Source of the DNA: Microglena sp. YARC
Lineage: Eukaryota > Chlorophyta > Chlorophyceae > Chlamydomonadales > Chlamydomonadaceae
Direction: 5' to 3'
Assembly: GCA_022414725.1 (NCBI GenBank)
Contig: CM039464.1
Location: forward strand, 31,739,109-31,803,108
DNA length: 64,000 bases
The notes below the pieces were generated by a model. That model made no database searches, was not told the DNA's origin, and was given only the letters and a program-made list of their open reading frames with translations. Below, piece by piece: positions 1 through 64,000 of the stretch. A program made the position numbers and the translations under genes. Position 1 is the stretch's first letter, and the number at the start of each line of letters is the position of its first letter.

Positions 1-2
1 TC

Positions 3-169
3 ATGTGGCAGCTGGTTGCCAGGGTGTCAACGGCTCCGAAACCGCAGAACCGAGACCATGGAAGCTTGAAATCGGGGCCACAGAAGTACTACCAAGGGAA
101 GGCCACAAATCAGGACAGCATGGCCCCGCTCACATCGGGGACTTCTGGTACAACGCATATTGACCTCAG
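3..169 (+). CDS. Exon 1 (5' partial)
   Basis: Frame 3 is open from the window edge and ends ..THIDL plus two bases at CCTCAG|GTATGCG. The two leftover bases pair with exon 2 in its only long open frame, which supports this exon. Frame 1 has an early stop and frame 2 stops just before the donor. The Met at position 3 may be internal. The same CCTCAG|GTACGCG edge is then repeated along intron 1. Confidence 0.5.
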
Positions 170-219
170 GTATGCGTTGCGGTGGTGGTGGTGTGTGTGG
201 GGGGGGGGGGGGCTCGGAA

Positions 220-253
<34 letters not shown>

Positions 254-3200
254 ACCTCAGGTATGCGTTGTGTTGGTGGGGTGTTCGTGGGGTTGGGGTG
301 GGGGAAGGGGTGGGGTGGGGGAACCTCAGGTACGCGTTGTGTTGGTGGGGTGTTCGTGGGGTTGGGGTGGGGGGGCGGGGGGGTGGGGGAACCTCAGGTA
401 CGCGTTGTGTTGGTGAGGTGTTCATGGGGTTGGGGTTGGGGTTGGGGTGGGGGAAGGGGTGGGGTGGGGGAACCTCAGGTACGCGTCGTGTTGGTGGGGT
501 GTTCGTGGGGTTGGGGTGGGGGGGGCGGGGGGGTGGGGGAACCTCAGGTACGCGTTGTGTTGGTGAGGTGTTCATGGGGTTGGGGTTGGGGTGGGGGAAG
601 GGGTGGGGTGGGGTGGGGAACCTCAGGTACGCGTTGTGTTGGTGGGGTGTTCGTGGGGTTGGGGTGGGGGAAGGGGTGGGGTGGGGGAACCTCAGGTACG
701 CGTTGTGTTGGTGGGGTGTTCATGGGGTTGGGGTGGGGGGGGCAGGGGGGTGGGGGAACCTCAGGTACGCGTTGTGTAGGTGGGGTGTTCGTGGGGTTGT
801 GGTGGGGGAAGGGGTGGGGTGGGGGAACCTCAGGTACGCGTTGTGTTAGTGAGGTGTTCATGGGGTTGGGGTTGGGGTGGGGGAAGGGGTGGGGTGGGGT
901 GGGGGAACCTCAGGTACGCGTTGTGTTGGTGGGGTGTTCGTGGGGTTGGGGTGGGGGAAGGGTGGGGTGGGGGAACCTCAGGTACGCGTTGTGTTGGTGG
1001 GGTGTTCGTGGGTTGGGGTGGGGGGGGCGGGGGGGTGGGGGAACCTCAGGTACGCGTTGTGTTGGTGAGGTGTTCATGGGGTTGGGGTTGGGGTGGGGGA
1101 AGGGGTGGGGTGGGGTGGGGGAACCTCAGGTACGCGTCGTGTTGGTGGGGTGTTCGTGGGGTTGGGGTGGGGGGGGCGGGGGGGTGGGGGAACCTCAGGT
1201 ACGCGTTGTGTTGGTGAGGTGTTCATGGGGTTGGGTTTGGGGTGGGGGAAGGGGTGGGGTGGGGTGGGGGAACCTCAGGTACGCGTTGTGTTGGTGGGGT
1301 GTTCGTTGGGGTTGGGGTGGGGGAAGGGGTGGGTGGGGGGAACCTCAGGTACGCGTTGTGTTGGTGGGGTGTTCGTGGGGTTGGGGTGGGGGGGGCGGGG
1401 GGGTGGGGGAACCTCAGGTACGCGTTTTGTTGGTGGGGTGTTCGTGGGGTTGTGGTGGGGGAAGGGGTGGGGTGGGGGAACCTCAGGTACGCGTTGTGTT
1501 GGTGAGGTGTTTATGGGTTGGGGTTGGGGTAGGGGAAGGGGTGGGGTGGGGTGGGGGAACCTCAGGTACGCGTTGTGTTGGTGGGGGTGTTCGTGGGGTT
1601 GGGGTGGGGGAAGGGGTGGGGTGGGGGAACCTCAGGTACGCGTTTGTGTTGGGTGGGGTGTTCGTGGGGTTGGGGTGGGGGGGGCGGGGGGGTGGGGGAA
1701 CCTCAGGTACGCGTTGTGTTGGTGAGGTGTTCATGGGGTTGGGGTTGGGGTGGGGGAAGGGTGGGGTGGGGTGAGGGAACCTCAGGTACGCGTCGTGTTG
1801 GTGGGGTGTTTCGTGGGGTTGGGGTGGGGGGGGCGGGGGGTGGGGGAACCTCAGGTACGCGTTGTGTTGGTGAGGTGTTCATGGGGGTTGGGTTTGGGGT
1901 GGGGGAAGGGGTGGGGTGGGGTGGGGGAACCTCAGGTACGCGTTGTGTTGGTGGGGTGTTCGTGGGGTTGGGGTGGGGGAAGGGGTGGGGTGGGGGAACC
2001 TCAGGTACGCGTTGTGTTGGTGGGGTGTTCGTGGGGTTGGGGTGGGGGGGCGGGGGGGTGGGGGAACCTCAGGTACGCGTTGTGTTGGTGGGGTGTTCGT
2101 GGGGTTGTGGTGGGGGAAGGGGTGGGGTGGGGGAACCTCAGGTACGCGTTGTGTTGGTGAGGTGTTCATGGGTTGGGGTTGGGGTGGGGGAAGGGGTGGG
2201 GTGGGGTGGGGGAACCTCAGTTACGCGTTGTGTTGGTGGGTGTTCGTGGGGTTGGGGTGGGGAAGGGGTGGGGTGGGGAACCTCAGGTTACGCGTTGTGT
2301 TGGGGGGTGTTCGTGGGTTGGGGTGGGGGGGGCGGGGGGGGGGGGAAACCTCAGGTACGCGTTGTGTTGGTGGGGTGTTCGTGGGTTGTGGTGGGGGAAG
2401 GGGTGGGGTGGGGGAACCTCAGGTACGCGTTGTGTTGGTGAGGTGTTCATGGGGTTGGGGTTGGGGTGGGGGAAGGGGTGGGGTGGGGTGGGGGAACCTC
2501 AGGTACGCGTTGTGTTGGTGGGGTGTTCGTGGGGTTGGGGTGGGGGGGCGGGGGGTGGGGGAACCTCAGGTACGCGTTGTGTTGGTGAGGTGTTCATGGG
2601 GTTGGGTTTGGGGTGGGGGAAGGGGTGGGGTGGGGGTGGGGGAACCTCAGGTACGCGTTGTGTTGGTGGGGTGTTCGTGGGTTGGGGTGGGGCAAGGGTG
2701 GGGTGGGGGAACCTCAGGTACGCGTTGTGTTGGTGGGGTGTTCGTGGGGTTGGGGTGGAGGGGGTGTGGGGGTGGGGGAACCTCAGGTACGCGTTGTGTT
2801 GGTGGGGTGTTCGTGGGGTTGTGGTGGGGGAAGGGGTGGGGTGGGGGAACCTCAGGTACGCGTTGTGTTGGTGAGGTGTTCATGGGGTTGGGGTTGGGGT
2901 GGGGGAAGGGGTGGGGTGGGGTGGGGGAACCTCAGGTACGCGTTGTGTTGGTGGGTGTTCGTGGGGTTGGGGTGGGGGAAGGGGTGGGGTGGGGAACCTC
3001 AGGTACGCGTTGTGTTTGTGGGGTGATGGTGGGGTTGGGGTTGGGGGGCGCGGGGGGTGGAGGAACCTCAGGTACGCGTTGTGTTGGTGGGGTGTTCGTG
3101 GGTTGGGGTGGGGAAGGGGTGGGGTGGGGGAACCTCAGGTACGCGTTGTGTTGGTGGGGTGTTCATGGGGTTGGGGTTGGGGTGGGGGAAGGGGTGGGGT

Positions 3201-6200
3201 GGGGATACCTCTGGTACGCGTTGTGTTGGTGGGGTGTTCATGGGGTTGGGGTTGGGGTGGGGGAAGGGGTGGGGTGGGGAACCTCAGGTACGCGTTGTGT
3301 TGGTGAGGTGTTCATGGGTTGGGGTGGGGTTGGGGGAAGGGGTGGGGTGGGGAATCAGGTACCCGTTGTGTTTGGTGAGGTGTTCATGGGGTTGGGGTTG
3401 GGGTGGGGAAGGGGTGGGGTGAGGAAACCTCAGGTACGCGTTGTGTTGGTGAGGTGTTCATGGGGTTGGGGAGGGGAAGGGGTGGGGTGGGGGAACCTCA
3501 GGTACGCATTGTGTTGTGGGGTGTTCGTGGGTTGGGGTGGGGGGGCGGGGGTTGGGGGAACCTCAGGTACGCGTTGTGTTGGTGGGTGTTCGTGGGTTTG
3601 GGGTGGGGGGGCGGGGGGTGGGGGAACCTCAGGTACGCGTTGTGTTGGTGGTGTTCGTGGGTTGGGGTGGGGGGGGCGGGGGGTGGGGAACCTCAGGTAC
3701 GCGTTGTGTTGGTGAGGTGTTCATGGGGTTGGGTTTGGGGTGGGGGAAGGGTGGGGGTGGGGTGGGAACCTCAGGTACGCGTTGTGTTGGGTGGTGTTCG
3801 TTGGGTTGTGGGGGAAGGGTGGGATGGGGACCTCAGGTACGCGTTGTGTTGGTGGGGTGTTCGTGGGGTTGGGGTGGGAGGGGCGGGGGGGGTGGGGGAC
3901 CTCAGGTACGTGTTGTGTTGGTGGGTGTTCGTGGGGTTTGTGGTGGGGGAAGGGGTGGGGTGGGGGAACCTCAGGTACGCGTTGTGTTGGTGAGGTGTTC
4001 ATGGGGTTGGGTTTGGGGTGGGGAAGGGGTGGGTGGGGTGGGGGAACCTCGATTCGCGTTGTGTTGGTGGGGTGTTCGTGGGTTGGGGTGGGGGGGCGGG
4101 GGGGTGGGGGAACCTCAGGTACGCGTTGTGTTGGTGAGGTGTTCATGGGGTTGGGTTTGGGGTGGGGGAAGGGGTGGGGTGGGGTGGGGGAACCTCAGGT
4201 ACGCGTTGTGTTGGTGGGGTGTTCGTGGGGTTGGGGTGGGGCAAGGGTGGGGTGGGGGAACCTCAGGTACGCGTTGTGTTTGGGGGTGTTCGTGGGGTTG
4301 GGGTGGGGGGGGGGGGGGTGGGGGAAACTCAGGTACGCGTTGTGTTGGTGGGGTGTTCGTGGGGTTGTGGGTGGGGGAAGGGGTGGGGTGGGGGAACCTC
4401 AGGTACGCGTTGTGTTTGGTGAGGTGTTCATGGGGTTTGGGTTTGGGGTGGGGGAAGGGGTGGGGTGGGGTGGGGGAACCTCAGGTACGCGTTGTGTTGG
4501 TGAGGTGTTCATGGGGTTGGGGTTGGGTTGGGGGAAGGGGTGGGGTGGGGTGGGGGAACCTCAGGTACGCGTTGTGTTGGGTGGGGTTGTTGGGGTGGGG
4601 AACCTAAGTGGTTGTGTTGGGGTGGGGGGGGGGGGGGGGGCGGGGGTGGGGGAACCTCAGGTACGCGTTGTGTTGGTGGGGTGTTCGTGGGGTTGTGGTG
4701 GGGGAAGGGGTGGGGTGGGGGAAACCTCAGGTTACGCGTTGTGTTGGTGAGGTGTTCATGGGGTTGGGGGTGGGGGTGGGGGCGGGGGGGGGGATGTGGG
4801 GAACCTCAAGGTACGCGTTGTGTTGGTGGGTGTTCGGGGTTGGGGTTGGGGGGGGAGGGTTGTGGGTGGGGGAAGGGGTGGGGTGGGGGAAACTCAGGTA
4901 AATACGCGTTGTGTTGGTGAGGTGTGTTGGGGTTGGGGGGTTGGGGTGGGGGGGGTGGGGGTGGGGGAACCTCAGGTACGCGTTGTGTTTTGGTGGGGTG
5001 TTCGTGGGGTTGGGTGGTGGGGGGGAAGGGGTGGGGTGGGGGAAACTCAGGTACGCGTGTGTTGGTGGGGTGTTCATGTGGGTTGGGTTGGGGTGGGGGG
5101 GGGGGGAAGGGTACGCGTGGGTGGTGGGGTGGGGGAACGTACGGGTTGTTGGGGGTGTTTGATGGGGTGGGGTGGGTGGGGGAACCTCAGGTACGCGTTG
5201 TGTTTGGTGGGTGGGGTGGGGGGGTTGGGTGGGGGGGGTGGCGGTGGGGTGGGGGGAACCTCAGGTACGCGTGTTTGTGTGGGTGGGGTTGGGGTTGGGG
5301 TGGGGTAGGGGTGGGGTGGGGGGGAACCTCAGGTACGCGTTGTGTTGGTGGGGTGTTCGTGGGGTTGGGGTGGGGGGGGGTGGGGGTGGGGAACCTCAGG
5401 TACGCGTTGTGTTGGTGGGGTGTTCGTGGGGTTGGGGGGGAAGAAGGGGTGGGGTGGGGGAAACTCAGTTACGCGTTGTGTTGGTGAGGTGTTCATGGGG
5501 GTTGGGTTTGGGGTGGGGGAAGGGGTGGGGTGGGGTGGGGAACCTCAGGTACGCGTTGTGTTGGTGGGGTGTTCGTGGGGTGGGGTCGGGGGGCGGGGGG
5601 GGTGGGGGAAACTCAGGTACGCGTTGTGTTGGTGAGGTGTTCATGGGGTTGGGTTTGGGTGGGGGAAGGGTGGGGTGGGGTGGGGAACCTCAGGTACGCG
5701 TTGTGTTGGTGGGGTGTTTGTGGGTGTTGGGTGGGGGAAGGGTGGGGTGGGGGAACCTCAGGTACGCGTTGTGTTGGTGGGGTGGTTCGTGGGGTTGGGG
5801 TGGGGAAGGGGTGGGGTGGGGGAACCTCAGGTACGCGTTGTGTTTGTGGGGTGATCGTGGGGTTGGGGTGGGGGCGGCGGGGGGGTGGGGGAACCTCAGG
5901 TACGCGTTGTGTTTGTGGGGTGTTCGTGGGGCTTGTGTGGAGTGGGAAGGGGTGGGGTGGGGGAACCTCAGGTACGCGTTGTGTTGGTGAGGTGTTCATG
6001 GGTTGGGGTTTTTTGGGGTGGGGAAGGGGTGGGGTGGGTGGGGAACCTCAGGTACGCGTTGTGTTGGTGGGGTGTTCGTGGGGTTGGGGTGGGGAAGGGG
6101 TGGGGTGGGGAACCTCAGGTACGCGTTGTGTTGGTGGGTGGTGTTCGTGGGTTGGGGTGGGGGAAGGGGGTGGGGTGGGGGAACCTCAGGTACGCGTTGT

Positions 6201-9200
6201 GTTGGTGGGGTGTTCGTGGGTTGGGGTGGGGGAAGGGGTGGGGTGGGGGAACCTCAGGTACGCGTTGTGTTGGTGGGGTGTTCGTGGGGTTGGGGTTGGG
6301 GGGGCATTGGGGGGTGGGGTAACCTCAGGTACGCGTTGTGTTGGTGGGTGTGTTCGTGGGTTGTGGTGGGGGAGGGGTGGGGTGGGGGAACCTCAGGTAC
6401 GCGTTGTGTTGGTGAGGTGTTCATGGGGTTTGAGGGTTGGGGTGGGGGAAGGGGTGGGTGGGGTGGGGGACCTCAGGTACGCGTTGTGTTGGTGGGGGCA
6501 TGTTTCGTTGGGGTTGTGGGTGGGGGGGCGGGGGGTGGGGGAACCTCAGGTACGCGTTGTGTTGGTGAGGTGTTCATGGGGTTTGGGGTTGGGGTGGGGG
6601 AAGGGGTGGGGTGGGGTGGGGAAACCTTAGGTACGCGTTGTGTTGGTGGGGTGTTCGTGGGTTGTGGTGGGGGAAGGCACGATTTTTTGGTGGGAACCTC
6701 AGTGGGGAGTGTTCATGGGGTCTAGGGTGTGGGTGGGGGAAGGGTGGGTGGGGTGGGGAACTCAGGTACGCGTTGTGTTGGTGGGGTGTTCGTGGGGTTG
6801 GGGTGGGGGGGGGGCGGGGGGTGGGGGAACCTCAGGTACGCGTTGTGTTTGGTGGGGTGATTCGTGGGGTTGTGGTGGGGAAGGGGTGGGGTGGGGTGAA
6901 CCTCAGGTACGCGTTGTGTTGGTGAGGTGTTCATGGGGTTCGGGTTGGGTGGGGAAGGGGTGGGGTGGGGTGGGGGAACCTCAGGTACGCGTTGTGTTGG
7001 TGGGGTGTCGTGGGGTGTGTGGTGGGGGCGGGGGGTGGGGAACCTCAGGTACGCGTTGTGTTGGTGGGGGTGGAGGTTGGGGGTTGTGTGAGAAGGGGTG
7101 GGGTGGTGGGACCTCAGGTACGCGTTGTGTTGGTGGGGTATCGTGGGATTGGGGTGGGGGAAGGGGGTGGGGTGGGGGAACCAACAGGTACGCATGTGTT
7201 TTGTGGGGTGTTCGTGGGGGTTGGGGTGGGGGGGGCGTGGGGGAACTCAGGAGAAGGGGCGGGGGGTGGGAACCTCAGGTACGCGTTGTGTTGGTGAGGT
7301 GTTCATGTGGGGTGGGGTTGGGGTGGGGGATGGGTGGGGTGGGTGGGGGAACCTCAGGTACGCGTTGTGTTGGTGGGGTGATCGTGGGTTGTTGAGGGTG
7401 AGGGCGGGCGGGGGGTGGGGGGAACCTCAGGTACGCGTTGTTTTGGTGAGGTGTTCATGGGGTTGACTCGTTTTGGTAGGAAGGCGGGGGGGGGGTGGGG
7501 AACCTGCAGGTACGGTTGAGTGTGTTGGTGGGGGAGGGTTATCGTGGGGTGTTGGGGAAGGTAACGCCCGTTGTGTTGGTGGGGGGACCTGGGCTCGCAC
7601 ACGGGTGAGTGGAACCTCAGGTACGCGTTGTGTTTGGTGGTTCAATGGGGTGGGGTTGTAGGGGGGCGGAATATACGGGGTGGGGAACCTCAGCTACGCG
7701 TTGTGTTGTGCTGGGGGGTGGTGGGTGTTGCGCGGGCTGGGTGGAACCTCAGGTACGCGTTGTGGTTGGTGAAGTGTTCATGGGGTTGGGTTTGGGGTGG
7801 GGGAAGGGTGGGGTGGGCTGGGGGGAACCTCAGGTCGCGTTGTGTTGTGGGGTGTCCGTGGAGTTCGGGGATTTTTTAGGGGTGGGGCGTGGAACCTCAG
7901 TACGAACCTCAGTTGTGTTGGTCGAGGTGTTTCATGGGGGTTTGGGGTGGGAGGGTGGGGTGGGGGAACCTCAGGTACGCGTGTTGTGGGTGATGGGGTG
8001 TGGAGTTGGGAATTGTGGGGGGCGGGGGGGTGGGGGAACCTCAGGTCCGCGTTGTATAGTTGGTGGGGTGGGGACCTCAGGTACGTGTTGTTGGTTTGGG
8101 GTGGGGGAAGGGGTGGGTGGGGTTGGGGTGGGGGAAGGGGTGGGGTGGGTGTAAATTCCTATGTTGTGGTTAGTGGGCCTGTGTTAGTACGCGTGGGGGA
8201 AGGGGTGTGGGGGAACCTTTGGTGGTTGGTGTGGGTGTTCGTGGGGTGGAATGGGGCGGGGCGGTGGGGGGGTGAAACCTCAGGTTAACGGGTGGTGGGT
8301 GTGTTCGTAGGGTGTTGTGGTTGGGGGGAGGGGGGTGGGGTGGGGTGGGGAACCTCAGGCGTACTGTTTCTGTGTGGTGGGGTGTTCGTGGGGTTGGTGG
8401 GGGAGGGGTGGGGTGAACCTGGTGAACCTTCCTGGGTGGGTTTCGGTGGTGTGGTCGTTTCAAGTTGTGGTCTTGGTGAATGATGTGGGGAATAGGTGTG
8501 ATGTGGGTTCTCAGGTACGCGTTGTGTTGCTTCATGTGGGGGAAGCTGTGTTAAGGGGTGGGGGTGGGGGAACGTGGGCCTTGGGGTGGGGGTTGGGGGG
8601 GCGGGGGGGTGGGGGAAACACTCAGGTACGCGTTGTGTTGGTGGGGTGTTTCGTGGGGTTGTGGTGGGGGAAGGGTGGGGTGGGGTGGGGGGGCGGAACT
8701 CAGGTACGCGTTGTGTTGGTTGGGTGTTCGTGGGGTTTAGTGGTGGGGGAAGGGGCTGGGGTGGGGGAACCTCAGGTACGCGTTGTGTTGGTGGGGTGTT
8801 CGTGGGGGGTGGGGAAGGGGTGGGGTGGGGGAACCTCAGGGCCCAATGGGGTGGGGTGTTCGGGGTGTGGTGGGGGCATGGGAACCTCAGGTACGCGTTG
8901 TGGTTGGTGGGGTGTTCATGGGGTTGGGTGGGGGAAGGGGTGGGGTGGGGGGGGGCACCTCAGGTAGCGTTGTGTTGGTGGGTGTTCGTGGGGTTGGGTG
9001 GGGGAAGGGGTGGGGTGGGGGAACCACAGGTACGCATGGGGGGTGGGGGGTTGGGTGGGGGGGGCGGGGGGTGAGAACTCCCGGGGTGTGTGGTGGGGTG
9101 TTCGTGGGGTTTGGGGCGGGGGGTGGGGGAACTCAGGTACGCGTGTGTGGTGGGTGTCATGTTCGGGTTGGGGTTGGGTGGGGATGGGTGGGTGTGGGGG

Positions 9201-12200
9201 AACCTCAGGTACGCGTTGTGTTGGTGGGGTGATCCGTTGTGGGGGCGGGGGTGGGGGAACTAGGTGTTTGGTGAGTGTTCATGGGGTTAGGTTGGGTGGC
9301 CTGGGGTGGGGGTGGGGGTAAACTCAGGTACGGCGTTGTGTTGGTGGCCTGGTGTTCGTGGGGTGGGTGGGGCAGGGGATGGGGGAACCTCAGGTGCGCG
9401 TTGTGCGTGGTGTGTTCATGGTGGGGTTGGGGTGGAGAAGGGGTGGGGTGGGGCGGGAGGAACCTCAAGGTACGCGTTGTGTTGGTGGGGTGTTCGTTGG
9501 GGGTTGGGGTGGGGGACAGGGGTGGGGTGGGGGAACCACAGGTACGCCATTGTGTTTGTTGGGGTGTTCGTGGGGTTGGGGTGGGGGGGGCGGGGGGGGG
9601 AGAACCTCGGTACGCGTGTGTTGGTGGGGTGTTCGTGGGGTTGGGGCGGGGGGGTGGGGAACCTCAGGTACGCTTTGTGTTGGTGAGGTGTTCATGTGGG
9701 GTTGGGGTTGGGGAGCTGGGGGAAATGGGTGGGGTGGGTGGGGGAACCTCAGGTACGCGTTGTGTTGGTGGGGTGATTCGTGGGGTTGGGGTGAGGGGGG
9801 CGGGGGGGGGGAACCTCAGGTACGCGTTGTGTTGGTGAGGTGTTCATGGGGTTGGGGTGGGGGAAGGGGTGGTGGGGTGGGGGAACCTCAGGACTCTGCG
9901 TGTGTTGGTGAGGGTGTTCGTGGGGTTTGGGAGTGGGGGGGGCGGAGGGTGGGCGTGGGGGGAACCTCAGCGTACGCGTTGTGTTGGTGGGTGTTCAGTT
10001 CGTGGGCGTTGGGGTGGGTGGGGAAGGGGTGGGAGTTAAGGGGGAACCTCAGGTACGCGTTGTGTTGGTGGGTGTTCGCGGGGTTGGGGTGGGGGAAGAG
10101 GTGGGGTGGGGGAACCTCAGGTACGCGTGCTTGGTGGGTGTGTTCGTGGTGTTGGGGTGGAGGGGGCGGTGGGGGTGGGGGAACCTTCAGGTACGCGTTG
10201 TGTTGGTGAGGTGTTCATTTGGGGTTTGTTGTGGGGGGGAAGGGGTGGGGTTGGGGGGGGAACCTTCAAGGTACGCGTTGTGTTGGTGAGGTGTTCATGG
10301 GGTTGGGTTTGGGGTGGGGGAAGGGGTGGGGTGGGAAACCTTCAGTAACGGGGGAAACCTAAGATGGAACCTCAGCGTACGCTGTGTGTTCATTTTGGGT
10401 TGGGGTGGGGGTGGGGGAAGGTGGGGTGGGGTGGGGAACCTCAGTGCGGGTGTTGGGGTGTTCGGGGGGGGGTGGGGGGGGCGGGGGTGGTGGGGGAACC
10501 TCAGGTACGCGTTGTGTTGGTGAGGTGTTCATGGGTTTGGGTTGGGTTTGGTGGTGGGGAGGGGTGGGTGGGGTTGGGGGAACCTCTGGTACGCGTTGTG
10601 TTGGGTGGGGGTGGGGGGGCGGGGGGTTGGGGTGGGGGGTGCGGGGGGAGTGGGGGGAACTTCAGCGTACGCGTTGTGTTGGCTTGAAGGTGTTCATGGG
10701 GTGGGGGGTTGCTTGGATGGGGAAGGGGTGGGGTGGGGAACCTCTCAGGTACGCGTTGTGTTGTGGGGTGGGGGTGTCGTTCCGGGGTTGGGTGGGGGGA
10801 AGAGGATGGGTGGGGCGGGAACCTCAGGTACAGGTACGCGCAGTACGTGTTGTGTGGTGGTTTTCGGGAGGGTTGGTGCGGGGGGCGGTCGGGGTGGGGG
10901 AACCTCAGCAGGTACGCCGTTTTTTGTGTTGGTGAGGTGTTCATTGGGTTGGGTTGGGAGTGGGGGAAGGGGTGGGGTGGGGTGGGGAACCTCAGGTACG
11001 CGTTGTGTTGGTGGGCGGTGTTCGTGGGGTTGGGGTGGGGTGGGGAAGGTGGCTGGGGGGGGAAACCTCAGGTACGCGTTGTGTTGGTGAGGGGTGTTTC
11101 ATTGGGGTTGGGGTTGGGGTGGGGAAGGGGTGGGGCTGGGGTGGGGGAACCTCAGGTACGCGTTGTGTTGGTGGGGTGTTCGTGGGGTTGGCGGTGGGGG
11201 GGGCGGGGGGGTGGGGGAACCTCAGGTACCGTTGTGTTGGTGAGGTGTTCATGGGGTTGGGTTTGGGGTGGGGGAAGGGGTGGGGTGGGGTGGGGAAACC
11301 TCAGGTACGCGTTTGTGTTGGTGGGTGGGTGTTCGTGGGTTGTGGTGTGGGAAGGGGTGGTGGGGGAACACTCAGGTCACGCGTTGTGTTGGTGGGTTGT
11401 TCGTGGGTTGGTCGGGAGGAGGGGGGGGAAACTCAGGTACGCGTTTGTGTTGGTGGGGTGTTCGTGGGGTTTGTGGTGGGGAAGGGGTTGGGGTGGAAAC
11501 CTCAGGTACGCGTTGTGTTGGTGAGGTGTTCATGGGTTAGGGTTGGGGTGGGGAAGGGGTGGGGTGGGGTGGGGAACCTTCAGGTACGCGTTATGTTGGT
11601 GGGGTGTTCGTGGGGGTTGTGGTGGGGGGGGAACGGGGGGGTGGGGGAAAACCTCAGGTACGCGTTGTGTTGGTGGGGTGTTCATGGGGTTGGGTTGGGG
11701 TGGGGGAAGGGGTGGGTGGTGGGTGGAGAACCTCAGGTACGCGTCCTGTGTTGGGTGGGGTGTTCGTGGGTTGGGGTGGGGTGGGGGGGGGGGTGGGGGA
11801 ACCTCAGGTACGCGTTGTGTTTGGTGAGGTGTTCATGGGCGTTGGGGTTTTGGGGTGGGGAAGGGGTGGGGTGGGGTGGGGGAACCTCAGGTACGCGTTG
11901 TGTTGGTGGGGTGTTCGTGGGGTTGTGGTGGGGGAAGGGGGGGTGTGGGGGAACCTCAAGGTACGCGTTGTGTTGGTGGGGTGTTCGTGGGGTTGGCGGT
12001 GGGGGGGGGCGGGGGTGGGGAACTCAGGTACGCGTTGTGTGAGGTGGGCGTGTTCGTGGGGTTGGTGGTGGGGCAAGGGGTGGGTGGGGGAACCTCAGGT
12101 ACGCGTTGTGTTGTGGGGTGTTCATGTTGGGTTTGAAAGAGGGTGTGGGGGAACCTCAGGTACGCGTGTGTTGGTGTGGGTGTTCATGGGTTGAGGGTTG

Positions 12201-15200
12201 GGGTGGGAAAGGGGTGGGGTGGGGGAACCTCAGGTACGGTTAAACCACACTCCGTGTGTGGTGAGGTGTTCGTGGGGTTGGGGTGGGGTTGGGGAAGGGG
12301 GTGGGGTGGGGGACCTCAGGTACCCGTTGTGTTGGTTAGGTGTTCATGGGGTTTGGGGTTGGGTGGGGGAAGGGGTGGGGTGAGGGAAACCTCAGGTACG
12401 CGTTGTGTTGGTGAGGTGTTCATGGGTTGGAGGGGAAGGGGTTGGGTGGGGAACCTTCAGGTACGCATTTGTGTTTGGGGTGTTCGTGGGGGGGGTGGGG
12501 TTGGGGTGGGCGAACCTCAGGTACTGCGTTGTTTGGTGCGGGTGGGTCGTGGGGTTGGGTTGGGGTGGCCCTCAGGGTTGGGTGGTGGGTTTTAAGGGGT
12601 GGGGAGTGGGGCGGGACCTTCAGGTACGCGTTGTGTTGGTGGTGTGTTCGTGGGGTTTGGGGTGTGGGCGGGGGCGGGGGGGTGGGGGAACTCAGGACGC
12701 GTTTGTGTTGGTGAGGTGTTCATGGGGTTGGGTTTGGGGTGGGGGAAGGGGTGGGGTGGGGGAATCTCAGGTACGCGTTGTGTGTTGGTGGGGTGTTCGT
12801 CGTGGGGTTGTGTGGGGGAAGGGGTGGGGTGGGGGAACCTCAGGTACGCGTTGTGTGTGGTGGGTTTAATCTCTTTGTTCGTGGGGTTGGGGTGGGGGAG
12901 CGGGGGGGTGGGGTGAACCTCAGGTACGCCGTTGTTGTTGGATGGGGTGTTCGTTAACGGGGGCGGGGTTGTGGTGGGGGAAGGGTGGGGTGGGGGACCT
13001 CAGGTAACGCGTTGTGTTGGTGTGAGGTGTTCATGGGGTTTGGCGGTTGGGGTGGGGAAGGGGTGGGGTGGGGTGGGGGAACCTCAGGTTACGCGTTGTG
13101 TTGGTGGGGTGTTCGTGGGGTTTTGGGGTGGGGGGGCGGGGGGTGTGGGAACCTCAGGTTACGCGTTTTGTTTGGTGAGGTGTTCTATGGGGTTGGGGTT
13201 GGGGTGGGAGAAGGGGTGGGGTGGGGTGGGGGAACCTTCAGGTACGCGTTGTGTTGGTGGGGTGTTCGTGGGGTTGGGGTGGGGGAAGGGTGGGGTGGGG
13301 GAACCTCAGGTACGCGTTGTGTTGGTGGGGTGTTCGTGGGGTTGGGGTGGGGGGGGCGGGGGGGTGGGGGAACCTCAGGTACGCGTTGTGTTGGTGGGGT
13401 GTTCGTGGGGTTGTGGTGGGGGAAGGGGTGGGTGGGGAACCTCAGGTACGCGTTGTGTTGGTGGGGTGTTCATGGGGTTGGGGTTGGGGGTGGGGGAAGG
13501 GTGGGGTGGGGGAACCTCAGGTACGCGTTGTGTTGGTGGGGTGTTCATGGGGTTGGGGTTGGGGTGGGGGAAGGGGTGGGGTGGGGGAACCTCAGGTACC
13601 CGATGTGTTGGATAGGTGTTCATGGGGTTGGGGTTGGGGTGGGGAAGGGGTGGGGTGAGGGAACCTCAGGTACGCGTTGTGTTGGTGAGGTGTTCATGGG
13701 GTTGGGGAGGGGAAAGGGGTGGGGTGGGGGAACCTCAGGTACGCATTGTGTTTGTGGGGTGTTCGTGGGGTTGGGGTGGGGGGGCGGGGGGGGGTGGGGA
13801 ACCTCAGGTACGCGTTGTGTTGGTGGGGTGTTCGTGGGGTTGGGGTGGGGGGGCGGGGTGGGGGAACCTCAGGTACGCGTTGTGTTGGTGGGGTGTTTCG
13901 TGGGGGTGGGGTCGGGGGGGCGGGGGGGTGGGGGAACCTCAGGTACGCGTTGTGTTGGTGGGGTGTTCGTGGGGTTGGTGTGGTGGGGGAACCTCAGGTA
14001 CGCGTTGTAGTGGTGGGGGTGGGGTGGGTGGGTCCCGTCAAGTTAAATACACACACACCCTTCTCCCCCCTCACACACACCCTCAACCCCTCACACACAC
14101 TTCCTCCCCCCCCTCCAGGTATGGACAATTCCCTCATATGACGCTGGCTGCCCTTACACCCCTGTCAAGTTAAATACACACGACCTCCGGCACACATACG
14201 CACCCTTCCACCCTCCCACACACACACCCTACCACCCTCCCTCACACACACAGGCCTGGATCACTCCCATGTGGCTGCAAAGGCGCTGGCTGTCCTTATG
14301 CCCCAGTCAAGTTAAATACACACGCTACCCCCCACACACACACACCCTCCCACACTCCCACACACACTTCCACACAGGCCTGGATCACTCCTACATGTGG
14401 CTGCAAAGGCCCTGGCTGCCCTTGCGCCCCTGCCAAGTTAAATGCACACACCCTACACACACCCTCCCACCCTCCCAGACACACACGGATAGATCACTCC
14501 CACATGTGGCTGCAAAGTCGCTGGTTGCCCTTACGCGCCTTACGAGCTGTATTCACTCTTTGTTCATGTCCCCGTCAAATTAAATACACACACACCTTCC
14601 CACGTACACAACCTCCCGCACACACTCACACACACACTCCCCCCCTCCCCCACACACAGGCCTGGATCACTCCCACATGTGGTAGCAAAGGCGCTGGCTT
14701 CCCTTACGCGACTTACCTGTATTTACCCTTTGCTCATGCCCCTGTCAAGTTAAATGCACGCACACCTTCCCACACACACGCCCTCCAGCACACACACCCT
14801 CCCCTCCTCCCCCACACACAGGCCTGGATCACTCCCACATGTGGTAGCAAAGGCGCTGGCTTCCCTTACGCGACTTAGCTGTATTTACCCTTTGCTCATG
14901 CCCCCGTCATGTTAAATACACACACACCCTCCAGCACACACACCCTCCCCTCCTCCCCCCCACACAGGCCTGGATCACTCCCACATGTGGTAGCAAAGGC
15001 GCTGGCTTCCCTTACGCGACTTTGCCGTATTCACCCGGCGCTCATGCTTCTGCCAAGTCACGTTGGTTTGGAGCTCAGCAGGCAGAAATTAGCAAGCAGC
15101 AGCAGCACAAGCACCAGCGATGGAGACAACAGCAGCAGTAGTGGCAGCAGTGGCAGCAGAAGCAGCAGCAGCTATGGCCCTGCTTACAATCGAAGCAAAA

Positions 15201-18200
15201 ATAGTAGCCTCGGGGTTGCCAGCCGTCAGAGCATCCTGTGTTTGTGGGTTGAACCCTTGCTTACATGCCTAACCATGGTGGGCGACGTGGCCATTCCCCC
15301 TCGTGAGCTTGCCTCCATTCTCAAGTCGGTAGCAATGCTCGCGTTGTATAAGCAGCTCCTCACGAGGCGGCAGCTGAAGGAGCGGGAGAAGGCCAAGGGT
15401 AGGGACGGGCGCAGCCTCCCTCCCAAACCAAGCCAAGTCGCCAACCTGGCAAACCCGCTAATAGGCTCGTGTTACGTCCAGGTCACGCGCCTGGCACAGC
15501 TGGCGGTGGGCCAGGCATCGCTGCCAGGGAGCGAAGAGAGGGACAGGTATGTGTGTATGTATGTATGAATGAGCGGAGAGAGGGACAGGTATGTGTGTGT
15601 ATGTATGTATGAGCGAAGAGAGGGACAGGTATGTGCGTATGTATGTATGTATGAGCGGAGAGAGACAGGTATGTGTGTATTTGTACAGTCCAGGGGTAGC
15701 CAAATAGGCTAAAGAGACTTGCCCAACCTGCATCCAAAACAGGAAAGACGCAGTTTAATAGAACAAGCACTGTGTTGAATACAGATCACCCGCCTGGCGC
15801 AGCGGGCGGTGGGTCAAGCATCGCTGCCCGGGAGCAAAGAGAGGGACAGGTATGTGTGTATTTGTACAGTCCAGGGGTGGCCAAATAGTCTTAAGGCGCT
15901 TGCCCATCCTGCACCCAAAACAAGAAAGAGGCAGTTTAAGAAAACAAGCACTGTGTTGTGTCTAGATCACCAGTCTGGCACACCTGGCGGTGGGCCAAGC
16001 ATTGCTGCCCGGGAGCGAAGAGAGGGACAGGTATGATAAGACCATTAATATGATGATGATAATGATGATGATGATGATGATAGAAAGAGGATGACCATTG
16101 CTATGAGGAGGAGGAGGAGGAGGAGGTTGACCAGGAGGAGGAGGAGGAGGAGGAGGATATAAGGATAATAATCGTTGCTGTGGTTGTAATGATAATGAGG
16201 ATGATGACCATTTTTCGATGATGAGCATTGACCATGTAAATATAAGATGATACAACTTGATCATGAGTGTCCTCTTTGTTTGCAGGGACATGCTTCACCG
16301 CCATCACCATCACCACAACCCTTATCACCACCACCACTACCAGCATCACCTCCACCACTACCACCATCACCACCACCATCATCACCTTTGTTTACAGGTA
16401 CATGCTCCACCGCCATCACCATCACCACAACACTTATCACCACCACCACTACCAGCAGCACCTCCACCACTACCACCATCACCACCACCATCACCTTTGT
16501 TTGCAGGCACATGCTCCTTCTGGCGGCAACTATCTTCACCTCCACCACCACCACGACTATCTTCACCTCTACCACTACCACCACCATCATCATCACCTCC
16601 TTTGCTACCACCACCCACCACCATTTTTATCACCACCACCACAACCCTAATCACCACTACCACCACCATCACCTCTACCACTACCCCCATCACCTCCACC
16701 ACTACCACTATCACCTTTGTTTGCAGGTACGTGCTTCTTCGGGCGGCAAATGCTCTAGATGCTGTCGCAGCCCTGGAAGCAGAAGCGGAAGCCAACAGAG
16801 GTGGGGACAGGAGCGGTAAGAGCAAGGCAGCTACTATTGCTCAGAGGCTGCACTCTGCAACTAAGGCAGTTCAGTGACGTTGTGTAGTAGGCTGCATAGG
16901 GGGGCATGAGTGGTTATAGCAAGGCAGCTGCTATTCCTCAGAGTCTGTGCACTGTAACTGGGGCAGTACAATGACAGGCCTAGGCAGTACAGTGACAGGC
17001 GTAGGTAATACGTTGTGTAGTAGGATGCAGAGGGGGACAGGAGTGGTTATAGCCAGGCAGCTGCTATTGCTCAGAGGCTGTACGCTGCAACTAAAGGCAG
17101 TGCAGTGACAGGCTGAGGCAGTACAGTGACGTTGTGTAGTGGGATGCAGAGGGGGGCATGCGGGGTTCGAGCCAGGCAGCTGCTATTGCTCAGAGGCTGC
17201 ACTCTGCGATGTGGCAGTACAGTGACAGGCTTAGGCAGGACAGTGACAGGCTCAGGCAGTGGAGTGATGCTGTGCGGTATGATGCAGAGGGGGGCAGGAG
17301 TGGTTATAGCAAGGCAGTTGCTATTGCTCAGAGGCTGTACGCTGCAACTGGGGCAGTACAGTGACATGCTGAGACAGTACAATGACGTTGTGTAGTAGGA
17401 TGCATAGGGGGGCAGTACTGTTTATAGCAAGGCAGCTGCCATTCCTCAGAGGCTGTACACTGTAGCTTGGGCAGTACAGTGAAAGGCTCAGGCAGTGGAG
17501 TGATGCTATGCGGAGGGTTCTTATGTTGTAGAATTAAATGATCACTGTAGCAAGAACTCAGGTCCTCCATCGGTAAAACGATTGTTTGGGGTTCAGTTTA
17601 TCTGTGCTTTTTCTTTTTAAGCCCTTCCTATACGGTTGGGAAAGTCCCTTTAGCCTATTTGGCCTACCCCTGGACTAATACATACATACATACATACACA
17701 GGGAGGCTGGATGGAGCAGGCAGAGCCAGGCAGCTTCTATTCACTGTTTGTGTTTTTTACGATGTGACGTCATTCTGTTGTTACATGGCGACGCATGAAC
17801 CCCCCAAACCCCCGCGCTCCGCCATGCGATGGCTACGCAACAATCCTGAAATCAGGCTTGAGTAGCCCAAGTAGCTACTCAACCTGGTCTACAGAAATCT
17901 GAAATAAAAACTCAGCTGCAACATTGCTCACAGGCTGCATTTTTCAACTGAGGCAGTACAGTGACTGGGTTGCAGCTATGCAACCATGCATGGACGGATT
18001 ATATATTTTAATCGGCGCTACATGTACTGCTGCAGAAAATGCTGAAGTACACTTCCAATGTAGCTGTAGCAGTATTTGATATATGTGCGTTTAATTTTCA
18101 ACACGCGCAAGTGCACATGAAAAGTTGATATGTCATGTAGTTGTCATAGATAGGCCATTGTTTATGTACTGCTCGATATAACACTGAAGTTCACTTCTGA

Positions 18201-21200
18201 TGTAGCCATACCAGTAGTTGATATATGTTTGTATGTATGTTACAGTCCAGGGGTAGGCCAAATAGGCTAAAGGGACTTGCCCAACAGTGTAGGAAGGGCT
18301 TGAAAAGAAAAAAACATTGATGAATGAACCCCAAACAATCTGTGTGTCTATTTTGGAGGTGGGCGTATTCATCCAATGCATCTTACATTACATTACATTA
18401 CATTACATGTTAAAGTCTACTTGACACCGCGAGGGTGTATGAGACTCTGTGCTTTAAACAAAAAGAAAAGGCACCCACAAAGCAAAAAACCCCATTACAT
18501 CAGGGGTGTGTCGAGGACAAACAAACCAAACTCCCAACCACCGTTTTGGTGGCGTAGGTATTAAACCCCTTAGAGCAGGACCCAGATCTCAACCACTTAC
18601 AGTGGCGGAGGTAAGAAGCTAACAAATGAGAAGTCTCAAGAAGAAAAAAAAGGGATAATAAATTACGGTGCCACTAAGCAGTCCAGGGCTTCCTGTCTTG
18701 CTCTTCTACAAGTAGAAAGATAGTCGGCTAGGTTGCTCCAAAAAGACTTAGTGCCATTTCCATTCATAAAGGTTCTGAATGTGGAATCGCAGAATTCCAC
18801 ATTCCATACGGTTAAGTCGGTATCCTCATGGACATGCCTATAAATATCTGTAAACAGATTCTGGTAGCGGAGGCGAATATCATTATAAAAAGGGCACTCA
18901 AACATATGCATTTCATCCTCAGTTTTTTGGAACCCACACATTTGACAGTGTCTCATTGAGCGAGGGATGTGTGCTCTATCCACCACCCTCATTCTTTCTG
19001 TGTTCAGCCAATGGGAACCCATTCTAAACTGTGCTATAGAACGAATCTGATCCTGCTTATGTAAGGCGGATGTAAAGGGAATCAAGCCATTCTCATCATT
19101 GCTGTTGGCTGCGAACCATTTTTTGGTATCGGAGGCGTTTAAAGCCAACCCTTCTCTCATCAGGGATGTCTCTAACTGCATTGGTGTCACTTGGGTACTT
19201 AAACCTCCATGACTCAAAAACTTCAGACATAATACCTTCGACATCGACAGCCTCCAAAATGTTGATGTTTTTACTGGATCCTAGCTTGTGGAGAGCACAA
19301 CGCAAGTCATGAACCCAGCCAGTGTTGGAGTCAAAAGATTCCTCAAGAGCCATTCTAATGAGATCCTCAGGTTCTTTATGTATGGTCTTGTTCCAGAAGC
19401 GCAAAGCTTGTTTAAGCCAAGCAAAACACAACGGGGTTCTACCCAGCTCTTCCATGATAATATTAGATGTAGTAGATTGGCAAACACCCAACATTTGTTT
19501 AAGTATACCTCTATGCCATTTCTCACAAGCATGGTCATTTGAGATAAGTGTGTTGTTCAGAATAGAAGGAGCCCACACCTCACAGCCAAAATTCAGGATA
19601 GGTTGTACAAGAGAATCAAACAGGTGGGTGAGAATATCAATATTGTATATCTCCATAGTATGGCATCGCCTACGAAGCATGTGGTGTGCCTTTTGGGCCT
19701 TAGTGAGCATCCTAGAAAAAGCAGCTTTTGCACGATTGCTTGAGTCACCATCCACAAAGAGGGATCCCAAGTAGATAAAAGATAACTTTGTAGAAAGTTG
19801 TGCTCCATCATAGACAAATTTGTAATCAGGATCCATGCGGGCCTCATCACAGAATTGTTTGTTGAAAACGACAATCTCAGTTTTCTTTATATTCACAGCC
19901 ATCTTAGTAGCCTCGCAGAAATCTCTCAGGCAGTCAAGCATCGCTTGCATATCTGCCGGGATTCTGCCATTATAGCTAGGTCATCAGCATAAAGTAACAG
20001 TTGCAGAATCTTTCCCCTAAGCTCAGCCCCTACATTTGGGAGCTTGGATTGGAGGAACGATTCAATTCTATCAATGAACAGACCGAATAGGAGTGGGGAT
20101 AGGGGGTCTCCTTGTTTAACTCCTACAAGGGATGGAAAGGAGGATCCAATGTCCCCATGTAGGCGAACTTGGAAAACAACATGATTATACATGGACTTCA
20201 GAATACTGAGATAGGGGTCCTTGACTCCTAGCCTTGCTAAGCAATCCCATAGCAAGTCTCTGTTGACCCAATCATAAGCCTTCTTGAAATCAACAAAAGC
20301 CACAAAGAGTGGTTTTTTCTTTTCTCTATATTTATCTACAATATGGTTAAGAATGAATGATGCATCTGCAGTACCCCTACCACTTCTAAATCCATATTGG
20401 CCAGCGGCTCTGAGGTTGAATTCTTCTGACCAATCATCTAGTCTACGTAGCATGCAAAGGGAGAAGATCTTTCCTATGGAGTTGCTCACCGCAAGACCTC
20501 GATAGTTGTCCTTGTCATACACACTGCCTTTGGATTTGGGTACGGGTACCAAGGCAGCTGCAGCCCATTGGCTGGGGTAAGAAGTCTTCCAGATGAGATT
20601 AAACAGGTTAGTCATAGCTTGTACAAATCGGGAGTTGGCCTCATGGGAAGCAAATCTGTACCATTCTGCAGGGATACCATCTACCCCGGGGGAGGAGTTT
20701 TTCCGTAGGGATTGGAGAACAGAAAACACCTCCTGGGTGGTAAAGTCTTGACATAACCATGTTGGTGCGGCCTCTATCTGAGGTCCATCAGCTTGAGGGA
20801 CAAAGTCCCTAGCATCCAGACTTGGATCAATACCTACTTGCACATCAAAGAGGTCTGCAAAATAATCAGTCCAATCATGAATTGTGATATCTGCCGTAGT
20901 GGCCTTGTTAGGCTCACGCACGTCTTTCCAAAAACTTTTCGGATTATGCCGAAGATTCGTATGAAGGTTCTCCATGCGTGTTTCTAGCCACTTCCTCTTC
21001 TTTCTTCTGAGAATCCTCTTGTACTCCTTGTGCATAGAACCAGCCAAGTCAGAGCTAGAGCCATGTTGATGTTCTGCTTGGCTTGCTGCCTGTCTAGCAC
21101 GATTGCATTCATCATCATACCATGCGTTCACGGGCCCGTGCTTACGCTTAGCTACAGGTTTGTGACATGGTGTGCATTTGCTTATGGCTAGTTCAATAGC

Positions 21201-24200
21201 ACTAGCAATCCCCTTCTCTGAATCTTCCATAGATGAGCTATGGAGTGCATTGTCAAGTAATCGGTTAACATCTGTGAGGAAGGCTGGTAAATTAATAAAT
21301 AAATGGTATGCCTTATTACGAGGCGTGAGGTTGAGGGGACCAGCCCGTTTGCTTGCACTGGGGCCCACCATCAATAGATATAGGAAGGCAAGATGAAAAT
21401 CATCCGTCTAATTCCCTCATTTTGCGTTCTATACTTGAGCTAGGTTACATACCTCCACGGTGACTATAGCTAGCTCCGGCTTACGCTATGGTGTCCGTAC
21501 CTTCACGTCCTGTGAGTAACGGTATTACACGGATGTAACAATTTCAATTTCAATTTCAATTACATACCTCCAGCCAGCAATTTCAATTTCAATTTCAATT
21601 ACATACCTCCAGCCAGAAATTTCAATTTCAATTTAAATTACGTACCTCCAGCCAGCAATTTGGCTGCTCGCCGTCTTCCGCAGTAAAACATTGCCAGGAA
21701 TATGTAAACGCAGAAGAAAAAATATATACTATTATATGGTGTGTATATAAATACATATGTGTTCTATTACACCGGTATATATATTGTAGATAAAGAAGAA
21801 GAAAGTGAAGGAGAGATTATCAGGTCAAATCCGTGTGTTTGTTTGTTTGTTTCCTTTATAATTACTTGTTCGGGTTTTACAGGCCAGGTCTGTTCAAAAC
21901 GCTGCGTCTTTTGTGTCAGACGCAGCTTTGAGAGTGTCTGTCGAGTCTCAGATGCAGATCATGAAGGTCTGAAGAAAGTCATATAACTAGCGATAACTGG
22001 CTGCCAACCATTACGAAGGCGATGGCATGGCGAAAGTCCTCATGAGAATAATGGTGGCAACGCTATTTTATATTTTTCGTTCGAAGTCGGTACATCGATG
22101 ACACCTCCTAACGCCCACTGATCAAGTGCATTTTTTATACCGGTCTATAGATATGTATGTTACAATCCAGGTGTAGGCAAATATGTAGGGACCGGCAAAT
22201 CATATGATGCTGACCAAAGAGGAGTTTGATATCATATGATATCATACAAATATCATATGATTTAACTCATATGATATGATGCCGTAGGCCAAAGTTCCTT
22301 AGTCAGACCGCCGGCATCGTATGCTATCATACGATATCATGTCATCATAGGATATCATACCATATTGCCGACCCCTACAAATTTGCTGAAGGGGGCAGGT
22401 TTGTTCAAATCCCTCAGGTGCGAAAGTCCTTCTCGTAAGAACTAAGAGTGTTTATTTGGCATAAGCAGAGCCCCCCACCCCACCCCACCCCACCCCACCC
22501 CAAGCTCTAGGTAGCATCGCAAACGACGTGGGAAATTTGCGGAGAGTGTTGGCTATCGAACGACAGGCGGCAACAGAATGGAGCGGACCGAAGCCAGTTA
22601 GTTACGAGACGGTTGGCTGCCGTGTCAGGCTTGGTCTCGTTACCGCCCCTCCATGGGTAGCGACTTCGGTACAACAGCCGTACTGCCGGATGCGCCAAAC
22701 GGAGGCGCCAAACGGGTGCGCCAAACGGAGGCGCCAAACGGATGCGCTAAGGAACCTAAGGGTTTGCCCTACAAAGTGCATTTGGACCGCACCAACTGAC
22801 GTTTGCAAACGGCAGGCAGCTCGAGAAACTCGCAAATACAGTCACCTCCACTCGACTCGAAGCAAATTTCAGATAAGTTGTATTTGCAGTTACGCCACCT
22901 CATCTTCCAGGTACATTTAAGTTAAACTGCGCTCAAACCACTTGACGTTAGGATTCGGCAGTCAAGTCACCTCGAAGGAGACTGCCAAGTCACAGCCGGA
23001 GGGTGCACAGCCTTAGTTTATGACGTATCGCGCAACTGTATACCAAAGCGCGTTAAACGAGACATACGTTCCGCAAGAATAGCCACGAGGACAACAACAA
23101 GGTTACGCAAATCGCACACCAAACAACCCTAGCTCCCCATCCCCAGCGGATCCCCATACCTAACACGAGGGCAGAAACAAGGTTACACACACCGCGCACT
23201 GCATACAAAACAATCCTAGTTACCGCCCCTCCATGGTTACAGCGGGGCTACCCATTACCATCCCTAGCCACCAGCGGATCCCTAGGTCCAATTGGTCCAA
23301 TCCAACACAAGGGCGGTCACGCCCTTGTTCGTCTGTTGGACGGACAGACGGACATTCGTACAACGGGATGAATCTGGGGGAGCTCCGCCAAAAAATCGCA
23401 CGTCTCTATCAAAAGGTGCTAGACAGAGGCACATCTAAAAAAACTGAGTAGCGACACACGCACATGGGAGTCTGGGATGTGCGAGCAATTCGAACTAGGG
23501 GGTATGGGATGTGTGTGTTGACACGCTGACTCCTACGTTGAACTACCCTGAAAGGGACTTTCCCAAACCTTGATATCAGGAAAGGCAAAAGCTAAAACGA
23601 GCACTTAGGAATTGGCCCCCAACAAATCGTTTTAACGATGGAGGCCTTGAGCTCGTGCTACAGCTGGAAAAGGGGATTAACTTCAATTATCATGGAATCC
23701 CGGGGTGGTTCCGTCACTATAAAACGCGGAGACAAAATTGCGTCATCGGGGAATCGAACCCCGCTCTTCTGCTTGGAAGGCAGAAATAATAACCACTATA
23801 CGAATGACGCACTTAGTCATATTGATGTTATGCTCAATTTTCTTGGTAAAATTATAGATAAAAATCAACAAATATTGTGACTCGGCAGTTTGCTATATGA
23901 CCTATGGATTTCTGAATGGCTGCCTTTGGACCTGGCCGGTGACGACATCCTTTGGTGGACATTGCAGCGCTGTGGATACTAAAGTTTGCAGAGCCTTTCT
24001 AGCAAGGCTGCGTGTTGGCTGCATATAGCCAACAGGTCTGCCCTGTCAACGGGGGTGGATACCTTTATCTTGGATGTTTGTGCGTGCTTGGTTTGCGATT
24101 TGAAAACCCTGAACCGCGCCTTCCTTTTCGAATGCCTGGAGGTTGCTGGCCTTGGAGGTGGTTTCCTTACGTAGGTTCGCCTTCTCCTGTCCTCCACAGC

Positions 24201-26041
24201 TAGCCACCCGGGCTATGGTTAAAGGGTTCCAGTCTCGAGCTCTTGAGTTCTTGGCCGGCGTCCGACAAGGGGATCCACTGTCACATCTCCTCTTCCTCTT
24301 TGCTATGCAAGCACTCAAACACTGGTTGCTGCACAAGAATATCGGTATGGATATTAAACCGAGTTCTCCATGTACGGGCTGCAAATGGGCTGGGGGCTCC
24401 ATCAACCTTCCAAAAGTCACTCCATTGTCTCTTTTTCACTTCAAAAAGATTTGATCATGTGTTTATTTATGGGGGTGGGGGGCTTCCATCGGTACAACCG
24501 AACGGGAACATCTGACTGGAGCCCTTCCGGAATCAGACGTGCAACGAACCCAGGGGATGGAGGGAGGGTGGGGTGGGGTGGGGGGGGTCCTATATGTCTT
24601 GGGTTCTGGTACAAGGAGGTGGGAGGTCCAGCCTTCGGTACGACGCGCTCACTGCCCTAGTCAGACCCTTTACCCCCCTGCTTTACCCGAACACAGACAG
24701 TAGGGCATATCAGATTAGATGATAGATTCGCAGGCGACAGCTCTGCTCAGTCGTTCGCAGGCGACAGCTGGGCGACAGCGTGTTTATTCGCTGGCAACAG
24801 CGTGGCGCCTGTACCCTAATCTCGTTATCTCTTGTGGACTCAACACAGGTTACGTGTACTGCCGGCCTGCTGGTCAAAGAGGCTGGCGCGGGCTGGCGGT
24901 TCACCGGCGAAATTAGGGTGTACCTTAAGCTAAACCGGCTCATGTGGTCGACCTCTAAACTGTCTCTCTTTCTTTAGGTTCTTTTCACTGTTTTGGTGCG
25001 GTCCTGGCGCCGCTAATGCGAATTAGGAAAAACGAACGCCTATACCGTTGTGTTAAGTGACAAGTCACTCCTCCCGGCGGTCGAAAGTTTACGGCATCAA
25101 GAAAGATTCAAGCAGTATTCCTAATCGGCAGAAGATTTCAAAGAGGGACTCGTAAATAACAGGGTTGGATATCAGGGGTGATTATGTCGCGCATACAGGT
25201 AGGAACTTGGCGATTGGAGGCACGAAAGTGTCGCGTAGCGCATAGCCATGAACTGACGAGTCATATATCCCTCCTGCTTTTTCTACAAGCTCGACATGGC
25301 CTCACCGTACGGCAACCTGCACCTGTGCAGGTTGTTAAACAGGTGTTCAGGGTGTTCCACACCCGTTATGTACACAATTGACCATCATTGAATGATGTAC
25401 ATAACAGGTGCTTAGCACCCTGCACACCTGTTTACCAACCTGAACAGGGGCTGGCTGTTGTAGGGCCAAGCAGATATCAACCAATATCAACCAATTTCAA
25501 TCAATCTCAGCCAATCTCAACTGAAGCTTGTCCTCATGCGTGCAGGCTTGAACACAGCTTTGGACCCGAACCCTATCATGGTCCCAAGAAAGTCAGATAG
25601 ACGGCCTAATGTCAACTTAGAGGTACCAGCAGAAGTGGAACAGAACTTCGCTAGCCTGGAGGAGGGGGACCCCCCCAATCCTCGGGACCTCCCTGCGCCT
25701 GCCAAGCATGAGTTTTGCTCCCAGCCGGAAGCTACCAGTAGTCAGGATGGTCACAGGGATCCACCGAAGGAGAGCGTGGTCACGTGGAATCCTAAGGGAG
25801 GGCTCCGTTCAAGACGAAGCAATACACATCAAAGCAATACACATGAAAGCAATACAAAACAGACCAGCACTCCGCATAAGTGTCGTCAAGGTAAGCGTGG
25901 TATTTTTGTTTTCAACAGTAGACCAAGCCAGCTGCTAGTACTAATCAAAAAATGGAATTTGCTCACACACACGGAAGGAAAAAGATTACACCACACACGC
26001 ACGCACGCACACCACAAACACTCACACACCACAAAAACACA

Positions 26042-26072
<31 letters not shown>

Positions 26073-29000
26073 CAAACCACAAAGACACACACACACACAC
26101 ACACACAACACACACACGCAAGCCGCAAACACGTACATACACACACAAGCACACACAAACACACCACATACATACACACCACAAACACAAGCACACCACG
26201 AACACACCCACACACATACAGACGAACACACACACACCACACACACCACAAACACACGCACCACAAAAACACATACACGCCACAAACACACACACATCAC
26301 AAACTCACACGCACAGAAAAACACTGACAAACACCACAAACACGCACAGACTCACCACAAACACAAACACTCACACCTTTTTAATTGCTGCTGTTTGGAT
26401 TCTTCTTGCTCTTGCTCTTGCTCTTGCTGCTGCTCTTGCTCTTGCTGCTGCTCTTGCTCTTGCTCTTGCTCTTGCTCTTGCTCTTGCTCTTGCTCTTGCT
26501 CTTGCTCTTGCTCTTGCTCTTGCACTTGCACTTGCTCTTGCTGCTGCTCTTGCTCTTGCTCTTGCTCTTGCTCTTGCTCTTGCTCTTGCTCTTGCTCTTG
26601 CTCTTGCTCTTGCTCTTGCTCTTGCTCTTGCTCTTGCTCTTGCTCTTGCTCTTGCTCTTGCTCTTGCTCTTGCTCTTGCTCTTGCTGCTGCTCTTGCTCT
26701 TGCTCTTGCTCTTGCTCTTGCTCTTGCTCTTGCTCTTGCTCTTGCTCTTGCATTTGCTCTTGCTCTTGCTGCTGCTCTTGCAGCTGCTGCTGCTGCTGCT
26801 ACATTTGTTGTTATGACCACCAGAAGTATGTCTCAGCTGACTTGCACTTAATACTTGCTTGATGCAGATGACCAAATGCCGGTGAAGCCTGCACCTTTGG
26901 ATTCTTCTTCTTGTTCGTGCTCTTGCTCTTGCTCTTGCTCTTGCTCTTGCTCTTGCTCTTGCTCTTGCTCTTGCTCTTGCTCTTGCTCTTGCTCTTGCTC
27001 TTGCTCTTGCTGCTGCTGCTGCTGCTGCTGCTCTTGCTCTTGCTGCTGCTGCTCTTGCTCTTGCTCTTGCTCTTGCTCTTGCTCTTGCTCTTGCTCTTGC
27101 TCTTGCTCTTGCTGCTCTTGCTCTTGCTCTTGCTCTTGCTCTTGCTCTTGCTCTTGCTGCTGCTCTTGCTCTTGCTCTTGCTCTTGCTCTTGCAGCTGCT
27201 CTTCCTCTTGCTGCTGCTCTTGCTCTTGCTCTTGCTGCTGCTGCTGCTGCTGCTACATTTGTTGCTATGACAACCAGAAGTGATGTCTCAGCTGACTTGC
27301 ACTTAATGCTTGCCTGCTGCAGATGACCAAATGCCGGTGAAGCCTGCACCTTTGGATTATTCTTCTTGCCCTTGCCCTTGCTCTTGCTCTTGCTCTTGCT
27401 CTTGCTCTTGCTCTTGCTCTTGCTCTTGCTCTTGCTGCTGCTCTTGCTCTTGCTCTTGCTCTTGCTCTTGCTCTTGCTCTTGCTCTTGCTCTTGCTCTTG
27501 CTCTTGCTCTTGCTCTTGCTCTTGCTCTTGCTCTTGCTCTTGCTCTTGCTCTTGCTCTTGCTGCTGCTCTTGCTGCTGCTCTTGCTCTTGCTCTTGCTCT
27601 TGCTCTTGCTCTTGCTCTTGCTCTTGCTCTTGCTCTTGCTCTTGCTCTTGCTCTTGCTCTTGCTCTTATATTTGTTCTTGCTATTGCTGCAGCTCTTGCT
27701 GCTTCTGCTGCTGCTGCTACATTTGTTGTTATGACCACCAGAAGTATGTCTCAGCTGACTTGCACTTTATACTTGATTGCTGCCGATGACCAAATGCCGG
27801 TGAACCTGCACCTTTGGATTCTTCTTCTTGCTCTTGCTCTTGCTCTTGCTGCTGCTCTTGCTCTTGCTCTTGCTCTTGCTCTTGCTCTTGCTGCTGCTCA
27901 TCTCTTGCTCTTGCTGCTGCTCTTGCTCTTGCTCTTGCTCTTGCTCTTGCTCTTGCTCTTGCTCTTGCTCTTGCTCTTGCTCTTGCTCTTGCTCTTGCAT
28001 TTGCTCTTGCTCTTGCTCTTGCTGCTGCTGCTGCTGCTGCTGCTGCTACATCTGTTGTTATGACCACCAGAAGTATGTCTCAGCTGACTTGCACTCAATA
28101 CTTGCTTGCTGCAGATGACCAAATGCCGGTGAATCCTGCACCTTTGGATTATTCTTCTTGCTCTTGCCCTTGCTCTTGCTCTTGCTCTTGCTCTTGCTTT
28201 TGCTCTTGCTCTTGCTCTTGCACTTGTTCTTGCTCTTGCTGCTCTTGCTCTTGCTCTTGCTTTTGCTGCTGCTCTTGCTGCTGCTCTTGCTGCTGCTGCT
28301 GCGGCTGCTACATTTGTTGTTATGACCACCAGAAGTATGTCTCAGCTGACTTGCACTTAATACTTGCTTGCTGCAGATGACCAAATGCCGGTGAAGCCTG
28401 CACCTTTGGATTCTCCTTCTTGTTCGTGCTCTTGCTCTTGCTCTTGCTCTTGCTCTTGCTCTTGCTCTTGCTCTTGCTCTTGCTCTTGCTCTTGCTGCTG
28501 CTGCTGCTGCTGCTGCTCTTGCTCTTGCTCTTGCTGCTGCTGCTGCTCTTGCTCTTGCTGCTCTTGCTCTTGCTCTTGCTCTTGCTCTTGCTCTTGCTCT
28601 TGCTCTTGCTGCTGCTCTTGCTCTTGCTCTTGCTCTTGCTCTTGCTCTTGCTCTTGCTCTTGCTCTTGCTCTTGCTCTTGCTCTTGCTCTTGCTCTTGCT
28701 CTTGCTCTTGCTCTTGCTCTTGCTCTTGCTCTTGCTCTTGCTCTTGCTCTTGCTCTTGCTCTTACATTTGCTCTTGCTCTTGACGCAGCTCTTGCTGCTG
28801 CTGCTGCTGCTGCTACATTTGTTGTTATGTCCACCAGAAGTATGTCTCAGCTGACTTGCACTCAATACTTGCTTGCTGCAGATGACCAAATGCCGGTGAA
28901 TCCTGCACCTTTGGATTATTCTTCTTGCTCTTGCCCTTGCTCTTGCTCTTGCTCTTGCTCCTGCTTTTGCTCTTGCTCTTGCTCTTGCTCTTGCTCTTGC

Positions 29001-32000
29001 TCTTGCTCTTGCACTTGCTCTTGCTCTTGCTGCTCTTGCTCTTGCTCTTGCTCTTGCTTTTGCTGCTGCTCTTGCTGCTGCTCTTGCTGCTGCTGCTGCT
29101 GCTGCTACATTTGTTGTTATGACCACCAGAAGTATGTCTCAGCTGACTTGCACTTAATACTTGCTTGCTGCAGATGACCAAATGCCGGTGAATCCTGCAC
29201 CTTTGGATTCTTCTTCTTGCTCTTGCTCTTGCTCTTGCTCTTGCTCTTGCTCTTGCTCTTGCTCTTGCTCTTGCTCTTGCTCTTGCTCTTGCTCTTGCTC
29301 CTGCTCTTGCATTTGCTCTTGCTCTTGCTCTTGCTGCTGCTCTTGCTGCTGCCGCTGCTGCTGCTGCTGCTACATTTGTTGTTATGACCACCAGAAGTAT
29401 GTCTCAGCTGACTTGCACTTAATACTTGCTTGCTGCAGATGACCAAATGCCGGTGAATCCTGCACCTTTGGATTATTCTTCTTGTTCGTGCTCTTGCTCT
29501 TGCTCTTGCTCTTGCTCTTGCTTTTGCTCTTGCTCTTGCTGCTGCTCTTGCTGCTGCTGCTGCTGCTGCTGCTACATTTGTTGTTATGACCACCAGAAGT
29601 ATGTCTCAACTGACTTGCACTTAATACTTGCTTGCTGCAGATGACCAAATGCCGGTGAAGCCTGCACCTTTGGATTCTTCTTCTTGCTCTTGCTCTTGCT
29701 CTTGCTCTTGCTGCTGCTCTTGCTCTTGCTCTTGCTCTTGCTCTTGCTCTTGCTCTTGCTCTTGCTCTTGCTCTTGCTCTTGCTCTTGCTGCTGCTGCTG
29801 CTGCTACATTTGTTGTTATGACCACCAGAAGTGATGTCTAAGCTGACTTGCAATATTTGCCGGCTGCAGATGACCAAACACAAGTCAAGCCTGCACCTTT
29901 GGATATATCCCTACTGCTGGTATTTGATCCAAAGCTAGAGAATGAGTTCGCAACTTTTCGAGCAATGAGGAACATGTATCTGTTGAAGTTATGGTAAGCT
30001 GGTTGGGACCCGTAGCCAAGGAAATCCACACACATCTTCTATATGTTTGAGACATGTTAATGCTACGGCCATCTATCCCTCCATCCCTCCCTCCCTCCCC
30101 TCCCCTCCCGCCCCCCCCCCTCCCTCCCCCCCCCCCCCCCCTCCCTCCCTCCCTCCCTCCCTCCCCCCCCCCCCCCCCCCCTCTCCATCCATTCGTCTAT
30201 CCATTGTGACAGTAGCGCAACTCTCTCCTCAATTCAAGTACGATACTCGTACTGCTCTTACCCACTCTGAAGTAACCGAGTAGTATTGCCATCACAAGTG
30301 CAGTATCATTCTATCACACATGCAACACCATATTATCACACATGCAAACAGACACACACACAGGTAGACACACAAGCAGACACAAACAAACACACACACA
30401 TACACACAGGTAGACACACAAACACACACACACACACACACAGGTAGACACCCACCCACCCACCCACACACACCCACACACACACATACACAAACAGGTA
30501 GACACACGAACATACAGAATTGCCTGCGTGTCTTCAATGCCTCATGCCTGGCCTGATTCTACCACACTGCTTAGATAACTTGCTGACCCTGTCCATCTCT
30601 CCCCCCTGGCCCCCAGGTATATTTTGGCGGCCGTGAGTGTCTTGCACCTGTTCGACGATTTTCCAGCGGGCGGGTTCATTTCCTTGGTCCCCAAGACGGT
30701 TCATGTCATCAACCCTATTGCCATGATGTGGAATGCCCGCTACCCTATAGCAGTGGAGAATTGCTACATGTAAGAGTTGATTATTATCTATAGCAGCAGG
30801 CAGCATTGGAGAATGATCTACAGCAGCCTGGTAGCAGTGGAGAATTGCTACATGTAAGAGTTGAATCAGTATTTTTTGGTGGAGCCCCCTCTTCAAGAGA
30901 TACCCATTTGTCCGTCCGACCGACTGACCGACCGTATGACCGAGACGAAGCCTGACACATCAGCCAACAGTCTCGTAGCTAACTCGCTTCCGTTGCCACA
31001 TGTCGCTCCGTCGCGATCACTCTACACCATTTTTTAGCGTCGCATGCGACGCTGCATAGAACTTGTCTTATCAGCTACAAGCAGCAGCTCCTAGGCAGCT
31101 CCCTGACTCATCCACTGGGCTCTGCGCAGGAATGTCAAAAGGTGTAGGTTATTGATGACGGCAGTGTCCAGGTGCAGTAGACTGCGCTGGGTGTAGCTGG
31201 ATTGGGAGGCACAGGAGCTGCCTAGAAGCTGCGGCTTGAAGCTGATTTTTTTTTACTGAGATTAATAGTTCCAGTGTAATACTGAAGCTAATGCTTATAC
31301 CAATGCTTATGGTAATGCTCATGATTATGATTATGCCAATATTTATGCATGTATGTATATATTTTTCAGTCCAAGGCAGCCAAACAGGCTAAAGGGACTT
31401 GCCCAACCAATGCTAATGGTAATAATGTCAATGATAATGCCAATGCTAATGCTAACATTAATGCTAATGCCAATGCTAACGTTAATGCTGATGCTAATGC
31501 CAATGCCAATGCTAACGTTTATGCTAATGCTAATACTTATGCCAATGCTAAGGCCAATGGCAAAGCTAACGTTAATGCTAATGCTAATGCCAATGCTAAT
31601 GTTAATGCTAATGCCAATGCTAATGTTAATGCTAATGCCAATGCTAACGTTAATGCTAATGCTAATGCCAATGCTAACGTTAATGCTAATGCCAATGCTA
31701 ACGTTAATGCTAATGCTAATGCCAATGCTTACGTTAATGATAATGCTTATGCCAATGCCAATGCTAACGTTTATGCTAATGCTAATGCTAATGCCAATGC
31801 TAACGTTAATGCTAATGCTAATGTTAATGCTAATGCCAATGCTAACGTTAACGCTAATGCTTATGCCAATGCCAATGCCAATGCTAACGTTTATGCTGAT
31901 GCTAATGCCAATGCTAATGCTAATGCCAATGCTAATGTTAATGCCAATGCCAATACTAACGTTAATGCTAATGCCAATGCCAACGTTAATGCTAATGCCA

Positions 32001-35000
32001 ATGCCAACGTTAATGCTAATGGCAATGCCAACGTTAATGCTAATGCCAATGCCAGCGTTAATGCTAATGGCAATGCCAACGTTAATGCTAATGCTAATGC
32101 CAATGCCAATACCAATACTTATGCCAATACCAATGCTAACAACACTGCTAATGCTAATATGTATGCCAATGCAAATGCCAATGGCAATGCCAATGCTAAC
32201 GGTAAATTTAATGCTATTGCATATTGCCAATGCCGATGCCAATACCAATACGTATGCCAATACCAATGCTAACAACAATGCTAATGCTAGTACGTATGCC
32301 AACGCTAATGCCAATGCTAACGCTAATGCTAATGCTAATGCCAAACTTGTGACACAACCTTAGCAAACATGCTAATGCTCATGTCAATGCAGGATAAGTG
32401 GCCTGCTCAGAAGCCTGAATTCATACTATGTGTACTTCACTGGTGATGTGAGCTACGCCAAAAGGTGAGTCTTTCTGGGCAATTGTTGTGGACAGGGAAG
32501 GTGTTGAGGACTGAGAATTTGGTGGACTTGAAATTTGGTGGACTTGGAGTTTGGTGCACTTGGAATTTGGTGGACTTGGATTTTGGTGAACCTGGACTTT
32601 GGTGGACTTGGAATTTGGTCGACTTAGAATTTGTTGTGGACTGGGACTTCGGTGCATTTTAAGCTTCATCTCGGTTTGTTGTATGCCTTGCCTTGCTTAC
32701 CTATATATATAGGGACCGGCATATCATATGATTTTGACCATAGGCGAGTATGATACCATATGATGTCATACAAATTGCATCATATGCAATTGTATATAAA
32801 TGGTAACCTTAGCCTAGTCAGACTGCCGGCATCATACCCGAAAAAACATGAAAATAGTACATTTTCTGTTTTGAAGGGATTATTATCGCCTAGGATTCGT
32901 TACCAACAAAAAAAAGTGGTTTCCGTCAAAAAAACTTTCTCCACAATTCTCCAAACCTCATGTTTATTGAATATTCGGATTCTCCTTGAAATTATATGAC
33001 CGCCTTCTTTTGTTATTCATGTTTCGCCAACATATAAGCATCGTAAATTGCGGTACGAAGTACAAAAACACACCCGTAAGGAAAAACCAAAATGTTACCC
33101 AAATCTAAATTTTATTGCATTTTCGGAAACGCCTTGAAATTCTTTTACGTGCAGTTCCAAGGAAATCATGGTTTGACCACATATAAGTATAGTAAAGTGC
33201 GGTACAAAGTACAAAAAGACCTGGTAAAAAACGATTTTCTAAAAACGTCGTTTTACACAATTTGATTGCATATTCGGATTTGTATTGAAGTTCTATGACA
33301 TTTAGCACTAAGGTAATCATGTTTGGACCACGTATAACCATAATAAATTGCGGTACAAAGTGCGAAAAGACCAGGCAAACAATCGTGACAAAAAGGTAAG
33401 GATTCCACTTAAGGGTGCCACAAGCTAACATTGCAAATGAAAAGTATACCATCACGAGCCTAACCACCTGTTTGGGAATATAATTGTTCTCAAAACATCA
33501 ATTTCGAAACATGTAAGCATCCTAATCCGTAAAATTGTGTCTTTGGCACTTAGGCGTTTTGCTACATTTCGCTCTGAGACCATAGAGCCAACCATGCAAT
33601 CTAGAGGTCGGCAGTTCGAATCTGCCTCGGACCTAAAACACGTTTTTCGAAAATCGCACTTTTACTCACCAAGAAGCCCTGTCATTCATTATTATGTTGA
33701 AATTCGGGTTCCAAGCGAAATTATATTATCTGTAGCTCTAAACTGGAGTTGTTTGAGCAAGATATAAGCATAGTGCTTTAGCTTGCGGTGTAATTATAGC
33801 ACAAAATCGCAAATTTGTCGGTGTTGCACTCTTCTTACTCGAAGCAACACATAGTATATCACATAGCAATTTTGCATCTTATTTATATTTCGAGCACATT
33901 ATCATCAGATCACACATTAGCATCACAAGTCAAAAAGACAACACAATTTAGGGTATTTGGGGCCAAAATGTAACAATTCACAAGTAAGGATTCGACTTAA
34001 GGGTGCCACGAGCTAACATTGCGAATGATAAGTATACCAACATGAGCTTAAACATGAGTTTGTGAATAGAAATGTTCTTAAACGATCCATTTGGAAACAT
34101 ATAAGCATCCAAATCCGTGAAATAGTGTCTTTGGCACTTTGGCTTTTTGCTACATTTCGCTCATAGACCATATAATAATATTACAATCTTTAAACAAAAA
34201 ACGGTTTTTTTCGGGATGTGACTAGTAGGAAACCCTTTATATGATGTCATATGATATCATATTGCCGTTCCATATATATATGATATATACACCCCTAGAC
34301 TCGGTTGGTTGTATGCCTTGCCTTGCTTACCTCTATGTATAGGTGTGTAATATATGTAATATATCCCCCCTGACTACCCTGGGGGAAAGAGATGGTGATG
34401 TGAGCTGTGCAAAAAAGGGAGTATGCTTGGTATCTCTCGGTTGGTTGTATTCTGGGGTATTTTGGTTGTATGCCTTGCCTTGCTTACCTCAATTTCAACC
34501 TTGAGACCCATGGTGCAGTATAGACAAGACTGTTGAGTGCTGTGTGAGTTGCCCAGTACACCATGGGCAGCAGACAACTCTTATCAACGGGAGCACTCCA
34601 GGATCCATAGTTTTCTTTTCAGTTACGAGCAGCAGCCTCTAGCTCCCTGAGCCAGCCACTGGGCTAAGCCCCAAGATTTTGACAGTTCTGGACAGCGGAT
34701 TCTATCAGCTTCCAGACACACTAGATTTCATTAACTTTGGCTGAATAGCCAGTCAGGGGAGCTGCTTAGAAGCTGCTGCCATTAGCTGAAAATAAAGAAC
34801 ACTGTCCAGGATTCACTCATTTTTGTAAGACTCTTGTTTCATTGCTCACAAGGTATAGTTCTGCCCATTGAAATGTATGTTAACAGTCCACGGGTAGCCG
34901 AATAGGCTAAAGGGACTTGCCCAACCTCATAAAGGCAGTTTAAAAAATAAGCACTGGTGACTTGAACCCCAAGGTGGATGCACATATTAACGGCATACCA

Positions 35001-38000
35001 TATGCTGTTGACCAAAGGCGACTATGATATCATATGAATATATGATATCATACAAACTGCATCATCTGATATCAGATATGAGTGGTAACTTTGGCCGTGG
35101 TAGATCGCCGACATCACATGATATCATATGATGAAACGATATCATATGATATCGTACTGCCGTTCCCTACATATTTGTACGGATCTGCAAGGGCCTTGGC
35201 AGGGTCCTGCATTTTGTGTATGGTTAAAAACGTAGATGGGGGTCTTCAAGTTACTCACAAGCAGTGCCTGGCACTTAACTTTGGGTCTCCAGACCGTTTT
35301 TTAAAATCTGATTCACGTAGATGGGCTCCCAAAGCTTATTTGCTAGCACATTAGCACGCCTGCTTTGCAGTACCCTGGGCCTTGACATATACGTACGTTA
35401 GTTACAGTCTAGGGGTAGCCACTTTGGGCCAACCTCAAACTCCAAGACCATCTCCAGACTTTTGGAAGGTACCAATATAGTATAATTGGTATGTATATAT
35501 GTTACAATCCAGGGGTAGGCCAATACGCTAAAGGGACTTGCCCAACCGTGCCTTTTTTACTTTTAGGAGGTACCACTGTTATATTGCATGTGCAGGTGTA
35601 TGGCTTCCTCCCTAAGCTGTTATTCTGTTTGTCCTTCGACAGGTTCATGGCGCCTGTTCTCTCTTTTGTACTCACACGTTTCCCCCATTGGTTACACTTG
35701 AGGCCAATCTCAAACTGTCAAGACCATCTTCAGACTTTTAGGAGGTACCACTATGGTATCATTTGTATATTGCATGTGCAGGTTAAAGGTTTCCTCCCTA
35801 AGCTGTTATTCTGTGTGTCCTTTGGGCCAACCTCAAGCCCTCAATACCTCTAGACTTCAGCCCTCAAGATCTCTAGACTTTTAAGGGGTACCACTGTGGT
35901 ATAATTGGTATATTGCATGTGCAGGTGGAAGGTTTCCTCTCTAACCTGTTATTCTGTTTGTCCTTCGACAGGTTCATGTCGCCTAAAATCTCTTTTGTGT
36001 TAGCTTTGGTCAATACGTTCTGCTACCAGGTGAGGTTTGACCAGGGTTTTTGTTTTAGGGTCTACAACAACAATAACACGAACAACCACCTCCACCACCA
36101 CCACCAACACCAACACAAAAACCACCAACACCATCACCATCAACACCATCAACACGAACATCAAGAGCACCACCACCACCACCACCAACAACAACAACAC
36201 CATCAACACCAACACCATCAACACCAAAACCCAAACCACCAACATCAACACCAACACCAACACCACGAACAACAAGAGCCCCCCCACCACCACCACCACC
36301 AACAACAACAGCACCACCACCAACACTATCTCTGTTCCATCTAATCAACACAGATCAGCTATCCCAAGCACCTGGTGTGGAAACTTCCAATCCTTATCAT
36401 CACCTTGTACTTCTACACGATACTGGAGTTCGAGACAACCTTCCAGCAATTGCTGCTGCTGCTAGTAGCTCACACGGGGACTGCCTTGTACGGCTGTTAC
36501 CTGGACCTCGACCACAAGCGAGCATTCATGCAGCAGCGTGCGCTGGCAGAGGAGGTGAGTGGGGTCACATAGGCGGGCCACATAGTTTTCTGTGTGTGTG
36601 TGTGGCGTGATTTATAGTTGTGAAGTGGCTGAGGGGTCACCTGTATCTTGACCACAAGCGAGCATTCATGCAGCAGCGTGCGTTGGCAGATAGAGGAGGT
36701 GGGTGGTGTCATGTAGGCAGGCCACACAGTTGTGTGTGTGTGTGCATACCCTAGGTACCCTCTCACCCATCCCATGATGCACCTGTTTGTGTGCAGGCCA
36801 TTGGTATATACGTAGGCCAATACAATTGAATGGACAGAACAAGGCACGGTGAGCAGTGAAACGTGATCCTAAACAAAAATGAGTGAATCCTGGAGTGCTC
36901 CCAGGCCATTACATCAGTAGACCAATACCCTACGTACTCTATCACCCATCCCATGATGCACTTAGTGTGCGTTGGCAGAGGAGGTGGGTGGGGTCACATA
37001 GGCGGGCCATCTAGTTTTCTGTGTGTGTGTGGCGGGCTTCATAGATTTGAAGTGGCTAGGGGGTTGTCAGGAACTTGGCCACAAGCGGACATTCATACAG
37101 CAGCGTGCGTTGGCAGAGGAGGTGGGTGGGGTCATGTAGGCAGGCCACATGGTTGTGTGTGTGTGTGTGCATACCCTACGTACCCTCTCACCCATACCTT
37201 GATCATTTGCATGTCTGCAGGCCAGAGGCTCCTCTCAAAGTGCCAGGGGTATGATCTCAACGCACGCTGGAGTCCAGGCAGCTTGTAGTGCCTCCGGTGG
37301 TGCCTCCGGTAAGCTTGCCTTTCAGCAGAGCCAGATGGAATCCACGGAGTTGTCTGCGGAGGCGGTAGTGGCCGATGAGGCGATGGTGGTGGCTGACGAG
37401 GCGGCGGCGGTGGCCGAGGAGGCAGTGGAGTCCACCTGGGAGCAAAGGAACGCGGGTGACCCTGCGGAGATTCTGAGTGTCCCCGTTGCACAGGAGCTTT
37501 ACCCCCGAGGGACAGCGGGAGCTATGGCCAGCACAAAGCATCAAGTAGGCGATTCATCTGCTGAGGCGGTGCTCACCAAGGAAGCGGTGGAGACGGAGGT
37601 GGTGGGGTGCTTTGGTCTGCACACGGAGGAGTTAACTACTTTTGATTCTGCAAGCGTGTTTGACCTCATGATTGACAGCAGCAGCCCGGTTGCTCCTTCA
37701 AGGACATGTGGGCTGGCTGCATGGAACGACTGGGATACCTTCCTAGAGAAACATGTCAACCAGGCGTACAGGAGAGGGGACTCTGTTGAGCTAGGCAGCT
37801 TCTCCATATGTAACTGCATGGATGATCACATCGAGCTAGGCTACTTCCCCATTAGTGACCTCATTGAGCCAGGCCACTCCCCCATAGATGAGCGCAACCA
37901 GCTAGGCCACTACCCCACGAGTGACAACATAAGTGCAGAGCAAGGTCACTATCCTGCCGCAAGCTGCACTCCTCTAGGAGGCAAATTCCAGGAGGAGGTC

Positions 38001-41000
38001 ACTCCCATTCCCGCCCACGGTGCAGCTCAGAGAGGGTATTCGCATCAGCCAAGTCCTGTAGTAAATCCTATTTCTACCCACGGTGCAGCCCGGGAGCATA
38101 TTTCTGCAAGCTTGAAAATGCATGACGAACATACTCGTCCCTGGGAGCTTGAACAAAGTAGCCCAACATCGTTCCAGGTAAGCTGATGGGGGTGGCGGTG
38201 ATGATGATGATGATGGTGATGATGATTAGAACAGACAAGTCCCTGCAAGATTGGACTATGTAGCCCAACCTCATTCCAGGTATGCTGAGGGGGGTGGCGG
38301 TGATGATGATAATGATGATGATGATGATTAGAACAGACACGTCCGTGGGAGCTTGAACATGGTAGCCCAACCTCATTCTAGGTAAGCTGATGGGGTTGGT
38401 GGAGATGATGATAATGATGATGGTGATGATTAGAACAGAGAAGTCCCTCAGAGCTTGAACAAGGTAGCCCTAGCTCATTCTAGGTAAGCTGATGGGGGTG
38501 GCGGTGATGATGATGATGATGATGATGGTGATATGATTAGAACAGACAAGTCCCTGGGAGCTTGAACAAGGTAGCCCTAGCTCATTCCAGGTATGCTGAT
38601 GGGGGTGGCGGTGATGATGATGATGATGGTGATGATTAGAACAGACAAGTCCGTGGGAGCTTGAACAAGGTAGCCCAATCTCATTCCAGGTATGCTGATG
38701 GGGGTGGCGGTGATGATGATGATGATAATGATGGTGATGATTAGAACAGACACGTCCGTGGGAGCTTGAACATGGTAGCCCAACCTCATTCTAGGTAAGC
38801 TGATGGGGTTGGCGGAGATGATGATAATGATGATGGTGGTGATTAGAACAGACAAGTCCGTGGGAGCTTGAACAAGGTAGCCCTAGCTCATTCCAGATAT
38901 GCTGAGGGGGGCGGCGGTGATGATGATGATGATGATTAGAACATACAAGTTCCTGCAAACTTTATCTATGTATCATGATCACTATCATCACTTAACTTAT
39001 CATCATCACAATCATCACTAAACCTATCATCATCACTATCATCACTAAACTTATCATCATCACAATCATCACTAAACATATCTGCATCACTATCATCACT
39101 AAACTTATCATCATCACTAAACTTATCATCATCATCATCATCATCATCATCACTAAACTTATCTGCATCACCGCTATCATCACTATCATCACTGAACCTA
39201 TCATCATCGCTAAACGTATCAAAACTACTGCACCTGACCCCCTCATGCACCTATCACCCCTTCACTGTAGCAGCAGACACCCTTAGCCCTTGCACCCGGC
39301 TTCCCATCTGTTCACCTGGTCCCCAGTTGTGAATTTATTACCTGATATACATTGGTATAGTGGTAGACCAAATCACTTTGAGGATGAAGAGCCGGGGGTT
39401 TGATTCCCCCTTCGGTCGCTCTTGGCGTTGCAGGTCGTTGTCAACCGCGATGGTAGCTTGTCCAGTTGAGGTAGAAGACCGCTCTCTACCCGCGTACGAC
39501 GGGTTCCCTTAATACCACGACCCACCAGGCGTTATCATTACCTCTATTTTAATTTATTACCTCCGTTCAAACAGAAATGTCTCAATTACTGTAGTTAAGA
39601 GAGGGCAGGCACTCCGCAGTTTGTGTTGCTGGATGCTTGTTATAATTGGTGGTTGGCCCCAGTGAAAGCAAACGGGCTGGCCCCCTCAACCTCACGCCTC
39701 GTAATCAGGCGTACTATTTATTTATTTATTCAACCTATTCCCTCTAGGTGACTTCCTAATACTGGATGGTCTAAACTCACAGGATTGTTAACATTGCACC
39801 TCACCCCCCATTGCATTGCACTGAATTGTACTGCACTCTATTGCACCTCACCCCCCATTGCACTCTATTGCACCTCACCCCTCATTGCACTGTACTGTAT
39901 TGGACTGCACTCCATTACACCTCACCCCCCATTGTATTGTACTGCACTCCATTACACCCCAACCTCCATTGTACTGTACTGCACTCCATTGCACCTCACC
40001 CCCCATTGTACTGCACTGCACTCTATTGCACCTCACCCCCATAGCGCTGTAAATCAACATGACACATGGCCGAAGCTGTCCTAAGTAGGACTGTAAATCA
40101 ACATGACACATGGCTGAACCTATCCCAAGTAGGACTGTAAATAAACATACCACATGGCTGAACCTATCCTAAGTAGAACTGTAAATCAACATGACACATG
40201 GCTGAACCTATCCTATGTAGAACTGTAAATCAACATACCACATGGCTGAACCTATCCTATGTAGAACTGTAAATCAACATACCACATGGCTCAACCAATA
40301 CTAAGTAGGACTGTAAATCAACATGACACATGGCTCAACCTATCCTAAGTAGGACTGTAAATCAACATGACACATTGCTGAACCTATCCCAAGTAGGACT
40401 GTAAATCAACATGACACATGGCTCAACCTATCCTAAGTAGGACTGTAAATCAACATGACACATGGCTCAACCTATCCTAAGTAGGACTGTAAATCAACAT
40501 GACACATGGCTGAACCTATCCTATTTAGGACTGTAAATCAACATGACACATGGCTCAACCTATCCTAAGTAGGACTGTAAATCAGCATGACACATGGCTG
40601 AACCTATCCTATTTAGGACTGTAAATCAACATGACACATGGCTCAACCTATCCCAAGTAGGACTGTAAATCAACATGACACATGGCTGAACCTATCCTAA
40701 GTAGGACTGTAAATCAACATGACACATGGCTCAACCTATCCTAAGTAGGACTGTAAATCAACATGACACATTGCTGAACCCATCCTAAGTAGGACTGTAA
40801 ATCAACATGACACATAGCTGAACCTATCCTATTTAGGACTGTAAATCAACATGACACATAGCTGAACCTATCCTAAGTAGGACTGTAAATCAACATGACA
40901 CATGGCTCAACCTATCCTAAGTAGGACTGTAAATCAACATGACACATAGCTGAAACTACATTTAGTTGGACTGTAAATCAATATCACATTTACCTGGCCC

Positions 41001-44000
41001 CATTTCCTCTTGTGTCCCGTGTTCCCAAGGTGTCCCTCACTTTCCCTGGGCTTGACCCCGATGATCTACCTGAGGGCTCCATCAAGCGCATGTTCGAACA
41101 GGCTCGCACAAGGTAAGCCCGCTTAGCATCTGTTGCTTGATGACACTGCGTATTTCATGTATGTATGTTACACTCTAGAAGTTGTCAACTAGGTAGTGGG
41201 CTGTCAACTAGAAAGTGTGTTGCAGCCTCTTTATTATCTACATGAGGATTCCATCAAATGCATGTTCGAACAGGCCCGCAACAGGTAAGCCCGCTTAGTT
41301 ATATTTGTCCACCTGGGTGGCTGGGTATTACCCGGCTTCAACCTGGATTGTTACCTAGCTCCCACCTGGGTGGCTGGATATTACCTGGCTTCCACCTGGG
41401 TTATTACCTGGTTTTCACCCGCTTAGTATATTTTGCTCCACTTGGGTGGCTGAGTATTACCTGGCTTCCACCCGTTAAGCATCTTTTACTAGATGAAACA
41501 GTGCATGTATGTATGCCACAGTCCAGGGGTAGGCCAAATAGGCTAAAGGGACTTGCCCAACCTTGATAGTAAGGGCTTAAAAAGAAAAAGCATTGATGAA
41601 CTGGACCCCAAACAATCGTTTTACCGACAGGGTCCCTGAGTTTTGCTACGGTGCATCGCATATCTACTGTGTACCGCATATCTACAGTTTATCGCATATC
41701 TACAGTGTATCGCATATCTACAGCGTATCGCATATCTACAGTTTATCGCATATCTACAGTGTATCGCATATCTACAGTGAATCGCATATCTACAGTGTAT
41801 CGCATATCTACAGTGTATCGCATATCTACAGCGTATCCCAAATCTACAGTTTATCGCATATCTACAGTGTATCGCATATCTACAGTGTATCGCATATCTA
41901 CAGTGTATCGCATATCTACAGTGTATCGCATATTTACAGTGTATCGCATATCTACAGCGTATAGCATATCTACTGTGTATCGCATATCTACTGTGTATTG
42001 CATATCTACAGTGTATCGCATATATGTATGTTACGCTCAAGGGTTGTCAACTAAGTAGTGTGTTGCAGTCTGGAGGTTGCCAACTTGGCTCGAGAGGCTT
42101 GCATGAGCTCAACAGATGAAGAGTTCGCTGGAAAAGGCAATTAAGGATTGTATGTAGAGTGCCTGACTGTCTAAAGGGTAGCAGGATGTACAGTGCTTGA
42201 CTGTCCTGAGGGTAGCAGGATGTACAATGCAGGACTTTCCAAAGGGTAACAGGGTAGGTGAGAAGGGCCTTGCAACCTGAATAGACAGCTGTGGGTGATG
42301 ATGGTGGTGGTGATGAGAAGGAGGTGGAGGAAGACGGTGATGATGGTGGTGGTGGAGAGGATGATGATGATGAGGAGGAGGAGGAGGATGAAGACGGTGA
42401 TGATGATGATGATGGTGGTGGTGAGGATGATGATGATGAGGAGGAGGAGGAAGAGGAAGACGGTGATGATGGTGGTGGTGGCGAGGATGATGATGAGGAG
42501 GAAGAGGATGAGGAGGATGAAGACAGTGATGATGATGATGATGGTGGTGGTGGTGAGGATGATGATGAGGAGGAGGAAGAGGAAGACGGTGATGATGGTG
42601 GTGGTGAGGAGGAGGAGGAGGAGGAAGACGGTGATGATGATGGTGGTGGTGGTGGTGAGGATGATGATGATGAGGAGGAGGAAGACGGTGATGATGATGG
42701 TGGTGGTGGTGAGGATGATGATGAGGAGGAGGAGGAAGACGGTGATGATGATGATGATGTTAATGGCGAGGATGAGGAGGAGGAGGAAGATGGTGAGGAT
42801 GATGATGGTGGTGGTGAGGATGATGGAGATGATGATGAGGAGGAGGAAGCCGGTGATGGTGGTGGTGAGGAGGAGGAGGAGGTGGAGGAAGAGGAAGACA
42901 ATGAGGAAGACGATGTTGAGGATGATGACAACAAAGATGATGATGATGAAACCTTAGCAGCTACCCTGGATCACGTATTCTTGTGCCAAATATCCTATGA
43001 TAGCTTTTATTTAAGATGGTACTTGTAGTACAAGTGCTACTACGGCCGCCTTGTTGATTTGGGGGTGCCATGTTAGAGCCTTTGGGGTTTGTTTTGGGAG
43101 GTCAACAAAGCTGCTGGTAGCACCTTGGAGGCTACTAGGAGCACAATGGTGTTAAGTAAAGACACTGGTTCCTTTCCTTATTTTTGAAGCCCTTCCTATC
43201 ACGGTTGGGAAAGTTCCTCTAGTCTATCTGGCCTACCCCTGGACTGGAACATACATACTTGCCTGCAACTCCCCTGAATCGTTTTCTGTTTTGCCTGCAG
43301 CTACCCTGGTCTCGACTTGTTGGACCATGCCATCAGGAAGGGCTCCCTTTTGATCGCCCTCGATGTGCTAACCCTAGGCGCAGTCACATCAAGAGGCAAT
43401 GGTGACAAGGGTAATGCAGGAAACGTGTGGGCCAAGTCTGTGCCCAAGCCCAAGGAGTGGTTGTCGTGGCTCCAGCTCCCTTGGCCCAAAGATGGGGACG
43501 ACGTTTTTGTGCAGGTGGGAATAAGCTTCATTCACAAAATAATTACATTCTTTTAATATAATAATAATATTATATAAATAAATACGTTATATGTATGTTA
43601 TATGAATACAAGTATTATGTGTTTTCAGATGAAATGTGATTATATATATATATGTCAGGAGTGGTAAAGAGAGAAAAAATGCTAATGGGTAGCCTAAAAA
43701 CTGAGGAGGGCTGACCCCCCCCTCCCCCCTCCCCTTAAATAGGAATAAGAGGCACGACTCGAAACTATATATAGATTCTGGGTATTTACACTGTGGCGCA
43801 CACAATGGCATTCTCATAATTCCCAAACAGGGATTGTGCGATAGTCAAATACTCACCCATTCACCCATCCGTTCTCCCACCCATACCCACTCATCCATTC
43901 ACCCACCCATACCCACCCATCCATACCACCCATACCCACCCACATATGTGTGGCAGTACACGAGATGTATGGAATATTTGGGGACAACTTCAAACTGTGT

Positions 44001-47000
44001 CAAATAGGAGGTTGCACGAGCTATCTCGAATCAAGTTACCGCGGGACGAAAGGCTTATCAAACCCCTGCCACAAGGTCGGAAGCTGCTCTTCAGCCTCGG
44101 CCTCTGAATCTACTAGAATAGCAGTAAACTTGAGTTCACCATGAAGTCTCAATCATACATCCCAACCTGAGAATTACCCACCATCCAACCACCACAACCC
44201 CACCACCACCACCACCATCCAACCACCACGACCCCTCAGCAGCACCACAGCTCAACCCCAACCCCCAACAGACCGGAAGCATCATCCATCCATTGCATTG
44301 GAATGAGCCTGAGCAGGAGTTGGTGGAGTCCCTAAACCCTGAACCTTTGTCCCTAAATCACTGTGCAGATCGGGAGCATCATCCATCCATTGCATTGGGA
44401 TGAGCCTTAACAGGAGTGGGTGGAGTCCCTAAACCCTCAACCCTGAACCCTTGTCCCTAAACAACTGTGCAGATTGGGAGCACCATCCATCCATTGCATT
44501 GGGATGAATCTCAGCAGGAGTGGGTGGATTCCCCATCCTACACAGCCTCTTCCGTGCACACACCCGTGCTCAAGATGGTGGAGCCTATGGTAGTGCACCC
44601 AAGCATGGGCAACGCATGTGACCCTGCTCCCTTCTATGTGACCAACGGCATAATCTTGCACATTTGCTCCTCCGCAAGGCTCCGAGGCGATATCAAGTTG
44701 CGTGCTCGCAGCAGGGGCAAGGCAGTGGCCGTGAGCGTGGTTGGGGAGGCCACGCCACATGGTGGAGAAGTAGAAGAGGCTGCAACCTACTTCTACAAAG
44801 CCCATCTTGACTTCGGCGAGACCCCCTGCTTTGGAAATGCGACTCACAATGTTGCCTTAGAGGTGTGGGTAGGCCGTGTGATGGTCCAGTGCATCCCCAT
44901 CCTAGTCTTGCCTGAGGCCTTCAGGGCTGTTGCAGCGGACGTTGGCAGGCTCGCGACAAGCTTGCCCGAATTGAGCGATGGCTCTCCCAAGGTGCGCTAC
45001 ATGCTGGGTGTGCTGTCCAAGCTCGGCATGTGGCTTGAATTTGTGGAGCACTGGGTGAACTTAGGTAGGAGTGCGAAGGATGGAAAGGCTGTGTCTAGTG
45101 AGCAGGTGCTGCCCTCTGCACAAGTGACGCAACACATGCTTGGCTTGGCCCGCTTCCTGTTGGATCGCTTTGTAGTCGCTGGGCAAGCTAATGCAGCCCA
45201 TTGCGTCCTGAAAGGTCTTGTTTGCGTCACCTCTCCAACTCTGGGCTATGTGGGCCACGACGGAAAGCCTTGCAGCCAATTTAACCTCCTGCACACCGCC
45301 ATGTCCAGCAACAGGGCTAGTATGGTCTTGCTGGTCGATCGGTGGGCAGCCGCGATTCCCGCCCTGGGCTCTTGGTACAGTCATGACTTGCATGGGGTCA
45401 CCCCACTGCATATGCTGCTATCCCTCGATAAAGCCAAGATGCTAGTAGCTGTCCTGACCTACTCCAATCGAGCTCAGGTGGCTTGGTTCAGAGCCCGGGG
45501 CTTGATTAGCGACACCCCCGCTGAGCTGACTGCTACTAGCCCTCTCCGTTTCTTCATCCCTAAATTGGGCGTGTCACCTGTGTTAACCCGGCTGTACAGT
45601 TCGTGCCACAAACAGTCACAGAAGAGCCAACCCAAACCCGGAGGCAAGAGCGCAGCCTCCATGGGGCCAAGCCGCCTGTCCTCGTGCTCTTCAGTGTGCT
45701 ATGACAAGGATTCAGCTACCAGGAGAGCAGCCTCCATGGGGCCAAGCCGCCTGTCCTCCTTCTCCTCGGTGTGCCATGACAAGGATTCCGCTACCAAGGG
45801 GGTAACCTCCATGGGGCCAAGCCACCTTTCCTCATTCTCCTCGGTGTGCTATGACGAGGATTCCGCCAGACCTTGTTCATTGACCTGTTCGGACACTAAC
45901 CTCTTGCCTGCATCTCTTGATACACCCCTCCTTCTTCCTGCTGCCCCCGCCACCACCCCTGCCACCCCAGCAGCCACCATCTCTGCCACCCCTGCCCCCG
46001 CCACCCCTGTGGCCGCCACCACCACCCCCGCCACCGCCAATCCTGCCACCCCCGCCAATGCCCCTGCCACCCCCGCCACGACCCCTGTGGCCGCCACCCC
46101 CGCCACCACCACTCCTGCCACCCCCGCCACCACCATTCCTGCCACCCCTGCCACCACCATCCCTGCCACCCCCGCCACCGCCACCCCCGCCGCCACCTTC
46201 CCTGCCACCCCCACCACACCATCACTGCCACTCCCGCCACGACCCCTGTGGCCGCCATCCCCGCCACCACCATCCCTGCCACTCCTGCCGCCACCATCCC
46301 TGCCACTCCCGCCACCACCCCTGTGGCCGCCACCCCCGCCCACCACATCCCTGCCACCCCCGCCACCACTAACCCTGCCACTCCCGCCATTACCCCTGTG
46401 GCCACCGCCACCGCTGCCACCCCCGCCACCACCCCTGTGGCCGCCACCACCAGAATCCCTCAAGACGCTGGCGTTATGGTGGGTGACCATGGACACAGGA
46501 GCGCTGGCTTGAGGACCCCGGCTCAGAAGAGGGGCATCCCCACACTGCATAGCTCGCTGCTGGACCCCACCCCCTCTAACTTTGCACCTACCTTGCCCGC
46601 AGTCAAGGCGCTAGCACCTGAGACAGGAGGGGTGGACCCTGCAGATCCAGGCAGTGATCACATTGCCCACGGTCAGCCTTGTGATGGCCTGCTTCCCCAT
46701 GCTGAGAGCATCCCTGCAGTATCCACCAACTGCCAGGGCCTTGCTGTTTCACCTCCATGGTATCGCCTGATGAAACAGTTCTGGTCCAGCCTGGACCCCT
46801 GGCCTAATGCCAAGCAGCAGAACAAATTCATCATATACAAGATGGAGAAGATGTCGATGACCATAAAGTTGGTCTGTCTGCTTCAATTTTCCGCCCAGAT
46901 GGGCATTGTCCTCAGGTCTGGTTTCTGTCTCCTCTCCCTGAATGCGATTATAGTGGCATGTCTCTTCTCAATGCCGATCATCTTGGCACTGCACAGAAGA

Positions 47001-47348
47001 GACTCCTCAGCCATAGAGAAGCTTCTGTTAGCATGGTCGCCCATGAGAAAGCTGTTCTCCTATCACATTCATATTACTTGTCCTACTCATGTCTACATGA
47101 GACCCTTGATCATGCTCACGGTGAGGATAGCACATGCAGTGGCCGAGCCCATCCGCTTGCACTGGACCTTGGCAGAGAACCTCAGCATACTTGTGTTGAA
47201 TTACTTCCTGCCTACTGGAGTCTCTCTGCATTGGATTCTTCTCTGTCACGCTTTGGGTCTCCTCATCACTGCTGTACAAGAGATTCGATACCGCAAGCAA
47301 TACCTGGCACTGCACGCAGAAGTCCCAATGAAGGAACGCTCCAAGTGA
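3..47348 (+). CDS. Large 13-exon gene for an unrecognised multi-span membrane protein (5' partial)
   Basis: The coding path is 3-169, 14968-15546, 16727-16815, 25546-25890, 29870-29993, 30617-30769, 32393-32464, 35972-36029, 36354-36554, 37221-38177, 41030-41112, 43301-43514, 44473-47348. Every intron is GT...AG and each split codon rejoins in frame (phases 2,2,1,1,2,2,2,0,0,0,2,0), which is strong internal evidence for a single gene. About 1,970 residues are visible; the start codon lies outside or is not identifiable. Hydrophobic spans occur in exons 6, 8 and 9 and again in the last 250 residues, so a membrane location is inferred. Exon 13 carries an ankyrin-like motif ([13 protein letters not shown]) and a Pro/Thr/Ala repeat with a one-base frame break near 46,220. 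No family was recognised and no function is proposed. Intron 3 (LINE, tRNA) and intron 1 are the least certain links. Confidence 0.68.
170..14033. repeat. G-rich minisatellite of 65-80 bp units carrying a 5' splice-site copy (intron 1)
   Basis: Units start with AACCTCAGGTACGCGTTGTG and continue with G runs such as GGGGTTGGGGTGGGGG. By length there are roughly 190 copies; I did not count each one. Three or four variants interleave: TTCGTGGGG...GGGGAAGGGG, a GGGGGGCGGGGGG form, a TTCATGGGG form with doubled GGGGTT, and a GTTGTGG form. Each unit repeats the exon-1 donor edge CCTCAG|GTACGCG. G4-type G runs are on the sense strand. The long open frames seen across the array in several phases reflect a stop-poor repeat and are not genes. 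Units are regular near both ends and carry many single-base indels in between. Confidence 0.95.
194..251. repeat. Poly-G tract at the array start
   Basis: A nearly pure run of G, interrupted by CTCGGAA at about 212-218, sits between the first degenerate unit and the first regular unit of the array. Confidence 0.9.
14034..14967 (+). repeat. Tandem copies of the exon-2 acceptor edge (intron 1, 3' part)
   Basis: Units of about 105-170 bp contain GTCAAGTTAAATACACAC, a C/CA-rich stretch, then CACACAG|GCCTGGATCACTCCCACATG and GCTGGCTGCCCTTACGC. Acceptor-like copies end near 14117, 14253, 14377, 14486 (AG context altered), 14659 and 14821, before the inferred true acceptor at 14967. Copies differ by small indels, so they are open in different frames. 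Confidence 0.85.
14968..15546 (+). CDS. Exon 2
   Basis: The exon opens after CCCACACAG and continues from exon 1 in phase 2. It encodes a helical opening ([13 protein letters not shown]), a Ser-rich linker at about 15090-15170 encoded by AGC repeats, then a charged segment with [13 protein letters not shown] and a segment ending GSEERD. The donor is GGGACAG|GTATGT. Codon phase at the end is 2. The last 65 nt are duplicated twice downstream, and the last 16 nt plus donor three more times. Confidence 0.65.
15531..15675 (+). repeat. Four tandem copies of the exon-2 donor edge (about 40 bp)
   Basis: GCGAAGAGAGGGACAG|GTATG followed by TATG repeats occurs with GT at 15547, 15589, 15629 and 15669. 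The first is the inferred true donor. Confidence 0.9.
15676..16032 (+). repeat. Two about 180-bp repeats: dispersed element plus copy of the exon-2 3' end
   Basis: Each unit has a short dispersed element (TTTGTACAGTCCAGGGG...) and then a 67-nt near-copy of the exon-2 end with donors at 15850 and 16031. The exon copies are still open in the exon-2 frame and could act as alternative cassette ends. Confidence 0.85.
16040..16726. repeat. GAT/GAG then CAC/CAT simple repeats with three decoy acceptors
   Basis: GATGAT and GAGGAG runs (16052-16250) give way to (CACCAT/CACCAC)n. Within the latter, CTTTGTTTGCAG or TTTACAG followed by a copy of the exon-3 start occurs at 16285, 16397 and 16506, before the real acceptor at 16726. 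Confidence 0.85.
16727..16815 (+). CDS. Exon 3
   Basis: The acceptor is TTTGTTTGCAG. The encoded segment contains [20 protein letters not shown], an Ala/Glu-rich probable helix, and ends GGDRS plus one base at GGAGCG|GTAAGAG. Phase 2 in, phase 1 out; both match neighbours. It is short, so it relies on phase and on helix-like composition. Confidence 0.6.
16800..17490 (+). repeat. Six tandem copies (about 120 bp) of the exon-3 donor edge
   Basis: The unit includes GGGGACAGGAGCG|GTAAGAGC and AAGGCAGCTGCTATTGCTCA, then GTACAGTGACAGGC blocks. Edge positions are 16816 (true, GTAAGA), 16911, 17046, 17164, 17301 and 17418. The later ones read GTTATA, GTTCGA or TTTATA, so they are probably weak or dead donors. 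Confidence 0.85.
17560..17700 (-). repeat. Short dispersed element, copy in reverse orientation
   Basis: The reverse complement of the CCAGGGGTAGGCCAAATAGG family: CCTACCCCTGGACT with TACATACA at the outer end and AACGATTGTTTGGGGTTCA at the inner end. Confidence 0.8.
18225..18345 (+). repeat. Short dispersed element
   Basis: GTATGTATGTTACAG, CCAGGGGTAGGCCAAATAGG, AAAGGGACTTGCCCAAC, then AAGAAAA and GAACCCCAAACAATC. It lies immediately beside the LINE tail. Confidence 0.8.
18378..21420 (-). mobile_element. Non-LTR retrotransposon (LINE), 5'-truncated, with (TGTAA)n tail
   Basis: On the - strand, an open frame 21374-19926 carries reverse transcriptase motifs in order: [38 protein letters not shown] (motif A), [13 protein letters not shown] (motif B) and [11 protein letters not shown] (motif C). 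The product continues in 19950-19096 and then 19244-18663, so at least two frameshifts interrupt it. The last part has a Cys/His cluster (CQMC then HMFEC) typical of LINE C-termini. The LINE 3' end lies at low coordinates, where four or five TGTAA units form a tail at 18378-18408. Only the very end of an endonuclease-like segment precedes the RT, and an in-frame stop lies upstream, so the 5' part is lost. The copy is not expected to be autonomous. Confidence 0.9.
18663..21374 (-). pseudogene. LINE reverse transcriptase ORF, broken by two frameshifts
   Basis: The catalytic Asp of motif A and both Asp of YADD are present, so the breaks rather than active-site loss inactivate it. Frame changes fall near 19,950 (just after YADD) and between 19,096 and 19,244. 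The thumb and C-terminal region is intact up to the Cys/His cluster and a terminal helix ending at 18,663. Confidence 0.85.
21460..21700 (-). repeat. Family-E repeat with CAATTT tandem block
   Basis: Three 39-bp units (CAATTTCAATTTCAATT plus ACATACCTCCAGCCAG) at 21538-21662 adjoin a segment whose reverse complement reads GACGGCGAGCAGCCAAATTG. The same block recurs on the + strand at about 54100 and, diverged, near 63370 and 63510. Adjacent GCGTAAGCCGGA is shared with about 63652. Confidence 0.7.
22155..22410 (+). repeat. Short dispersed element interrupted by a MITE
   Basis: ATGTATGTTACAATCCAG and GTGTAGGCAAAT precede the MITE at 22186; the remainder (AAATTTGCTGAAGGGGG) follows it. The insertion is therefore younger than this dispersed element. 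Confidence 0.6.
22186..22377. mobile_element. hAT-like MITE, family A, copy 1
   Basis: The ends are TAGGGACCGGCAAATCATAT and, at the other end, CATATTGCCGACCCCTA, an imperfect terminal inverted repeat. The flanks CAAATATG (22178-22185) and CAAATTTG (22378-22385) match at 7 of 8 bases. The interior is rich in ATCATATGAT palindromes. An 8-bp target duplication with TAGGG ends is typical of hAT elements. There is no coding capacity. Confidence 0.82.
22473..22502. repeat. CCCCA simple repeat
   Basis: Six CCCCA units in a row. Confidence 0.9.
22508..22650 (-). repeat. Family-D dispersed repeat, reverse copy
   Basis: The reverse complement contains AAGCCTGACACGGCAGCCAA and CGTCTCGTAACTAACTGGCT, matching copies at 30868 and 49248. 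Confidence 0.7.
22651..23544. other. Intron 3 segment with little structure
   Basis: At 22690-22750 four copies of a 15-bp unit (GCGCCAAACGGAGGC-like) form a small minisatellite. TACCGCCCCTCCATGG occurs twice (22640 and 23220). No gene, RNA or transposon end was recognised in the rest. Confidence 0.6.
23545..23660 (+). repeat. Diverged short dispersed element
   Basis: AAAGGGACTTTCCCAAACCTTG, AGGCAAAAGCTAAAACGAGC and AACAAATCGTTTTAACGATG correspond to the second half of the better copy at 41500-41648. Confidence 0.55.
23740..23810 (-). tRNA. tRNA-Gly(UCC)
   Basis: On the - strand the 71-nt sequence folds completely. The acceptor stem is GCGTCAT/ATGACGC (7 pairs); the D arm contains GTATAGTGGTTA. 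The anticodon stem TCTGC/GCAGA encloses loop CTTCCAA with anticodon TCC. The T stem CGGGG/CCCCG encloses TTCGATT. TTTT follows within a few bases, giving a Pol III terminator. A and B boxes are intact, so it is probably functional. It sits antisense within intron 3 of the large gene. Confidence 0.93.
23930..24440 (+). pseudogene. LINE reverse transcriptase fragment
   Basis: An open stretch at 24210-24340 encodes [20 protein letters not shown], which matches RT motif B and its downstream helix. The preceding 250 bp contain FDR-like [13 protein letters not shown] and broken frames. No YADD segment follows, so this is a truncated remnant of a LINE distinct from the one at 18378-21420. Confidence 0.7.
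24441..25309. other. Intron 3 segment, no gene seen
   Basis: There is a short G-rich run (24560-24592) and two copies of TCGCAGGCGACAGCT (24727 and 24754). No RNA gene, coding exon or transposon boundary was recognised. Confidence 0.5.
25310..25462. mobile_element. Fold-back (palindromic) element
   Basis: Two roughly 60-bp arms are imperfect inverted repeats. The left arm includes AAACAGGTGTTCAGGGTG and CGTTATGTAC; the right arm includes GTACATAACAGGTG and CACCCTGCACACCTGTTT. They are separated by about 25 bp. A target duplication was not identified. A small MITE is the likeliest explanation. Confidence 0.6.
25465..25520. repeat. Short AATATCAACC-like tandem repeat
   Basis: ATCAACCAATATCAACCAAT and diverged repeats lead directly up to the exon-4 acceptor. 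Confidence 0.7.
25546..25890 (+). CDS. Exon 4
   Basis: The acceptor is GCGTGCAG. The single base left by exon 3 makes GGC with the first two bases, opening [20 protein letters not shown]. The segment is hydrophilic, Pro- and Ser-rich, and ends in short [13 protein letters not shown] repeats before KCRQ at GTCAAG|GTAAGC. Phase 1 in and 1 out fits exon 5. Confidence 0.65.
25970..26375. repeat. (CA)n-rich repeat in intron 4
   Basis: CACACA with CCACAAACAC variants. Open frames here (Thr/His-rich forward, Cys/Val-rich reverse) are low-complexity by-products. Confidence 0.9.
26385..29869 (+). repeat. Exon-5 acceptor edge repeated nine times with (CTCTTG)n spacers
   Basis: Each 200-510 bp unit has TACATTTGTTGTTATGACCA, GTCTCAGCTGACTTGCACTT, CTTGCTGCAG|ATGACCAAATG, GCCTGCACCTTTGGATT, then a variable (CTCTTG)n/(CTG)n block. 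Acceptor copies end at 26867, 27322, 27786 (AG changed to CG), 28113, 28375, 28881, 29173, 29438 and 29640, before the inferred real site at 29869. Spacer length varies most. The long poly-Leu, poly-Ser/Cys and Ser/Lys frames come from the hexamer. Confidence 0.93.
29870..29993 (+). CDS. Exon 5
   Basis: After CGGCTGCAG the exon reads [20 protein letters not shown] and ends with a segment containing [11 protein letters not shown] at TTATG|GTAAGC. Its first 35 nt are the sequence repeated in the upstream array, but only here does non-repetitive coding sequence follow. Phase 1 in, 2 out. Confidence 0.72.
30066..30192. repeat. C-rich CCCT/poly-C repeat
   Basis: CCATCCCTCC, then CCCTCCCT and C runs, in intron 5. 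Confidence 0.9.
30320..30520. repeat. ACAC/AGGTAGACAC tandem repeat
   Basis: CACACACAGGTAGACACAC-type units in intron 5. This intron shows no exon-edge copies. Confidence 0.85.
30617..30769 (+). CDS. Exon 6 (hydrophobic)
   Basis: TGGCCCCCAG acceptor; the TG left by exon 5 completes a Trp codon. The segment contains [20 protein letters not shown] and a second apolar stretch around VINPIAMMW, so one or two membrane spans are likely. It ends ENCY plus two bases at CTACAT|GTAAGAG. An extra copy of the exon end and donor (GT at 30854) follows 84 bp downstream. Confidence 0.75.
30868..31075 (+). repeat. Family-D dispersed repeat
   Basis: TTTTTTGGTGGAGCCCCC, ACCGACTGACCGACC, AAGCCTGACACATCAGCCAA and GCGACGCTGCATAGAACTTG are shared with 49248-49475. 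Confidence 0.75.
31062..31250. mobile_element. Mutator-like MITE, family C (diverged copy)
   Basis: Ends TCAGCTACAAGCAGCAGCTC and GAGCTGCCTAGAAGCTGC...CAGCTGA-like are inverted relative to each other, matching the better copy at 34608-34804. Target duplication not resolved. Confidence 0.6.
31285..32345. repeat. Hexamer array GCTAAT/GCCAAT/GTTAAT (intron 6)
   Basis: About 1 kb of AATGCTAATGCCAATGC-type repeats with AACGTT interspersed. Because the unit is 6 bp, several frames stay open (Asn-Ala, Met-Leu/Pro, Ile-Gly-Ser, Ala-Leu); none is supported as a gene. A dispersed element (31345-31405) interrupts its start. Confidence 0.92.
32393..32464 (+). CDS. Exon 7
   Basis: GTCAATGCAG acceptor. 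AT from exon 6 plus G makes Met, then [20 protein letters not shown] and a Lys, ending at CCAAAAG|GTGAGT. Short, but phase 2 in and 2 out fit both sides. A decayed copy of its end (GGTGATGTGAGCTGTGCAAA) is at 34390. Confidence 0.65.
32471..32660. repeat. Tandem GGTGGACTTGGAATTT repeat
   Basis: Roughly eight 16-20 bp units (GAATTTGGTGGACTTGGA) directly after the exon-7 donor. Confidence 0.85.
32837..34215. mobile_element. Nested 1.4-kb element with CCCGAAAAAA ends
   Basis: It begins CCCGAAAAAACATG and ends GGTTTTTTTCGGG, a short inverted repeat. Inside, a 125-150 bp module recurs: ATATAAGCATCGTAAATTGC, CGGTACAAAGTACAAAAAG and (twice) TTCCACTTAAGGGTGCCAC or the close variant with TCGACTTAAGG. 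No ORF with recognisable transposase was seen. A clear target duplication is not visible. Confidence 0.55.
33575..33640 (+). other. tRNA-like T arm inside the nested element
   Basis: GGCAGTTCGAATCTGCC forms a perfect 5-bp T stem around TTCGAAT, preceded by AATCTAGAGGTC, which resembles an anticodon-arm 3' side and variable loop. No convincing acceptor stem was found, so a tRNA remnant or tRNA-derived promoter is likelier than a functional gene. Confidence 0.35.
34597..34815. mobile_element. Mutator-like MITE, family C, with target duplication
   Basis: The element (34608-34804) has long inverted ends: TTTCAGTTACGAGCAGCAGC and, inverted, TTTCAGCTAATGGCAGCAGC. The flanks TCCAGGATCCA (34597-34607) and TCCAGGATTCA (34805-34815) match at 10 of 11. 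A paralogous uninterrupted site (reverse complement at 36870-36905) has a single CTCCAGGATTCACTC. Target length and long ends suit Mutator-like elements. Confidence 0.75.
34870..34972 (+). repeat. Short dispersed element
   Basis: ATGTATGTTAACAGTCCACG, GGGTAGCCGAATAGG, AAAGGGACTTGCCCAACC and TTGAACCCCAAG. Confidence 0.75.
34988..35169. mobile_element. hAT-like MITE, family A, copy 3
   Basis: The 5' end is degenerate (TAACGGCATACCATATG, missing GGG). The 3' end is TATCGTACTGCCGTTCCCTA. It has the family interior (GTTGACCAAAGGCGA, GGTAACTTTGGCC). The target duplication is not clear. Confidence 0.7.
35393..35560 (+). repeat. Two short dispersed element copies
   Basis: GTTACAGTCTAGGGGTAGCC near 35402 (truncated) and GTTACAATCCAGGGGTAGGC near 35498, the latter followed by AAAGGGACTTGCCCAACC. 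Confidence 0.7.
35577..35971 (+). repeat. Three tandem copies of the exon-8 acceptor region
   Basis: Units of about 165-190 bp contain TATTGCATGTGCAGGT, TTTCCTCCCTAAGCTGTTAT and TCTGT.TGTCCTT. The first (GACAG|GTTCATGGCG at 35642) and the last (GACAG|GTTCATGTCG at 35971) keep the acceptor; the middle one lost it. Confidence 0.82.
35972..36029 (+). CDS. Exon 8 (membrane span)
   Basis: After CCTTCGACAG the exon encodes [19 protein letters not shown], a single apolar helix, ending GCTACCAG|GTGAGG. AG from exon 7 plus G gives Arg; it leaves phase 0. Confidence 0.68.
36055..36340. repeat. ACC/AAC trinucleotide repeat (intron 8)
   Basis: CACCACCACCAACACC-type repeat filling nearly the whole 324-bp intron. 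Confidence 0.92.
36354..36554 (+). CDS. Exon 9 (two membrane spans and cytosolic start)
   Basis: AACACAG acceptor; 67 whole codons. It encodes [16 protein letters not shown] and [19 protein letters not shown], two probable spans, then a charged stretch [17 protein letters not shown] at the donor GAG|GTGAGT. Strongest exon of the N-terminal membrane block. Confidence 0.8.
36500..37135 (+). repeat. Copies of the exon-9 end and donor
   Basis: TTCATGCAGCAGCGTGCG...GAGGAG|GTGRGT occurs with donors at 36555 (true), 36699, 36984 (only the last part) and 37122. Intervening sequence (GGTCACATAGGCGGGCCA, GTGTGTGTG) is repeated too. A reverse copy of family G lies at 36805-36915. Confidence 0.82.
37221..38177 (+). 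CDS. Exon 10 (long soluble linker)
   Basis: GTCTGCAG acceptor, 319 whole codons. The start continues exon 9 ([17 protein letters not shown]). An Ala/Val/Glu-rich stretch (about 37350-37430) is followed by an acidic, Ser-rich region. Near 37790-37960 are four loose repeats of the type [27 protein letters not shown], and then two copies around HGAA. The end is CGTTCCAG|GTAAGC. Composition suggests an unstructured cytosolic loop. No catalytic motif seen. Confidence 0.78.
38130..38960 (+). repeat. Eight tandem copies (about 105 bp) of the exon-10 end and donor
   Basis: Each unit has GGGAGCTTGAACAAGGTAGC, CATTCCAG|GTAAGCTGATG, then GGGGTGGCGGTGATGATGAT. Edges: 38178 (true), 38280, 38382, 38484, 38591, 38690, 38795; the eighth at about 38897 reads AT instead of GT. 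About 45 nt of each unit are exonic. Confidence 0.93.
38970..39225. repeat. ATCATCACTAAACTTATC tandem repeat
   Basis: About nine units of 27-30 bp in intron 10. Confidence 0.9.
39350..39535 (+). other. tRNA-like sequence, possible SINE head
   Basis: TGGTATAGTGGTAGACC resembles an A-box D arm; GGGGGTTTGATTCCCCC is a perfect 5-bp T arm with a B box. The acceptor stem and anticodon stem do not pair well. About 110 bp of GC-balanced sequence follow, as in a tRNA-derived SINE. No second copy was found in the window. Confidence 0.4.
39645..39740 (+). repeat. Fragment related to the LINE 5' region
   Basis: GGCCCCAGTGAAAGCAAACG, CCTCAACCTCACGCCTCGTA and TATTTATTTATT match the reverse complement of 21285-21370, in the same order, so it is a second copy of that part of the LINE. 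Confidence 0.75.
39785..40045. repeat. CCATTGCACTGCACTCTATT tandem repeat
   Basis: Variable 25-35 bp units with TTGCACCTCACCCCCCATTG. Confidence 0.88.
40047..40990. repeat. 44-bp minisatellite, about 21 copies (intron 10)
   Basis: Unit contains AGGACTGTAAATCAACATGA and CACATGGCTCAACCTATCCT. Copies differ by few substitutions (GCTGAACC versus GCTCAACC). Length fits 21 copies. No exon sequence is recognisable in it. Confidence 0.95.
41030..41112 (+). CDS. Exon 11
   Basis: TTCCCAAG acceptor, phase 0. It encodes [20 protein letters not shown] and MFEQART plus two bases at CACAAG|GTAAGC. A second copy of the last 45 nt and donor lies at 41240-41290 (GT at 41285), where Arg-Met codons are partly changed. 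Confidence 0.65.
41290..41480. repeat. CACCTGGGTGGCTGGRTATTA repeats
   Basis: Four or five 30-45 bp units with TTACCTGGCTTCCACC in intron 11. Confidence 0.75.
41500..41648 (+). repeat. Short dispersed element, best full copy
   Basis: In order: ATGTATGCCACAGT, CCAGGGGTAGGCCAAATAGG, CTAAAGGGACTTGCCCAACC, AAGGGCTTAAAAAGAAAAAG, CATTGATGAACTGGACCCCA and AACAATCGTTTTACCGACAG. This about 145-bp form defines the family. Confidence 0.82.
41655..42025. repeat. 18-bp minisatellite, about 20 copies
   Basis: Unit CGCATATCTACAGTGTAT. An 18-bp unit keeps all frames periodic, producing spurious open frames on both strands. Confidence 0.95.
42150..42260. repeat. Three tandem GGGTAGCAGGATGTACAGTG units
   Basis: About 42-bp units with GACTGTCC.. 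between, in intron 11. Confidence 0.8.
42290..42958. repeat. GAT/GAG/GGT triplet repeat (intron 11)
   Basis: Compound units (GATGATGATGGTGGTGGTGA and GGAGGAGGAGGAAGACGGTG). It is open in several frames as Asp/Glu/Gly or Ser/Pro; lying between exons 11 and 12 with none of the exon phase requirements, it is treated as intronic. Confidence 0.9.
43015..43180 (+). repeat. Family-H dispersed segment
   Basis: TACTTGTAGTACAAGTGCTA, GCCATGTTAGAGCCTTTG and GACACTGGTTCCTTTCCT resemble sequence at 57075-57160 and 58035-58060. Confidence 0.5.
43181..43256 (-). repeat. Short dispersed element, reverse copy
   Basis: AAGCCCTTCCTATCACGGTT and GGCCTACCCCTGGACTGG, then ACATACATAC. Confidence 0.78.
43301..43514 (+). 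CDS. Exon 12
   Basis: TTGCCTGCAG acceptor; AG from exon 11 plus C makes Ser. It encodes [20 protein letters not shown], a Gly/Asn-rich patch, then [18 protein letters not shown] and ends VFVQ at GTGCAG|GTGGGA, phase 0. The next in-frame acceptor is 44472. Confidence 0.75.
43850..43950. repeat. CCCACCCATACCCA repeat
   Basis: CATTCACCCATCC-type units in intron 12. Confidence 0.85.
44262..44472 (+). repeat. Two decoy copies (about 101 bp) of the exon-13 acceptor edge
   Basis: CAG|A(C/T)CGGGAGCATCATCCATCC occurs at 44271 and 44368 before the true CTGTGCAG at 44472. Each copy carries about 70 nt of exon-like sequence and then CCCTAAACCCT. Splicing to either decoy would meet an in-frame TAA or TGA within about 50 nt. 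Confidence 0.9.
44473..47348 (+). CDS. Exon 13 (terminal): soluble domain, Pro/Thr/Ala repeat and C-terminal membrane block
   Basis: The first frame (44473 to about 46220) opens [21 protein letters not shown] folded segment follows with [19 protein letters not shown] and a helical region, then an ankyrin-like [14 protein letters not shown] at about 45387. Three 25-residue repeats of the [14 protein letters not shown] type span 45650-45870. A Pro/Thr/Ala repeat ([10 protein letters not shown]) begins at about 45945. A missing base near 46211-46225 moves the same repeat into the next frame, which stays open to TGA at 47346. That second part has hydrophobic segments at about 46860-47010 and 47110-47290 and ends PMKERSK. 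Residues upstream and downstream of the break belong to one repeat pattern, so I treat it as one exon. Confidence 0.75.
45945..46455 (+). repeat. Coding minisatellite (Ala-Thr-Pro), GCCACCCCCGCC units
   Basis: GCCACCCCTGCCACC and CCTGTGGCCGCC modules encode [11 protein letters not shown]. The frame changes once within it. Confidence 0.9.
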
Positions 47349-48120
47349 GGGGGGTGGGGCCACCGCCAACCCATCCACCACCCCTGCCACCACCACAACT
47401 ACTCCTGTGGCCACCACCCTCGCCACCACCACTACCCCTGCCACCCCTGCCACTCCCGCCACCACCACTACCCCTGCCACCCCCGCCACCACCACCACTA
47501 CCCCTGTGGCCGCCACCCTCGCCACGACGACCCCTGCCGCCACCCCGCCACCCCCGCCGCCACCACTACCCCTGCCACCCCCGCCGCCACCACTACCCCT
47601 GCCACCCCCGCCACCACCACTACAACCCCTGTGGACGCCACCCCCGCCACGGCCACTCCTTCCACCACCCCTGCCAACCCCGCCACCACCACCACTACCA
47701 CTACCCCTGTGGCCGACACCCCTGCCACCCCCGCCACCACCACTACCCCTGCCACCCCCACGACAGCCACCCCTGCTGCCACCCCCACCACGGCCACCCC
47801 TTCCACCACCCCTGCCACCCCGCCACCACCACCTCCACTACCCCTGTGGTCGCCAACCCCACCACAGCCACCCCTGCCGCCAACCCCACCCCTGCCACCA
47901 CCCCCCCACTACCACCACTACCCCTGTGGCTACCACCCTCGCCACTACGACCCCTGCCGCCATCCCTGCCACCACCACCCCCACCACGGCCACCCCTGCC
48001 ACCCCCGCCACCACCACCACTACCCCTGTGGCCGCCACCCCCGCCACGGCCACCCCTGCTGCCACCCTACCACCCCCGCCCCCACCCCTTTGGCCCAGGC
48101 TCGCTCCGCCTTCCACCTGA
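47349..48120. repeat. Same GCCACCCCCGCC minisatellite beyond the stop codon
   Basis: Directly after the TGA, the same CCCGCCACCACCACTACCCC and CCTGTGGCCGCC modules recur for about 750 bp. The Pro/Thr frames here lack a Met or acceptor and belong to the presumed 3' UTR or flank. Confidence 0.9.
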
Positions 48121-48183
48121 AGCTCATTTTTCCATCTCCTGAGACACCGTCCTCCTTCCCTAGCTGTTTTGAGTCCTATCCCC

Positions 48184-48440
48184 AAGGGGGTCCTATCTAC
48201 AAGGGGGGCCTATCTACAAGGGGGTCCAATCTACAAGGGGGTCCTATCTACAAGGGGGTCCTATCTACAAGGAGGTCCTATCTACAAGGGGGGCCTATCT
48301 ACAATCGGGTCCTATCTACAAGGGGGTCCTAACTAAAAGAGGGTCCTATCTACAAGGGGGTCCAATCTACAAGGGGGGCCTACCTACAAGAGGGTCCTAC
48401 CTACAAGGGGGTCGTATCTACAAGGGGGTTCTGTGTACTA
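48184..48440. repeat. 17-bp minisatellite GGGGGTCCTATCTACAA
   Basis: About 15 copies with small variants (GGGGGGCC, AACTAAAAG). Confidence 0.95.
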
Positions 48441-48489
48441 GGTGGTCTCATGGAGCTGGCCCTAGCTGTGCCGGCCTTTGCCAGAAGAA

Positions 48490-49130
48490 TTCTTTTGGAG
48501 CGGACCTTCTTCGCTGACCTGTTTTGACAGCTCTGGCGCTGACCTGGCACCTGTATTGACCTGTTTGGACCGCTCTAGCTCTGACGTGGCACCTTCATTG
48601 ACCTGTGTGGACAGCTTTGGCGCTGACCTGGCACTTTCTGCATTGACCTGTTTCGACAGCTCTGGTGCTGACCTGGCACTTTCTGCATTGACCTGTTTCA
48701 ACAGCTCTGGTGCTGACCTGGCACTTTCTGCATTGACCTGTTTCGACAGCTCTGGTGCTGACCTGGCACCTTCTGCATTGACCTGTTTCAACAGCTCTGG
48801 TGCTGAGCTGGCACCTTCTGCATTGACCTGTTTCGACAGCTCTGGTGCTGAGCTGGCACTTTCTGCATTGACCTGTTTCAACAGCTCTGGTGCTGAGCTG
48901 GCACTTTCTGCATTGACCTGTTTCGACAGCTCTGGTGCTGACCTGGCACCTTCTGCATTGACCTGTTTCGACAGCTCTGGTGCTGACCTGGCACCTTCTG
49001 CATTGACCTGTTTCAACAGCTCTGGTGCTGACCTGGCACCTTCTGCATTGACCTGTTTCGACAGCTCTGGTGCTGACCTGGCACCTTCTGCATTGACCTG
49101 TTTCGACAGCTCTGGAGCTGACCTCATGCA
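48490..49130. repeat. 45-bp minisatellite open in three frames
   Basis: Unit contains TCTGCATTGACCTGTTTCGA and CAGCTCTGGTGCTGACCTGG; about 13 copies. On the + strand it would encode a 15-residue repeat (ALTCFDSSGADLAPS), and two - strand frames are open too. Substitutions alternate (TTTCGA/TTTCAA, GACC/GAGC). No splice or start evidence favours a real protein. Confidence 0.92.
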
Positions 49131-49247
49131 TTGGGAGGCATCCCTTGTTCAAACCAAAGATCTATAGAAGGTAGATTGATGGACAACAATTATTGTACAA
49201 TATATTAACCGTGCCGTGCTGTTCCGTGCCGTTATTAATGATGTGAC

Positions 49248-49475
49248 AGTATATTTTTGGTGGAGCCCCCCATGCTGGGTGATGTGAGCCCCCAGTGTTA
49301 CCTTTTTGTCTGTTTGTGCGACCGACTGACCGACCAAAATATTGAAGCCTGAGACGTCAACCAACTGTCTCACAACTAACTGGCTTTGGTCAGCTCCATT
49401 GTTGCCACCTTTCTTTCCGTTGCCAACAGGCTACTCCAATTTGCTGCGTCGCTTGCGACGCTGCATAGGACTTGT
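49248..49475 (+). repeat. Family-D dispersed repeat
   Basis: ATTTTTGGTGGAGCCCCCCA, CGACTGACCGACC, GTCTCACAACTAACTGGCTT and GCGACGCTGCATAGGACTTG, collinear with 30868-31075. Confidence 0.78.
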
Positions 49476-49549
49476 CGAAGGTAGAAAGCGTGGACAGTCT
49501 TTTTTGTTGCTGTATTGTGTCGAATCTGGAGACAAGGGTGTGACTGCAG

Positions 49550-49820
49550 CAGAGGTGACAAATGTGAACAATTTCCAGATGTGACAAATCTGACAAATCT
49601 GAACCATTTTCAGATGTGACAAATTTGAACAATTTCCAGCAGCTGGACGAACCAAATATGGATGGTGTGAGGTCAGGTCCCCCCTCAACATTCATATCCT
49701 TTCTTTCCACCGGAATTCTTACTTCAAGATGGATGGGGTGAAGATAGGTCCCCCCATCGACAAGCATACCCTTTTTTCCACCCGAATCCCAACTTGAGAT
49801 GGATGGGTGAAGATAAGATG
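49550..49820. repeat. Short tandem repeats
   Basis: GACAAATCTGAACCATTTTC-type units (49555-49640), then two and a half units of about 75 bp with AAGATGGATGGGGTGAAG and TTTCCACC.GAAT (49657-49818). Confidence 0.75.
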
Positions 49821-50107
49821 CTCCAGCTGTGGTACTGCTTATCAAGTACAATACCGTTTGCGCTTGATACGTTGGCAGATGGGTTCCGCCAATGCAGATT
49901 GGGTCTGACGCTCGGGCCAAACCAGGGTGCACCCAGAACTAGGGCCGCCCACCAACATTGATGCGAGGGGCACTGCAATACAGTGCAGTACACCCCTTCA
50001 AAGCTTAGATTGCTAGTCAAAGGGTAGCCATTCAAACTCGGACCAGACTGGAATGAAGTATGATGAGAAAATATATAATGGACATGGTTTTGCACTGCAT
50101 GTATATA

Positions 50108-50265
50108 TAGGGACTGGCATATCATATGATTTTGACAAAAAGCGAGTATGATATCATACAAATGGCATCATATGATATCGTATATAAATGGTAACTTTGG
50201 CCTGGTCAGACTGCCGGCATCATATGATGACATGATATCATATGATATCATATTGCCGTTCCCTA
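50108..50265. mobile_element. hAT-like MITE, family A, copy 4
   Basis: TAGGGACTGGCATATCATAT to ATCATATTGCCGTTCCCTA. Flanks TGTATATA (50100-50107) and CGTATATG (50266-50273) match at 6 of 8, both differences transitions. Confidence 0.8.
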
Positions 50266-50284
50266 CGTATATGTAGCGGTAGAT

Positions 50285-50570
50285 GCCACAAGTCTAGGGA
50301 TATCAGAAGTACAATATTTGTAATGCCGCTCACCTATTGCGACTGCCTTCCCTTTGGGGGGCCACTAGTCAGTCGCAAGAGGTCCATCCTATTGCTAACT
50401 CCTTTGGGGAAAGGCAGTCGCAATTAGGTTGGCTCCACCTCCCCATAGGGAGGTCTTGCAACTGGACCTCCCCTAGACTAGCGGTCCAGTCAGAATTCCC
50501 CCGACTGCCTACGGTGGAATTTTAGGCAGTCGGGATGTCACAAGTACAATACTTGTAATATTACTGTACG
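50285..50570. other. Segment with two large hairpins
   Basis: GCGACTGCCTTCCC (50339) pairs with GGAAAGGCAGTCGC (50410), and CCCGACTGCCT (50501) with AGGCAGTCGGG (50525). AAGTACAATATTTGTAAT (50309) is repeated as AAGTACAATACTTGTAAT (50541). This looks like a small fold-back element, but no target duplication was established. Confidence 0.5.
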
Positions 50571-50732
50571 ATATCGTACAATAACGATATCGTGGACCGC
50601 TTTTCTTTGAAAATTAGTATGAGCTCAAGGCGGTATTACAGGTAATAGCCTTACATGTCCATACAGAAAAAATCAAGTCAAATGAACGAATCCTAAAGAA
50701 GATGGAAAAGTATGATAATATCGTGCTCTGTT

Positions 50733-51178
50733 ATCGTACAATTGATATGTACATTCAGTGTGTCGCCTTATATCGTACAATAGATATGTACATTCAGTGT
50801 GTCGCCTTATATCGTACAATAGATATGTACATTGAGTATGTCGCCTTATATCGTACAATAGATATGTACATTCAGTGTGTCGCCTTATATCGTACAATAG
50901 ATATGTACATTCAGTGTGTCGCCTGATATCGTACAATAGATATGTACATTCAGTGTGTCGCCTTATATCGTACAATAGATATGTACATTCAGTATGTCGC
51001 CTTATATCGTACAATAGATATGTACATTCAGTGTGTCGCCTTATATCGTACAATAGATATGTACATTCAGTGTGTCGCCTTATATCGTACAATAGATATG
51101 TACATTCAGTGTGTCGCCTTATATCGTACAATAGATATGTACATTCAGTATGTCGCCTTATATTGTACGATATAGGGC
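50733..51178. repeat. 39-bp minisatellite, about 11 copies
   Basis: Unit ATCGTACAATAGATATGTAC plus ATTCAGTGTGTCGCCTTAT. As 39 is a multiple of three, several frames stay open; none has gene support. Confidence 0.95.
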
Positions 51179-51181
51179 GGA

Positions 51182-51610
51182 ATACTGAATTCCCAGGCCC
51201 AGACCCAGTGCAAATTGTAAGATTGCGGACCAGTTGCAGACAAGTTGCGCATGAGCAGACCAGTGGCGCTCCGCTGCGCATCGAAAGGCGGCTTTCTATT
51301 GGCCTTGCTTCGATTTATCTGTTATTTCAGTAAGATATAAGTTCGCCACACAGCATGAAATATCGTACGATAAACACGAGAACTGGAAATATCTTACGAT
51401 GTTATTTCACATTATCGTATGATAGGGAGCTCGACATTCCTATATGTCCAAGCCCATGGCATGATTGATGCCTAGGTTTAAATGCTTGGTCTATCGGCCT
51501 TGGTCTCACCGTTTGCAGACTACTATTTTTTTGCTGCATAAAGCATATTTTAGGCAGCTCCAAATATTGGCTGGCAGCTGGCTAGAAGCTGCCATGCGTT
51601 TCGCAGGCAG
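51182..51610. other. No gene seen; possible half of a family-C MITE
   Basis: GGCAGCTCCAAATATTGGCT and GGCTAGAAGCTGCC (51554-51597) recall one end of the Mutator-like MITE. ATATCGTACGATA-type palindromes occur at 51360-51425. Confidence 0.4.
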
Positions 51611-51989
51611 AATAAGCCTAGGGAGCGGCAGGGGGGGGAGGGGGGGGGTAACTGGGTAGCGCTTCTCGCGCTACCTAGCGCTACCTGCCGTGATGGCATA
51701 GCTGGTTTCGAGCTATTAATGTCGGTAACTTGTTCTCGAATTTGCTATTTGGTACCGATTTTGCATAGCTTTTCACAAGAAATCCGAATTTCGCATTCGC
51801 GAAGCCTCATTTCGTCCATACAGCAAGGTAACCCGGAGCCTGTTGCGACCTGCCCTTTCTCGTGGCAAGATTTCCAATTGCTACATTTGGCTAAGTTAGC
51901 TCCCAGCTATTAGGACTAACCCAGCTATTAGGACTATTAGTCCTACTTTTGGCCGCGGTTAGGGCTACCTGCCGCTCCCTAAATAAGCC
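51611..51989. mobile_element. 363-bp hAT-like element with perfect 8-bp target duplication
   Basis: AATAAGCC flanks both sides (51611-51618 and 51982-51989). The element (51619-51981) starts TAGGGAGCGGCAGG and ends CCTGCCGCTCCCTA, a perfect 14-bp inverted repeat. There is no coding capacity. It sits at the left edge of the LINE fragment. Confidence 0.88.
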
Positions 51990-53945
51990 ACACCACACTC
52001 TGCATTGGATTGTTACATGCTCTACGGAAAGGGCAGGGGCAAACGAAGATCTTTACGAAGATGATACGTATGAGTTGGTAGATGGGAATAGATGCACGGG
52101 ACGCATCAACCCTGCCAGGGGAGTCAAGCAAGGATATCCCTTGAGCCCGATTCTTTTCTCACTATGTGTGAATGATGTCCCCCAATGCTTCCCCAACAAA
52201 CGAGGAGCGCGGGTTGGATTAAATGAATGCACCAGTATTTCACATATGATGTATGCAGATGACCTCACCCTTTTAGCCAGGAGTGACAGGTATCTCCAGA
52301 AGATGCTGGATAAATTGGCCGTGTATGCTAAGGGCAAGGGGCTCACAGATAACAGCAGGGCACTACCTTTTTTAACAGTATTTTTTGAACAGTATTTATA
52401 ACAGCAGGGTACCACATTTTAACAGTATATTTTAACAGTATTTTAACAGTATTTTTTGAACAGCAGGGTACCACATTTTAACAGTATATTTTAACAGTAT
52501 TTTAACAGTATTTTTTGAACAGCAGGGTACCACATTTTGTTATTTTGGGTCGCGCTTTTGACGCATCTGCCTCTTTTTGGTTGCGCTTTTGACTCAAGTG
52601 AAACAGAAATCTGCGCGCTGCGTCCAGAGGGGGTTAGAAAACGTCACTCGCGCAGTCGGGCTCCAAAACCTTGCGCGCTAGCGCGTGTCATGTAGCACCC
52701 TGGCTCACAGTTAACGTGAACAAATCTCAGGTTATGGTTTTTAATCCCAACCTCTATGATGAACACTCTTATGACTTTCGTCTTAACGAGCGACATCTGG
52801 AGAGGAATCTGAGTTCAAATACCTTGGTGTGGTATTCAATGAGAAGGGATGCATGGAAGATGCATCTGAATACGCAGCTCGAGCTTTTTTTGCCGGGATC
52901 TAGCGTGTTACTGATATTGGTGAAGAGTATGCTGTTAAGGATAGACCACACACCATGCTTTGGCTGTTCCAGTCCTTTGCCCTATCTGCTGGAATGTATG
53001 GCTCTCAAATCTGGAGCACTGGTCTCATTCAACATCTTCTTGGTGCTACCAGCAGAGACAAAGTAGCATCTACAGATATTCACATGAGGCATGCTGGATT
53101 TATGAAACGTGTCCTAGGAGTGAAGCGATCTGTCCCCTAACACATTGCTTTGAAAGAAACAGGTCAATTCCCAATTCACTATTGCTGGTTGAAATCAGTG
53201 ATTAAATTCTGGAACTCCATTGTGGAATACTGTGATAGTAACTCTGGTATGATGAGGGACGTTGCCCTTTCCGATCTCAATATGGCTAGAGAACGCGAAG
53301 ACTGTTGGAGCAAGGATGTGTCTGACGCCCTAGCGACGTTGTACTCCTTGGAAGATTCCCAGGATGAATCTCTGGCCACCAATTTGCATGGAGGTGTGGG
53401 ACCTTTGAAACTTAAACCAGTTCATAGGAACAAAGTGGAGAAGGTCCTATTCTCCAATCATCTTTTATTGTACTATAGCACTAAGTCATCAGATACGCGC
53501 TCTAGAGTTGAAAGCTCGGGATCACAAGGAAGGAGGAATGCTGTGTACCAGACTTGGATGCCCTCATGGGAGGAGAGTGGGAAACCTGAGATGCCTAATT
53601 ATCTCATCCGAGACCTACCTCACAAGGTGGTGCGTAATATGTATTGATTTAGAACTTCCTATCACTACCTGACGGTGGAAAATGATAAATGGAAACATGA
53701 AATTGTTCCTTGGAAGGATTGAGAGTGTCACCAAAAAAAGTGATTCTGGAACCGTCCAAGATGGACACCATGTGGTCTTTGAATGTACTGACGAAGCCTT
53801 ACTGAATTCGAGAAGAAAATATCAGAATCTGATTTCCCTATCTGCGAGTAAAATGATTCCACAACATTACCTGGTGTGCAGTCCAGAAGCTGAAGGAGTG
53901 AAGGTCGAGCGTAACTTCCTTTGTTCACCCATGAATGTATGAAGA
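51990..53945 (+). pseudogene. Second LINE: reverse transcriptase and C-terminal region, broken
   Basis: At 52110-52300 the frame encodes GVKQGYPLSPILFSLCVNDV (motif B with Asp replaced by Tyr) and MMYADDLTLLARS (motif C). A MITE interrupts it at 52356-52702. Downstream, VNVNKSQVMVFNP, a YGSQIWSTGLIQ region and FRTSYHYLTVENDKW follow in several frames with stops. The polymerase fingers and endonuclease are missing. It differs clearly from the LINE at 18378-21420. Confidence 0.85.
52356..52702. mobile_element. hAT-like MITE, family B, copy 1, expanded inside
   Basis: Ends CAGGGCACTAC and GTAGCACCCTG are inverted repeats. The 8-bp flanks GATAACAG and GCTCACAG match at 6 of 8; alternatively GGCTCACAG at 52340 and 52702 is a perfect 9-bp pair. 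Four copies of an AACAGCAGGGTACCACATTT block enlarge the left half. Confidence 0.75.
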
Positions 53946-54029
53946 GACTGGATCAACTTTTTTTGTAGGTATGATTAGGTATGATTTGTTTTTTTTACTG
54001 TTTAGTACCGTTCAGGAGAAGGGAGAAAA

Positions 54030-54230
54030 AATGGAAAAATGGAAGAAGAAGAAAAATGTGATTTGTTTGCGGTTTTACGGGTAATATTGTTTTTACCGCC
54101 AAAGACGGCGAGCAGCCAAATTGATGGCTGGAGCTATGTAACCAAGTTCAAGTTGGTGATGGTATTGGGTTTGCAACCTACTCCGGGCTGCTCAGTGCCT
54201 CCTTTCGAGTCACATTTGAATCTGGTTTGA
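54030..54230 (+). repeat. Family-E repeat
   Basis: GACGGCGAGCAGCCAAATTG, ATGGCTGGAGCTATGTAACC and AAGTTCAAGTTGGTGATGG, shared with 21645-21700 (reverse) and 63350-63560. Confidence 0.7.
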
Positions 54231-54440
54231 ATGGAAAAGAAAACAGTTTATAAGGATTCTGCCAAATATGCAATTTTAGCCAATTTATGGAGCGCCCCGG
54301 ATTCGAAAATCCGCCAACTAAAGTGGCGAAATACATTTCAGTTTTTGGGGAACTTACCGCCAAACCTATTTTCCGCCAACATATCAGGGGCATATGGAAC
54401 TAGATCCTGGATTCACATGATAATAGATTTACGAAGAAAG

Positions 54441-56715
54441 GCGCCTCGATAAGACGCTATATGTATTTTCTCTCCACTCTATCCTTTGGGGGCTTCGTGT
54501 TACAGCTTCTAGGAAACTCCTTTCCCCAGTCCTTGGACTAAACCTGAAGCTAGATGGTGCGGCATCGAGGAAAATAGTAGGGGGCCCTGGCGGGTCCCCT
54601 GGAGGTCGGCCCTGGGGTGGTATACGACGATGGCTTCTTCGAACGTAGTTCAGTTGTCTAAAATTGTTACTTTTGTTTTGAACGTTGAAATATATGTAAT
54701 ATATGTATTCAGTTGTCCATACCAAGGGAGTTCCAACGTGAACAAAGTGCAGTGAGATGCTTTTGCAAATTGCAATTGCCAAGAACTGTGTACAGTTGTC
54801 TATTTACACGTATAGTTTTCGTACTGAAAATAAGAATTAATTAGAAAAGCAAGAAAAAATGAGATGACATCCTCAGGGGCCACACTGATACCTCCAAGAT
54901 CAATGTTTGATTTATCCTATGTACATGTTCATGCAGGATGGGAAAAAGGCAGTTCAGTGCAGCACAGCGTAGTTCGGTGAAGTTCAAAATGGCACCTCAC
55001 TTCACATCTGCCTCCACATCTACCTACTCCACACCTACACGTAGTCCAAATCTATCCAACTCCAGTAACCTCAACAAATGACAATCAGGACAATGACAGG
55101 GTAAATTATTATTCAGACCTCGTAGGCACCACTCTTGGACCGTCTTACCAAAATGTGGTGTTCAATCTTGCCATAATTCGGTGAATCCAAAACACTCAAT
55201 ATTTCTATTTGAACTACCTGAGAGGTAGTTATCACTAAAGATGAAGGCAAAATCAACCATAAGTATCCCGCGCAACAGTCTAATATGAATGCACACCCAT
55301 TTACCATCTTCACACGATTGGAGTTGTACGTCACTAATGGTCATGCAAGGGGCAGTAGACCCAAAGACTGCACATCATGTTCTTTAGGGAAAAGGTCCGA
55401 AAAAGAAAGCTTGCATGGGAATCATGTGTGTATGTGAAATGAATGCGGGTCAACAAGGTGAAGCTTGCATGGGAATCATGTGTGTACGTGAAATGAATGC
55501 ATAATGTAGCGTGAGCTCCAAACAAAACCCACCAACCGACATGTAATAACTTAGCACTCACGCACACAACACGTGGGTGTTTCATTTGTTATTAAAACAC
55601 ATGTGGTACATAAACTCCTAAGTGACCAAATAATACAAACACACATCTGCAAGAAAACAGTGAAAAGAAACAGATTTTTGTTTTTGCAGTGCTGGGGTGT
55701 CGTGGATGTAGAGTGCTGCAGCAACACACACAAAATTGCCAAGACATGAGTCAGGCAGTTAGGCTAGCATTCATGACAGTGAATTGCTGAGTGCGGTACA
55801 CTGTAGTCTGCTCGGCTGCTTCAGCAAGCATGCATATAGAATGAGGTTACCTTCGCAGCTGGAAGCAACGATGGAACACAAAGTTGCGCAGCAGTGGTAT
55901 TGATACGCCTGTGCCAGGCTGGGGCACGCTGTGTTGCGTACAGCTAATCGCGAGCAGAACGCCGAGAGCTCCTGCAAGAGTTCCGGATCTCACTCAATTA
56001 TGTCGGTTAACGATAAGGATACAATTCGCGCGCGCCTGCTTTTATTGTCCCGAGCAGGAGCCTTTCCGAATTCTGGCGATTTAAGCTGTCCGAATTCCGG
56101 CGGTTGCTGAAGCGCCTTTTGCCCAATCGTAGTGTTCGCATCGTAATTAGCGCTGCTGCTGCTGTTGTTGGCTGGATTTCCAGCGGGGAGACAGATGTTG
56201 CGTATTGGACCCCCATGCAAACTGCTTTACACGTATTTCGCTGCAAAACTTGCGTTTACCGGGATAGCAACTGTTCATTGAGGTCAGAGAAGATACAAAG
56301 GTGAAGGAGAAGAACGATAGAATCAAGCAAGAGTCTTTTAGACTTCTGAATTCTCATTTGGCCGGCTGATTTGACCGGCGATCTTGGGAAATTTGAAGAT
56401 GTGAGGATTTGAGGATTTGAGGATTTGAAAGTATCGCATAGGTCTGTCCCCCTAAGGGGGCCGACCAATTGAAAATTCACACGCCCTGCCACGGGGCGTG
56501 GGGTTGACTGAACCCTCCTGTTTGCATGCCCGGCACACAGTAGCAAATGGGTACTATGTAGGAATTGGGCTAGCTGACCCGCGGGGACTTGGAAGGAAAA
56601 AAGCTGCACCCAGCACCAAGCAGTCATTCCTGAGCACACGCGAGGACAGAGCGGCTGTCTCTGCGGTGCAAAACTGGATTTGGAATGCGATACATCAAAT
56701 TGACGTCTCTCACAT
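54441..56715. other. No gene seen
   Basis: A 54-bp direct duplication containing GCTTGCATGGGAATCATGTG is at 55408-55503. GAGGATTTGAGGATTTGAGG is at 56401-56425. Remaining open frames are short and show no recognisable domain. Confidence 0.5.
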
Positions 56716-56787
56716 ACCCCTGCCAGGGCTCGGACCTGGAACCTCCTGTTCCGTAGACAGGCACTCGGTCCATTTAGCCACAGGGGC
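56716..56787 (-). tRNA. tRNA-Arg(ACG)-like gene, possibly a pseudogene
   Basis: On the - strand, acceptor GCCCCTG pairs with CAGGGGT (one G-T). The anticodon stem CCTGT/ACAGG encloses CTACGGA, anticodon ACG. The T stem CCAGG/CCTGG encloses TCCGAGC instead of the usual TTCGANT. No oligo-T follows directly. The fold is good but the B box is altered, so activity is uncertain. Confidence 0.68.
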
Positions 56788-57720
56788 GAGCATAACATAC
56801 CACCGTTCACAATTAAGCAGATATCAACTCCAAGATCTGGGAAAAAAGCTATTGTTTTACTGCTTTTACGAACCCTCTCTCTCTCTCTTACTGCTTTGCA
56901 TTAACCTCTGTTTTACTGTTAAGCTGTTACCTTTTTGCTAGTCTTTCGCCGGACTTTGCCTGGACTTTGCTTGCTGTTAAGCTGATACCTTTTTGCCAGG
57001 AATCGCCGTGTGTAGGTTGGGCCTCCTAACCTCAGTGTATGCACTCAGTTGGTGATACATAAGGGTTCCAAGGTGCTACTTGTAGAACAAGTTCTACATT
57101 ACGAACCTTGGTGGATTGGGTGTGCTACGTTAGAGACTTTGTGTTATTGACCGGTTCTCACGGCTCCTCTAGAGTGACTTAAGAGCGAACAGGCTTCCCG
57201 CCCTGTCGCATCAACTGCAGTGCCGCAGCCAGATAGGGCGCACACTCAGCACGCCAGTACCATGAGGTACTGCGGCTTCCCTCCTCTTCTATCAGCTCAT
57301 CTTGTATGATGAGCATCTTAATGTAAAGCGAGAGATCCTTGCATCCCTTCCTCCGTCTCTACGTGATGCGTTTATTCCGGAAAGTGAAACTTTGGGGGTT
57401 GCTTTTTTGCCTCAAGAAAGCTACTACCGGTAGTAGCACCCCGAAGCCTACGATGTTACGATGCGCTTCGTGACGTAACCCATAAAGCATCGCAGTTGTG
57501 TATCTCTTCCTCCTATTCCTCATTGCCAAGGGAGTAATAAGTCTTGAGGCAATTGCACCTATGAGCCAGCAAATGATGTACGAACGCATTATAGGTCAGT
57601 CGGGTTCCTATATAACCCGGCTGAACCACGAATGGGACCAAGCTACCTTGGTTCGGTCACATTACCTATTATAAAGAAGGCTCGCATCATGAAACAAGTG
57701 AGCTTTACCTCGTGTCTCTA
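56788..57720. other. No gene seen
   Basis: Part of family H (TACTTGTAGAACAAGTTCTA, GTGCTACGTTAGAGAC) is at 57075-57160. No RNA or coding signal was recognised. Confidence 0.45.
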
Positions 57721-57931
57721 CACCTGTGCAGGGTACTGCTTCTTGCCAAATTGGTCAGCGCTTAAAACGCACAAACGTCAAATTGGTCAGCGCTTTTTAG
57801 TGCAAAAAGCGCAAAAACTGCGCGCTGCGCCCACAGGGAGTTGAAAAAACTGCGCGAAACGCGCAGAGGTGCTCAAAAAGGCAGCGCAGCACCGCGCTGC
57901 CGCGCACGCTTAGTAGTACCCTGCACCCGCG
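57721..57931. mobile_element. hAT-like MITE, family B, copy 2
   Basis: Element 57729-57923: CAGGGTACTGC to GTAGTACCCTG. Flanks CACCTGTG and CACCCGCG match at 6 of 8, the differences being C/T. Interior: AAATTGGTCAGCGCTTTTTA and CTGCGCGCTGCGCCCACAGG. Confidence 0.8.
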
Positions 57932-58199
57932 CCTCCAACATCACATACACCATCTAACTTATATATCCTCTATTGCTTTTAACTATTAGCCACGATAAGT
58001 AGTGTCATAAACTAGGACCACCATGATGCTATGAATAGACACCGGTTCCTTTCCTCAGAAACAAATTGACCTTGACCCTCCAGGGCACGTGCCGTCTGCC
58101 GCCAGGCATCGAAGCCAACTATGGCCTGCGCGCCGCAATGCAGTAATGTGCTCTACAGATCTGATATATATATTAATCGCACTGCTGCTAATACTAGCA

Positions 58200-60165
58200 T
58201 CTTCTCTCTTGTAAAGAGTCTTGAGTCTGCAGTTCAATCTACAGAATATCAACGGTAATGGGCCCATCTTTGCTTTCTTTGCACACATGAGTGCACATGA
58301 TGAATTCACCCTTGAAGATGATGCTGACATGCCAGTCCTGGTCACAGACTCTGATGATGACTGCCAAGAACCAGACTGTTTGCTCTTCAATGCTACACTG
58401 GAACACAAATGGATGTGTGACTCTGGTGCCACTGCCCATGTCACCAGTAACATCAGCAACCTGTCTCATGTTCAGGATCTCCCTCACCCCGTTAGCTTGT
58501 AGTTGGCATCTGAAGGAGTGGACCCCATCATCTGCCTACAAAAAGGCAGAGCCTAACTCAAGGGACATGGACAATCACTGATCATTCTCAATGATGTCCT
58601 GCTAACACCACCCAAGACCACCAGCAACATCTTAAGTGTCCATGCAGCTACCAAAGTGTGCCCTGGCCTGCAAGTGACCTTGACAAAGACTGCTGCAGTC
58701 TTCTCCATCCCCAAGAAGTCTGGCCTCAAGCAGGTACTAACCTGCAACAAGAAGCATGGCCTATACCTTGCTGATGTCTACTGTCCCCCAACGACCTGCC
58801 CTACTCTCTCCACTGAACTCAAGGATGATCCAACTGATTTGACTCTCTGAAAGACTAAGCACACATCAGATCGACAAGAGTACTGGCAGTCGAAGGTATC
58901 CAGCACACCTGCGTGCCTCATGATGGTCACTTACTCTAGAGTATCTGATGGTGATCCTCCCCCTAACACCAGTTCTCTTCAAGAGATGGCACAACTCTGG
59001 CGCCAAAGGTATGCACCAAGGTCTACCCTCCCTGTCCCAGACCATGTGCCAGACCCTGTCTTAGACCACATGCCTGATCTTGTCCCAGATCAAAGTGACA
59101 ATGAGTTTGACAACCTGCCAGATCTTGTCCCACACCAAAGTGATGACGAGATTGACAACCTCACACCAGCTCTTGCCAGACTACAGCTCAGTGCCCTCAG
59201 AGACCAGTTCAGAACTGTCTATGAAAACTATGAGGGATCACCTGATGGAACTGCCTTGTTTGGACCACCTCTGTCTAACATTTCTAGCCCAGGTGACTAC
59301 CTTGACTACCGTGACTGGCTCACCCAAGCTGGCCCACCTGAAGCCGGGGAGGACCAGCCCCTGAGTGAAATGAATAGGGAACGGCAAATCATATGATGTT
59401 GACCAAAGACGAGTATGATATCATATGATATCATGCGAAAATCATATGATTTAATATCATATGATATGATGGCCCAGGCCAAAGTTACCTAGTCAGCCCA
59501 CCGGCATCATATGATATCATATGATGACATGATATCATATGATATCATATTGCCGACCCCTAGAAATGAAACCCAATGTCGGAAGTGCCAAGTTCACTAA
59601 CAACTCTGGGGACTCTCGCTCCAGGTTTGCAGTTACCCTCCAGCATCTCAACATCAAGCCTACTGTTCCTGTGAACAAGTACAAACTCAGGGAACCTCTT
59701 GCCCAGATTGTGCAAGAGTTCTCTGACAAATTCCTGCACCTGCTATAAGCTGAGAAATTTAGATTCCTCTCCAGGGATATGCACTCTGACCCCTCCACAG
59801 TCTGTGCACCACTGACCAAGCACACTGCAAGGCTCCAGCAACTTGTCCAGTCATACCCTGAGGTGTCCAAGAGAAACAGAGCTACCCTACAGTGGGGCAT
59901 CTGCCTGCAAGCTGCAATGGTCCATGCCCACTACATTGCTCTCCACCACTACCCTGAGTTACTCATGCACCCCCAGAGCTGTGCACACACTGGGGGAAAA
60001 GTGATCTGTGTCAACAACCTCAGCATGACCTGGAGCCCTATGGACTCCATCCTGATCACCATGTACCCACCAGTGCTTCCAGATCACCCCTCTAGATTTG
60101 ATACCTTCCTGACCAAGATTGCCAAGCAACTGGCCCTGGATGGCTTCCCTCCTCATGGCACTTAG
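58200..60165 (+). pseudogene. Copia-type polyprotein remnant (protease region)
   Basis: WMCDSGATAHVTSNISNLS (about 58411) has the D-S-G-A-T site of Copia proteases; NKKHGLYLADV (about 58748) resembles the gag-pre-integrase end. Two stops intervene near 58500 and 58555. Further open frames at 58920-59396 (with Pro-Asp repeats DHVPDPVLDHMPDLVPD) and 59571-60165 are unrecognised. A family-A MITE splits the region at 59375-59562; without it and one target copy the flanking frame would be continuous. Confidence 0.7.
59367..59570. mobile_element. hAT-like MITE, family A, copy 5, perfect 8-bp target duplication
   Basis: GAAATGAA at 59367-59374 and 59563-59570 flanks the 188-bp element, which starts TAGGGAACGGCAAATCATAT and ends CATATTGCCGACCCCTA. 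Best-preserved copy in the window. Confidence 0.9.
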
Positions 60166-61137
60166 TGGCCATGACCTCTAGCAAATTGACCAATTAAATA
60201 GGACTGAACACTCTAGGAATTAATACCTGTACTGCCTCATGTACAGGCGTACAGCACAACCTTTGTTACCCTTTTTGTTTACTCTGCCCTACTGACCATT
60301 GGTACTCTCTTGCCTTCCCTAAAGCTAAAAATCAAACGCAATAGTTTACACTGTCATGTCCTTTCTCTATTCTAAAAATGACACTAGAAGTACCTCATAC
60401 GATTTCATTCCATCTGGACTGATTCCTATGATGCAGCGGGGGACCTCTACCTCTAGTTAGTCTCATAATGTCAATCTTGATTTGATGACTCATTCATAGG
60501 ACATCCTCCCAAATCATGGGGGGAATAGTATTTTACCTCATGTTCCTAAACATGCCTTAGTCCACCTGCTCAGACAAAGTCTACACCTTCCTGGCAGGTC
60601 CATTTAATTAGTTCAAAGTACCTCAGTGAGTAAAATAGTAGACAGTGAGACTTTACAGTGTTTGCTCTCCCTGTCCATATTTGAATAATTTATTATAAGA
60701 CTCCTGACAGGTCAGACCTACCTTGTTAATGTTTCCATATATAACTAGGATATTTTATTTTTCCCCTCTCGCGCTAAATTCCCGGAATTCTTGTGTACAA
60801 AGAATACCAGGGATTGGGGGGGATGTTATAGTCTGACTTATATGTCAACTCTAGAGTCAGCAATGTACGCACAAGCCTAAGTCCCTCCAGGGCACGTGCC
60901 GTCGGCCGCCAGGCATCGAAGCCAACTATGGCCTGCGCGCCGCAATGCAGTACTGTGCACTACAGATCTGATACCAATATTAATCGCTCTGCTGCTAATA
61001 CTAGCATCTTCTCTCTTGTAAAGAGTCTTGAGTCTGCAGTCCAACCTACAGAATATCAAACACAGGGGTAAGTATTGTATTCTGCAGACGGCTATACGCC
61101 GAATTGCCGGCGTATATAACCTGGTTACAATTATTCT

Positions 61138-61205
61138 TAGGAACAACCGTGGTGACGAAGGCCTCATCCTTGATATCTAACCTTGCTGCAGCTCACGGAG
61201 TGTCA
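61138..61205 (-). pseudogene. Detached OPR-like repeat unit
   Basis: The reverse complement carries LDIKDEAFVTTV, matching the repeat in 61585-62286, with a stop just before it. It is separated from the main array by the family-C MITE. Confidence 0.5.
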
Positions 61206-61334
61206 AGAAATAAAAAAGTGAACCATAAAAAAGGAGTGTAAATAAATAAATGAGAAATAAATTAATTAAGTGCAGTCATAGCCACCCGCTTCATTTGGCA
61301 GCCCCAAATGAAGGCCTCGCTGCCTTTGCCCAGT

Positions 61335-61562
61335 TTTGCTTGCCGTGATTTTCTTTTCAGCTACAAGCAACAGCTTCTAGTCAGCTCCCTGAGTGGCTGT
61401 TCATCAAAATATGGTGCTTTCTCGAGCACCTTGAAGCTTAAACAAGGGATAACAAGCAGCTGTCAAGAACTGCTGAAATATTTCAGTCCAGCCTGGGGGC
61501 TGGCTCAGGGAGCTTCCAAGGAGCTGCAAAGAAAAACCGAAAAGAAAAGCCCTATTTGCTTG
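61335..61562. mobile_element. Mutator-like MITE, family C
   Basis: TTTTCAGCTACAAGCAACAG at the left faces GGAGCTGCAAAGAAAAACCG at the right; AGTCAGCTCCCTGAG and CTCAGGGAGCTTCC form the inner inverted repeat. TTTGCTTG at 61335 and 61555 is a probable target duplication. Confidence 0.65.
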
Positions 61563-61584
61563 GCCATGAGGACCTCATCCACGA

Positions 61585-62286
61585 TCACCTGCCCCCCTGC
61601 AGATAGTATCTAATAGATCCAGGGCAGTCGGGATCAGTCAACAGGGGTGTAGCTGCAGCCACCCACGTGGTGATGAATGCCTCATTCTTAACACCAAGTT
61701 TAGTTGCAGCCCACAAAGTGTCTGCGAGGCCCTGGGAAGTCATGCCATGAAGCTTGGGTGTAGCCACATCCACCCACTTGATGAGGAAGGCATCATCCAC
61801 AATACCAAGGTCAGCCGCAGCCCACAAAGTATTTGACAGGCCCTGGCAAGTCATCGCATGGAGCTTAGGTGTAGCCACATCTACCCACGTAGCGAGGAAT
61901 GCCTCGTTCTTAACACCAAGCATAGCTGCAGCCCATAGAGCGTCTGACAGACCCTGGGCAGTCATCTCGGGAAGCTTGGGTGTAGCCACATCCACCCACT
62001 TGGTGAGGAAGGCCTCATCCTTAATATTCAGCTCAGCTGCAGCCCACAAAGTGTTTGATAGGCCATGGCCAGTTATGCCATGAAGCTTGGGTGTAGCCAC
62101 ATCCATCCACTTGGTGAGGAAGGCGCCATCCTCAATACCAAGCTCAGCTGCAGTCCGCAAGGTGTTTGCAAGGCCCTGGCAACTCATGCCTCGGAGTTTA
62201 GGTGTAGCCAAATCTACCCACTCAGTGAGGAAGGCGGCATTCTTAACATCTAGCATAGCTGCACCCAGTAAAGTGTCTGACCAATC
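61585..62286 (-). CDS. OPR-like tandem-repeat protein fragment
   Basis: Six repeats of about 38 residues on the - strand (DEAFLTKWVDVATPKL, then GLSNTLWAAAELGI) give an alpha-helical solenoid. The pattern matches octotricopeptide-type repeats of algal organelle RNA-binding proteins and, more distantly, FASTK/RAP-associated repeats. Coding sequence is open from about 62286, where CTGCTCAG could be an acceptor, or from Met at 62256; it ends SIRYYLQGGR at 61585. No targeting peptide or RAP domain is present. Known OPR proteins are much longer, so this is a fragment, pseudogene or one exon. Confidence 0.65.
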   Translation of the reverse strand, partial: DWSDTLLGAAMLDVKNAAFLTEWVDLATPKLRGMSCQGLANTLRTAAELGIEDGAFLTKWMDVATPKLHGITGHGLSNTLWAAAELNIKDEAFLTKWVDVATPKLPEMTAQGLSDALWAAAMLGVKNEAFLATWVDVATPKLHAMTCQGLSNTLWAAADLGIVDDAFLIKWVDVATPKLHGMTSQGLADTLWAATKLGVKNEAFITTWVAAATPLLTDPDCPGSIRYYLQGGR

Positions 62287-62439
62287 CTGAGCAGATGTGA
62301 CTTATTTTTTACTTTGATCAAAGTCCTGGCTGAGGTTGGAGATGACCTCATGTAAGCTTGTCCGATCTCAGCTTGTAGCGATGCTAGCTATTAGCTATTT
62401 CTGGTCTTACTGGTTCCTGCAGAGTGTAGGTGGGCGTTT

Positions 62440-62620
62440 ACAATACTATATATGTGTGATTAAATTTGATGCATATATTTGTGATTACATTTGATATTAT
62501 ATGTGTGATTAAATTTGAAATCATATTTGTGATTAAATTTGAAAGTACATGTGTGATTCAATTTGAGAGTATATTTCATATTTGTGATTCAATTTGAGAG
62601 TATGTGTGATTATAGCCTGT
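62440..62620. repeat. ATATTTGTGATTAAATTTGA tandem repeat
   Basis: About eight units of 22-30 bp. Confidence 0.88.
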
Positions 62621-62654
62621 GATTTTCTACCGGAGGAATTGAGGATGGTTGCAA

Positions 62655-62655
62655 G

Positions 62656-62686
<31 letters not shown>

Positions 62687-62688
62687 TT
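62655..62688. repeat. Poly-C tract
   Basis: More than 30 consecutive C. Confidence 0.95.
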
Positions 62689-62703
62689 ATGTGTTGCAGA
62701 AAG

Positions 62704-62897
62704 CAGGGTACTACAAAGCGCGCACGGCAGTGCAATTTCACGCACAATTCTTGAGCCCCACTGCGCGTTTCGCACAGTTTTTTCAACAACCTGTGGGCGC
62801 AGCGCGCAGTTTTTGTGCTTTTTGCACTACAAGCGCTGACCAATTTGACGTTTGTGCGCTTTAAGCGCTGACCGATTTGACAAAATGCAGTACCCTG
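62704..62897. mobile_element. hAT-like MITE, family B, copy 3
   Basis: CAGGGTACTAC to GCAGTACCCTG; interior GTTTTTTCAACAACCTGTGG and TTTGACGTTTGTGCGC. Flanks do not show a clear target duplication. Confidence 0.72.
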
Positions 62898-63239
62898 GGC
62901 TGGTAGAAAGTGCTAATTTGGGGGGTATTTGGCACCCTTGTATTTTTCTTGATAGGGTGCATTTGGGTGAGAGGTGTGCCGCATGGAAGCAAAAAAGGGT
63001 GGAAAGACCCCCCCAATTCTGCAGTAGGAGCGGGCTTGTCTCGGGGCAACTATGGTCGGTGTATCACAATGTAATGCAATCTGTATGCGACCAAGTTCAA
63101 GTTCAAATAACGGTATGACAATGCAATGCAATATTTGTGTGTTTGCAGTTCGATGGGCAATGCTTGCGCGTGGGGCACTATCACCGCCAAATCGCCCATG
63201 ATGTCAAAAAAGGCTCAAAAATTACCTATGGACATTCAT

Positions 63240-63305
63240 GTATGTAAGTATGTCACGTGCTAGTGGGAGCCGATTGGGCTAAAGGGACTACGGTTCATAC
63301 ATGTG
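63240..63305 (+). repeat. Diverged short dispersed element
   Basis: ATGTAAGTATGTCACG, GGGAGCCGATTGGGCTAAAG and GGACTACGG. Confidence 0.45.
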
Positions 63306-63349
63306 TCATTTTGTCATTTTGATAGGAAGAAAGAATGCGTAGAATGTTT

Positions 63350-63680
63350 TGTATGCAAAAGACAGCGAGCAGCAGTACAGGCTGGGGGCATGTAAGCAAG
63401 TTCAAGGTCATGCTTGATGTGTTTGATGTCCTAGAAATGTATTGGAACTGTATACAACCGTGTGTTTAGACGATGCAATGTTTTTAATGTTGCTATTCCT
63501 GCCGAAGACAGAGAGTAGCCTTAGAAGCTGGGGGAATGTAACTAAGTTCAAGGTCATGCTGATTGTTATACGTAAAAACAGTATTTGAAATTTGAAATTG
63601 TTACATCCGAGTAATGTACCACTCTTAGGACGTGAAGTTAAGGACACCACTGCGTAAGCCGGAGGTAGCAGTAGTCACCA
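63350..63680 (+). repeat. Family-E repeats, two diverged copies
   Basis: GACAGCGAGCAGCAG...CTGGGGGCATGTAAGCAAG and GACAGAGAGTAGCC...CTGGGGGAATGTAACTAAG, each followed by TTCAAGGTCATGCT. ACTGCGTAAGCCGGAGGTAG follows at 63649. Confidence 0.6.
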
Positions 63681-63684
63681 TCGT

Positions 63685-63760
63685 AAAAACAATATGTTAC
63701 AGTCCATGGATAGCCTAATAGGCTGAAGGGACTTGCCCAACCTTGGAAAGGTGGAGACCA
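63685..63760 (+). repeat. Short dispersed element
   Basis: TATGTTACAGTCCATGGATA, GCCTAATAGGCTGAAGG and GACTTGCCCAACCTTGG. A family-B MITE starts 17 bp later. Confidence 0.7.
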
Positions 63761-63768
63761 GGGTTGTT

Positions 63769-63946
63769 GTACACGCCAGGGTACTACTAAGTGCGCCCCT
63801 CTGCGCGTTTCGCGCAGTTTTTTCAACCCCATGTGGGCGCAGCACGCAGTTTTTGCGCTTTTTGCACTAATAAGCGTTGACCAATTTGACGTTTGTGCGC
63901 TTTAAGCGCTGACCAATTTGGCAAGAAGCAGTACCCTGCTACACGC
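63769..63946. mobile_element. hAT-like MITE, family B, copy 4
   Basis: Element 63777-63938: CAGGGTACTAC to GCAGTACCCTG. Flanks GTACACGC and CTACACGC match at 7 of 8. At 162 bp this is the most compact copy. Confidence 0.85.
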
Positions 63947-64000
63947 TGCATGTTGTGTGACAGACACATATTTAAATATTTTGGAGGGTCCGTTGCGTTC

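Follow-up and report, generated by a model that had tools for sequence, protein, structure and literature searches.

Within the 64,000-nucleotide stretch of Microglena sp. YARC DNA analyzed here (hereafter the window), we find a putative intron of about 15,000 letters, nearly all of which seems to be made up of copies of the intron's two ends. We consider it probable that this is a spliceosomal intron that lengthened as short segments straddling its own exon-intron junctions were repeatedly duplicated in tandem at the locus. Intron lengthening is usually attributed to transposons; here the growth seems to be an extreme form of the everyday local DNA duplication that also lengthens other introns of the genome.

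Results

Anatomy of intron 1 and its host gene

Positions 170 to 14967 of the window (the exons, borders, and arrays given here lie on the plus strand) comprise two abutting tandem families, a G-rich one first and a C/A-rich one second. The resulting 14.8-kb intron has ends reading CAG|GTATGC ... CCCCACACAG|G, a GT-AG pair in consensus context. The sequences flanking it look like exons. Exon 1 is predicted to start upstream of the window (L002:9825) and to end at position 169, so that positions 1 to 169 hold its 3' part; over its 344 nt, frame 0 is the sole frame open throughout. The putative exon 2 (14968–15546) is open in just one frame, which is in phase with exon 1, and ends in GGGACAG|GTATGT, and a candidate exon 3 (16727–16815) runs up to the donor GCG|GTAAGA. 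Joining 169 to 14968 leaves the frame open, in agreement with the matching codon phase proposed in the initial annotation, and it is from this frame that we infer splicing of 169 to 14968. With 10 kb of upstream sequence added, six exon pieces join across intron 1 into 1061 codons with 0 stops. The 279-residue spliced product made without the upstream exons had no relative at E ≤ 1 among 8000 scored candidates, and the 1061-residue product matched no Pfam family (best E 0.15); because neither a protein relative nor a Pfam family was found, it is the open frame alone that supports the gene.

The G-rich family (163–14035) is built of ~190 units of ~69 bp, most of which carry the donor copy CAG|GTACGC. 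Tandem Repeats Finder reports it as a single array at 226–13983 with a period of 69 and 192.1 copies, a unit number whose exact value is unreliable because indels are concentrated in the array middle. A 20-nt core was found (at ≤6 edits) at 189 places in the array, whereas the final 47 kb of the window has 16. When up to 7 edits were allowed, AG|GT was kept at 171 core places, namely the junction at 170 and 170 array copies, and 138 of these 171 read exactly CAG|GTACGC. These counts bear out the ~190 donor-border copies of the initial annotation. Only 7 nt of exon 1 (ACCTCAG) lie inside the unit; this 7-nt match and the confinement of the rare GTATGC variant (2/171) to the junction and the adjacent copy relate the unit to the exon-1 end. 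Higher-order structure in the array is weak, with identity by lag being flat.

The C/A-rich family (14036–14967) repeats the 3' splice site together with the start of exon 2. It contains the six extra copies upstream of 14968 that had been described, only four of them intact: those with exon starts at 14254, 14378, 14660, and 14822 retain AG|GCCTGGATCACTCC, and those near 14118 and 14489 have decayed. The copies at 14660 and 14822 match exon 2 at 81 and 80 positions over its first 91 nt. The copies therefore hold both exon and intron sequence in preserved order and orientation. The initial annotation had read the intron body, lying between open reading frames, as serial duplication of both borders, and the two-family anatomy supports this reading. 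Its further claim that the duplicated segment includes exon sequence holds for exon 2 (up to ~90 nt); the share of exon 1 is just 7 nt.

The length of the intron could be an assembly artefact if a short array was expanded during assembly or suffered faulty correction, and the distribution of errors within the array gives this explanation some footing. Measured against the 42-nt unit start, each unit has 0.5 to 1.1 indels in 1-kb bins one to three and in the last bin, a figure that climbs to 5 to 8 in the bins at 7, 8, 9, 10, and 12 kb, so that indels are roughly tenfold more frequent mid-array than at the left edge. The array middle looks poorly sequenced, and we tentatively read its contrast with the clean edges as sequencing noise. 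We nevertheless regard an artefactual length as very unlikely: both edges of the array are clean, it adjoins the second family directly, and a like anatomy with few copies is seen at nine other junctions of the window. Clean edges around a diverged middle are the reverse of the usual outcome of unequal exchange, which would count against that mechanism.

The G-rich unit is private to intron 1

Introner elements are repeated sequences that carry splice sites and are dispersed between genes, and the presence of a full donor core in most units would suit a mobile satellite or introner-like element that inserted with splice sites of its own. We searched the 568-Mb genome for two cores of the unit, permitting zero mismatches. 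For the 18-nt core, 100 of the 100 matches listed fall in intron 1, with 0 on the other strand, and a count within the window alone also gives 100; for a second core of 29 nt, all 28 genome matches are inside intron 1. Near-identical copies at many unrelated loci, as expected of introners, were thus not seen with these exact cores, and in contrast to dispersed introners the G-rich unit is private to one intron, which means that it was expanded locally. In addition, exon 2 itself, up to ~90 nt of it, is part of the 3' units. On these grounds, and within the reach of exact-match searches, we largely reject the mobile element, to which we assign almost no likelihood.

The same anatomy recurs at other junctions

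Recurrence of the pattern elsewhere in the genome was missed by the initial annotation, whose account of both-border duplication and phase otherwise stands. Intron 2 (15547–16726) has six donor borders, five of them extra, and four acceptor borders, three of them extra. The start of intron 3 (16816–17520) has five donor-border copies in a decayed context (GTTATA and similar). Farther along the window, the acceptor border GCAG|ATGACCAAA has nine exact matches at 26864–29993, the last at the exon 29870–29993, and the exon 30617–30769 is followed by one donor-border copy (30617–30862). The donor border GAG|GTGAGT is accompanied by three copies, each reading GTGGGT (36555–37130); CAG|GTAAGC by seven copies in a 102-bp array (38178–38936); and AAG|GTAAGC by one copy (41113–41290). 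The acceptor border CAG|ATTGGGAGC, with its exon start at 44473, has two copies upstream (44270–44535).

Among 17 window junctions, 11 had copies on the intron side and none on the exon side; these junctions were partly noticed via their repeats, so the sample is not blind to repeats, and 11/17 is not significantly above the 45% rate (675/1500) of such copies across the whole window (p = 0.08). Control positions offset by 60 nt had copies in 2 of 17 cases when moved into the exons and in 12 of 17 when moved into the introns. Farther upstream in this gene, six junctions gave intron-side and exon-side counts of 4/6 and 0/6. The exon length carried in the copies ranged from 7 to 113 nt, as random breakpoints would give, in a tally that leaves out 5 of 17 rows of one run in which a junction was matched to itself.

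HSP70 introns and the genomic background

The only junctions placed without looking at repeats were those of HSP70 genes. From 75 matches we took ten multi-exon loci and placed their introns by homology; 7 of 33 exon pairs had no intron and were left out, and 52 junctions in 26 introns were kept. Intron-side copies were present at 15 of the 52 junctions (29%) and exon-side copies at none. The copies were associated with intron length: by junction, 13 of 20 in introns of at least 1 kb had them versus 2 of 32 in shorter introns (Fisher p = 8.9e-6); by intron, the figures were 8/10 and 2/16 (p = 1.0e-3); and the median intron length was 1439 nt with a copy and 632 nt without one. Longer introns also offer more room, and the link could partly run in that direction.

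Local tandem duplication is common in this genome. On contig C3, 59,364 of 200,000 random bases (~30%) lay within local tandem duplications, and 392 of 1192 random positions (33%) had a copy of the kind scored at junctions. The junction copies are by themselves unremarkable, because the HSP70 rate is no higher than that at random positions, a result in keeping with the growth proposed here. The copies lie exclusively on the intron side, in the window, upstream, and in the HSP70 set alike. Strong donor motifs on contig C3 were not enriched in duplicated DNA (9/30, against 30% of bases), and 36 of 108 permuted motifs matched or exceeded the donor-motif fraction there. A duplication mechanism specific to splice sites is therefore unsupported, since donor motifs are not enriched and HSP70 junctions do not exceed random positions.

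Splice-site choice within intron 1

The outermost sites are probably the ones used, although on paper the inner donor copies are usable and might, as the initial annotation proposed, compete by the hundred. Scored with a matrix, the outermost 5' splice site (CAG|GTATGC, 170–175) reaches 8.5 and outscores 166 of the 170 array donors, if slightly, the array median being 8.0; the remaining 4 copies equal or surpass it. The outermost donor is top or tied in 5 of 7 window families (in the 41113 family, the copy scores 0.1 above it), and in the HSP70 set two of seven copied donors slightly outscore their outermost donor.

The inner sites might instead form a working splicing device, in which inner donors and extra acceptors are used, or hold U1 snRNP and, with G-quadruplexes, tune donor choice, yielding regulated or mostly unproductive transcripts. 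Compatible with this are the 170 array copies that keep AG|GT with scores near that of the first donor, and the 176 quadruplex-type G-rich stretches, covering 7051 of 13,871 bases, which substantiate the quadruplex motifs suggested in the initial annotation. However, of the 855 pairs formed by 171 donors (including the first) and 5 intact acceptors, just two, 398/14968 and the outermost pair, preserve the reading frame all through exon 2, and the decayed inner donors at 16816 indicate that copies are not generally kept. We consider such a device unlikely. The unit itself is G-rich, and quadruplex-type motifs accompany its composition.

GT/AC repeats at the ends of fish introns are reportedly able to pair, bridge the intron, and help splicing, and here the G-rich 5' array might likewise pair in RNA with the C/A-rich 3' array. 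In intron 1 the GC skew has opposite signs at the two ends (0.79 and -0.58), and their duplex energy is -108.7 kcal/mol, versus a mean of -43.9 for random pairs of window segments. Shuffles with the same dinucleotides did as well or better, however (-116.8), and across seven introns the introns' own ends (mean -65.5) paired no better than the ends of different introns (-63.2). Since shuffled and swapped ends pair equally well, there is no end-to-end pairing beyond composition, and bridging of this kind strikes us as highly improbable.

Discussion

We propose that growth by junction-spanning duplication would proceed as follows. When a duplication crosses a junction, the added copy would come to lie within the intron, with the outermost donor and acceptor left in place; because these sites would still adjoin intact coding sequence, the event should be nearly neutral. 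An equivalent duplication within an exon would be purged. In a genome with so much of its sampled DNA in local tandem duplications, introns would lengthen as a one-sided ratchet, and intron 1 may have run away into a minisatellite, its G-rich DNA most likely having undergone slippage or unequal exchange.

This asymmetry is a simple one: a duplication that spans a junction ends up in the intron and would be tolerated there. It is visible here in several introns, where the polarity is strict and the presence of copies goes with intron length. More tentatively, and with somewhat less than even confidence, we suggest that junction-crossing tandem duplication could be a main route to long introns in this genome. 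Intron length would then record a border-copy ratchet, with the 14.8-kb intron as its runaway end point, in which the spliceosome must ignore more than 100 donor-like sites in favor of the first. With >100 near-identical donors behind the first, the intron would offer a natural test of whether the spliceosome chooses a 5' splice site by position, taking the first.

Tandem arrays are said to have given rise to human introns and to be related to intron borders (Zhuo et al. 2007). Related duplications at junctions are known from other systems. In human genes within segmental duplications, as De Grassi and Ciccarelli describe them (2009, PMC2812944), internal tandem repeats of on average four 30-bp units (160 bp) occur at exon-intron boundaries and often make novel introns. 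As in the present case, local minisatellite expansion at a junction alters intron structure, with elongation of both exons and introns reported there; unlike those repeats, ours comprise ~190 units, in an existing intron, at both borders, and affect several introns of one genome. In the potato RdRp gene, the splice signals are described as coming from a tandem duplication that runs across an intron-exon boundary, and cases from fission yeast and ATP2A1 are retold in the same report (PMC4974935); here, as far as is visible, the intron was lengthened rather than gained, and copies of both ends stay inside it. The novel introns described in Drosophila arose by tandem duplication out of coding sequence (PMC2891723), whereas ours is the growth of an existing intron; duplicated proto-splice sites are common to both.

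Elsewhere in the window, a FAST_1 match lies at 61585–62301 with a score under the family cut-off. A candidate repeat-type OPR-like protein was also recognized by eye.

The 14.8-kb intron is built from copies of both its borders

Two tandem families fill the 14.8-kb intron (window 170-14967) and, read directly, meet at ~14035 with no sequence between them. This bears out the initial annotation, which described the intron body as serial copies of both borders, with ~190 donor-type (5' splice site) units and six extra acceptor-type (3' splice site) copies. Tandem Repeats Finder assigned the first family a period of 69 and 192.1 copies (window 226-13983); its 20-nt core occurs at 189 places with ≤6 edits, compared with 16 in the window's final 47 kb. 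AG|GT is kept at 171 places of this family, junction included, and exact CAG|GTACGC at 138 of these. The relatedness of the donor-side units to the junction is supported by a GTATGC donor variant limited to the junction and the next copy (2/171). The second family, upstream of the exon start at 14968, consists of repeats of CACACAG|GCCTGGATCACTCC, with intact exon-start copies at 14254, 14378, 14660, and 14822 and decayed copies near 14118 and near 14489. The units had also been proposed to contain exon sequence. On the acceptor side this held, the copies at 14660 and 14822 having 81 and 80 matches to exon 2 over its first 91 nt; on the donor side it held for only 7 nt, ACCTCAG being all of exon 1 that is copied in the unit.

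The number of indels per 42-nt unit start is 0.5-1.1 at the array edges and climbs to 5-8 in the middle, a pattern that is the reverse of homogenised centres. We read the indel-rich middle as long-read consensus noise, and the unit number of about 190 is therefore an estimate. Between 7000 and 12900 of the window, array units carry many indels and odd insertions and resemble poorly corrected long reads. When pairing energies were compared, pairing of the G-rich with the C-rich array was no stronger than base composition yields.

An open frame spans the intron

The window corresponds to C3:31739109-31803108 (C3 being its contig) of the 568-Mb assembly, and we fetched the 20 kb upstream, the nearer 10 kb of which is termed L002. 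Exon 1 starts at L002:9825 and is 344 nt long with a single open frame, the remaining two frames each having several stops. Six exon pieces, from the L002 start to window 16815 and with splice sites picked by frame and consensus, gave 1061 codons in phase with no stops. The frame thus stays open across the 14.8-kb intron, as expected if its edges join in matching codon phase, and joining of exon 1 (ending at 169) to exon 2 is predicted on this basis. The 1061-codon product matched no Pfam family, the best E being 0.15. When 8000 candidates were scored against a shortened form of the spliced product, no relative emerged, leaving the open frame as the support for the gene.

The array expanded locally

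An exact 18-nt core had 100 matches in the genome, all inside the 14.8-kb intron and on the same strand (window count, 100), and all 28 exact genome matches of a 29-nt core were likewise inside it. Because core matches are confined to one intron, we conclude that the array expanded locally. The exon length carried in copies at different junctions ranges from 7 to 113 nt (in one of the two underlying comparisons, 5 of 17 rows were self-matches and were dropped), varying as random breakpoints would have it.

Border copies lie on the intron side of other junctions

Border copying is not special to the 14.8-kb intron. We searched with a 40-mer across each junction for copies within 1.5 kb scoring ≥18 with ≥6 nt on each side. 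Among 17 window junctions, a biased set in which some were first spotted via their repeats, 11 had a copy on the intron flank and none on the exon flank. Random positions had a copy in 213/1500 cases outside long arrays and 675/1500 over the whole window, giving p values for 11/17 of 2.5e-6 and 0.08, respectively; further AGGTRWG sites outside arrays had one at 4/19. Shifting the test point 60 nt into the exon reduced the count to 2/17, while 60 nt into the intron gave 12/17. Farther upstream in the gene that holds the 14.8-kb intron, four of six additional junctions had an intron-side copy and none had an exon-side copy. In that gene, L002:2814-4130 holds 8.8 units of 151 bp comprising an acceptor border and ~113 nt of the next exon.

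Window 26864-29869 is a second large border-built intron. Across the ~3 kb ahead of the exon at 29870, the acceptor border GCAG|ATGACCAAA recurs, with nine exact matches when the last one, at that exon, is counted, and long TCTTGC microsatellites separate the copies. Twenty random 10-kb loci contained two more repeated donor families with exon-like upstream sequence (49 and 43 nt), at L019 6279/6092/5914 (minus strand) and L023 3172/3301 (plus strand).

We also examined HSP70 introns, which were set by homology and splice context with repeats disregarded. A family model gave 75 exon matches, ten multi-exon loci were fetched, and 26 introns were retained, 7 of 33 exon pairs being left out. With the search span fixed at 1.5 kb for every intron length, intron-side copies were present at 15/52 junctions and exon-side copies at 0/52. 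Introns ≥1 kb, a cut picked after results for the first five loci were known, had copies at 13/20 junctions (8/10 introns), compared with 2/32 junctions (2/16 introns) for shorter ones (Fisher p 8.9e-6 by junction and 1.0e-3 by intron); the by-intron value is safer because junctions that share an intron or a gene cannot be treated as independent. Median intron length was 1439 nt with a copy versus 632 nt without.

Local tandem duplications made up 59364 bases of 200 kb of random C3 sequence (20 positions). Strong donor motifs were not enriched in duplicated C3 DNA (9/30), permuted motifs having a mean fraction of 0.246 there, with 36/108 as high or higher. A nearby copy in one chosen direction was found at 392/1192 random positions, and HSP70 junctions (29%) are no hotter than these; their distinguishing mark is polarity, with copies on the intron side and none on the exon side. 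Tandem repeats at exon-intron boundaries are already known to change introns, according to the portions consulted of PMC2812944, PMC4974935, and PMC2891723. Titles and abstract openings from a partial literature contained no report of an intron made of serial copies of both borders or of genome-wide intron-side polarity of border copies, which leaves absence unproven.

Outermost splice sites are the predicted sites

Scored by a donor matrix, the outermost donor (farthest out in its intron) was best or tied in 5/7 window donor families. It scored higher at 16816 (GTAAGA versus GTTATA in the copies), 36555 (GTGAGT versus GTGGGT), and 38178 (CAG|GTAAGC versus weaker copies) and tied at 15547 and 30770; at 41113 a copy scores 0.1 above it. 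In the large array, 4/170 copies equal or exceed the score of the first donor, and in HSP70 genes the outermost donor was at least as good as its copies in 5/7. Frame is kept by 2 of 855 donor-acceptor pairs of the 14.8-kb intron, 170/14968 and 398/14968. Together, donor scores and frame counts favor the outermost pair as the predicted sites.

Other features of the window

A LINE-type reverse transcriptase (RVT_1, E 1.7e-24), split across several frames, lies on the minus strand at 18663-21407, where P0001 from a public protein set is 99% identical over 52% of the query. On the same strand, 61585-62301 encodes a repeat-built protein of 111-bp repeats, with a FAST_1 match under the cut-off. The alignment of window 45469-47315 with the predicted protein P0121 consists mainly of two blocks, which are 65-67% identical. 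P0121 contains tandemly repeated peptides, suggesting that tandem duplication may occur in coding sequence too.
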